A stretch of 37,563 nucleotides of DNA, taken from contig JACRCN010000092.1 in assembly GCA_016219005.1 (NCBI GenBank), positions 1 through 37,563 of the forward strand, written 5' to 3'. Below are positions 1 through 37,563 of this stretch, one piece after another (positions within the stretch are counted from its first letter, which is position 1; each line of letters begins with the position of its first letter). This DNA is from Deltaproteobacteria bacterium. Its GTDB lineage: Bacteria; Desulfobacterota; Desulfobacteria; Desulfobacterales; SpSt-501. The translations under genes and the position numbers were made by a program. The notes under the pieces were generated by a model. It had not been told where the DNA came from. It did no database searches and saw only the letters and a program-made list of their open reading frames with translations.

Positions 1-14
1 CCCCCCGGCGTTTC

Positions 15-575
15 TCACCATTCGGTGATGCGCTTGAGTTCGTCATTGAGCATGACGCGGCAGTAACGGCACAGCTCGGTGGACTTGCGGTCCACGTCGG
101 CTTCGCTGCGGCAGTAGTGCATGATGCATGCCGGATCCCGGCAGTGGCGCAGGCTGAAGGTGTGGCCCAGTTCGTGGATGGCCTCCTTGACCACCCGGCC
201 GACGGCCTGCTCCGGGTGGTGGCAGCCCCCGGCGGGGGCATTCAGCCGATAGGTGGAGACGATGCAGGCTTTGCCCCCCAGTTGGGCTTCCCCGAACACG
301 TGGGTCAGGATGGGGATGAACAGATCCACGTCCGCCAGCGCCAGCACCTTGATGGCGCCGGCGGACGCCGCCGCGGACAGCTTTTCGAGGATCGGCGTCG
401 AGTGGTATTGCGCGCGGGTCGAATCGAAGGCAAAATCCAGGCTCGGCAGGATCGGGCGCACCGCGGTCGCCAATCCGAAGGCCCGTTGAATTCCCCGGTC
501 GACGGCATCCATCAGCTCCGGGGCGAAATCGCCGATCGGCGCGATCACGATGGCATGGCGGTCGTGCGCTTTCAC
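15..575 (-). CDS. amzA: Archaemetzincin family zinc metalloprotease
   Basis: Predicted 186-residue zinc-dependent peptidase of the archaemetzincin family; physiological substrate unknown. The sequence shows the family signature: HELGH at 134-138, third zinc ligand His144, then Cys145, Cys150, Met152 (Met-turn-like) and a CxxC at Cys169-Cys172 for the structural zinc. The usual Gly of HExxHxxGxxH is Ser141 here. No signal peptide is seen, so it is probably cytoplasmic. I chose the GTG at 575, which overlaps the stop of the upstream regulator gene by four bases (GTGA) and gives the normal family length of about 180 residues. A longer reading from 665 would overlap the regulator by about 90 bases. 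It is the last gene of a kinase-regulator-protease operon, so it is probably co-transcribed with the two-component pair. Family assignment is secure; activity is not, given the Gly-to-Ser change. Confidence 0.9.
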   Translation of the reverse strand: MKAHDRHAIVIAPIGDFAPELMDAVDRGIQRAFGLATAVRPILPSLDFAFDSTRAQYHSTPILEKLSAAASAGAIKVLALADVDLFIPILTHVFGEAQLGGKACIVSTYRLNAPAGGCHHPEQAVGRVVKEAIHELGHTFSLRHCRDPACIMHYCRSEADVDRKSTELCRYCRVMLNDELKRITEW

Positions 576-1915
576 GCGGTCTTCTGGATCCCGTAGCGTT
601 TGATCTTGCTGTACAGGGTCGAGCGGTCGATGCCGAGAGTTTTCGCGCTGCGGGCGATATTCCATCCCGAGCCGGCGAGTATCTTCCGGATGTGCGCCTT
701 TTCCACATCGTCGAGGTTCTCCGCCGGCGTCTCGGGCGGTGGTGGGCGGCGGAAAATCGGCAGGTCTTCGGGCAGAATCCGGCGCGTTTTTCCGACCACC
801 ACGGCCCGTTCGATGGCGTTTTGGAGTTCGCGCACATTGCCCGGCCAGTCGTAGACCATCATTTCATCGAGGGCCTCGCGGCCGATCTTGTCGATGGGCC
901 GATGGGCTTCCTGGGTGAAACGCTGCAGAAAATGCTCGGCCAGAAGCGGAATGTCCTCCTTGCGCTGTTTCAACGACGGCATGACGAAGGACACCACGTT
1001 GAGCCGGTAGTACAAGTCGTCGCGGAAGCGCCGGTCGCGGACGGCCTGCTCGAGATCGCGGTTGGTGGCCGCGATCACGCGGAAATCGGCCTCCAGGGGT
1101 TGGGTGCCGCCGACGCGGTAGAACACGCGGTCTTCGAGGACCCGCAGCAGGTCGATCTGCATGCGCATGCCGATTTCCCCGATTTCGTCCAGGAACAGGG
1201 TGCCGCCGTGGGCGATCTCCAGCCTGCCTTTTTTCATCTGCTTGGCGTCCGTGAAAGCGCCTTTTTCGTAGCCGAAGAGCTCGCTTTCCATGAGGTGCTC
1301 GGGGATGGCACCGCAATTCACGACGACAAACGGGCCATCGCGGCGCGGGCTGTGGCTGTGGATGGCCTTGGCGGCAAGGCCTTTGCCGGTGCCCGTCTCG
1401 CCCGTGATCAGGACGGTGGCCGCGGAGGGCGCCACATCGCGGATGAGGTCGAAGACCCGCTGCATGGGCGCGGACTGTCCGATCATGCTCTCGAACCGGG
1501 TGCGGTCCTTGAACTGCTCTTTCAGATAGAGGTTCTCGCGGGCCTGCTGCTGGTGCTGAATGATTCTTTCCACCAGGATGCTGAGCTCGCCGGGTTCGAA
1601 CGGTTTGAGCAGGTAGTCGTGCGCGCCGCTTTTCATGGCCTCGATGGCCGTGGCGATCGACCCGTAGGCCGTGATCATGACCACCGCCGCGTCCGGGTCG
1701 CTCTCCTTGATCCGGCGCAGGAGCTCGAGGCCGTTCATGGCTTCCATTTTGATGTCCACCATCAGAATGTCGAAACGGGTCGCCGCACACTTTTTCAGGG
1801 CGGCTTCACCGCTCGGGGCGGTCTCCACCGCATGGCCGTCGCGTTGCAGCCAGGCGGCCAGCGATTCGCGCATGATCAATTCATCATCGACGATCAGGAT
1901 CCGGGCGTTGTTCAC
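572..1915 (-). CDS. Sigma-54-dependent response regulator (REC-AAA+-Fis HTH)
   Basis: NtrC-family transcription activator of 447 residues. Order: receiver domain with the acidic pair (VDDE near the N-terminus), phospho-acceptor Asp in the LMVDIKM segment and Lys in LLKPFEP; AAA+ domain with Walker A GETGTGKG and Walker B TLFLDEIGE; and a C-terminal Fis-type helix-turn-helix (NIARSAKTLGIDRSTLYSKI). The sigma-54 contact loop reads GAFTDA instead of GAFTGA. The start is a GTG at 1915 with a strong GGAGGAGG site just upstream; in-frame starts further up overlap the kinase gene. The upstream kinase (stop at 1938) is 22 bases away and is the presumed partner. Targets are unknown. Identification is firm. 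Confidence 0.94.
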   Translation of the reverse strand: MNNARILIVDDELIMRESLAAWLQRDGHAVETAPSGEAALKKCAATRFDILMVDIKMEAMNGLELLRRIKESDPDAAVVMITAYGSIATAIEAMKSGAHDYLLKPFEPGELSILVERIIQHQQQARENLYLKEQFKDRTRFESMIGQSAPMQRVFDLIRDVAPSAATVLITGETGTGKGLAAKAIHSHSPRRDGPFVVVNCGAIPEHLMESELFGYEKGAFTDAKQMKKGRLEIAHGGTLFLDEIGEIGMRMQIDLLRVLEDRVFYRVGGTQPLEADFRVIAATNRDLEQAVRDRRFRDDLYYRLNVVSFVMPSLKQRKEDIPLLAEHFLQRFTQEAHRPIDKIGREALDEMMVYDWPGNVRELQNAIERAVVVGKTRRILPEDLPIFRRPPPPETPAENLDDVEKAHIRKILAGSGWNIARSAKTLGIDRSTLYSKIKRYGIQKTA

Positions 1916-1937
1916 GGCGACCTCCTCCGCGGGCGAA

Positions 1938-3476
1938 TTACCCGGGCAACGTACCGATGGGTAATTTGATCTTGAACGTGGAGCCTTCACCGACCTTGGA
2001 TTCCACGTGAATGGAGCCGCCATGTTCCTTGATGATGCCGTAGACCACCGAAAGCCCCAGGCCGACCCCCTTGCCTTTCTTCTTGGTGGTGAAAAACGGC
2101 TCGAAAAGCTTGGGCATGTTCTCCTCCGGGATGCCAATCCCGTTGTCCTTGACGTTGATCAGCACCTTGCTGCGATTCCGAGAGAGCTTGGTCTCGATCC
2201 GCAGCACGCCGCCGTCCCTGGGCTCCATGGCCTGGACGGCATTCGAGACCAGGTTCATGAATACCTGCTGAAGCTGGTCCCCCGTGCCGGCCACCTCGGG
2301 CAGGTTCGCATCCAGCCGGGTGTCGGACCTGACGTTGGCGATCACCAGCAGACTGGCATTCAGCAGCAGCGTGCGCTCGATCAGCTGGTTGACGTTGACC
2401 CGCTTCATGATCAGTTTGGATTGCCGGGAAAATGCCAGCAGGTTGGAGACGATGCGTCCGGTACGGCGGGTTTCGGTTTCCATCAAGGTCAGGAAAAAAT
2501 TGAACTGCTCGATGTCCTTCGGTCGCAGGGCCTGTTCCCCCAGCATCCGTTTCATGAGCATGACCAGGTTGAGAATGCCCGCGATCGGGTTGTTGATCTC
2601 GTGGACCACGGCGGCGGAAAGCTTCCCCAGAGATGACATTTTGTCCTGGTGCAGGAGCTTGGCATGGGTTTCTTTTAGCTGGCGGGTGCGGTCTTCCACC
2701 ATGTTTTCCAGCCGGCGTGTGATTTCTTCCTCCTCCTGGCGCTGCTCGGTAATGTCCCGGCTGATATGGATGAACTTGGAGATCCTTCCGCTCCTTTCCC
2801 AAATGGGGTAAACGTTCACCTCGTAGTAGCGGATTTCACCGTTCGCCAGGGTCCGTTTCTGCAGCCTGCGAACCGGCTGCTGGTTGCGCACCACCTCCTG
2901 CAGGGGACAGTTGCCGGCCGACAAGTCGCAGGGGGTTTCCTGCTTGTGATAGACCTCGAAGCATTTCCGGCCGATTACGCTCTCCCGGCTATAGCCCATC
3001 TTCTGGAGAAAGGATTCGTTGGCCTCGACCACGCGCATGTCCGGGGTCATGACCAGGATAAAGTCCTGGATCCCGTTCACCAGCGTTTCCATCTCACGGG
3101 TGCGTTCCCGCAGTTTGCGTTCCTCGCGGCCGATGGCCTTCCAGAAGATTCCGAACACGGGGTAGGACAGGATGCGGATGCGGGTCGGCCGGGTGGCGAG
3201 GATGTCTTCGAGCACGCGCGGCTCGGGCGTCAAAATGATGATGAGGTTGATCTGGTGCCGGGGTTCGTAGAACTGGTGGTAATCCGAAAAGGTCTGCAGG
3301 CCCAATCGCCGGGCCAGGAGAACACCCGGGCTGGAGGGGTCCGGGTCGGCGACGGCTATGATCGGCGCCTCGACTTCATCCTGCTTGACCACGGAGGTCG
3401 TCCGTTCCAGGATCTCCGTGCAGAGTGCGCCGCCGCCGACGAGTCCGATATTGATGATGGAGAACGGGTTTTCCAT
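1938..3476 (-). CDS. Sensor histidine kinase with N-terminal Rossmann-like domain and Cys-rich PAS
   Basis: Predicted 512-residue soluble sensor kinase. The N-terminus (about 1-130) looks like a dinucleotide-binding Rossmann fold: glycine-rich INIGLVGGGALCTEIL, then an acidic strand end IIAVADPDP and LIIILTPEP. A PAS domain follows (about 155-275) with a cysteine cluster CFEVYHKQETPCDLSAGNC. Then come a coiled linker, an H-box (KLSAAVVHEINNPIAG) and a HATPase with N-box NLVSNAVQAM, DNGIGI, FEPFFTTK and GLGLSVVYG. No membrane segment is seen. It forms an operon with the sigma-54 regulator just downstream. The start is uncertain: ATG 3476 begins at the first conserved-looking residues, and an in-frame ATG at 3578 would add a Pro-rich tail. 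The domain content suggests sensing of a redox or nucleotide signal (inference). Confidence 0.9.
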   Translation of the reverse strand: MENPFSIINIGLVGGGALCTEILERTTSVVKQDEVEAPIIAVADPDPSSPGVLLARRLGLQTFSDYHQFYEPRHQINLIIILTPEPRVLEDILATRPTRIRILSYPVFGIFWKAIGREERKLRERTREMETLVNGIQDFILVMTPDMRVVEANESFLQKMGYSRESVIGRKCFEVYHKQETPCDLSAGNCPLQEVVRNQQPVRRLQKRTLANGEIRYYEVNVYPIWERSGRISKFIHISRDITEQRQEEEEITRRLENMVEDRTRQLKETHAKLLHQDKMSSLGKLSAAVVHEINNPIAGILNLVMLMKRMLGEQALRPKDIEQFNFFLTLMETETRRTGRIVSNLLAFSRQSKLIMKRVNVNQLIERTLLLNASLLVIANVRSDTRLDANLPEVAGTGDQLQQVFMNLVSNAVQAMEPRDGGVLRIETKLSRNRSKVLINVKDNGIGIPEENMPKLFEPFFTTKKKGKGVGLGLSVVYGIIKEHGGSIHVESKVGEGSTFKIKLPIGTLPG

Positions 3477-3623
3477 CGTGGCATCGTCCCGCGGTTTGTA
3501 GGGATAGCCTGCTGGAGCGGAAGGGGTGAAGGGTTCCGGCGTCGCACGGGCAGAGGGGTAAATCGGTCTGGAATCCAAACAGGGCGTTTCCGAGTGGTGT
3601 ACCCTTCGCTGTCCCCGAGGTAG

Positions 3624-3652
3624 AATTTAGCACAGGCCCACGGGGGTTGCAA
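3624..3652 (-). promoter_or_regulatory. Weak candidate sigma-70 promoter for the kinase operon
   Basis: On the minus strand TTGCAA (3647-3652) is separated by 17 bases from TAAATT (3624-3629), each box matching consensus at 4 of 6 positions. It would start transcription near 3617, ahead of either candidate kinase start. The rest of the 3477-3846 divergent gap shows no convincing promoter, RNA or repeat. Confidence 0.3.
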
Positions 3653-3846
3653 GCTGACCCCGGTCGCTTGCTTTTTCGACCGCGTTGTGCCAAAAGTATC
3701 ATCCGAGAGCCTGCTGGGCGAGGGATTTCAATTCCTTGCGGGCGCGCACGTTCAGCCGGCTTTTCCGCTGCCGCACACGTTCAGATCTTCTTCCTGCATC
3801 GACTGCGCCCGAAATGTCGCGACCGTCGGAAACGGAAGGAAGCCGC

Positions 3847-5376
3847 ATGCGCACCGGGACCGAGCAGGAAATACTCCTCAAGGCCATCGACGCATTCCGA
3901 AACAAACTCATCGTTGTCTCCCCGGACTACCGCATCCTCGCATGGCGATGTCATCGTAACATCCCATCGGACGATGATCAGGTTGGCCAACTCTGCTATC
4001 GGGTCCTGCATGCCCGCTCCGAGCCCTGCGGGCACTGCGCGGTCAAAACCGTTTTGGAGACGCGCAGACCAGCCTGGAGTCCTCGCGATGAGGAACTCTT
4101 GAGCGGTGAAACCGTTCCCTGCCATTACGCCTATCCCGTATTCTCCGGGGATGAGATCGAAGCGGTGGTCAGCATGGAGATGGAGCCGCCCGCCCGCAGC
4201 CAAATCGAAGAGAAGCTCCAGCGCTCCAACGCTTTCCTGAGGAACCTGATCACCAGCGCCGTGGACGGCGTCATGGCCGCCGACAAGAAGGGCAAGGTCA
4301 TCATTTACAACGATACGGCGGAGCAGATTTTCGGATACGGCGTGAAAGAGGCCCTCGAAACGCTGGACATCCGCGCCATTTACCCCGACGGGCTCGAGCG
4401 CGAGGTGATGCGACAGTTGCGCAGCGAAGCGCACGGCGGCCGCGGCAAGCTGAGATCCTTCCTGGTGGACGTGCTTCATCGCGACGGCACACGCATCCCC
4501 ATCAACCTGAACGCCGCGATCGTATATGAGGGCGACCAGGAGGTGGCCACCATCGGGTTTTTCCACGACATGCGGGAAACCCTGAAAATGAACAAAGTGC
4601 TTGAAAAAGTCCAGCTCCAGCTCATGCAGTCCGAAAAGATGGCCTCACTCGGCAAGCTGGCGGCCGGGGTGGCGCACCAGCTGAACAATCCTCTGGGAGG
4701 TGTCACCCTCTACACCCGGCTTGTGCTCGAAGACTACGAGCTGCCGCCGGGCGCCCGCGAAGATCTGGGCCGCGTGCTGCGCGACACCGAGCGCTGCCGG
4801 GAGACGGTCAAGGAGCTTCTGGAGTTCACCCGGCAGACCCGGCACCTGATGCAGCCCCACGACCTCAACCAGGCCATTTCGCGGACGCTCTTCCTGCTGA
4901 AGAACCAGCCGCTGTTTCAGAACATCACGATCGAAACGCAGCTGGACGGCAGCCTGCCGCCGGTTCACAGCGACATTCAGCAGATCAACCATCTGTTCAT
5001 GAACCTGGTTCTCAACGCCGCGCAGGCGATGGGCGGCTGCGGCCGGCTGGCCATCCAAACCTCGCGTGCGCCGGGCGCGGCCGACCGCGTGCACATTGAA
5101 ATATCCGACTCCGGCCCCGGCATCGCGGCGGATGTGCTGCCGCACATTTTTGAGCCCTTCTTCACCACCAAGCCGGAAGGGGAAGGCACCGGGCTCGGCC
5201 TGAGCCTGGTCTACGGCATCGTAGAAAACCACGGCGGCCAGATCAAGGCGACGAGCACGCCGGGGGAAGGGGCCACGTTTGTCATTCAGCTGCCAATCAC
5301 ACCCAAAGCCGACGACGGAGAGCGGAATAGTGGAAACGACGCGAGCTGCAGCAGTGCGAATCTTAGTGGCAGATGA
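3847..5376 (+). CDS. PAS sensor histidine kinase
   Basis: Predicted 509-residue cytoplasmic sensor kinase. An N-terminal PAS-like region carries cysteines in the pattern CYRVLHARSEPCGHC (about residues 50-65), resembling the cysteine motif in the kinase at 1938-3476. A second PAS follows (about 130-250, DGVMAADKKGKVIIYNDTAEQIFGY). The H-box is SLGKLAAGVAHQLNNPLGG. The HATPase shows NLVLNAAQAM, DSGPGI, FEPFFTTK and GTGLGLSLVYG. ATG 3847 is chosen because GGAAGGA sits at the right distance; an in-frame ATG at 3814 is an alternative. Its 3' end overlaps the next kinase gene by 47 bases, so the two are translationally linked and probably form one signalling chain. The signal is unknown. Confidence 0.92.
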   Translation: MRTGTEQEILLKAIDAFRNKLIVVSPDYRILAWRCHRNIPSDDDQVGQLCYRVLHARSEPCGHCAVKTVLETRRPAWSPRDEELLSGETVPCHYAYPVFSGDEIEAVVSMEMEPPARSQIEEKLQRSNAFLRNLITSAVDGVMAADKKGKVIIYNDTAEQIFGYGVKEALETLDIRAIYPDGLEREVMRQLRSEAHGGRGKLRSFLVDVLHRDGTRIPINLNAAIVYEGDQEVATIGFFHDMRETLKMNKVLEKVQLQLMQSEKMASLGKLAAGVAHQLNNPLGGVTLYTRLVLEDYELPPGAREDLGRVLRDTERCRETVKELLEFTRQTRHLMQPHDLNQAISRTLFLLKNQPLFQNITIETQLDGSLPPVHSDIQQINHLFMNLVLNAAQAMGGCGRLAIQTSRAPGAADRVHIEISDSGPGIAADVLPHIFEPFFTTKPEGEGTGLGLSLVYGIVENHGGQIKATSTPGEGATFVIQLPITPKADDGERNSGNDASCSSANLSGR

Positions 5377-6847
5377 CGAGGATGACATCCGCGATGGCGC
5401 CGAACGGATCCTGCGGCGAATGGGATATGACGTGCTCAAGGCCGCCCGCGGCGATGCCGCGTTGCAGCTCATCGACGCCTCCCGGCCGGAAATCGTTCTG
5501 CTGGACCTGAAGATGCCGGGCAAGGACGGCATGGAGGTACTGGCGCAGATCCGGCAGCACCACCCGAACATCCTGCCCATCATCATCACCGGCTATGCGA
5601 CGGTTGACGCCGCCATAGAGGCCATGAAGCGCGGCGCCTATGATTTCGTGCCCAAGCCCTTCGAGCCCGACCAGCTCAGGATCGTGGTCAACCGCGCCGC
5701 CGAACGGGTCCGGTTGACCCGGGAGGCCGATTGCCTCGAGCAGGAAAAACGTCGGACGCTGTCCGATCTCGGCACGGAAAAAAGCCGCATCCACACCATC
5801 GTCGAATCCCTGCCGGACGGTGTTCTGGTCACCAACGCCTCCGGCCAAGTGGTGCTGATGAACCCAGCCTGCCGGCAGCTTCTGTCCCTGGGCCCGGAGG
5901 CAGGGCCGGGAAAACCGCTATCCGCGTATCTGCCGGATGAAGCCCTCTGCGCCCTGATCATGGACATTTCGCAGGGCAAGCACCTGGATTATGGCGACAT
6001 CCCCGACTATGAGTTTGCCCTCGGGAGCGGCAAGTACCTGCGCGCCCGGGGGCAACCGGTGCTGGGGGACCGCAAGGATTGCCTAGGAGCCGTCGTCAAC
6101 TTCGTGGACATCACGGCGCTGAAGATCGTGGACCGCCTGAAGTCCGAGTTCGTATCGAAGGTGTCCCATGAGCTGCGTTCGCCACTGTCCACCATCCACG
6201 AACAGCTGGCCACGGTGATCGGCGACCTGGTCCACGTGGTGCCCGTCCAGGATCAGCACATCCTGACCCGCGCCAAGGAGAAAACCAAGGGCTTGATCTC
6301 GCTGATCAACGATCTGCTTGACATGTCCCGCATCGACGAGGGGGTGATATGCCGCGAACCGCGTCCGGTCAGCCTCGATGAACTGCTGCGGAGCATCATC
6401 GATTTCCTCGGCGAGAAAGCCAAGGCCAAGAGCCAGACGCTTGAACTGATCCTGCCCCAGAGGCCCCTGCCGGAAATGCAGGCGGATCCCATCGCGCTGG
6501 AAAGCATATTCGGGAACTTGATCACCAACGCACTCAATTATACCCCCGAGGGGGGCCGCATCCGTTTGGAAGTGGATGTAGCGGGTGTGAATGTGCGGGC
6601 GCGGGTGATCGACAACGGTCTTGGGATCGCCGAGAAACACCTGGACAAGATCTTCGAGCGGTTCTACCGCGTCAAGGATGAAAAGACCCGTTACATCACC
6701 GGGACCGGGCTCGGCCTGCCCATCGTCAAGGGTCTGCTGGATGCGATGGGGGGGATCATCGAGGTGCAGAGCACCCCCGGGGAGGGCAGCGTCTTCACCG
6801 TGCTATTGCCGGTGCAGGCAAGCTCAAGCCTCAAAGCTGAAAACTGA
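5330..6847 (+). CDS. Hybrid sensor kinase, receiver-PAS-HisKA-HATPase
   Basis: Predicted 505-residue protein with an N-terminal receiver domain (DDEDD acidic pocket, phospho-acceptor Asp in IVLLDLKMPGKDG, Lys in VPKPFEP), a PAS domain (about 150-270), an H-box (EFVSKVSHELRSPLSTI) and a HATPase (NLITNALNYTPEGG, DNGLGI, FERFYR, GTGLGLPIVKG). The kinase core is of the PhoR/WalK type, whereas the preceding kinase has an NtrB-type core. The likely design is that the upstream kinase phosphorylates the receiver of this protein, which tunes its own kinase output (inference). The start is a GTG at 5330 with GGAGAG upstream, inside the end of the preceding gene. No dedicated output regulator follows, because the next gene is convergent. 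Confidence 0.9.
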   Translation: METTRAAAVRILVADDEDDIRDGAERILRRMGYDVLKAARGDAALQLIDASRPEIVLLDLKMPGKDGMEVLAQIRQHHPNILPIIITGYATVDAAIEAMKRGAYDFVPKPFEPDQLRIVVNRAAERVRLTREADCLEQEKRRTLSDLGTEKSRIHTIVESLPDGVLVTNASGQVVLMNPACRQLLSLGPEAGPGKPLSAYLPDEALCALIMDISQGKHLDYGDIPDYEFALGSGKYLRARGQPVLGDRKDCLGAVVNFVDITALKIVDRLKSEFVSKVSHELRSPLSTIHEQLATVIGDLVHVVPVQDQHILTRAKEKTKGLISLINDLLDMSRIDEGVICREPRPVSLDELLRSIIDFLGEKAKAKSQTLELILPQRPLPEMQADPIALESIFGNLITNALNYTPEGGRIRLEVDVAGVNVRARVIDNGLGIAEKHLDKIFERFYRVKDEKTRYITGTGLGLPIVKGLLDAMGGIIEVQSTPGEGSVFTVLLPVQASSSLKAEN

Positions 6848-6928
6848 AAGGCTGATTTCCTGCCATACCCGCCACCTGCTTTTGCGGGTGACCGTCGGCG
6901 GCCCTGCTTCGACTTTGAACTTTTTCAT

Positions 6929-7067
6929 AGGTGGTTTCAGAACGCCGTCTGACTCCCGATGGCGGCGTTGCAGGCCTCTCGAAATGCCACAACCTGCCGC
7001 GGTTGAGGCACTTTCGAATCGTCCTGCGCCTTGCCCTCGGGCGTGATCCGAGGTTCTGAAACCACTT
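6929..7067. repeat. Structured inverted-repeat (MITE/REP-like) element
   Basis: Perfect 13-base inverted repeats, GTGGTTTCAGAAC (6931-6943) and GTTCTGAAACCAC (7053-7065), bound a core with further secondary structure. One hairpin is AACGCCG/CGGCGTT (6941-6947 with 6963-6969). A second, longer one spans 6979-7017, with 15 pairs interrupted by one mismatch and one bulge around the loop TGCCGC. It lies between convergent genes (kinase end 6847, AroE-like end 7080) and has no coding potential I believe. It could be a non-autonomous mobile element or a bidirectional terminator-like palindrome. The flanks do not show an obvious target duplication. Confidence 0.6.
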
Positions 7068-7079
7068 CCATCTTTCAGA

Positions 7080-7892
7080 TTATGGATGCAGGGCGTTGAG
7101 GAACTCCTGCGGCGGGACTTTGACACCGGTCCACAACTCCAGGGTGCGGCACGCCTGGAAGGCGAGTGGGTTCAGGCCGTCCATGAACCGAATCCCTTTT
7201 CGGTCCGCCATTTCCTGCCAGAAGTTGCGCCGCCGCCCGTAATTCAGGTCTATGACCAGTTCGCAGAAAGGCGTATCGAGCTTCTCCGCCAGCATGGCCA
7301 GGTCTTCCGACTCATCCGGGCTGGATACGGAGGTGGCGTTGATGATGATCGCGCACGGAAGTTGCAGGCCGTTGAGCGCTGCCGAGTCGATTGCACGGCC
7401 GTTGAACTCCTTCACGATGAGCCGGGCACGGTCGATGTTGCGGCCGGCCACCCAGACCTCGCGCGCCCGCAACCAGTTGAGGATGAACGCCACCGTGCGG
7501 GCGGCCCCCCCGGTGCCGAAAACCAGGGCGCTTTTATCCTCCACATTGTAATCAAGGCTGCGCAACGCGTCCATGATGCCGATGGCGTTGGTGTTGTACC
7601 CCTTGAGGCGGGTTCCATCCCGGACGATGGTGTTGATCGCCCCGATAATCTGGGCACCTTCGGAAAGAACATCCAGGTGAGGGATGACCGTTTCCTTGTA
7701 GGGAGCCGTGACGTTGGCGCCGGCAATGTTGAGCACCCGCAGCCCCTCGATGGCGGGGCCCAGGTTTGGGGGGTTGACCATGAAGGGCACGTAGACGGCG
7801 TTGATCCCCTGCCGTCTCAAGACGGTCGAGAACATGACCGGGGAGCGCGAGTGAAAGGCTCTTTCGTCGCTGAGGATACAGTAGACTTTCAT
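7080..7892 (-). CDS. Shikimate dehydrogenase (AroE)-like protein, altered active site
   Basis: Predicted 270-residue two-domain protein of the AroE family. Seen: substrate-side SRSP (15-18), ANVTAPYKE with the catalytic Lys at 66, GAINTI (84-89), and the Rossmann motif ALVFGTGGAARTV (about 125-137) ending in a C-terminal QACRTLELWTG. The family motif GxNTD, which carries the catalytic Asp, reads GYNTN here (Asn102; codon AAC on the minus strand). True AroE uses the Lys-Asp pair to reduce 3-dehydroshikimate with NADPH, so this may be a paralogue with another substrate or poor activity. It is the last gene in the minus-strand metF-hdrA operon, 103 bases after the receiver protein. The spacer holds an inverted repeat, so it may also be expressed separately. 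The family is certain; the function is not. Confidence 0.85.
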   Translation of the reverse strand: MKVYCILSDERAFHSRSPVMFSTVLRRQGINAVYVPFMVNPPNLGPAIEGLRVLNIAGANVTAPYKETVIPHLDVLSEGAQIIGAINTIVRDGTRLKGYNTNAIGIMDALRSLDYNVEDKSALVFGTGGAARTVAFILNWLRAREVWVAGRNIDRARLIVKEFNGRAIDSAALNGLQLPCAIIINATSVSSPDESEDLAMLAEKLDTPFCELVIDLNYGRRRNFWQEMADRKGIRFMDGLNPLAFQACRTLELWTGVKVPPQEFLNALHP

Positions 7893-7900
7893 CGAAAAAG

Positions 7901-7979
7901 CTCGGAGCTCGAAGCTCGAAGCTCAAAGCCTGAACTGAGCACATTTCCGCTGTGCTTCCAGCTTTCAGCGTTGAGCTTC
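7901..7979. repeat. AGCTC-rich microrepeat and imperfect inverted repeat
   Basis: Just upstream of the AroE-like gene the sequence repeats GCTCGAA/GCTCAAA units (7909-7927). The perfect arms GAAGCTCAA (7918-7926) and TTGAGCTTC (7971-7979) enclose a second inner pair, AGCACA (7938-7943) and TGTGCT (7951-7956). A long interrupted hairpin could form in the mRNA between the receiver gene and the AroE-like gene. It has no T-run, so an intrinsic terminator is not supported; RNA processing or a REP-like repeat is possible. Confidence 0.45.
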
Positions 7980-7995
7980 GTGCTGAGCCGAAGGC

Positions 7996-8388
7996 TCACT
8001 CCATCGCGAGAAGCCGCTTCAGGCTGCGAGTGATATCCGCGGCGGAGGCCGGTTTGGCGATGTAGTCGTCGGCCTCGGTGGACATCCCGTCCGCATGGCT
8101 GTAACGGGTGGAGGTCACGTGGGAGGCCACGGCCGTCAGCAGCACGATCGGAATGTTGCAGTATACCGCACTGTGTTTCAGCTCCTTGCAGACGGTATAT
8201 CCGTCCTTTTCGGGCATCATGACATCCAGCACGATGGCATCCGGCGGGTTGGCCCGCACCTTGATCAGGCCCTCTTCACCGTTGTAGGCCAGCTCGACCT
8301 GAAAACCCTCCCGTTCGAGGTTGCCCTGCACCAGGGCTGCAAAATCAGCCTCGTCGTCGACGACCAGAATTCTTTTTTGAGCAGTCAT
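7996..8388 (-). CDS. Single-domain response regulator (CheY/PilH-like receiver)
   Basis: Predicted 130-residue protein consisting only of a receiver domain: VVDDEAD near the N-terminus, phospho-acceptor Asp in IVLDVMMPEKDG (about 54), Thr in LLTAVAS and Lys in YIAKPAS. It has no DNA-binding output, so it would act by protein interaction or as a phosphate sink. It has a very good ribosome site, AGGAGGT, seven bases before the ATG at 8388. It lies 75 bases after metF1 on the same strand and is probably part of the hdrA1 operon. Signalling to or from the metabolic complex is possible but unproven. Confidence 0.9.
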   Translation of the reverse strand: MTAQKRILVVDDEADFAALVQGNLEREGFQVELAYNGEEGLIKVRANPPDAIVLDVMMPEKDGYTVCKELKHSAVYCNIPIVLLTAVASHVTSTRYSHADGMSTEADDYIAKPASAADITRSLKRLLAME

Positions 8389-8463
8389 GGGTTACCTCCT
8401 GTTTATTCCTGAGCGGTCTTTTCGGATAGAGGACCGTTTCTCACGCGCGGACATGCCGCGATT

Positions 8464-9396
8464 TCAGTTGAGCGCCGGGCGGGGATAGAGTCCCGCGCGC
8501 TCCACGATTCCTGGGACCCTTTCCTCCCACTCGATGGCCATGATGTGGAACCCGGCGACACCCTTGACGTCCTTCAGACGCTGGATGGATTCCACACAGA
8601 TGGTGATGCCTTCCTCGGCCTGCTTGTCTTTCGGGGTGCCCGCCATGCGTTTGACCACCTCGTCGGGGACATCCATGCCCGGCACCTTGGTCTTCATATA
8701 GCGCGCCATGCCCGCGGACTTCAGGGGGGTCACCCCGGCCAGGATGAAGACCCGCTCATGCAAACCGCGCTCCCGGACCCCCTCCATCCAGCGCTCGAAC
8801 TTCTCGATGTTGTAGATGCACTGGGTCTGGATGAATTCCGCCCCGGCGGCCGCCTTTTTGGCGAGACGCGGCACGCGGATCTCGAACGGGTCCGCAAAGG
8901 GGTTGGCCGCCGCGCCGACGAACATGCGCGGCGGGCGCCCAATGGCGTCTCCGCCGAGGAACTTGCCCTCATCGCGCATGCGGCGGACCGTCTGGATGAG
9001 CTGCATGGAATCCAGGTCGAACACGTTCTGTCCCTGGGCGCTGTCTCCGAAGCGCTGGTGGTCGCCGGACAGGCACAGGACGTTGTGGATGTCGAAGGAG
9101 GCGGCGCCGAGGATGTCGCTCTGCAGGGCGATGCGATTGCGGTCGCGGACGACCATCTGCAGCACCGGCTCCAGCCCCATCAATTTCAAGCGGATGCAGG
9201 CCGCCAGGCTGCAGAGGCGGCAGACCGAGGTCTGGTTGTCGGTGATGTTGATGGCGTCCACATGGTTCTTGATCAGCTCGGCCTTGTGGACGATGTGCGC
9301 TGCGTCGCTGCCCCGCGGCGGGCCGCACTCGGACGTCACGGCCAGGTGGCCGGCGCGCAGTATTTTCTCCAGCTTGCTGGGTGTGTTTGGATTCAT
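8464..9396 (-). CDS. metF: Methylenetetrahydrofolate reductase catalytic subunit, copy 1
   Basis: Predicted 310-residue flavin-dependent TIM-barrel enzyme interconverting 5,10-methylene-THF and 5-methyl-THF in the methyl branch of the Wood-Ljungdahl pathway. Family features: catalytic Glu in TSECGPPRG (about 24), NITDNQT, the DRNR motif (VVRDRNRIALQSD) and SGDH with the conserved Asp, plus a C-terminal HIMAIEWEERVP. It overlaps the metV stop by four bases (ATGA, 9393-9396), with GGGAGGA upstream. This is the short MetF form, which in acetogens pairs with MetV and cannot be assumed to use NAD(P)H by itself. Linkage with metV, mvhD and hdrA supports a multi-subunit complex. It is clearly related to but diverged from the copy at 23649-24572. 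Confidence 0.93.
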   Translation of the reverse strand: MNPNTPSKLEKILRAGHLAVTSECGPPRGSDAAHIVHKAELIKNHVDAINITDNQTSVCRLCSLAACIRLKLMGLEPVLQMVVRDRNRIALQSDILGAASFDIHNVLCLSGDHQRFGDSAQGQNVFDLDSMQLIQTVRRMRDEGKFLGGDAIGRPPRMFVGAAANPFADPFEIRVPRLAKKAAAGAEFIQTQCIYNIEKFERWMEGVRERGLHERVFILAGVTPLKSAGMARYMKTKVPGMDVPDEVVKRMAGTPKDKQAEEGITICVESIQRLKDVKGVAGFHIMAIEWEERVPGIVERAGLYPRPALN

Positions 9397-10061
9397 GATC
9401 GCAGATCCTCCCTGACGACCTTGCGGGGGCCTCCGGCCCGGTCGGTGGACCAGTCTTTGATGGGTGCCAGCGTCTCGTAGTCTTGCAAGCGGTTCAGCGC
9501 CTTGAGCCGGTTGATGATCAGCTGCCAGGCGCAGTCCACATCCTTGCTGATCTCGCACTTGCCGTCGGTGGAGCCGCCGCAAGGGCCGTTGAAGAGCCGT
9601 TTGGCGCAGCGGGCGACCGGGCACACCGCCCCGGTCCGGGCCAGAATGCAGCCGCCGCACCCCTGGCAGCGTTCGACCCAGACGCCGCGCTCCTGGGTGG
9701 CCCCCATGAAACTGGTGTTGACCCCCGGGTAGACAGGCTTGGACGGGTACTTTTCGGCCGTGAACTGGATGCCGACCCCGCAGGCCAGCGATACGACGGC
9801 GTCATACTGGTCGATGGCGTCACGGAGTTCCTCGAGGTATTCCGTGTCACACTGCCGCTCCAGGGTGCGCTCGCCGACATTGACCTCGCGAGCCTGCTGG
9901 AGGAAAACCATCCGCAGGGCCGATGCGAGCACCCCTACTTCCTTCTTACCGCCGGCTTCGCACACCGTCACGCACTCGTTGCAGCCCAGCACGAGAAGGC
10001 TGCGCACATCCTTGACCTGCTCGATGATCTCTTCGATCGGTTTCCTTTCAGCCACAATCAT
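9393..10061 (-). CDS. metV: MetV-like zinc/Fe-S subunit of methylene-THF reductase, copy 1
   Basis: Predicted 222-residue member of the methylenetetrahydrofolate reductase C-terminal (MetV) family. It is known as the partner of short MetF proteins, carrying metal clusters that relay electrons to the flavin. Cysteines visible include LGCNECVTVC (about 26-34), RQCD, LACGVG, and the C-terminal group CQGCGGCILARTGAVCP with CAKRLFNGPCGG and KCEI. AGGAGG precedes the ATG at 10061. It follows mvhD1 by 70 bases and overlaps metF1 by four, so translation of the pair is coupled. Confidence 0.93.
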   Translation of the reverse strand: MIVAERKPIEEIIEQVKDVRSLLVLGCNECVTVCEAGGKKEVGVLASALRMVFLQQAREVNVGERTLERQCDTEYLEELRDAIDQYDAVVSLACGVGIQFTAEKYPSKPVYPGVNTSFMGATQERGVWVERCQGCGGCILARTGAVCPVARCAKRLFNGPCGGSTDGKCEISKDVDCAWQLIINRLKALNRLQDYETLAPIKDWSTDRAGGPRKVVREDLRS

Positions 10062-10131
10062 TGGTTGCTCCTCCTTTCCGACTCGGCCCCACAGACGCGG
10101 GATCTTGCCTGCGGCCGCGGCGGCTGCATTT

Positions 10132-10599
10132 TCAGGGATGGGCCGCAGGGGACGACGCGTCCGGAGCCGCTTTCATCGCCGCCCGGGCCCCGCGGATGGG
10201 GTTGGGACCGGCGCTCATTACCGCCGCGTGCATTTCCTCGGCGAAGCGCACGAAAAGCGGCGCGTCGCTCGATGACAGGTTGCACATGCGGATGCGGCTG
10301 CCGCCGATCCCGATCCGGTCAAGCAACTGCTGCGCCTGCTCCACGCGCTTTTTGGCGCGGAAGTTTCCGTTCTGGTAGTGGCAGTCGCCCTCGCGGCAGC
10401 CCACCACGTAGACCCCGTCCGCCCCGCGTTCGAAACACCGCAGCAGGTGCAGCACGTCCACCTTGCCCGTGCAGGGTACGCGGATGATCCGCACCGAACT
10501 GGGGTAATTCAGTCGCATCGAACCTGCCAGGTCCGCGGCCGTGTACCCTCAGAAGTTGCAGCAAAAGGCGATGATGATAGGTTCAAATCTCTCGTTCAT
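10132..10599 (-). CDS. mvhD: MvhD-like electron-transfer subunit, selenoprotein, copy 1
   Basis: Predicted 155-residue [2Fe-2S] MvhD/FrhD-family protein that passes electrons to HdrA. The N-terminal motif reads FCCNF-U-GYTAAD: the UGA at 10549-10551 (codon 17) sits where the family has the third Cys of its cluster motif. Other cysteines include VPCTG and CREGDCHYQNGN. Without readthrough the gene would give 16 residues, whereas the frame continues with full family similarity from the next codon to 10132. A SECIS-like stem-loop lies directly downstream of the UGA. The ATG at 10599 overlaps the hdrA1 stop (ATGA). There is no hydrogenase subunit nearby, so the electron donor is probably the MetV/MetF pair (inference). 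Confidence 0.93.
10509..10542 (-). promoter_or_regulatory. SECIS-like hairpin in mvhD1
   Basis: Starting six bases after the UGA, the RNA can form an outer stem (10535-10542 with 10509-10516, six of eight paired) and an inner stem GGACCU/AGGUUC closed by the loop GGC. Bacterial SelB needs such a hairpin just 3' of the UGA. The same fold occurs in mvhD2, where one outer pair changes between C-G and U-G, which keeps pairing. Confidence 0.72.
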
Positions 10600-13500
10600 A
10601 GGATTCCCTCCAGGAGAGCATCCACCTTGCAGAGGAGTTGCTCGTCCTCATACCAATTGAGCTCGATGGCCTTGGCCGGGCACTCCGCCGCGCAGATGCC
10701 GCACCCGTGGCACAGCGCCTCGTCGATGTGGCTGACGCCCTCGGCGTTGATCCGCGGCACGTGGTACGGGCAGGAGCGCACGCAGATCAGGCAGGCGGCG
10801 CAAACATCCGGGTTGACCTTGGCCGTCACGGCCGACAGCGTCAGGCGGCTCTTGGACAGGAAGGTGACGGCCCGGGAGGCCGCCGCATGCGCCTGGCCGA
10901 TCGATTCGTTGATGAGCTGCGGGCTGTGGGCGGTGCCGCAGATGAAGAGCCCTTCGGTCGCCATATCCACCGGCCGCAGCTTGACGTGCGCCTCCATGAA
11001 ATGCCCCTCGGGCGTGCGCGCCAGCTTGACGATCGACGAAAGCTCCTCGGTATCGGATGGCACCAGGCCGGCGCTCAGGGCCAGGAGGTCGGCCTCCACC
11101 TGAAGTTCCCGGCCGATGATCCGGTCGCGGAACGTCACGGTCACCCCGCCGTCGCGGGTTTCGACCCGGGGCGGGGCGTCGGCATCGTAACGGAAGAAGA
11201 GGATGCCCTTGCGCCGGGCCTGCTCGTAGTAGTCTTCGAGCAGGCCGTAGGTGCGCATGTCGCGATAGAGGATGAAGACATCGGTTGCGGGGGAGAGGTC
11301 CTTGATGTGAATGGCATTCTTGACCGCGGCCTGGCAGCAGACGCGCGAGCAGTTGGGGTTTTGCTCGTTGCGCGAGCCCACGCACTGGATCATGACCACC
11401 TGGGCCAAGCCCCGTGCGCCGTGCTCCTGGAGTCTTGCACCCAACTCCACCTGGGTCACGACATGCTCGCTCTGGCCGTAGCCGTATTCGGTGGGCCGGT
11501 ATTCCGTCGCACCGGTGGCGAGAATCACGACGCCGTGGTCGATCTTGCGCTCGTACATGCCGGGACCGACCAGGACCTCGGTGGTGAAGTTGCCCTTGAA
11601 CCCGCCGAAGCCGACGATGAGCGAACGCGTCAGCGCCTGGATCCGGGGATGGGACTGCACCCGGCCCATCAACTCCTGCAGGTAGCGCTGGATATCCCAG
11701 CCTTCGATGGTGGCGTGGAGGCGATGGGCCATGCCGCCCAGTCGCTCCTCTTTTTCCACCAGGACCACTTCATAGCCCTGGTCGGCGATGGCCAGGGCCG
11801 CGTTCATTCCGGCAACCCCCCCGCCGATGACCAGGGCCCGCGGGTTGACCGGGATGACCTTTTCCGCCAACGGGTTCAGTGTAGCGGCTCTGGCCGCCGC
11901 CATTGCCACCAGTTGCTTGGCCTTGGCGGTGGCCTGCCTCGGCGTCTGGCTGTGCACCCAGGAGTCCTGGTTGCGGATGTTGGCCATTTCGAAGAGGTAT
12001 TTGTTCAGCCCGGTCCCCTCGAGGGTGTCCATGAAAATGCCTTCGTGGGTCTTCGGCGAGCAGGCGGCCACCACCACCCGGTTCAGGCGGTGTTCGGCGA
12101 TCGCCTGTTTCATCAACTCCTGGGAGTCCTGGCTGCACGTGAACAGGTTCTGCCCCGCGAACACCACGTTCGGCAGCGTCCGGGCATATTCCTGCACTCC
12201 TTTGACATCCACCACGGCCGCGATGTTCACGCCGCAGTTGCAGACGAATACGCCGATGCGCGGTTCCGCGCCGCGAATGTCGATCTCCGCCGGGAGTTCC
12301 ACCTGCCGGGTCAGGGTGTTGCGGGCCGCACTCAGCATCCGACCGGCCAGGCAGGCGGCGGCGCTGGCTTCGGCCACCGATCCGGGGATGTCCTTGGGTT
12401 GTTGGAACACGCCGCCGGCGAACACCCCGGGCCGCGAGGTGGCCACCGGCAGGAACGGCGGGGAAACGGCGAAGTTGTAGCGGTCCACATCGATCGCGAG
12501 GCGCTTCGCCAGTTCACGGGTTTCCGGTGTCACCTGCAGCCCCACCGAGAGGACCACCATGTCGAACGCCTCCTCTCGGATCTCGCCCTTCTCGTCCACA
12601 AAGCGCAGCCGCAGCGAACGCCCGGGCCCGGCCTCGTCGACGCTGTGCACGCGCGCATTGATGAAGCGCACCCCGGCCGTGTCCTTGGCCCGGGTGTAAT
12701 ACTTCTCATAGTCCTTGCCGAAAGTGCGGATGTCCATGTAGAAGATGGCGCAATCCAGATCCCCGTGGGCGTGGTCCTTGGCGATCATCGCGTCCTTGAT
12801 GGCGTACATGCAGCACACCGACGAGCAGTAGCCGTTGCCGGAGCGGTTGATGTCGCGGGAGCCCACGCACTGCAGCCAGGCGATCTTCTTGGGCTCCTTT
12901 CCGTCCGACGGCCGCACCAGATGACCCATGGTGGGGCCCGAGGCGCTCAGGAGGCGTTCGAATTCCAGGCTGGTGACGACGTCCGGATTTTTCCGGTAGG
13001 GATAGACGTTGGCGAGCATGGCGGGGTCAAACGGTTCGCTGCCGGGGCAGAGGATGACCGAGCCGACCTGAAGGTCCCGGGTGACCGGCACCTGGTGATG
13101 GTCGACGGCCTTGGCCAGGCAGGCATCGACGCACTGCAGGCATTCGCAACAGTAGCCGCAGTTCACGCAGCGTCCGGCTTCCGCGCGCCCGGCGGGCTCG
13201 TCGAAGCCCAGTTCGACCTCGTTGAAGCTGCCCCGGCGCTGCGCGACCGGCAGCTCGGGCATCCTGGCCCGGGGACGGCGGGTTTCGTTTTGCGGGATGG
13301 GTCGATAGCGCGGGTTCTCGTGGGCGACGGGCTGCCGCCCTGCGGCCACGTCGCGGCCCTCGATGTAACGCAGAATCGACTCGGCTGCTTCCTTGCCTGC
13401 GGCGACGGCGCCGATGGCGACCCAGGGGCCGGTCTGCAGATCGCCGCCGGCGAACACGCCCGGCCGCTCGGTGGCGTAAGTGACCGCGTTGACCTCGAGC

Positions 13501-15074
13501 GTGCCATAGCGCGAGAAGGTGAGGCCGGTGATGTTTTCAAGGGCCGTGAGGTCCGGCCGTTGGCCGATGGCCGGAATCAACTGATCGCATTCGATCTCAA
13601 ACTCGCTGCCGGGGATGGGAACGGGCCGCTTGCGGCCGGAGGAATCCGGTTCGGTCAGCTGCATGCGGATGCAGCGCAGCCCGACCACCTGGCCGTTCCG
13701 GGTCAACACTTCCTGGGGCGCGGCGAGATAGGTGATACCTGCCCCCTCGGCTTCCGCCGCCTGGATTTCCTCCTCCCAGGCCGGCATCTCGCTGCGGGTG
13801 CGGCGGTAGATGATGGTCGTCTCTTCTGCGCCGAGTCGTACGGCCGAGCGCGAGACGTCGATGGCGACGTTGCCGCCGCCGATGATCACCACCTTGCGGC
13901 CGACCCGGGCCATGCCGGTGAGGTTGACCTCGCGCAGGAAGTCCACGCCCTGACGGACGCCGTCGGCCTTCTCGCCCGGGACCCCGAGTTCAATCCCCTT
14001 ATGAGCCCCCAGTGCCAGGTAGACCGCCTTGTAGCCCTTGCGGAAGAGGTCATCAATGCTCAGATCCCGGCCTAAAGCGGTGTTGAGCTCTATTTCGACG
14101 CCCAGGTTGGTGACGACCTCGATTTCCTGCTCCAGGACTTCCCGCGGCAGCCGGTGGGCCGGGATGCCGACACGCAGCATGCCTCCCGGCTGTGAAAGCG
14201 CCTCGAAGATGGTCGATCGGAATCCCTTGCGCGCCAGATGATAGGCGCAGGACAACCCCGCCGGCCCGGAGCCGATGATAGCGACCCGGTCCGGCCGCGC
14301 CGGCGCGCAGGGGATCTGAATCCCCCGCGGGTCGACCCGGTCGGCGGCCAGGCGTTTGAGGTTGCGGATGGCGACCGGCTCGTCCACCTCGGCGCGCCGG
14401 CAGGCATCTTCGCAGCCGTGGGGGCAAATCCGGCCTAGAACGCCGGGAAGCGGCAGGTCCTCCATGATGATCTCCAGGGCCTCATGGAACTTGCCCTCCT
14501 TGACCATTTGGACGTAGCCTTGGACGTTCAGCCCGGCCGGGCAAGCCATGCGGCACGGGGCCTTGTCGGCCTTGCGGATGGCGTAGGCGCCGGGGATGGC
14601 CTGGGCATATTGCTTGAATGCGGCCCTCTGCATGGAGAGGCCTTCGTCGTAATCGTTCGGAAGCCCCACGGGGCAGACCTTGGCGCATTCCCCGCAGCTG
14701 GTGCACTTGGCGGTGTCGATGTAACGGGGTTTCTGAAGGACTTTTGCCGTGAAGTGCCCGGGAGTGCCCTCCAGCGACAGAACCTCGCCTTGGGTGATGA
14801 TCTCGACATTCAGATGCCGGCCGACCTCGACCAGTTTGGGCGAGATAATTCACATCGCGCAGTCGTTGGTGGGGAAGGTCTTGTCCAGCTGGGACATCAG
14901 CCCGCCGATGGCGGAAGACTTTTCCACCAGGTAGACGTAGTAGCCGGAATTGGCCAGATCCAGAGCGGACTGGATGCCGGCGATACCACCGCCGACCACC
15001 ATGACCGCGCCGACCGGAGGAGCCCCCGCGTCGATTCCTCCCACGACGTTGCCTTCAACGATCTGAGGTTTCAT
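10596..15074 (-). CDS. hdrA: Giant HdrA fusion (HdrA-NfnB/GltD-HdrA), selenoprotein, copy 1
   Basis: Predicted 1492-residue flavin/Fe-S protein. Order: HdrA FAD motif VVGGGIAG (27-33); NDCAM-U with UGA at 14850-14852 as codon 75; ferredoxin [12 protein letters not shown] (about 124-135); a GltD/NfnB-like insert with cysteines at about 174, 178, 217, 221 and 225, FAD motif GSGPAG (268-273), NAD(P) motif GGGNVAID (399-406) and YRRT (423-426). The HdrA part then resumes ([13 protein letters not shown]). A second HdrA module starts at CNCGVN (about 937) with FAD motif VIGGGVAG (about 1079), and two [4Fe-4S] motifs (about 1424 and 1453) close the protein. HdrA flavin is the known site of electron bifurcation; the insert suggests direct NAD(P)H exchange (inference). 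No hdrB or hdrC is adjacent. The ATG at 15074 follows GGGGGGA, 12 bases after the metF-like(3) stop. Confidence 0.93.
14817..14834 (-). promoter_or_regulatory. SECIS-like hairpin in hdrA1
   Basis: Fifteen bases after the UGA, the minus strand reads CTGGTC-GAGGTC-GGCCGG: six base pairs and a six-base loop GAGGUC. The AGGUC string also occurs in the apical loop of the E. coli fdhF SECIS (from memory). In this copy a further outer pairing ATCTCG/CGAGAT is possible around it. The hairpin is identical in hdrA2. Confidence 0.75.
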
Positions 15075-15086
15075 CTTGTCCCCCCT

Positions 15087-15956
15087 TTAAATCCCCTCAA
15101 CGATGTCCGGAAGTTTGTGCTCCCACCCCAGGGTGGACAGCACGACTCCTTTGAAGCCCTCCGCCTTGATCCCGGCGGTCAGTTCGACGGCGATGCGCAC
15201 GCACTCCCGCGCCTTGTCGCCCGCCTTCTGAATACGGTCGATGGTCTCCGGCGGGATGGCAATATGCGGCATGTTACGTTCGATGTAGCGGGCCATGCCC
15301 AGGGATTTCAGCAGCAGCACGGTCGGCAGGATGATCGTCCGCTCGCGGTCGACCCGGCGCAAAAACGGCCGGATCAACTCCAGGTCGAAAAGCGGCGGCG
15401 TGATGAAAAAGCGGGCCCCCGCTTCCGCGCGCTGCGTCATCTGCTCCACTTCGATTTCGGCCGACCTTCCTTTGGCACCGGCATGGGTCGTCGATCCGAC
15501 GAGAAAATTCGGGGTGCCGTCAAGCTCGACGCCCGACATGTCCCGGCCGCTTTGAAGGGTCTGCATGACGTGTAGCAACTCGAGCAGGCTGACGTCGTGA
15601 ACGGCCCGGGCCTGGTGGTGATCTCCATAGCTTGCGTCTTCTCCGTCGACGACGGCGATGTTCCGGACCCGACAGGCCGCAGCCGCCAACAGGTCTCCTT
15701 GCAGCGCCAGACGGTTGCGGTCACGGCAGCACATCTGCATCACGGTTTCCATGCCGTCCCGCTCCAGCAGCATGGCGGCGCCCAAGGCGCTCATGCGCAT
15801 CACGGCGTGGCTCATTTCCGGGATGAGAAAGGCGGCTACGCGGTCCTTGACGCGCTTGGCATGCGAAACCGTGGCGGCGACATTCACGCCTTTGGGGGGC
15901 TCCATCTCGGCTATGATGGCGAATTCTCCGGTCTCGAATTTCCCTTGAAGCGCCAT
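15087..15956 (-). CDS. Divergent methylenetetrahydrofolate reductase-like protein
   Basis: Predicted 289-residue protein of the MetF fold, first gene of the minus-strand operon. It keeps the catalytic-type Glu17 before PP (IIAEMEPPKG) and the CRDRNRLALQGD motif. It differs from both other MetF copies at key places: SGD reads DGE (Glu106), and NITDN is replaced by LIPEM. It has no own MetV beside it. It may be a second flavin subunit of the HdrA1 complex, or use a different C1 carrier or substrate. The ATG at 15956 has a strong GGGAGGGAG site, and the gap to hdrA1 is only 12 bases. Confidence 0.85.
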   Translation of the reverse strand: MALQGKFETGEFAIIAEMEPPKGVNVAATVSHAKRVKDRVAAFLIPEMSHAVMRMSALGAAMLLERDGMETVMQMCCRDRNRLALQGDLLAAAACRVRNIAVVDGEDASYGDHHQARAVHDVSLLELLHVMQTLQSGRDMSGVELDGTPNFLVGSTTHAGAKGRSAEIEVEQMTQRAEAGARFFITPPLFDLELIRPFLRRVDRERTIILPTVLLLKSLGMARYIERNMPHIAIPPETIDRIQKAGDKARECVRIAVELTAGIKAEGFKGVVLSTLGWEHKLPDIVEGI

Positions 15957-16070
15957 AAACGCTCCCTCCCGATGAAGGCCGGCATGTGAAACGGCCTGGA
16001 ATGATGTCAGTTTCGTGCGAAAGACAGGGAGTACGGTGCGAATAGCGTTGACCTTATCTATTTATCGTAG

Positions 16071-16086
16071 AGCAATCCCTGTGCCG
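16071..16086 (-). promoter_or_regulatory. Sigma-54 (-24/-12) promoter of the metF-like(3)/hdrA1 operon
   Basis: The minus strand reads CGGCACAGGGATTGCT, matching the TGGCAC-N5-TTGCW consensus at all key bases: GG at -25/-24 and GC at -13/-12, with the required ten bases between. Only the first base (C for T) departs. Transcription would start near 16060, about 100 bases before the ATG at 15956. A sigma-54 activator gene is divergently placed next door. Confidence 0.8.
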
Positions 16087-16178
16087 TATTCAGCGTTTGT
16101 GCCGGCATTTGTTTTTTATATATAAATTTAAGGATGTTGAAAAATAGATAGAGGCAGCCCGGTCACGAATCAAAAGGC

Positions 16179-16207
16179 TTGAATTGAAGGAAAGACTCTG
16201 CCATTAT
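16179..16207 (+). promoter_or_regulatory. Candidate sigma-70 promoter for the sigma-54 regulator gene
   Basis: TTGAAT (16179-16184), 17 bases, CATTAT (16202-16207): each box 4 of 6. The -10 box lies inside the first GCCA-N3-TGGC palindrome, so the bound regulator could repress its own gene. Confidence 0.35.
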
Positions 16208-16267
16208 GGCTCAGTGTTAGAGGATTATATTGAAAATTGAATAGTTGTAAGCCTGTGCCATAGTGGC
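16200..16267. promoter_or_regulatory. Tandem palindromes, likely enhancer sites of a sigma-54 activator
   Basis: Two copies of the palindrome GCCA-N3-TGGC lie at 16200-16210 (GCCATTATGGC) and 16257-16267 (GCCATAGTGGC), each preceded by T, 57 bases centre to centre. They sit about 140-205 bases upstream of the predicted sigma-54 start, the usual range for NtrC-type enhancers, and also just upstream of the regulator gene at 16321. The stretch between them and the promoter (16110-16150) is AT-rich and could bend. Binding by that regulator is an inference. Confidence 0.6.
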
Positions 16268-16320
16268 CTATCCCAGAATGACATGGAATCCCTTCAACCC
16301 CCGAATTAAGGTAAGGCGCC

Positions 16321-17691
16321 ATGAGCCCACGCATTTTGATTGTCGATGACGACCGTGACTACCTCGATCTTTCCAGAAACCGGCTGAACGCAAGCGGGTT
16401 CAAGGCGGTAGACGCGTTGGAGGATCCGCGGCAGGCCGCCGAGTTGTTCGAATCGAATGTTACCTACGATGTGGCGGTGATCGATATCGGCATGCCGGAG
16501 ATGGACGGGCAGGCCCTGCTGGAGGTCATCAAGAAAACCAGTCCGGCCACCGAATGCATCATGGTCACCGCCATGAACGACGCACGCACCGCCGTCAATT
16601 GCCTGCGAAAAGGCGCCTACGATTATCTCGTCAAACCGGTTTCCGAAGACGAGGTGATCTTCGCCGTCAAGCGGGCGCTGGAACGCAAGCGCCTGCTGGA
16701 CATCCTGCACGTGGAAAAGAGCAGGCAGCCCCCCGCGTTCTCCCATCCGGCAGCCTTCCAGCCGATTCTCACCCGTTCGAAGGGGCTTCTGCGGGTGCTC
16801 AAGGAGGCCGAGCTGCACGCCGGCAGCGACGTCCCCATACTGGTCACCGGCGAGAGCGGCACCGGCAAGGAACTCCTGGCCCGGGCCATCCACGCCGCGA
16901 GCCCCCGCGCCGAGCAACCGTTTTTGCCCGTCAACATGGCGGCGCTGACCAACGAGCTGTTCGATGCCGAATTCTTCGGCCACACCAAGGGGGCGTTCAC
17001 CGGCGCGGAAAAAGAACGTGCGGGTCACTTGAAACACTGCAATCGCGGGACCCTGTTTTTGGACGAGATCGGGAACCTCCCGCTGGCCATGCAGGGCAAG
17101 CTCCTGCGGGTGCTGCAGGACGGGGAGTTCACCCCGGTGGGGAGCAGCACCCAGCAGAAGGCCGACGTGCGGTTCGTGGCCGCAACCAACGAGGATCTGG
17201 ATCAGATGATCGCCGACGGGCGGTTCCGGCGGGATCTTTTCTACCGCATCCGGGGAAGCTGGCTCCATCTGCCCGCCCTGCGGGAGCGCCCGGAAGACAT
17301 CCCCTTGCTCATCGAGCATTTCCTGAGGGACTTCTCCCCGGCCGGCCGGCAATGCCGGGCGGACGAAGCGGCCTTGCGTGCCCTGCTGGGGTACGCTTAC
17401 CCGGGCAACGTGCGTGAGCTTAAATCCATCCTCCAGGCCGCGGTCAACCTGGCGCAGGGGCTCGCGATTTCGTTGAAGTGCCTCCCGGAGCAGGTCCGCA
17501 AATGTCGGCCCGGTGCTGCCGGCAGAAGCCCGGGCCAGGATGGCCCGATCCTGCCGTTCGCTCAGGTCGAGAAAAACCACATTCTGAGCGTCTATCGTCA
17601 GCTGGGAGGCAACAAAGTCCAAAGCGCCCGTGCCCTCGGGATCGGCCTGAATACATTAAGACGGAAGCTCAAATCCTATCAGGTGCAATAA
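16321..17691 (+). CDS. Sigma-54-dependent response regulator between the two hdrA clusters
   Basis: Predicted 456-residue NtrC-family activator: receiver domain (DDD pocket, phospho-acceptor Asp55 in VAVIDIGMPEMDG, Lys in LVKPVSE), AAA+ domain with Walker A GESGTGKE, an intact GAFTGA sigma-54 loop (224-229), TLFLDEIGN, and a C-terminal Fis-type HTH (NKVQSARALGIGLNTLRRKL). AAGGTAAGG precedes the ATG at 16321. No kinase gene is adjacent, so the partner is elsewhere, possibly among the kinases at 1938-6847. Its place between the divergent clusters, the sigma-54 promoter facing away from it and the nearby palindromes make it the likely activator of the metF-like(3)/hdrA1 operon (inference). Confidence 0.94.
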   Translation: MSPRILIVDDDRDYLDLSRNRLNASGFKAVDALEDPRQAAELFESNVTYDVAVIDIGMPEMDGQALLEVIKKTSPATECIMVTAMNDARTAVNCLRKGAYDYLVKPVSEDEVIFAVKRALERKRLLDILHVEKSRQPPAFSHPAAFQPILTRSKGLLRVLKEAELHAGSDVPILVTGESGTGKELLARAIHAASPRAEQPFLPVNMAALTNELFDAEFFGHTKGAFTGAEKERAGHLKHCNRGTLFLDEIGNLPLAMQGKLLRVLQDGEFTPVGSSTQQKADVRFVAATNEDLDQMIADGRFRRDLFYRIRGSWLHLPALRERPEDIPLLIEHFLRDFSPAGRQCRADEAALRALLGYAYPGNVRELKSILQAAVNLAQGLAISLKCLPEQVRKCRPGAAGRSPGQDGPILPFAQVEKNHILSVYRQLGGNKVQSARALGIGLNTLRRKLKSYQVQ

Positions 17692-17748
17692 CTGGCCGAA
17701 GAGCATTGAGAGGCGTGGAAAATTTGGAGCCTCGGGGAGCAAATTTCC

Positions 17749-17777
17749 TTGACACTTTAAATAGCCACGGGCATAAT
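17749..17777 (+). promoter_or_regulatory. Strong sigma-70 promoter of the hdrA2 operon
   Basis: TTGACA (17749-17754, perfect), 17-base spacer, CATAAT (17772-17777, 5 of 6). The start would be near 17784, giving a leader of about 98 bases before the ATG at 17882. No sigma-54 site was found in this gap, in contrast to cluster 1. Confidence 0.8.
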
Positions 17778-17881
17778 CGCACCTTTGGCGGTGTTTCCTA
17801 CCTTGTGGTATCGAGCCGATGTTCGAACCTGCATTTTATGGAAGGCCCACCGTCGTACATGCCCTATCGTGAGGAGAAACT

Positions 17882-20800
17882 ATGGCATCAGCAACAGGCA
17901 CGAAAAGCGGATCAGTGATGGTCATCGGCGCCGGCATCGCCGGCATGCAGGCCTCCCTCGACCTGGCCAACTCGGATTTCAAGGTCTATCTGGTCGACAA
18001 GCTGCCCACCGTGGGCGGAATGATGTCTCAGCTGGACAAGACCTTCCCCACCAACGACTGTGCCATGTGAGTGATCTCGCCCAAACTGGTCGAGGTCGGC
18101 CGGCACACAAACATCGATTTGCTCACCAATTCCGAACTCATCGATCTCAAAGGGGAACCCGGTAACTTCACGGCGACGGTCCGTCGCAACCCCCGCTACG
18201 TAGACCTGGCCAAGTGCACGAGCTGCGGCGAATGCACCAAGGTCTGCCCCATCGAGACGACCAACACCTATGACGAGGGGCTCTCGCAGCGCAAGGCAAT
18301 CTACAAGCACTACGCCCAGGCCATGCCGGGCGCCTACGCCATCAACAAGCGCGGCACCGCGCCCTGCAAGGCGACCTGCCCTGCGCACGTCAGCATCCAG
18401 GGCTACATCGCCCTGATCAACGCGGGCAAGTATCAAGAGGCACTGGAACTGTTCCGGGAGGAGCACCCCTTTCCCGCGGTGTGCGGCCGTGTCTGTCATC
18501 ACCCCTGCGAAAAAATGTGCACCCGCAGCGACCTTGACCAGCCGCTCGCCATCCGGGAGCTGCATCGGTTCCTCGCCGATGTCGAGCGTTCCCGGGGTGA
18601 ACCGGCCATCCCGGCCGCTGGCGCGCCGCGGCCGGAGAAGGTGGCCGTCATCGGCTCGGGTCCGGCCGGGCTCACGGCCGCTTATTACCTGGCCAAGCAG
18701 GGCTACCAGGTCACGGTGTTTGAAAAGCTGCCGGTCGCCGGCGGCATGATGGCGGTCGGGATCCCCGCCTACCGTCTGCCCCGCGACATTCTGAACTTCG
18801 AGATCGAGGTGATCCGGAAGATGGGGGTCGCCATCCAGACCGGCGTCACCTTCGGCCAGGACATCACCCTGGACAGTCTGAAGGCGGACGGTTTCAAGGC
18901 GGTGTTCCTGGGGATCGGCCTGCACGGCGGCCGTCGCCTGGGTGTTGAAAACGAGGATGCCGCGGGCGTGCTGCAGGGCGTTGAATTCCTGCGCGACGCC
19001 GCCCTGGGCCGGAAAATCGAAATCGGCCAGGACGTGCTCGTCGTCGGCGGCGGCAACGTGGCCGTGGACGTGGCACTCACCGCCAAGCGCCTGGGCGCCA
19101 AGAACGTCACCATGGTCTGCCTGGAGCGACGCGAGGAAATGCCCGCCTGGGCGCACGAAATCCAGGAGGCCCTGGAAAGCGATATTACGATCGTCAACAG
19201 CTTCGGGCCGAAGGCCTTTTTCATCGACAAGCGCCGGCGGGTCTCGGGCCTCGAGTTCAAGACCTGTACGGCGGTTTTTGACGAGAACAAACGCTTCAAC
19301 CCCCAGTACGACGAGAGCGCCTGCACCCCGATGTTCGCCGATACGATCATCATCTCCATCGGTCAGAGCACCGACCGCGCCCACCTGGACGGCCAGGGCA
19401 TCGCCTTCTCCCGGGTCGGCGGCCTGCAGGCCGATTCGGTCACCCTGCAGACCAACCTGGAGTGGGTGTTTGCGGGTGGCGACGCCTTCCACGGGCCCAA
19501 GTCGGTGGTGGAGGCGGTGGCGAGCGGCAAAGAGGCCGCTGAGAGCATCCACCGTTACATCAACGGGCTGGATCTGCGCGCAGGCCGGCAGAAGGAATGG
19601 GAACACGTGAAGCCGGATTTGGCCGGCGAGCCGCTGCACTCCCGTGTGACGGTGCGCTGTCTGGACCCGGCGGCCCGGGAGTGCAACTTCCTCGAGGTGT
19701 CGTTCGGCTACGACGAGAAAGAGGCGCGACTGGAGTCCCAGCGCTGCCTGCGCTGCGGCATCTGCTCGGAGTGCTACCAGTGCGTGAAGGCCTGCCTCGC
19801 CAAGGCGGTCGACCACACCCAGCAACCCGAGACCCTCGAAATCCAGGTGGGATCCCTGATCCTGTGCCCGGGCTCCGAGCCGTTCGACCCGTCGCGTCTG
19901 GAGAACATCTACCACTACAACAGCAGCCCCAACGTGGTGACCAGCCTCGAGTTCGAACGCATCCTGAGCGCCACCGGCCCCACCATGGGGCACCTTAAGC
20001 GGCTGGCGGACGATACGGAGCCCAAACGGATCGCCTGGCTGCAGTGCGTGGGCTCGCGCGACAACAACCAGTGCGGCAACAGCTACTGCTCATCGGTGTG
20101 CTGCATGTACGCGCTGAAGGACGCCATGATCGCCAAGGAGCACGCCCACGGCGACCTGGAGTGCACCATCTTCAACATGGACATCCGCAGCTTCGGCAAG
20201 GACTACGAGAAGTACTACCTGCGGGCCGTCAAAGACGGCATCCGCTTCGTGCGCTCGCGGGTCCACTCCGTGGACGTGTTGCCCGAAACCGGCAACCTGT
20301 CGATCCGATACGTGAACGACGCCGGCGACCTAAAGCTCGAAGAGTTCGACATGGTGGTGCTTTCCGTCGGGCTGCAGATCACGCCCGCGACCCTTGCGCT
20401 CGCCAAGAAGCTGGGGGTGGACCTCCACAAGTCCGGCTTTGCCGCCAACGAGCCTTTCGCGCCGGTTGAAACCTCCCGGCCCGGGGTCTATGCCTGTGGC
20501 GTGTTCCAGGGGCCGAAGGACATCCCGAGCTCCGTGACCGATGCCAGCGCGGCGGCCGTGATGGCCGGAGCCGACCTGGCCGAGGCCCGCGGCCGGGACA
20601 TCCAGAAGATTCAGCTGCCCGAGGAGTTGGACGTCTCCGAGGAGGACCCGCGCATCGGGGTCTTCGTGTGCAACTGCGGCATCAACATCGGCGGCGTGGT
20701 GGACGTGCCCGGAGTGCGGGCCTACGCCGAGAAGCTGCCCCATGTGGTCTACGCCGACGAGAACCTTTTCACCTGCAGCCAGGACACCCAGGAGAAAATC

Positions 20801-22321
20801 AAGGAGAAGATCAAAGAGCACAAGCTCAACCGCGTGGTGGTGGCCTCCTGCAGCCCCAAGACCCACGCCCCCATGTTCATGGAGACCCTGGAAGCCTGCG
20901 GCCTGAACCCCTATCTGTTCGAGATGGCCAACATCCGCAACCAGGACTCCTGGGTGCACTCCGGCGATCACGACGCCGCCACCCGCAAAGCCAGGGATCT
21001 CGTCCGGATGTCGGTCGCCCGTGCTGCCACCCTCAAGACGCTGCACAGCAAGGTGGTCTCGATCAACAAGCAGGCCCTCGTGATCGGCGGCGGGATCGCC
21101 GGCATGAATGCCGGCCTGGGGCTCGCGCGCCAGGGCTTCGCGGTGGTGCTCGTCGAAAAAGAGGCCGAGTTGGGCGGTTTTGCCCGCCGGCTGCACCACA
21201 CCATCGAGGGCGCGGACATTCAGGATTACCTCAAGCAGTTGACCGCCCGGGTGACCGGCCACCCGAAGATCCGCGTGCTGACCCAGGCCCGGATTACCGC
21301 CTGCGAGGGTTTCAAGGGCAACTTTACCACGACCGTGCAGTGCGGCTCCGGCGGCCAGCCGGAGCGGATCGAGCATGGCGTGATCCTGGTGGCAACCGGC
21401 GCTACCGAGTACCGTCCCAAGGAATTCCTTTACGGCCAGGACGGGCGTGTCATGACCCAGGTCGAGCTGAGCGACGCGCTGGCCGAAAAGGGCGCCGCGG
21501 ACCTGCAGAGTGTGGTCATGATCCAGTGCGTGGGCTCCCGCAACGAGGAAAACGTGAACTGCTCGCGCATCTGCTGCCAGAACGCCGTGAAAAATTCCCT
21601 GAACATCAAGAAGCTCAACCCAGAGGCACAGGTCTACATCCTGTACCGGGACATCCGCACTTACGGCCTGCTCGAGGATTATTACACCGAGGCCCGCAAG
21701 CAGGGTGTGATCTTCATCCGGTTCGAACCGGAGGCCCCCCCCCAGGTGATCAACACGGCGGAGGGGATCGCGGTGCGGGTGAAGGACCACGTGCTGCAGC
21801 GGGAGCTCGAGATCGTGGCGGACCGGGTGGTGCTGAGCGCCGGGGTCACGGCGGCGGACACCGCGGAGCTGAGCGGCATCATGAAGTTCAACCGCAACCC
21901 GGAGGGTTTCTTCATCGAGGCCCACGTTAAACTGCGGCCGGTGGACATGCCGAGCGAGGGGGTCTACCTCTGCGGCACGGCCCACGGGCCCAAGCTGATC
22001 TCGGAGACCATCGCGCAGGCGCAGGCCGCGGCGGCGCGGGCCAGTACACTGCTGGCCAAGGATTCCGTGAGACTTTCCGCCATCACGGCCAAGGTCGACA
22101 CGGAGCGTTGCGTGAAATGCCTTACCTGCGTGCGCTCCTGCCCCTTCGGTGTCCCACTGTACAATGACAAGGAGAAGGTCGTTGAGATCAACGAGGCCCT
22201 CTGTCACGGCTGCGGCGTTTGCACGGCGGTGTGCCCGCGGCAGACCATCAACCTGAGTTTTTACGAGGATCCCCAGCTCGTGTGCAAGATCGAAGCGCTG
22301 CTGGCGGAGGAGGTGGGCTAA
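17882..22321 (+). CDS. hdrA: Giant HdrA fusion (HdrA-NfnB/GltD-HdrA), selenoprotein, copy 2
   Basis: Predicted 1479-residue paralogue of the protein at 10596-15074 with the same order. It has FAD motif VIGAGIAG (about 14-21); NDCAM-U with UGA at 18068-18070 as codon 63; ferredoxin [12 protein letters not shown] (112-123); and a GltD/NfnB-like insert with GSGPAG (258-263), GGGNVAVD (389-396) and LERREEMPA (414-422). A second HdrA module begins at CNCGIN (about 925) with FAD motif VIGGGIAG (about 1064), followed by [12 protein letters not shown] (about 1409) and [12 protein letters not shown] (about 1440). The insert's NAD(P) loop has Leu-Glu where copy 1 has Arg-Arg, suggesting a different nucleotide preference (inference). 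GAGGAG precedes the ATG. The stop shares one base with the ATG of mvhD2. It is the first gene of a four-gene operon ending at the 24610 terminator. Confidence 0.93.
18086..18103 (+). promoter_or_regulatory. SECIS-like hairpin in hdrA2
   Basis: CTGGTC (18086-18091), loop GAGGTC, GGCCGG (18098-18103), fifteen bases after the UGA: six pairs, two of them G-U. Identical to the hairpin in hdrA1. The sequence also encodes the conserved KLVEVGR segment, so protein constraint contributes to the identity. Confidence 0.75.
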
Positions 22322-22746
22322 TGCCGGAGTTCGAACCCAACATCATCGCGTTCTGCTGCGAATACTGAGGGTACTCGGCTGCGGACCTGGCAGGTTCCAT
22401 GCGACTGAACTACCCGAGCAACGTGAAGATCATCCTGGTGCCGTGCACCGGCAAGGTGGACGTGATCCACATGCTGACGGCGATCCAGAAGGGCGCCGAC
22501 GGCGTCTACTGCGTCGGCTGCCTGGAAGGGGCCTGCCATTACAATCAGGGCAACCTTCGCTGCCGGGAGCGTGTCAATCACGTGCGCTCCCTGCTGCAGG
22601 AAGTCGGCCTGGAGCCTGAGCGCGTGCGGATGTACAACCTGTCCTCCGGCGAAGGCCCGACGTTTGCCGCTTACGCCAAGGAGATGACCGAGAACATCCA
22701 GAAGCTGGGGCCGAACCCGCTGAAAAAAAAAGCGGGTGTCGCCTGA
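22321..22746 (+). CDS. mvhD: MvhD-like electron-transfer subunit, selenoprotein, copy 2
   Basis: Predicted 141-residue MvhD-family protein. FCCEY-U-GYSAAD has UGA at 22366-22368 (codon 16) in place of a cluster cysteine. Further cysteines occur in VPCTGK and YCVGCLEGACHY. Without recoding, translation would stop after 15 residues, while the remaining frame keeps full family similarity. The ATG overlaps the hdrA2 stop by one base (TAATG), so it is translationally coupled. It is the probable link between HdrA2 and the MetV2/MetF2 pair. A 181-base gap separates it from metV2. Confidence 0.93.
22375..22408 (+). promoter_or_regulatory. SECIS-like hairpin in mvhD2
   Basis: Outer stem 22375-22382 with 22401-22408 (seven of eight paired, counting G-U), inner stem GGACCT (22383-22388) with AGGTTC (22392-22397), loop GGC, and a three-base bulge on the 3' side. 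It begins six bases after the UGA, the position required for bacterial SECIS function. Confidence 0.72.
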
Positions 22747-22927
22747 CCGGCGACGGTGTTTGACAGCACTCGTATTCACGCCATCACCACAATATCGCAA
22801 TAGGGTCCGCGGGGTCGAGGGGCCCGGGGTTCGAGTGAAAGAAACCGAGGGTTGTTCGCTTGAACCCATAGCACCCTGAACCCTTAAACCCTGCCGCCAC
22901 CCCGGAGGGGGCGGCCATGGAGGCAAG
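22747..22927 (+). other. Repeat-like spacer with GC hairpin upstream of metV2
   Basis: This 181-base gap within the operon has no gene. It contains CCCTGAACCC/CCCTTAAACCC microrepeats (22872-22892) and a strong GC hairpin, 22893-22915, with GCCGCC and CCC paired to GGG and GGCGGC, one bulged A and a CGGA-type loop. The hairpin ends just before the metV2 ribosome site (GGAGGC, 22919-22924). It could protect the 3' part of the message or modulate metV translation. No T-run follows, so it is not a typical terminator. Confidence 0.45.
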
Positions 22928-23605
22928 ATGATAGTCGCCAAGCGCAAACCGTTCGATGAGATCATGCAGTTGGTCAAAGGCCACAAGAAGGTGCTGGTCG
23001 TGGGCTGCGGCACATGTGTTGCCGTCTGTTTGGCCGGCGGGGAGAAGGAAGTGGCGGTCCTGGCCACGGAGCTGGACATGGGCCGCAAGCTGGCCAACAA
23101 CCCCGTGGAGTTGGGTTCGATCACGCTGGAGCGGCAGTGCGACCGCGAGTACCTCGCTCAGCTGGACGGCATGGTGAAGGACTACGACGCTCTCATCTCC
23201 ATGGCCTGCGGCGTAGGCATCCAGTTCCTGGCCGAGCGTTTCCCGGACAAGCCCGTGTTCCCGGCGGTGGATACCTGCGGCCTGGCGGTGAACCAGGATG
23301 TCGGTTGGTACGAGGAGCGCTGCCGCTCCTGCGGCCGGTGCGTTCTCGGTCTCACCGGGGGGATCTGCCCCGTCACGATGTGCGCCAAGGGCCTCTACAA
23401 CGGGCCGTGCGGCGGCACCAACAAGGGCAGCTGCGAAATCAACGCCGACCAGCCCTGCGCCTGGTTCAACATCTATGAACGGCTGAAGGCCCAGGGCCGC
23501 CTGGACTGCCTCCTGAAGGTGCAGCCGCCCCAGGAGTGGAAGGACACCACCCCGCGGACGCTGATCCAGCCCGGCTACACGAAACCCGAAAAGGCCAAGA
23601 CCTAG
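22928..23605 (+). CDS. metV: MetV-like zinc/Fe-S subunit of methylene-THF reductase, copy 2
   Basis: Predicted 225-residue MetV-family protein. It has the same cysteine layout as copy 1: GCGTCVAVC (about 26-34), RQCD, MACGVG, then CRSCGRCVLGLTGGICP, CAKGLYNGPCGG and SCEINADQPCAW. It would carry electrons between MvhD/HdrA and the MetF flavin. ATG 22928 is preceded by GGAGGC. The metF2 start lies 43 bases after its stop, whereas in cluster 1 metV and metF overlap by four bases. Confidence 0.93.
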   Translation: MIVAKRKPFDEIMQLVKGHKKVLVVGCGTCVAVCLAGGEKEVAVLATELDMGRKLANNPVELGSITLERQCDREYLAQLDGMVKDYDALISMACGVGIQFLAERFPDKPVFPAVDTCGLAVNQDVGWYEERCRSCGRCVLGLTGGICPVTMCAKGLYNGPCGGTNKGSCEINADQPCAWFNIYERLKAQGRLDCLLKVQPPQEWKDTTPRTLIQPGYTKPEKAKT

Positions 23606-23648
23606 TTTTCAGACGTTTCACATATCACCCTGTCATAAGGATGCCGAG

Positions 23649-24572
23649 ATGAAATCAGGAAGCAATTTGGAAAAAGTGCTGACCGCGGGACATTTTGCCT
23701 TCACCGGCGAGCTGGGCCCACCACGGGGCGCCCATGCCGAAGAGGTCCGTAAGAAGGCCGTTTTTCTCAAGGGCCGCGTGGATTCCGTGAACATCACCGA
23801 CAACCAGACGGCCATGGTGCGCATGGCGAGCTGGGCGGCCAGCCTCATTCTCATCCAGGAGGGTCTCGAGCCCAACTACCAGATGGTCTGCCGCGACCGC
23901 AACCGCCTGGCCATGCAGGCCGACATCCTCGGAGCCTGTGCGCTGGGCATCCGCAACATGCTCTGTCTGTCGGGCGACCACTGCCAGTTCGGCGATCACC
24001 CCACCGCCAAAGGGGTCTTCGACATCGACTCCATGCAGCTCATCTCCACGGTGAAAAAAATGCGCGACGAGGGCAAATTTTTGAGCGGGGCCGATCTGGA
24101 CGGAAAACCCCAGATTTTCATCGGCGCCGCCTCCAACCCCTTCGCCGACCCCTTCGAGTGGCGTGTGCACCGGCTGGCCAAGAAGATCAGCGCCGGAGTG
24201 GATTTCGTCCAGACCCAGTGCATCTACAACATGGCCAAGTTCCGCGAGTTCATCCGTCAGGCGAACGACATGGGGCTGACCGAAAAGGCTTACATTCTTG
24301 CCGGCGTCACCCCGATGAAGAGCCTCGGTATGGCCAAGTACATGAAGGGCAAAGTGCCCGGCATGGACGTGCCGGACGAGATCATCAGCCGCCTGCAGGG
24401 CGTTGCGCGGGATAAACAGGCCGAGGAGGGGATCAAGATCGCCCTCGAGCAGATCGCGGAATTCAAGGAGATGAAAGGCGTGCATGGCGTCCACCTCATG
24501 GCTATCGAGTGGGAACACCGCGTGCCGGAAATCGCCGAAAGAGCCGGAATGCTTCCGCGGCCTAAGGTATGA
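23649..24572 (+). CDS. metF: Methylenetetrahydrofolate reductase catalytic subunit, copy 2
   Basis: Predicted 307-residue short-form MetF with catalytic Glu in FTGELGPPRG, NITDNQT, CRDRNRLAMQADI and LSGDH, and the same C-terminal HLMAIEWEHRVP as copy 1. By eye well over half of the residues match copy 1, so they are old paralogues rather than a recent duplication. It is the last gene of the hdrA2 operon, with an intrinsic terminator 38 bases after the stop. ATG 23649 is chosen at the start of family similarity; the ribosome site upstream is weak (AAGGATG). Confidence 0.93.
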   Translation: MKSGSNLEKVLTAGHFAFTGELGPPRGAHAEEVRKKAVFLKGRVDSVNITDNQTAMVRMASWAASLILIQEGLEPNYQMVCRDRNRLAMQADILGACALGIRNMLCLSGDHCQFGDHPTAKGVFDIDSMQLISTVKKMRDEGKFLSGADLDGKPQIFIGAASNPFADPFEWRVHRLAKKISAGVDFVQTQCIYNMAKFREFIRQANDMGLTEKAYILAGVTPMKSLGMAKYMKGKVPGMDVPDEIISRLQGVARDKQAEEGIKIALEQIAEFKEMKGVHGVHLMAIEWEHRVPEIAERAGMLPRPKV

Positions 24573-24609
24573 CGGCCGTCATCTAACCGCTGATCCTATC
24601 ACGCCGATT

Positions 24610-24645
24610 AGACCCTTCCCGGCAAAGCCGGGAAGGGTCTTTTTT
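24610..24645 (+). terminator. Intrinsic terminator of the hdrA2-metF2 operon
   Basis: A perfect 14-base-pair stem (24610-24623 with 24627-24640, core GACCCTTCCCGGC) with loop AAA is followed by six T residues. It is a textbook Rho-independent terminator. Confidence 0.96.
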
Positions 24646-24666
24646 ATGTTGTGCAATCGGTAATTG

Positions 24667-24686
24667 ATGAATGAGTGTTCATTCAT
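24667..24686. promoter_or_regulatory. FadR-type TetR operator 1
   Basis: Perfect palindrome TGAATGA-N4-TCATTCA with one further pair on each side. This matches the Bacillus-type FadR operator pattern (from memory). It lies 158 bases before the TetR start, in an AT-rich gap (24646-24844) that holds no other gene. Confidence 0.75.
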
Positions 24687-24785
24687 ATCCAACTTATCCC
24701 ACGCAATAATTCCAAGAATAATCTAAAAATTAAATTAAATTTTAAAATCATATAGTTATATAATTTTATCTCATTAATTTCCATC

Positions 24786-24814
24786 TTGACGTGTAGCGAT
24801 TGCTTTGATACATT
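24786..24814 (+). promoter_or_regulatory. Sigma-70 promoter of the tetR-acd-etf operon
   Basis: TTGACG (24786-24791, 5 of 6), 17 bases, TACATT (24809-24814, 4 of 6). The predicted start near 24821 falls inside the palindrome at 24816-24831, so repression by a bound TetR protein would be direct. Confidence 0.6.
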
Positions 24815-24815
24815 A

Positions 24816-24831
24816 ATGAATATAAATTCAT
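24816..24831. promoter_or_regulatory. FadR-type TetR operator 2 at the transcription start
   Basis: Palindrome ATGAAT-ATAA-ATTCAT, sharing the TGAAT...ATTCA half-sites with operator 1. It lies over the predicted transcription start and 14 bases before the regulator ATG. Confidence 0.65.
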
Positions 24832-24844
24832 AAAAGAGGCGGGA

Positions 24845-25516
24845 ATGGAGCTTCAGGATCCTAAAGAGAAAAATTCCAAGTATGACCGTATCCTGGAAGC
24901 CGCCGTGAAGGTTTTCGCTAGACACGGGTTCCGCCAGTCGACCATTTCGCAAATAGCCCGGGAAGCCGGTGTGGCCGACGGCACCATCTACCTTTATTTC
25001 AAGAACAAGGATGACATCCTGGTCCAGTTTTTTGAATACAAGGCCCGGCAGGTGTTCGCCTGCTTCCGCCAGGAGGTTGACCGGGCCGAGAACAGCGTCG
25101 AAAAACTGCGCAACCTCGTGTGCATGCACCTATCCGAGTTTCAGCGCGATCCCGACATGGCGGTGGTCTACCAGGTGGAGACCCACCAGAGCAGCCGCCT
25201 GGTCGAAGCGCAGATCCGCGACATGGCTAAGATGTATCTCGATATCATTGCCGAGATCGTGGAACAGGGCCAGAGCGAGGGGAGCATCCGCAAGGACCTC
25301 TACCTGGGCCTGGTCAAACGCTTTATCCTGGGCGCGGTGGACGAGGTGATCCGCACCTGGTTGCACTCGGGTCGGAGCTACGACCTTGCATCCATGGCCG
25401 ACCCGCTGGTCGATCTGTTCATCAAGGGGATCGGGTCCGGACAGAACGGGGCAGTGAATCGGATCGAAAACCGACCGATGCGGTTCAGAGATAAAAACGA
25501 CGAGACCATATTATGA
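24845..25516 (+). CDS. TetR-family regulator of acyl-CoA oxidation (FadR-like)
   Basis: Predicted 223-residue TetR repressor. The N-terminal HTH (about 15-60) contains ILEAAVKVFARHGF, TISQIAREAGVADGTIYLYF and the KNKDDIL extension typical of FadR/YsiA-like members. The C-terminal ligand domain includes EFQRDPDMAVVYQVE and FILGAVDEVIRTWL. Members of this group release DNA when they bind long-chain acyl-CoA. It heads the operon, 16 bases before the acyl-CoA dehydrogenase, and matching palindromes lie in its own promoter, so autoregulated, acyl-CoA-induced expression of the whole operon is likely. The ligand is inferred. Confidence 0.88.
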   Translation: MELQDPKEKNSKYDRILEAAVKVFARHGFRQSTISQIAREAGVADGTIYLYFKNKDDILVQFFEYKARQVFACFRQEVDRAENSVEKLRNLVCMHLSEFQRDPDMAVVYQVETHQSSRLVEAQIRDMAKMYLDIIAEIVEQGQSEGSIRKDLYLGLVKRFILGAVDEVIRTWLHSGRSYDLASMADPLVDLFIKGIGSGQNGAVNRIENRPMRFRDKNDETIL

Positions 25517-25532
25517 AATTTAAGGAGGAATT

Positions 25533-27350
25533 ATGGCCCAGGTCATTGCGGACCGAAGGGATGTCGATTTCGTCCTGCACGAGCAATTGAAGGTGGAGGA
25601 ACTGGCGCAGCATGAGAGCTTTGGAGAGTTCAACCGCAAGGCGATCGATCTCGTCATTTCCGAAGCCCGGAATCTCGCGGTAAAGGAGATTCTGCCCACC
25701 CAAGTGGACGGCGACCGCCAGGGGGCCCGCTTCGACAGCGGCCGGGTGACCGTGCCCGCATCCTTCCACAAGGCGTGGAAAGCCTTCAAGGAAGGCGAGT
25801 GGCTGGCGATGACCGAAGCACCCGAGTGGGGCGGGCAGGGGATGCCGCGCAGCGTGGCCCTGGCCGCCGCCGATTACCTGAACGGGGCCAACTTCGCCTT
25901 TGTCATGTACTCCGGTCTCACCCACGGCGCCGGCAAACTGGTTGAAAGCTTCGGCACCGAAAAGCAGAAGCGCCTTTTTCTCAAAAACATGTACACCGGC
26001 CACTGGACCGGCACCATGCTTCTGACCGAGCCGGAGGCTGGCTCCGACGTGGGTGCCCTCACCACGACGGCCGTCCGGAACCCGGACGGCACATACTCCA
26101 TTACCGGCAACAAGATCTTTATCTCCTCGGGCGAACACGACCTGGCCGAGAACATCATTCACCCGGTGCTGGCTCGCATCGAAGGCGCGCCTCCGGGCAC
26201 CGCCGGGATCTCGCTTTTCATCGTGCCCAAGATCTGGGTCAACGACGACGGCAGCCTGGGCGAGCCGAATGACGTGGTCTGCACCGGGATCGAAGAAAAG
26301 ATGGGCATCCACGGCAACGCCACCTGCGCGCTGGCGCTGGGATCCAAGGGCCAGTGCCGGGGAACCCTCCTCGGGGAGGAGAATAAAGGCATGCGGGCCA
26401 TGTTCCTGATGATGAACGAGGCCCGGCTCCTGGTCGGAACCCAGGCGCTGGCCTGCGCGAGCCCCGCTTACCTGTACGCAGTGAACTACGCCCGCCAGCG
26501 CATCCAGGGCCGGCATCTCCTGAAAACCCTCGACAAGAGCGCTCCGTCGGTGCCCATCATCCAGCACCCGGATGTACGCCGCATGCTGATGACCATGAAG
26601 GTCTACGTCGAGGGCATTCGGAGTCTGCTCTACTACGTCGGTCTCTGCGAAGACCGCCTGCGTACCGCGGCGGACGGGGAGAGCCGGGCCAGGGTCCAGG
26701 GCCTGGTGGACTTCCTGATCCCCATCGCCAAGGGCTACGTGACGGAGCGGTGCTGCGAGGTCTGCAACCTCGGGGTCCAGGTCTACGGAGGCTACGGCTA
26801 CATCCGCGAATACCCCATGGAGCAGCTCCTGCGCGACTGCCGCATCACGCCGATCTACGAGGGCACCAACGGCATCCAGGCCATGGACCTGCTCGGCCGC
26901 AAGCTCGGCCAGAACAAGGGCCGGCCCATCATGGACCTGCTCGGCGAAATCCAGAGCGCCCTCACTGTCGCCAAGGCGGTTGCCCGCACGGCGCCGCTCG
27001 CCGAAAAGGCCGAGTCGGCTGTACCCAGGCTCGGCGAGGTGGCCATGCACCTGGGTGCTGCCGCCATGTCCGACAAGGTGCTCACGGCCTTCGCCCATGC
27101 CCATCCGTTCCTGGAAGTCTGCGGGGACGTGGTCATGGCGTGGATGCTCCTGTGGCGCGCGCGCATCGCCGCCGAGAAGCTTACCGCCGGCCCCAGGCAG
27201 AAGGATACGCTCTATTACGAGGGACAGATCAAGAGCGCCGAGTTTTTCATTCACACGCTGCTGCCGGTCACATTCGGTAAAATGAACGCCATCCTGGCTT
27301 CCGGCAGCGCCGCCGTGGACATCCCCGAGGACGCCTTCGGGGGCAAATAG
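25533..27350 (+). CDS. Acyl-CoA dehydrogenase (long form, ~600 aa)
   Basis: Predicted 605-residue flavoenzyme catalysing the first oxidation of an acyl-CoA to enoyl-CoA and passing electrons to ETF. Seen: AMTEAPEWGGQGMP, MLLTEPEAGSDVG (FAD/substrate loop), TGNKIFISSGEHD, EEKMGIHGNATC, and YGGYGYIREYPMEQLLRDCRITPIYEGTNGIQAMDL with the likely catalytic Glu in YEGTNG. The length and the extra C-terminal helical domain place it with the AcdA/DmdC-like group rather than the 380-residue short-chain enzymes. AAGGAGG precedes ATG 25533. The exact chain length or substrate cannot be read from the sequence. Confidence 0.93.
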   Translation: MAQVIADRRDVDFVLHEQLKVEELAQHESFGEFNRKAIDLVISEARNLAVKEILPTQVDGDRQGARFDSGRVTVPASFHKAWKAFKEGEWLAMTEAPEWGGQGMPRSVALAAADYLNGANFAFVMYSGLTHGAGKLVESFGTEKQKRLFLKNMYTGHWTGTMLLTEPEAGSDVGALTTTAVRNPDGTYSITGNKIFISSGEHDLAENIIHPVLARIEGAPPGTAGISLFIVPKIWVNDDGSLGEPNDVVCTGIEEKMGIHGNATCALALGSKGQCRGTLLGEENKGMRAMFLMMNEARLLVGTQALACASPAYLYAVNYARQRIQGRHLLKTLDKSAPSVPIIQHPDVRRMLMTMKVYVEGIRSLLYYVGLCEDRLRTAADGESRARVQGLVDFLIPIAKGYVTERCCEVCNLGVQVYGGYGYIREYPMEQLLRDCRITPIYEGTNGIQAMDLLGRKLGQNKGRPIMDLLGEIQSALTVAKAVARTAPLAEKAESAVPRLGEVAMHLGAAAMSDKVLTAFAHAHPFLEVCGDVVMAWMLLWRARIAAEKLTAGPRQKDTLYYEGQIKSAEFFIHTLLPVTFGKMNAILASGSAAVDIPEDAFGGK

Positions 27351-27416
27351 GGGCGACGGGGTGTTATCCAGAGTGCAAGCGGGGAAGGGGGCAGGGGTTG
27401 AGAACAATGATCCAGG

Positions 27417-27459
27417 TTGTTCCGAGCCGGACTTCATGCTATAAAAATCTCTTTATAGC
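27417..27459 (+). promoter_or_regulatory. Candidate internal promoter and palindrome before the Fe-S oxidoreductase
   Basis: TTGTTC (27417-27422), 17 bases, TATAAA (27440-27445, 5 of 6). The -10 box is the left arm of a perfect 8-base inverted repeat, GCTATAAA (27438-27445) and TTTATAGC (27452-27459). It may be a secondary promoter with an overlapping operator. It is not a terminator, since there is no T-run after the stem. Confidence 0.4.
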
Positions 27460-27507
27460 GTCGTAGCAGGGGTCGAACGAATACGTTGCGACGGAAAGGA
27501 CATCCAC

Positions 27508-29583
27508 ATGGAACCCGCGCTGATTTCCCCCGCCTCCGCCACGCTGGCCGGGATACCCGCGAAAATCCTTTTCATCCTGATCCCGCTCGCCGGTATCGGA
27601 ATTTTCGCCTGGATCATGCGGCGCCGGATCGAGCCCCTGCTGAAGGCAGCGCCGGACCATCGCCTCCAGCGCATCCCGGAGCGGATCCGGGCGGTCTTCA
27701 AGATCTGGCTCGGCCAATGGCGCCAACCCCGCTACATGCTCGCCGGCGTGTTGCACATCATTCTCTTTTTCGGCTTTCTCATTCTCGCCGCCCGTTCGAC
27801 CCAGCTGGTGGTTGTCGGATTCGTGGACGGGTTCACGCTGCCGGGCTTCGGCGGCATCCTCGGTGCGGCCTATAACGTTTTAAAAGACTACGCCGGCACG
27901 GCGGTGTTCATCGCCGTCGCCATCCTCGCTGTCCGGCGCGGCGTGTTCAAACCGGCGCGTTACGCCGTCCCCGAGAAATACGGCAAGGACCACACGCCCG
28001 AGGCGCTGCTCGTCCTGGGTCTCATCGCCACCTTGTTGATCACGGAGAGCCTGTTCGAGGCGAGCCTCATGGCGGCCCAGGCGCTGCAGGGACAGCGCGC
28101 GCAGCTTGGCCCCCCGCTCACGCTGGTGTGGCTGTTTCGGCACGTGCTGGGGGCCGCTTCGATCGGCGCCCTCCAGGGCCTTCACCTGGCGGCCTACACG
28201 ATCCACGACCTGACCTTTTTCTTCTTTCTGTGCTTCCTGCCGATGGGCAAACACTTCCACGTCATCACCTCGTTGTTCAACGTGTTTTTCATGCGGCTCG
28301 ATCTGGGCAACGTGAAGCCCGTGCGCCACGGCGTCGACGAGAGCAAGCTGGACGAGATCAAGTCCTTCGGCGTCAAGAGGTTCGAGGATTTCACCTGGAA
28401 GCACATGTTGGACTTTTACAGCTGCGCCGATTGCGGCCGCTGTTCGGACCATTGCCCGGCCAACCGCGTCAAACGGCCGCTGTCCCCGCGGTTCGTCTCG
28501 ATCAAGGCGCGCGACTACGCCTTCGCGCACTACCCGCTGGTCGGGCCGGCCGCCGGCGAGGCCCCGGCGCTCATCGGCGGCATTTACAGCGAGGACGAAA
28601 TCTGGTCCTGTACCACCTGCGGCGCCTGCGAGGAGGAGTGCCCGGTGGGGATCGAATACATCGACAAGATGGTGGATCTGCGCCGCGGCATGGTGGACGA
28701 GGGTATGGTGCCCCAGTCGCTGCAGAAGCCCTTGAGCGCCCTTGAAAAGCGGGGCAACCCGTGGGGCAAGATGGAGAAGAAACGCGCCGACTGGGCCGCC
28801 GGCGCCGGGGCGGACAGCCCGGTGAAACTCTTCGAAAAAGGCGCGGCGGCGGAAACGCTCTACTTTGTCGACAGCATCACCTCCTATGACGACCGCATGC
28901 AGAAAATCGCCCAGGCCACGGCCCGCATCCTGTGCGCGGCCGGTGTCGATTTCGGCATCCTGGGGAAGGACGAGAAGGACAGCGGCCACGAGGTGCGGCG
29001 ATTCGGCGAGGAGATGCTCTTCCAGAGCCTGAAGGAGCAGAACACCGAGGCCATCCAGGCGGCAGAGGTCAAGCGCATCGTGGCGAGCGACCCCCACGCC
29101 TACAACGCCCTTAAAAAGGACTATTCCCATCTACCGCCGGTGCAGCACATCAGCGAGGTCATCGTCGCCGGCATCCGCAGCGGTAAGCTCAGGCTCAAGC
29201 CCGAGGAGAACGCCTCCCGGACCTACGTCTATCACGACCCGTGCTACCTCGGCCGCCACAACGCGCTTTACGATGCGCCCCGGCAGGCTATCGACAACAT
29301 CCCGCGGATCCGGCGGGTCGAGATGACCGGCGCCTGCCGCGACCGATCCTTCTGTTGCGGGGGCGGCGGTCTCAACCTTTTCTACGAGCCCGAGGAGGAG
29401 CAGCGCATGGGGGTCGTGCGGGTGCAGATGGCGAAAAGCGCCGGGGCCGACGTGATCGTGACGGCCTGCCCCTTCTGCCTCGTCAACATCGAGGATGCCA
29501 TCAAGGTGGCCGGCCTGGAGGGTAAGATGGAGGTAATCGACTTGTGCGAGCTGATCGATCGTCACGTGCAACGTGACGCCTGA
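27508..29583 (+). CDS. Membrane Fe-S oxidoreductase, ETF:(methyl)menaquinone oxidoreductase type
   Basis: Predicted 691-residue membrane protein. The N-terminal part (about 1-265) has several hydrophobic segments of the NarI/HdrE type with membrane histidines (AGVLHIILFFGFLIL, LQGLHLAAYTIHDLTFFFFLCFL). Two ferredoxin motifs follow, CADCGRCSDHCPANR (about 305) and CTTCGACEEECPVG (about 367), then two CCG-type Fe-S domains; the last shows DPCYLGRHN, CCGGGG and ACPFCLVNIEDA. Its family is the recognised route from ETF to the quinone pool in anaerobic beta-oxidizers (EMO). Its place between acyl-CoA dehydrogenase and etfBA fits that. ATG 27508 has AAAGGA upstream. The 157-base gap before it carries a possible internal promoter. 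Confidence 0.9.
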   Translation: MEPALISPASATLAGIPAKILFILIPLAGIGIFAWIMRRRIEPLLKAAPDHRLQRIPERIRAVFKIWLGQWRQPRYMLAGVLHIILFFGFLILAARSTQLVVVGFVDGFTLPGFGGILGAAYNVLKDYAGTAVFIAVAILAVRRGVFKPARYAVPEKYGKDHTPEALLVLGLIATLLITESLFEASLMAAQALQGQRAQLGPPLTLVWLFRHVLGAASIGALQGLHLAAYTIHDLTFFFFLCFLPMGKHFHVITSLFNVFFMRLDLGNVKPVRHGVDESKLDEIKSFGVKRFEDFTWKHMLDFYSCADCGRCSDHCPANRVKRPLSPRFVSIKARDYAFAHYPLVGPAAGEAPALIGGIYSEDEIWSCTTCGACEEECPVGIEYIDKMVDLRRGMVDEGMVPQSLQKPLSALEKRGNPWGKMEKKRADWAAGAGADSPVKLFEKGAAAETLYFVDSITSYDDRMQKIAQATARILCAAGVDFGILGKDEKDSGHEVRRFGEEMLFQSLKEQNTEAIQAAEVKRIVASDPHAYNALKKDYSHLPPVQHISEVIVAGIRSGKLRLKPEENASRTYVYHDPCYLGRHNALYDAPRQAIDNIPRIRRVEMTGACRDRSFCCGGGGLNLFYEPEEEQRMGVVRVQMAKSAGADVIVTACPFCLVNIEDAIKVAGLEGKMEVIDLCELIDRHVQRDA

Positions 29584-29649
29584 AACACGACACCGGCTGA
29601 ACGCATCCAGGGGAGTTGCAGAGTTTGAAAATCTGAGGGGAGGATGAAG

Positions 29650-30441
29650 ATGGAGATCTTAGTGTGTGTCAAGCGCGTTCCCGACTCCGCCGAGAACGAG
29701 ATCGAGGTCAAGGCCGACGGCTCCGACATCAAGCGCGACGACCTCGTTTACTCGGTGAACGAGTGGGATAACTACGCCGTCGAGGAGGCCATCCAGATCG
29801 TCGACCGGGTCGGCGGGTCCGTGACCGTGGCCTCGATCGGCAACGAGGAGGCGGAAGAGGTTGTCCGCCGCGAGATGGCCATGGGCGCCCACCAGGGACT
29901 GCTTCTGGTCGACCCGGCCTTCGAGGGGTCCGACGGCAAGGGCATCGCCGCCATCTTGAAGGCGGCGGTCCTGAAGGGCCAATACGACCTGGTCCTCACC
30001 GGCGCCCAGGCCGACGACGGGGCCGCGCAGGTCGGCGGCATGCTGGCCGCCCTGCTGGACTGGCCCTACGCCTCGCTCGTGAACAAAATCGAGGTGCAGG
30101 ACGGACACACACTCAAAATCGGCCGCGAAATCGAGGGCGGCAACCAGGAGATCAACGAGATCGAAATGCCCTGCGTGCTCTCGATTCAGACGGGCATCAA
30201 CGAGCCGCGCTACGTGGGAATCCGGGGCATCCGCAAAGTGGCCTCGGTGGAGATCCCCGTCATGAACGCGGGCCGCCTGGGGATCGACCCCGCCGCTGTG
30301 GGCCAGGCCGGCGCCGGCGTCAAACGCGTCGACTACTTTGTGCCGCCGGCCGGCGCCGGTGCCGAAATTCTGCAGGGCAGCACCGCCGAGATCGCCGCCA
30401 AGCTGCTCGATCTTCTGAAAGCCAAAGGAGGGCTCAAGTAA
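29650..30441 (+). CDS. etfB: Electron-transfer flavoprotein beta subunit
   Basis: Predicted 263-residue EtfB that, with EtfA, carries electrons from acyl-CoA dehydrogenase. Family features: EILVCVKRVPDSAENEI at the N-terminus, VNEWDNYAVEEAIQ, LVLTGAQADDGAAQVGGMLAALL (nucleotide-binding loop) and VLSIQTGINEPRYVGIRGIRKV. I chose ATG 29650 because GGGGAGG ends six bases before it; the ATG at 29644 would directly abut that site. The stop shares one base with the etfA start. The context with a membrane Fe-S oxidoreductase favours an ordinary rather than a bifurcating ETF, though this is not decided by the sequence alone. Confidence 0.93.
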   Translation: MEILVCVKRVPDSAENEIEVKADGSDIKRDDLVYSVNEWDNYAVEEAIQIVDRVGGSVTVASIGNEEAEEVVRREMAMGAHQGLLLVDPAFEGSDGKGIAAILKAAVLKGQYDLVLTGAQADDGAAQVGGMLAALLDWPYASLVNKIEVQDGHTLKIGREIEGGNQEINEIEMPCVLSIQTGINEPRYVGIRGIRKVASVEIPVMNAGRLGIDPAAVGQAGAGVKRVDYFVPPAGAGAEILQGSTAEIAAKLLDLLKAKGGLK

Positions 30442-31415
30442 TGGCCGCGCAGGTTTTCGCATTCATCGTTCACAAGGATGGCGTCGCGGACGATTCGGCC
30501 CTCGAGTTGATCAGCGCCGCCCGGAACATATTTCCCGACGCATCCCCGACCGCTATTCTCACCGGCGCGGGCGCAGGCCTGGACGCCGTGTGCCAGGAGG
30601 TGGCCGCCTCCTACAAGCAGGTCTGGAAGGTCGGCGCGGCGGCGCTCATCTACCCCAACGCGGAACTGGTACGGCCGCTGCTGCTCAAGCTTCTGCCCAA
30701 GGGCGCCGTGCTGCTGCTGCCGCACAACACCTTCGGCATGGACCTCGGACCGGGGCTGGCCGTGAAAATGGGGGCCACCTGCATTCCCGACGTGGTCGGC
30801 ATCGACGGACTCGCGGGTGCGACCCTCAAGGTCGTGCGCCAGGAATTCAACGGCCAGGCCAGCACGCACCTCGCCTGCGATGTGTCGAACGGGGCGGTGA
30901 TCAGCGTGCGTTCCGGCTCGTTTAGGCCCGATGAGTCCCGATCGGCCGGCGGCCAGGTGGTCGACAAGTCCGGAGAGGCCGTTGGCCTTTCCGCCCGTCG
31001 GCGGTTTGTCGAAGTGGTCCAGGCCGAAGTCGGGGACGTCGACATCACCAAGGCGGACGTCCTCGTCTCGGTCGGCCGCGGCTTCGGCGACAAGGAGAAC
31101 ATCCCCGTGGCCGAGGAACTGGCCCAGACCATGGGTGCGGTGGTGTCCTGCTCGCGGCCGATCGTGGACGCGAAATGGCTGGAGAAATCCCGCCAGGTCG
31201 GCACCTCGGGCAAGACCGTCAAGCCCAAGGTCTACCTGGCGCTTGGCATCAGCGGCTCGTTCCAACACATGGGCGGCCTCAAGGGCAACCCCTTCATCGT
31301 CGCCGTCAACAAGAATCCCAAGGCGCCCATCTTCCAGGTCGCCAACGTGGGAGTGGTGGCCGACGTGCTGGAGTTTGTCCCGGAGCTGACGGAGAAAATC
31401 AGAGAAGCCAAATGA
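30441..31415 (+). CDS. etfA: Electron-transfer flavoprotein alpha subunit
   Basis: Predicted 324-residue EtfA that binds the electron-carrying FAD through its C-terminal domain: VGRGFGDKENI, SRPIVDAKWLEKSRQVGTSG, YLALGISGSFQHMGG and IVAVNKNPKAPIF. It is coupled to etfB by a one-base overlap (TAATG). There is no N-terminal ferredoxin extension of the kind found in some bifurcating EtfA proteins. It is the last gene of the acyl-CoA oxidation operon. The 119-base gap to ridA holds only short AAGGCTGA repeats (31438-31456) and no clear terminator. Confidence 0.94.
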   Translation: MAAQVFAFIVHKDGVADDSALELISAARNIFPDASPTAILTGAGAGLDAVCQEVAASYKQVWKVGAAALIYPNAELVRPLLLKLLPKGAVLLLPHNTFGMDLGPGLAVKMGATCIPDVVGIDGLAGATLKVVRQEFNGQASTHLACDVSNGAVISVRSGSFRPDESRSAGGQVVDKSGEAVGLSARRRFVEVVQAEVGDVDITKADVLVSVGRGFGDKENIPVAEELAQTMGAVVSCSRPIVDAKWLEKSRQVGTSGKTVKPKVYLALGISGSFQHMGGLKGNPFIVAVNKNPKAPIFQVANVGVVADVLEFVPELTEKIREAK

Positions 31416-31534
31416 GCCGAAATGGCTGGAACGCCGGAAGGCTGAAAGGCTGAAAGACCAACGTCGCGAAGAAACGCCTTAGCCGTCAAGCATTACAGCT
31501 TTCTGCATTTCCAACTCTAATAAGGAACATTTTC

Positions 31535-31912
31535 ATGAAAAAAAGAATCGCTACCGCTCTCGCCCCCCAGGCCATCGGGCCATACAGCCAGGCCGTTCAG
31601 TTGGGCAATCTGCTCTTTATCTCCGGCCAGATTCCCCTCGACCCGAAGACCGGCCAGCTGGTTCAGGGCGACATCGAGGTGCAGACCAAACGGGTCATGG
31701 AAAACCTCGCGGCCGTCGCCGAGGCCGCAGGCATGAGTCTCGCCGATGCCCTCAAGGCCAGTTGTTTCCTCAAGAGCATGGAGGATTTCGGCAGGTTCAA
31801 CGGTGTGTATGCCACCTATTTCGGCGACACTCCGCCGGCCCGGGAGACGGTTGAAGTGGCACGGCTCCCCCGCGATGTGCTCGTCGAGGTGTCATTGATC
31901 TGCGGGAGGTAA
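31535..31912 (+). CDS. ridA: RidA-family enamine/imine deaminase
   Basis: Predicted 125-residue RidA (YjgF/UK114) protein that hydrolyses reactive 2-aminoacrylate-type enamines made by PLP enzymes. It spans the whole family: GPYSQAVQLGNLLFISGQIPLDP, the LKASCFLKSMEDF segment, and PARETVEVARLPRDVLVEVSLI with the substrate-binding Arg. AAGGA is eight bases before the ATG. It is not clearly linked to the upstream operon. Confidence 0.95.
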   Translation: MKKRIATALAPQAIGPYSQAVQLGNLLFISGQIPLDPKTGQLVQGDIEVQTKRVMENLAAVAEAAGMSLADALKASCFLKSMEDFGRFNGVYATYFGDTPPARETVEVARLPRDVLVEVSLICGR

Positions 31913-32034
31913 TTCAGGGTGGAAAGGCCGGATGGCCCATCCCGTGGTACAGGTCAAGCGGGCCTCCGGCAGTCCCATCGCAAGACCGGCTGACCTATCG
32001 TTGCCCATTTCACCGGATCGGGCTGGACGTTTTT

Positions 32035-32940
32035 ATGCGGATCGTGACCAGACCGGACTTCGACGGAGTCGTTTGCGCGGTCTTGATTTCGGATGCGCTG
32101 GACATCCAGCGGCCGGTTAGATGGCTCGAACCGAACGAATTTCAGAAAGGCCTGGCCGACATTCGCGCCGGCGACATCGTCGCCAACCTGCCGTTTCATC
32201 CCGACTGCGAGCTCTGGTTCGACCATCACGCCACCAACACCGCCGATCGACCCTTCCGGGGCTTGTTCCGGAAAGCGCCCTCGGCCGCGAGCCTGGTCCT
32301 CGAATACTTCAAGCCCCGCCTGGAGCGCGACTACACCGAACTGGTCCATTGGGCCGACCGCGTCGACTCGGCTGACTTCACCCAGGGCATGGTGTTGCAG
32401 CCCGAGAAGTTCGACTACGTGCTGTTGTCCATGACGGTATCGGGCGAGGATAGCGATGGGGTATCCTATTGGAACCGGCTGGTGCGGTTGCTCCGGGAGA
32501 AATCCATGCGGGACGTCATGGCCGACCCGGAAGTGGCAAAGCACTGCCGCACGGTGGTGGAGCAGAACGCGCGCTACGCGGATGTGATAGAAGCCCATAC
32601 GCGCATTGAAAAACACGTATCCATCACCGACCTGCGTGGGCTGGACCATCCGCCGTCGGGAAATCGTTTCCTGGTCTACTGCATGTTCCCCGAAACCGTG
32701 GTCAATGTGCGCATCCGCTACGAGAACACGAAAAAGGATACCGTGGTGGTCAACATCGGCCACAGCATCTTCAACCCCCACTGCAACGTGCACGTCGGCA
32801 AACTGCTCGCCGGCTGCGAAGGCGGCGGTCACCGGGGTGCTGCATCAACGCGGTTCGATGTCGCTCGGGCCGCCCGCTATCTTCGCCATATCATCGACAC
32901 GTTGCTGAAAAACGAAAGCGGTACGGAAGCCGTCGGTTAG
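32035..32940 (+). CDS. DHH/DHHA1-family phosphoesterase
   Basis: Predicted 301-residue metal-dependent phosphoesterase of the DHH superfamily. It has an N-terminal metal motif TRPDFDGVVCAVL, DHH in LWFDHHATN (about 62-70), an Asp-rich WADRVDSADF, and a C-terminal DHHA1 signature GCEGGGHRGAAS (about 260-271). Its relatives are often labelled exopolyphosphatase-like; cyclic dinucleotide or nanoRNA substrates are also possible, and the sequence does not decide. The start ATG 32035 begins right at the metal motif, with only a weak ribosome site. Its stop codon overlaps the stop of the convergent RND gene (32937-32940). Confidence 0.85.
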   Translation: MRIVTRPDFDGVVCAVLISDALDIQRPVRWLEPNEFQKGLADIRAGDIVANLPFHPDCELWFDHHATNTADRPFRGLFRKAPSAASLVLEYFKPRLERDYTELVHWADRVDSADFTQGMVLQPEKFDYVLLSMTVSGEDSDGVSYWNRLVRLLREKSMRDVMADPEVAKHCRTVVEQNARYADVIEAHTRIEKHVSITDLRGLDHPPSGNRFLVYCMFPETVVNVRIRYENTKKDTVVVNIGHSIFNPHCNVHVGKLLAGCEGGGHRGAASTRFDVARAARYLRHIIDTLLKNESGTEAVG

Positions 32941-35900
32941 GCGGTCGATGGGTTGCGTTTTGAAATTGGAGGAAGGGGCGCGTCCGATCCGGTCGACCCG
33001 GCGGGTTCGCGGACCGGGCGTTTCGAATGGTCGCGGGCCACGAGCATGTAGATCGATGGGATGACGAAGAGAGTGAAAAGGGTTCCGACGGCCATGCCGC
33101 CGACGAGCACCAAGCCGATCGAGTTGCGGGCGGCGGCGCCGGCGCCGGTGACCAGGGTCAGCGGGAAGTGCCCGGCAATGGTGGCCCCGCTGGTCATGAG
33201 AATCGGGCGCAGGCGGGTCAGGGCCGCCTCGAGCACAGCCTCGCGTTTGGGGCGGCCCTGCTGCTGGAGCCGGTTGGCGAAATCGACGATCAGGATGCCG
33301 TTCTTCGATACCAGGCCGACGAGGGTCACCAGTCCCACCTGGGAATAAATGTTGAGTGTCGTCGTCCAGCCGCGCGTCCAGAACGGTACGTTCGGGTCGG
33401 GCATCTTCAGGAAGGTGAACATGAGCGCGCCGAACATCGCCAGCGGCACCGAGCCGGCCAGGATGACGAACGGGTCGCGGAAGCTGTTGAACTGTGCTGC
33501 GAGCACGAGGAAGATCAGGACCACGGCCAGCCCAAAGGCGGGCAAAAATTTGTTGCCCTCGGTGCGCAGCTGGCGCGACTCGCCCGTGTAATCGAGCACA
33601 TAGCCCCGGGGCAGGATTTTGGCAGCCTCGTCTTCCAGGAAGCGCAGCGCCTGGTCGAGCGGCCGCAGGGACACGCCGCTGATCTTGACGGCGTTGAGCT
33701 GCTGGAAGCGGTTCAGCGAGCGCGGCACGGTGGAATTGGTGATCGTGGCAATCGTGCTGAGCGGAACCAGTTGTCCGCTCGGCCCGGTGATGTAAATGTT
33801 CTTGAGCTGATCGGGGTTGAGGCGCTCCGCGCGTTTGATCTGCGGGATGACCTTGTAGCTGCGGCCGGCGATGTCGAAACGGTTCACAAAGTTGCCGCCC
33901 ACCATCGATGCGATGTCCGCCGCGACCTGCTGGAGATTGAGGCCGATGTCGGCCGCCCGGTCGCGATCGATGACCAGCTCCGACTGCGGCTGGTCGATCT
34001 TGACGTCGATGATCGGCGGGAAGGCAAACATGCCGCTCTGCGCCGCCCGGATCTGGACCTTTTGGGCAAGGTCGAGGATCTGGGCCGGCTCCGCGGTCGA
34101 CGCGATGACAAACTCCACCGGGAACTGGCCGCCTCCCGGCAGCGCCGGGGGCGTTACCGGGAACATCCGGATGCCCGGGATGGCGCGCAGCTTTCGCTGC
34201 ACCTCCGGCAGGATTTGAAAGGTGGTGCGCGTGCGCTCGCCCCACGGCTTGACCACCATGCCGCCGAAGCCGTTGGCCGGAAACGAGATCTGGAAGGTGA
34301 AGTCCGTTTCCGGCACGCTGTGAAACGCCCGGTTGGCCGCCGCCGCATACTGGCTGGTCTGGTCGAGGGTGGAATTGGCCGCCGCATCGAAGATTCCGAA
34401 AATGACCCCCTGATCCTCGACGGGGGCAAGCTCCACGGGGGACATGATGAACATGGGTACGGCGAGCAGGCTGACGACGCCCCAGATCATGTAGACGGCC
34501 GGGCGCGAGTCGAGGGTGGCGTCGAGCCAGCGACCGTAGACGGCCCGGATACGTTTGAAGTCGCGGGCGATCCGGCCGGCGAGCCCGTGCTCTGCGATCC
34601 CCGATCTCAAGAGCGTGGCCGACATCATGGGCGAGAGCGTGAGGGCGACGACCCCGGAGATGGTGACGGCACCGGCCAGGGTGAAGGCGAACTCGCGGAA
34701 GAGCGAGCCGGTCAGGCCGCCCTGCAGACCGATGGGGGCATAGACGGCCGCCAGGGTGATGGTCATGGCGATGATGGGCCCAACCAGCTCGCGGGCGCCG
34801 AGGAGCGCCGCATCGAGCGGGGACTGGCCTTGGCTCAGATGCCGTTCGACGTTTTCCACCACCACGATGGCATCGTCGACCACCAGCCCCACGGACAGCA
34901 CGATCGCCAGCAGCGTGAGCAGGTTGATGGTGAACCCGAGCACCTGCATCAGGAACACCGCACCGATTAACGACAGGGGGATCGCCACCACCGGGACGAG
35001 CACCGACCGGAGCGAGCCGAGGAAAAGGAAGATGATGACCACCACGATGAGCAGCGTGTCGGTCAGCGTGCTGACCACCTCGTGGATGGCGTCCTTGATG
35101 TAGGCGGTGGCGTCGTAGGCAATGCGCGCCTGCATGCCGCTCGGCAGCTGCTTCTGGATGGCGTCCATCTCGACGCGCACGCGGTCGATCACGTCGAGCG
35201 AGTTGGCGTTGGGCAGGGGCCAGATGCCCATGAACACGGCGGTCTGGCCCGAGAAGCGGACCTCGGTGTCGTAGTCCTCCGCGCCCAGCGCCACCTCGCC
35301 GATGTCCTGCAGCCGCACGACGGCGCCGTCCTGCTCGCGGATGACCAGGCGCTTGAAATCAGCCACGGACCGCAGATCGGTGTTGGCGGTCAGGTTGACC
35401 TGGATGAGCGAGCCCTTGGTGCGGCCGACGGCGGCGAGGTAGTTGTTGTTGGCCAGCGCCTGACGCACCTGGACCGGGCTGATGTTGAGCGCGGCCATGC
35501 GCTCGGGCTTGAGCCAGATGCGCATGGCGAAGGTGCGGGCGCCGAGGATGTCGGCGCGCTGTACGCCGGCGACGGCGGAAAGCCGCGGCTGGACATCGCG
35601 CACCAGGTAGTCGGTAATCTGATTCTGCTGGAGCACGTCGGATCTGAAGCTGAGATAGGCCGAGGCGAACTGGCTGTCGGCCGACTCCACGTTGATGACC
35701 GGCACCTCGGCATCCGGCGGCAGATCGCGGCGGACCTGGTCGACCTTGGCGCTGATTTCCGCGAGCGCCTTGATGGGGTCGTAGTTGAGCTTCAGTCGCA
35801 CGCTGATGGTCGAGGAGCCCTGGGCGCTCTGGGACTGGAGGTAGTCGATGCCGTCGGCCGCCGCGATGGCTCGCTCCAGCGGAGTGGTGATGAACCCGCG

Positions 35901-36077
35901 GATCAGCTCGGCGCTCGCCCCGACGTAGACGGTCGTGACCGTGACGACAGAGTTCTCGCTGCGGGGATACTGGCGGACGTTGAGGGTGCGCATCGCCTGC
36001 AGCCCGGCAATAATGATCAGGAGGTTCACCACCAGGGCAAGAACGGGGCGGCGGATGAAGATGTCGGTAAATTTCAT
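32937..36077 (-). CDS. RND-family (HAE1) efflux transporter
   Basis: Predicted 1046-residue inner-membrane proton-driven pump of the AcrB/MexB type. Seen: N-terminal MKFTDIFIRRPVLALVVNLL, the TM4 proton-relay aspartates in GLVVDDAIVVVENVERH, the repeat-half signature in the second membrane block (LVGLVSKNGILIVDFAN), and two large periplasmic loops. Twelve membrane segments are expected. ATG 36077 begins the conserved N-terminus; an ATG five codons earlier is possible. The adaptor gene lies 67 bases upstream on the same strand. No outer-membrane TolC-like gene is in the window, so a shared channel is likely. Its substrates are not predictable. Confidence 0.94.
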   Translation of the reverse strand: MKFTDIFIRRPVLALVVNLLIIIAGLQAMRTLNVRQYPRSENSVVTVTTVYVGASAELIRGFITTPLERAIAAADGIDYLQSQSAQGSSTISVRLKLNYDPIKALAEISAKVDQVRRDLPPDAEVPVINVESADSQFASAYLSFRSDVLQQNQITDYLVRDVQPRLSAVAGVQRADILGARTFAMRIWLKPERMAALNISPVQVRQALANNNYLAAVGRTKGSLIQVNLTANTDLRSVADFKRLVIREQDGAVVRLQDIGEVALGAEDYDTEVRFSGQTAVFMGIWPLPNANSLDVIDRVRVEMDAIQKQLPSGMQARIAYDATAYIKDAIHEVVSTLTDTLLIVVVIIFLFLGSLRSVLVPVVAIPLSLIGAVFLMQVLGFTINLLTLLAIVLSVGLVVDDAIVVVENVERHLSQGQSPLDAALLGARELVGPIIAMTITLAAVYAPIGLQGGLTGSLFREFAFTLAGAVTISGVVALTLSPMMSATLLRSGIAEHGLAGRIARDFKRIRAVYGRWLDATLDSRPAVYMIWGVVSLLAVPMFIMSPVELAPVEDQGVIFGIFDAAANSTLDQTSQYAAAANRAFHSVPETDFTFQISFPANGFGGMVVKPWGERTRTTFQILPEVQRKLRAIPGIRMFPVTPPALPGGGQFPVEFVIASTAEPAQILDLAQKVQIRAAQSGMFAFPPIIDVKIDQPQSELVIDRDRAADIGLNLQQVAADIASMVGGNFVNRFDIAGRSYKVIPQIKRAERLNPDQLKNIYITGPSGQLVPLSTIATITNSTVPRSLNRFQQLNAVKISGVSLRPLDQALRFLEDEAAKILPRGYVLDYTGESRQLRTEGNKFLPAFGLAVVLIFLVLAAQFNSFRDPFVILAGSVPLAMFGALMFTFLKMPDPNVPFWTRGWTTTLNIYSQVGLVTLVGLVSKNGILIVDFANRLQQQGRPKREAVLEAALTRLRPILMTSGATIAGHFPLTLVTGAGAAARNSIGLVLVGGMAVGTLFTLFVIPSIYMLVARDHSKRPVREPAGSTGSDAPLPPISKRNPSTA

Positions 36078-36116
36078 GGGGTGAACGCACACTCACTGAG
36101 GCGGGTGCAAAGACGC

Positions 36117-36131
36117 CCCGCCCGCGGCGGG
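36117..36131. other. Small GC hairpin between adaptor and pump genes
   Basis: CCCGCC and GGCGGG pair perfectly around a three-base loop in the 67-base gap. It may slow transcription or shield mRNA ends. No T-run follows. Confidence 0.35.
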
Positions 36132-36144
36132 TTGTGCCGCCGAA

Positions 36145-37281
36145 TCAATTGTCGTCCGGCCTGGGAGCGAGCTTGAACTCGGGGGCCAGTGTGTTGTCCT
36201 CGATGACGGATTGGCCGTTGCGCAGCTTGAAAACTCCCGTGCTCACAACCGTATCGCCTTCCTTCAACCCGGAGACGATGGCGACGAAATCGCCGCGTTT
36301 ATCCCCCAGTTGCGCAAACTGCTGGCGCACGGCCTTGCCCGTCTTGCCGCTTTTCTCGTCCGTTTTCTCTTCCACCACAAACACCGAGTCGCTGTAAGGC
36401 GCGTAAAGCACGGCCGTGGCCGGGATCGAGAGGACCTTGGTCCTGGCGGGCATGATCACGGCCACGTTGGCGAACATGCCGGGGCGGAGGCGCTCCTCGG
36501 AATTGGGGATCGTCGCCTGGATGCGGATGTTGCGCGTGGCCGCGTCGACCTGGGGATTGATGGCGGTGATTTTACCGTCAATCGCCTGGCCGGGCAGCGC
36601 ATCGGTGGTCACGCGCACGGGCAGGCCCGGCTGGACCTGTGCGAGCTGCTGCTGCGGCAGGAGAAAATCGACGAAAATCGGGTCAAGCGACTGCAGCGAC
36701 ACGATCGCATCCCCCGGATTGAGCATCTGGCCGACGTTGACCAGGCGGATGCCCAGGCGGCCGCCAAAAGAGGCGCGGATGGTTTTCTTCGCGATGGTCG
36801 CCCGGATGTTGTCGGATTGGGCCACGGCTTGCTTGAACTGTGCGTCGGCGTTGTCGTATTGGGATTGTGAAATGGTTCGCTCGGCCAGGAGTTTGCCCAG
36901 GCGTTCGCGATTGAGTTTCGCAAGCGCCACCGTGGCTTCCGTCGAGCGCAACTGGGCTTCCTCCGAGGAGGTGTCCTGCTGCACCAGGAGTTCTCCGGCG
37001 CGCACCAGCGTGCCCGGCTTGAATGCGATATTTACTATCTTGCCGGCCAGTTCCGCGGTTACCGTTACACCTTGGACCGCCGCCAGCGAACCCACGGAGG
37101 TCAGAACGGACTCCCAGGCCTCGGTGCGCGCCACGGCGGTGGTTACCGGCTCGGGGGGCGGCACCATCTGGCTGCCCTGGGCGATCATCCGGTCGATCTG
37201 CAGCCCCTTGATTCCGCCGAGGAGGCCGACCAGCACCGCCAACCCGGCAAGGGTAAGGATTATGCGCTTCTTCATGCTCAT
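36145..37281 (-). CDS. RND efflux periplasmic adaptor (membrane fusion protein)
   Basis: Predicted 378-residue adaptor. It has an N-terminal basic-hydrophobic anchor (MKKRIILTLAGLAVLVGLLGG), then split lipoyl-like halves (VTAELAGKIVNIAFKPGTLVRAGELLVQQD and IRASFGGRLGIRLVNVGQML) around an alpha-helical hairpin rich in Ala/Leu (about 105-160), followed by beta-barrel (PVRVTTDAL, RPGMFANVAVIMP) and C-terminal membrane-proximal domains. It has no lipobox Cys, so it is anchored by the N-terminal helix. The start may be ATG 37281 or 37275; neither has a strong ribosome site. It is the first gene of the adaptor-pump operon. Confidence 0.93.
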   Translation of the reverse strand: MSMKKRIILTLAGLAVLVGLLGGIKGLQIDRMIAQGSQMVPPPEPVTTAVARTEAWESVLTSVGSLAAVQGVTVTAELAGKIVNIAFKPGTLVRAGELLVQQDTSSEEAQLRSTEATVALAKLNRERLGKLLAERTISQSQYDNADAQFKQAVAQSDNIRATIAKKTIRASFGGRLGIRLVNVGQMLNPGDAIVSLQSLDPIFVDFLLPQQQLAQVQPGLPVRVTTDALPGQAIDGKITAINPQVDAATRNIRIQATIPNSEERLRPGMFANVAVIMPARTKVLSIPATAVLYAPYSDSVFVVEEKTDEKSGKTGKAVRQQFAQLGDKRGDFVAIVSGLKEGDTVVSTGVFKLRNGQSVIEDNTLAPEFKLAPRPDDN

Positions 37282-37392
37282 ATTTAGTAGATGGCCCGAT
37301 ATAGACTGCTTTCCCGGCTGGTGGAAGAACGGCCGGGTTCCGACCTGCGGCGATCTCCGAATTTCGCCTTCTCACTTTGCGCGCAACTTACT

Positions 37393-37420
37393 AACATAAT
37401 GATACGGGCAGCGATGTCAA
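37393..37420 (-). promoter_or_regulatory. Candidate sigma-70 promoter of the RND operon
   Basis: The minus strand has a perfect TTGACA (37415-37420), a 16-base spacer, and TATGTT (37393-37398, 4 of 6), giving a start near 37386, about 105 bases before the adaptor ATG. The rest of 37282-37563 shows no supported gene, regulator or RNA. Confidence 0.5.
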
Positions 37421-37563
37421 TTAGCAGAAAGGCAGGGCCACGCCAAGGAAAATGTGCAGGGATTGACGCACGGCCTTTGCTCGTTGCCAATAGAAGCGTT
37501 TCATAGTATTTTAGACAGGTGTTGCAGTCGTGAATTTGGTCGCTTGCAGTTCCGGGGGGTCCA

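Follow-up and report, generated by a model that had tools for sequence, protein, structure and literature searches.

Several HdrA proteins that contain a glutamate synthase-type (GltD/NfnB) domain have been described. HdrL of Desulfobacterium autotrophicum HRM2, reported in 2009, is an HdrA/glutamate synthase fusion with an NADH site and with mvhD as the next gene, and HdrL1 and HdrL3 of that organism are described as selenoproteins (PMC2702500). The HdrA of the Moorella thermoacetica MetVF-HdrABC-MvhD complex, of about 1487 aa, consists of a thioredoxin reductase (TrxR) unit interrupted by GltD and a second TrxR unit, with an E/K pair in each; it is predicted to hold three FAD and eight [4Fe-4S] clusters, and its operon holds mvhD and metVF as well as hdrB and hdrC (PMC9430772). 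In methane-metabolising archaea, the type III HdrA, including HdrA9-11 of ANME-1, likewise carries GltD/NfnB inside the ferredoxin domain, and type II or HdrA3/4 proteins are two-unit fusions with complementary domains; the available parts of these sources describe the two as separate types and HdrA9-11 as not clustered with metF (PMC9012536, PMC12054007). The same GltD/NfnB module, with a C-terminal CxxC, is found outside HdrA in StnC of Sporomusa ovata (8oh5), where it is fused to a NuoG/FdhF-like part (PMC10482914), and in the NfnABC chain of Caldicellulosiruptor (9bov), where it is fused to a chain named molybdopterin oxidoreductase.

The window analysed here, a contig stretch of 37,563 nucleotides from a member of the Desulfobacterales, encodes two such proteins, HdrL1 and HdrL2, in divergent clusters (Table 1). 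The design of HdrL1 is not new: it is that of Desulfobacterium HdrL and of Moorella HdrA, it unites in one chain the HdrA types II and III of a survey from 2025, and the idea of two bifurcation sites is also already in print. What is distinctive is the matched pair of predicted selenium-containing systems beside a methyl-folate enzyme. Unlike the Moorella operon, both clusters are without hdrB and hdrC, and there are two of them; in Desulfobacterium, in contrast, hdrL1 adjoins dsrABC and HdrL3 has an extra predicted fumarate-reductase domain (PMC2702500, in the parts available). The TGA-coded selenocysteine predicted for HdrL1 may be a further difference from Moorella HdrA.

Table 1. Features of the two hdrL clusters, in window coordinates.
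Feature	Position	Strand	Remarks
metF1	8464..9396	-	methylenetetrahydrofolate reductase (MTHFR) family
metV1	9393..10061	-	DUF5981, C-terminal MTHFR-associated domain
mvhD1	10132..10599	-	FlpD family; ATG overlaps hdrL1 stop (ATGA); own in-frame TGA 10551-10549
hdrL1	10596..15074	-	HdrA(NfnB/GltD insert)-HdrA fusion, 1492 aa + stop; from translation, profiles, phmmer, models
Unit 2, C-terminal ferredoxin domain	10599..10844	-	residues 1411-1492; two [4Fe-4S] motifs
Unit 2, thioredoxin-reductase-like FAD domain	10845..11849	-	residues 1076-1410; E1210/K1252
Unit 2, HdrA N-terminal Fe-S domain	11850..12266	-	residues 937-1075; C945 C947 C980 C1005
Unit 1, ferredoxin motif 2 and second half of FAD domain	12321..13151	-	residues 642-918; C642 C645 C648 C652; in the FAD half E706/K760 and C736 C750 C754 C755
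NfnB/GltD insert	13152..14570	-	residues ~169-641; Fe-S domain, FAD fold, NAD(P)H fold; from profiles, phmmer, model
Unit 1, first half of thioredoxin-reductase-like FAD domain and ferredoxin motif 1	14571..15014	-	residues 21-168; C124 C127 C130 C134
In-frame TGA, codon 75 of hdrL1	14850..14852	-	predicted selenocysteine; aligns with Cys197 of 5odc HdrA
metF3	15087..15956	-	MTHFR family; directly upstream of hdrL1; 31% identical to MetF1
NtrC-type regulator	16321..17691	+	response regulator, sigma-54 activator, Fis; separates the divergent clusters
hdrL2	17882..22321	+	hdrL1 paralogue, 56-57% identical; TGA 18068-18070; loop CLERR
mvhD2	22321..22746	+	FlpD family; in-frame TGA 22366-22368
metV2	22928..23605	+	
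metF2	23649..24572	+	

In the translated window HdrL1 is one chain with a single in-frame TGA. Pfam matches four stretches to Pyr_redox_2, residues 168-248 to the DPD/GltD Fe-S domain Fer4_20 and the C terminus to a dicluster ferredoxin; the NCBIfam profile HdrA2 matches four stretches with 940 bits, short of the 1100 set as its curated cut-off, and the GltD-like PRK12771 scores above its cut-off (best stretch 165-666). When PDB sequences were searched with phmmer, HdrA (5odc) matched at 937-1108, 25-168, 641-814 and 1307-1487, and NfnB/StnC-type chains at 171-655 or 171-670. The insert therefore lies between both halves of the inserted ferredoxin domain of HdrA, and a second HdrA unit, whose own FAD domain has neither an inserted ferredoxin nor the Cys197 motif, follows behind. 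HdrL1 thus combines an HdrA-type FAD domain and a GltD domain in a single long chain, the combination that defines the HdrL family. Near-full-length relatives are present at most of the best 80 public loci, a few being cut by contig ends, and in 24 of the 40 genomes searched, its own included (as counted from the listed rows), so that the fusion is neither a chance event nor an assembly artefact.

The predicted folds agree with this arrangement and are close to those of solved HdrA and NfnB. The AlphaFold model of residues 1-930 (mean pLDDT 90.0, pTM 0.84) superimposes on HdrA 5odc_A over 427 residues (Z 50.0, rmsd 1.8, model range 14-918). Its insert superimposes on 9bov_A over 475 residues (Z 51.8, rmsd 1.8, range 169-657) and on NADP-bound NfnL 5jca_L over 401 (Z 40.6, rmsd 1.5); 9bov and StnC rank with the insert's best matches in both sequence and fold. 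The model of unit 2 (residues 915-1492, pLDDT 87.4) matches 5odc_A over 553 residues (Z 39.3, rmsd 3.3). Cysteine is found in all 90 aligned rows at C636-C652 (except the variable C643), C736-C755, C945-C1005 and C1231-C1247, and in 84 to 88 rows at the remaining cluster positions, nearly all other rows being gaps. The Fe-S domain of the insert has C174, C178, C217, C221, C225, C636 and C639, and since C639 is exactly three residues from C642 of the HdrA ferredoxin in 90/90 rows, the clusters of the two domains should be close. The preliminary description had read the chain as a GltD/NfnB-type domain with its own cysteines inserted into an HdrA-like unit, which profiles, phmmer and the AlphaFold model confirm, with a second HdrA unit bearing two terminal clusters fused behind, which is borne out by the Pfam dicluster ferredoxin, the 5odc matches and the model. 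The analysis also supports its view that a single chain holds three flavin-type modules together with a nicotinamide port.

The TGA of hdrL1 very probably encodes selenocysteine (U75). Among the best 80 public loci the position is TGA in 37, cysteine in 39 and not resolved in four, and a genome search found both tRNA-Sec and SelB in the same genome; in 14 control genomes these searches gave tRNA-Sec above cut-off in five and SelB in two. In a check for bacterial SECIS elements, stem-loops 3' of the four TGAs (hdrL1, mvhD1, hdrL2 and mvhD2) had folds that were not better than those of shuffled sequences (z between -0.36 and -0.99). In HdrA dimers Cys197, the residue with which U75 aligns, is a ligand of the N-terminal cluster of the partner chain, and fused HdrAs whose units have lost Cys197 and the N-domain in a complementary way, including that of Moorella, have been interpreted as their own heterodimers (PMC9012536, in the part available). 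The present analysis adds that, judged from this alignment, HdrL1 looks like a self-complementary HdrA pseudo-dimer with selenocysteine as a cluster ligand. Such a predicted ligand across the pseudo-dimer would supply a concrete role for the long-known selenocysteine of HdrA. Full-length HdrL1 requires read-through of this TGA, which the preliminary finding left unmentioned, and a standard ORF caller starts the gene only at 14669.

The neighbourhood of hdrL1 recurs widely. At the best 80 public loci HdrL is accompanied by mvhD in 69, metV in 54 and metF in 52 cases, and where the DNA extends 3 kb or more downstream (54 loci), all three are present in 40. The entire twin cluster is retained in both further genomes of the genus examined. 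DsrA and CdhC, the only metabolism markers searched, were found in the genome, and the host is a probable sulfate reducer. The cluster unites metV, metF, mvhD and hdrA as in MetVF-HdrABC-MvhD; as hdrB and hdrC are absent, we assign it to the HdrL class, as a system that would work like that complex without being a full member of it. Some loci, e.g. L103, L110, L118, L125 and L128, show HdrL without metV or metF in the fetched flanks, so the scaffold probably serves enzymes other than MetVF too.

We suggest that HdrL, MvhD, MetV and MetF make up an Hdr-type (MetVF-linked) methylene-THF reductase in which HdrL1 serves as flavin/Fe-S scaffold, and we see an even chance that complex formation, wiring, direction, partners and energetics would be as follows. 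The two HdrA units would form a covalent, self-complementary pseudo-dimer, to which unit 1 would supply the ferredoxin domain and U75 as the partner-side ligand, and unit 2 the N-terminal cluster and the C-terminal ferredoxin, the latter serving as docking site of MetF-MetV-MvhD. The insert would sit on the ferredoxin domain, from which electrons of a canonical HdrA would pass to free ferredoxin, and link this exit to NAD(P)(H) as a nicotinamide port, not as a third bifurcating flavin; the bifurcating flavin would be of the HdrA type, with the best support for that of unit 1. During methyl oxidation, the electrons from methyl-THF (~ -200 mV) would be split in two, one pair passing through the U75-ligated cluster, the ferredoxin domain and the insert to NAD(P)+, and the second pair reducing an acceptor of higher potential, which might be menaquinone or an HdrD-type protein. 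The Moorella HdrA is described as oxidising NADH (PMC9430772), and menaquinol plus NADH have been proposed for methylene-THF reduction in Moorella (PMC13391211); against the scheme, S. ovata extract with methylene-THF is described as oxidising neither NADH nor NADPH (PMC9430772). The HdrL loci without metV and metF, the 28/90 rows in which the E/K pair of unit 2 is incomplete, and the stem-loop folds after the TGAs also count against this explanation.

The placing of the bifurcating flavin depends on signature residues. Both units have the E/K pair that marks bifurcation in HdrA (E356/K409 in 5odc), as E706/K760 and E1210/K1252; it is complete in 90/90 aligned rows for unit 1 and in 62/90 for unit 2. 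The preliminary description had suggested that the chain might hold two bifurcation sites, as NfnB and HdrA are both known bifurcating flavoproteins, and the two E/K pairs speak for bifurcation in the HdrA units; the NfnB site, at which NAD(P)H electrons would be split inside the insert, is less well supported. The insert does have both the NfnL fold and the N5 arginine: R308, equivalent to Pf NfnL R201, which contacts N5 of the bifurcating FAD, is kept in 89/90 rows with one gap. The complex that contains its nearest solved relative, 9bov, bears the title electron-bifurcating Nfn-ABC, and the same idea has been proposed for the HdrA-NfnB proteins of ANME-1 (PMC9012536, in the part available). 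However, StnC, nearly as close, keeps the arginine without bifurcation at its FAD (PMC10482914), and the high-potential electron of Nfn goes to NfnA, whereas an NfnA-type (DHODB) Fe-S domain was not found on the hdrL1 contig and was found in the genome only on contigs C8 and C64, on C8 with its own GltD-type gene behind it. A true third site in the insert is therefore quite improbable. The opposite reading, that HdrL1 does not bifurcate at all and acts as a large diaphorase, moving electrons along the shortest Fe-S path that links NAD(P)H to MetVF, is unlikely in our judgement, although methylene-THF reduction by NAD(P)H requires no coupling, the NADH:viologen activity of Moorella HdrA is high (PMC9430772), and the literature excerpts on HdrA of this architecture report no coupled reaction. 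Against it, the E/K pair is kept in both units, in unit 1 in 90/90 rows, methyl-THF oxidation by NAD+ alone is described as strongly endergonic (PMC13391211), and the present organism has dsrA and cdhC.

Alternatively, an unlinked HdrD or HdrCB might connect HdrL1 to chemistry of the heterodisulfide or DsrC type, with MetVF as one client among several. Fetched flanks of the best 80 public loci hold HdrD (the fused HdrC-HdrB type) in 12 cases and HdrB-like genes in 10, and hdrL1 of Desulfobacterium precedes dsrABC (PMC2702500, in the part available). The genome itself encodes, unlinked to hdrL1, an HdrD relative of 69% identity that also has a TGA (contig C74), another of 60% identity (C73) and an HdrB/HdrC-like pair (C47), where the best HdrB match of the genome, under the family cut-off, is also found. 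The earlier suggestion that HdrB/HdrC would be unnecessary thus has no support. Against such chemistry as the main role, the hdrL-mvhD pair is closely followed, on one strand, by metV and metF in the three genomes of the genus examined, neither hdrL cluster of the window holds an HdrB- or HdrD-type gene, and genome-wide HdrB and CCG searches hit the hdrL1 contig only inside a membrane protein (27508-29583). We regard this reading as rather doubtful.

Returning to the MetVF-linked scheme, the nicotinamide loop of the HdrL1 insert reads YRRTR (423-427), and since its HdrL2 counterpart is without these NADP-type arginines, the loops suggest that an NADP-type complex has an NAD-type one as its neighbour, a point added by the present analysis. 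We tentatively propose that the genus has two selenoprotein HdrL-MvhD-MetV-MetF complexes, HdrL1 wired to NADP(H) and HdrL2 to NAD(H), each a covalent HdrA pseudo-dimer in which the selenocysteine of unit 1 would be, on the nicotinamide branch, a ligand of unit 2's [4Fe-4S] cluster; this full picture is doubtful. If it holds, the cell could draw on, or feed, either nicotinamide pool at will in methyl-THF reduction or oxidation. The pair bears on how the methyl-THF/methylene-THF step (~ -200 mV) is coupled to NAD(P)(H) in Moorella-type acetogens and, by analogy, in sulfate reducers with this gene set, and as the two paralogues differ in the nicotinamide loop and all modules have solved homologues, the coupling is open to direct comparison.

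The regulator between the clusters has the same position in two other genomes of the genus. At 20 of the best 80 public loci a metF3 homologue lies no more than 1.5 kb from HdrL, two of these 20 homologues being only 24-26% identical.

The product of the gene hdrL1, a chain of 1492 residues, is matched by the solved HdrA (5odc) in four pieces, which are listed in the table below together with the other features discussed here. A GltD/NfnB module (the insert) separates the two ferredoxin motifs of the first HdrA-like unit (unit 1), and a second such unit (unit 2) follows. When residues 1-930 were modelled (mean pLDDT 90.0), the prediction matched 5odc_A with a Z score of 50.0 (rmsd 1.8 over 427 residues); within the same model, the insert matched 9bov_A (Z 51.8), StnC (8oh5_C, Z 49.9) and NADP-bound NfnL (5jca_L, Z 40.6). 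Since this model matches both HdrA and NfnB-type chains, the insert is tolerated by the predicted HdrA fold. The model of residues 915-1492 (pLDDT 87.4) matched 5odc_A with a Z score of 39.3 (rmsd 3.3 over 553 residues). The preliminary description of an HdrA-NfnB/GltD-HdrA fusion is correct. The architecture itself is already known: it was named HdrL in 2009 (PMC2702500), its Moorella version was detailed in 2022 (PMC9430772), and in 2025 its two parts were assigned to types II and III of archaeal HdrA (PMC12054007). HdrL1 is thus a well-formed further HdrL.

Features of HdrL1, of the window and of two public HdrL loci (L057, L065)
Feature	Position	Strand	Basis
Unit 1 FAD domain and ferredoxin motif 1	residues 25-168		phmmer, 5odc
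GltD/NfnB insert	residues 169-641
Ferredoxin motif 2 and part of unit 1 FAD domain	residues 641-814		phmmer, 5odc
Unit 2 N-terminal domain	residues 937-1108		phmmer, 5odc
Unit 2 tail and C-terminal ferredoxin	residues 1307-1487		phmmer, 5odc
hdrL1	15074-10596	-
hdrL2 (paralogue)	17882-22321	+
mvhD1, in-frame TGA	10549-10551	-
mvhD2, in-frame TGA	22366-22368	+
metF3	15087-15956	-
Single-domain response regulator	7996-8388	-
Shikimate-dehydrogenase-family gene	7080-7892	-
Genes after cluster 2	24845-31415	+
Membrane CCG protein	27508-29583
Second ETF gene	30441-31415		reading alone
Several putative histidine kinase and response regulator ORFs, ahead of the cluster	572-6847		reading alone
HdrD-like gene, L057	10175-11494
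HdrD-like gene, L065	13870-15189

Normal ORF calling of hdrL1 is interrupted by one TGA at codon 75 (TNDCAM-TGA-IISPKL). A frameshift, a pseudogene or an assembly error could have produced such an interruption; these are ruled out by the TGA at the same position in 37 of 80 public loci (Cys in 39, 4 unresolved) and in the paralogue HdrL2, and by the source genome (5.24 Mb, 106 contigs, 98.5% complete, 4.7% contamination), which holds a tRNA-Sec above cut-off beside one of its two SelB genes, both also above cut-off; among 14 control genomes, 5 passed the tRNA-Sec and 2 the SelB cut-off. On the same evidence, the natural reading of codon 75 is a predicted selenocysteine (U75). HdrA and MvhD are listed as selenoprotein families with a CxxU motif (PMC13188914), and both mvhD genes carry an in-frame TGA within an FCCxxUGY motif, so that the predicted selenoproteins number at least two per cluster. 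When the RNA downstream of the four TGAs (both HdrL and both MvhD genes) was folded, no SECIS signal was significant against shuffles (z -0.36 to -0.99). Downstream of the TGA, 10 of the 12 same-residue codons are identical between the paralogues, but 96 of 803 windows equal that. The twin arrangement, with an NtrC-type gene in the middle, recurs in two further genomes of the genus, and across these and the source genome every HdrL and MvhD carries the TGA.

What the residue at codon 75 may do is suggested by the solved HdrA, in which the partner HdrA chain contributes one ligand, Cys197, to the N-terminal cluster; in fused HdrAs, that of Moorella included, the N-terminal domain lies in one unit and Cys197 in the other (PMC9012536). 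In the alignment of HdrL1 with 5odc, U75 corresponds to Cys197 and C72 to Cys194, and the N-terminal domain is absent from unit 1 and present in unit 2. Because U75 lies in unit 1 and the N-terminal domain only in unit 2, we infer that HdrL1 contains what a self-complementary pseudo-dimer would need, with selenocysteine as the putative cross ligand. The half of the unit 2 FAD domain that matches the Cys197 region has no cysteine in 76 of 90 aligned sequences, one in 13 and two in 1. The branch to ferredoxin is described as running through the N-terminal cluster with the Cys197 ligand (PMC9012536); with the insert present, it would continue on to NAD(P). For archaeal type III HdrA, the GltD insert was argued to block ferredoxin and to feed NADH electrons through the same clusters (PMC12054007). 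Our literature search, which covered mainly openly accessible papers, found no statement on selenocysteine as an Fe-S ligand, and neither the U75/Cys197 match nor a twin NADP-/NAD-type pair was found in print among the literature matches listed.

The 90-row alignment comprises HdrL1, HdrL2 and 88 of 89 loci (the 80 best public ones and 9 from searched genomes; L087 was left out because its frame was truncated in processing). Essentially invariant in it are the cysteines of the ferredoxin halves (C124-C134 and C642-C652), of the insert (C174, C178, C217, C221, C225, C636, C639), of the FAD domains (C736/750/754/755 and C1231/1242/1246/1247), of the N-terminal domain (C945, C947, C980, C1005) and of the C-terminal ferredoxin (C1425-C1465); rows without Cys are gaps, bar one residue in one row each at C124, C130 and C134, and the variable C643 beside C642 was left out of the count. 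The insert CxxC (C636, C639) ends three residues ahead of the first HdrA ligand, C642, with constant spacing in all 90 rows. If these cysteines bind the same clusters as in homologues, the insert cluster and the HdrA ferredoxin cluster should be neighbours. The preliminary description named an insert too far from the HdrA clusters for electron transfer as a counter-argument; as far as sequence goes, the C639-C642 spacing speaks against such a distance.

The preliminary description also proposed two possible bifurcation sites plus a nicotinamide port, and two sites had already been suggested in PMC9012536 and PMC9430772. The HdrA signature E356/K409 of 5odc corresponds to E706/K760 in unit 1, where both residues are present in 90 of 90 rows, and to E1210/K1252 in unit 2, where both are present in 62. 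Both HdrA units of HdrL1 carry E and K. We read the insert as the nicotinamide port; bifurcation by this NfnB-type module is less well supported. R308 of the insert is kept and matches R201, the arginine at N5 in P. furiosus NfnL, but StnC keeps the equivalent arginine and its FAD is described as non-bifurcating (PMC10482914). In addition, no NfnA was found near HdrL1, NfnA-type Fe-S domains being found in the genome only on contigs C8 (followed by a GltD-type gene) and C64. The very closest match of the insert, 9bov, comes from a complex titled electron-bifurcating Nfn-ABC. The flavin of unit 1 is the likeliest bifurcating one.

Within the nicotinamide loop of the insert, 60 of the 90 rows have YRR, 28 an LE-type sequence and 2 neither (one a gap). 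On a FastTree tree built without the loop columns, the loop states need at least 7 changes, against a shuffled mean of 23.8 (87 different sequences of 89 in the tree set; two G rows equal GenBank rows, and L093 was also left out). In all three genomes of the genus, the source included, HdrL1 has YRR and HdrL2 has CLE. The loop tentatively suggests, with modest confidence, NADP(H) for YRR and NAD(H) for LE, a rule that draws partly on general features of Rossmann folds. YRR is read as NADP(H) because two conserved NfnB arginines, whose numbers are not given, bind the extra phosphate of NADP according to a review (PMC6405883). Another rule (PMC12054007), by which GxGxxG denotes NAD and GxGxxA NADP, counts against this assignment: as 89 of 89 rows with residues at the site end in A, both paralogues would be NADP-type. 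Loop type did not simply follow the type of the flanking MetV/MetF: L063 and L065 combine a YRR-type loop with MetV2-like neighbours. The Moorella HdrA is reported to use NADH.

HdrL relatives occur in at least 24 of the 40 searched genomes, the source genome included, among the matches listed by score (hand count). Downstream of hdrL1 come mvhD1 (joined to it by an ATGA overlap), metV1 and metF1, and upstream of it lies metF3; the genes downstream of hdrL2 are mvhD2, metV2 and metF2. At 80 loci from many phyla, neighbours included mvhD (69), metV (54), metF (52), metF3 (20), HdrB (10) and HdrD (12), counts that are lower bounds, with less than 3 kb of downstream DNA at 26 loci, and that depend on the queries (the window genes, plus HdrB/HdrC from L100 and L137). 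HdrB was counted for any match in the fetched flanks (nine of ten within ~2.5 kb of HdrL, L108 ~6 kb off, L100 being the source of a query); HdrD was scored by script at 13 loci, of which L100 was excluded (a 30% match to another CCG protein), and the 12 used include the query itself (L065) and some several kb from HdrL (L124, L095). HdrCB lies near HdrL at loci assigned to Chloroflexota, Spirochaetota, Poribacteria, Armatimonadota and others, as it does near the HdrL-type HdrA of Moorella. In some Desulfobacterales, an HdrD-like gene with its own TGA (LNTEUGH) and with CCG and dicluster ferredoxin domains lies near HdrL.

It had been proposed that the fusion makes the HdrB/HdrC partner unnecessary. 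No HdrB/C was found in either cluster, matches on the contig falling in the membrane CCG protein, so the lack of linkage stands; dispensability is not borne out, however, as relatives occur elsewhere in the genome: HdrD relatives on C74 (69%, with one TGA) and C73 (60%), and on C47 an HdrB/HdrC-like pair with CCG and dicluster ferredoxin domains (HdrB 85 bits, cut-off 345). The C74 relative faces two ORFs that we take to be a single formate-dehydrogenase-like gene interrupted by a stop.

As DsrA and CdhC are present in the genome, the organism is likely a sulfate reducer with CODH/ACS; its methyl-THF step may be oxidative or reductive. NAD+-driven methyl-THF oxidation is endergonic, and menaquinol/NADH confurcation was proposed for Moorella (PMC13391211). 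Were that scheme reversed, the electrons of two methyl-THF (-200 mV) would go to NAD(P)+ (-320 mV) and menaquinone (-74 mV), near balance. Such reversed confurcation is our preferred scheme for HdrL-MvhD-MetVF, for which we infer partners and direction.

Directly upstream of hdrL1, metF3 is a third MTHFR-family gene, 31% identical to MetF1, its 20 counted homologues having the same place. Downstream of metF1 lie the response regulator and the shikimate-dehydrogenase-family gene; L057 and L095 have the HdrD gene instead, between metF1 and the shikimate-dehydrogenase-like gene. After cluster 2 come a TetR-type regulator, an acyl-CoA dehydrogenase, a CCG and ferredoxin-domain protein and an ETF gene pair, a set suggestive of fatty acid oxidation with coupling to a membrane carrier.
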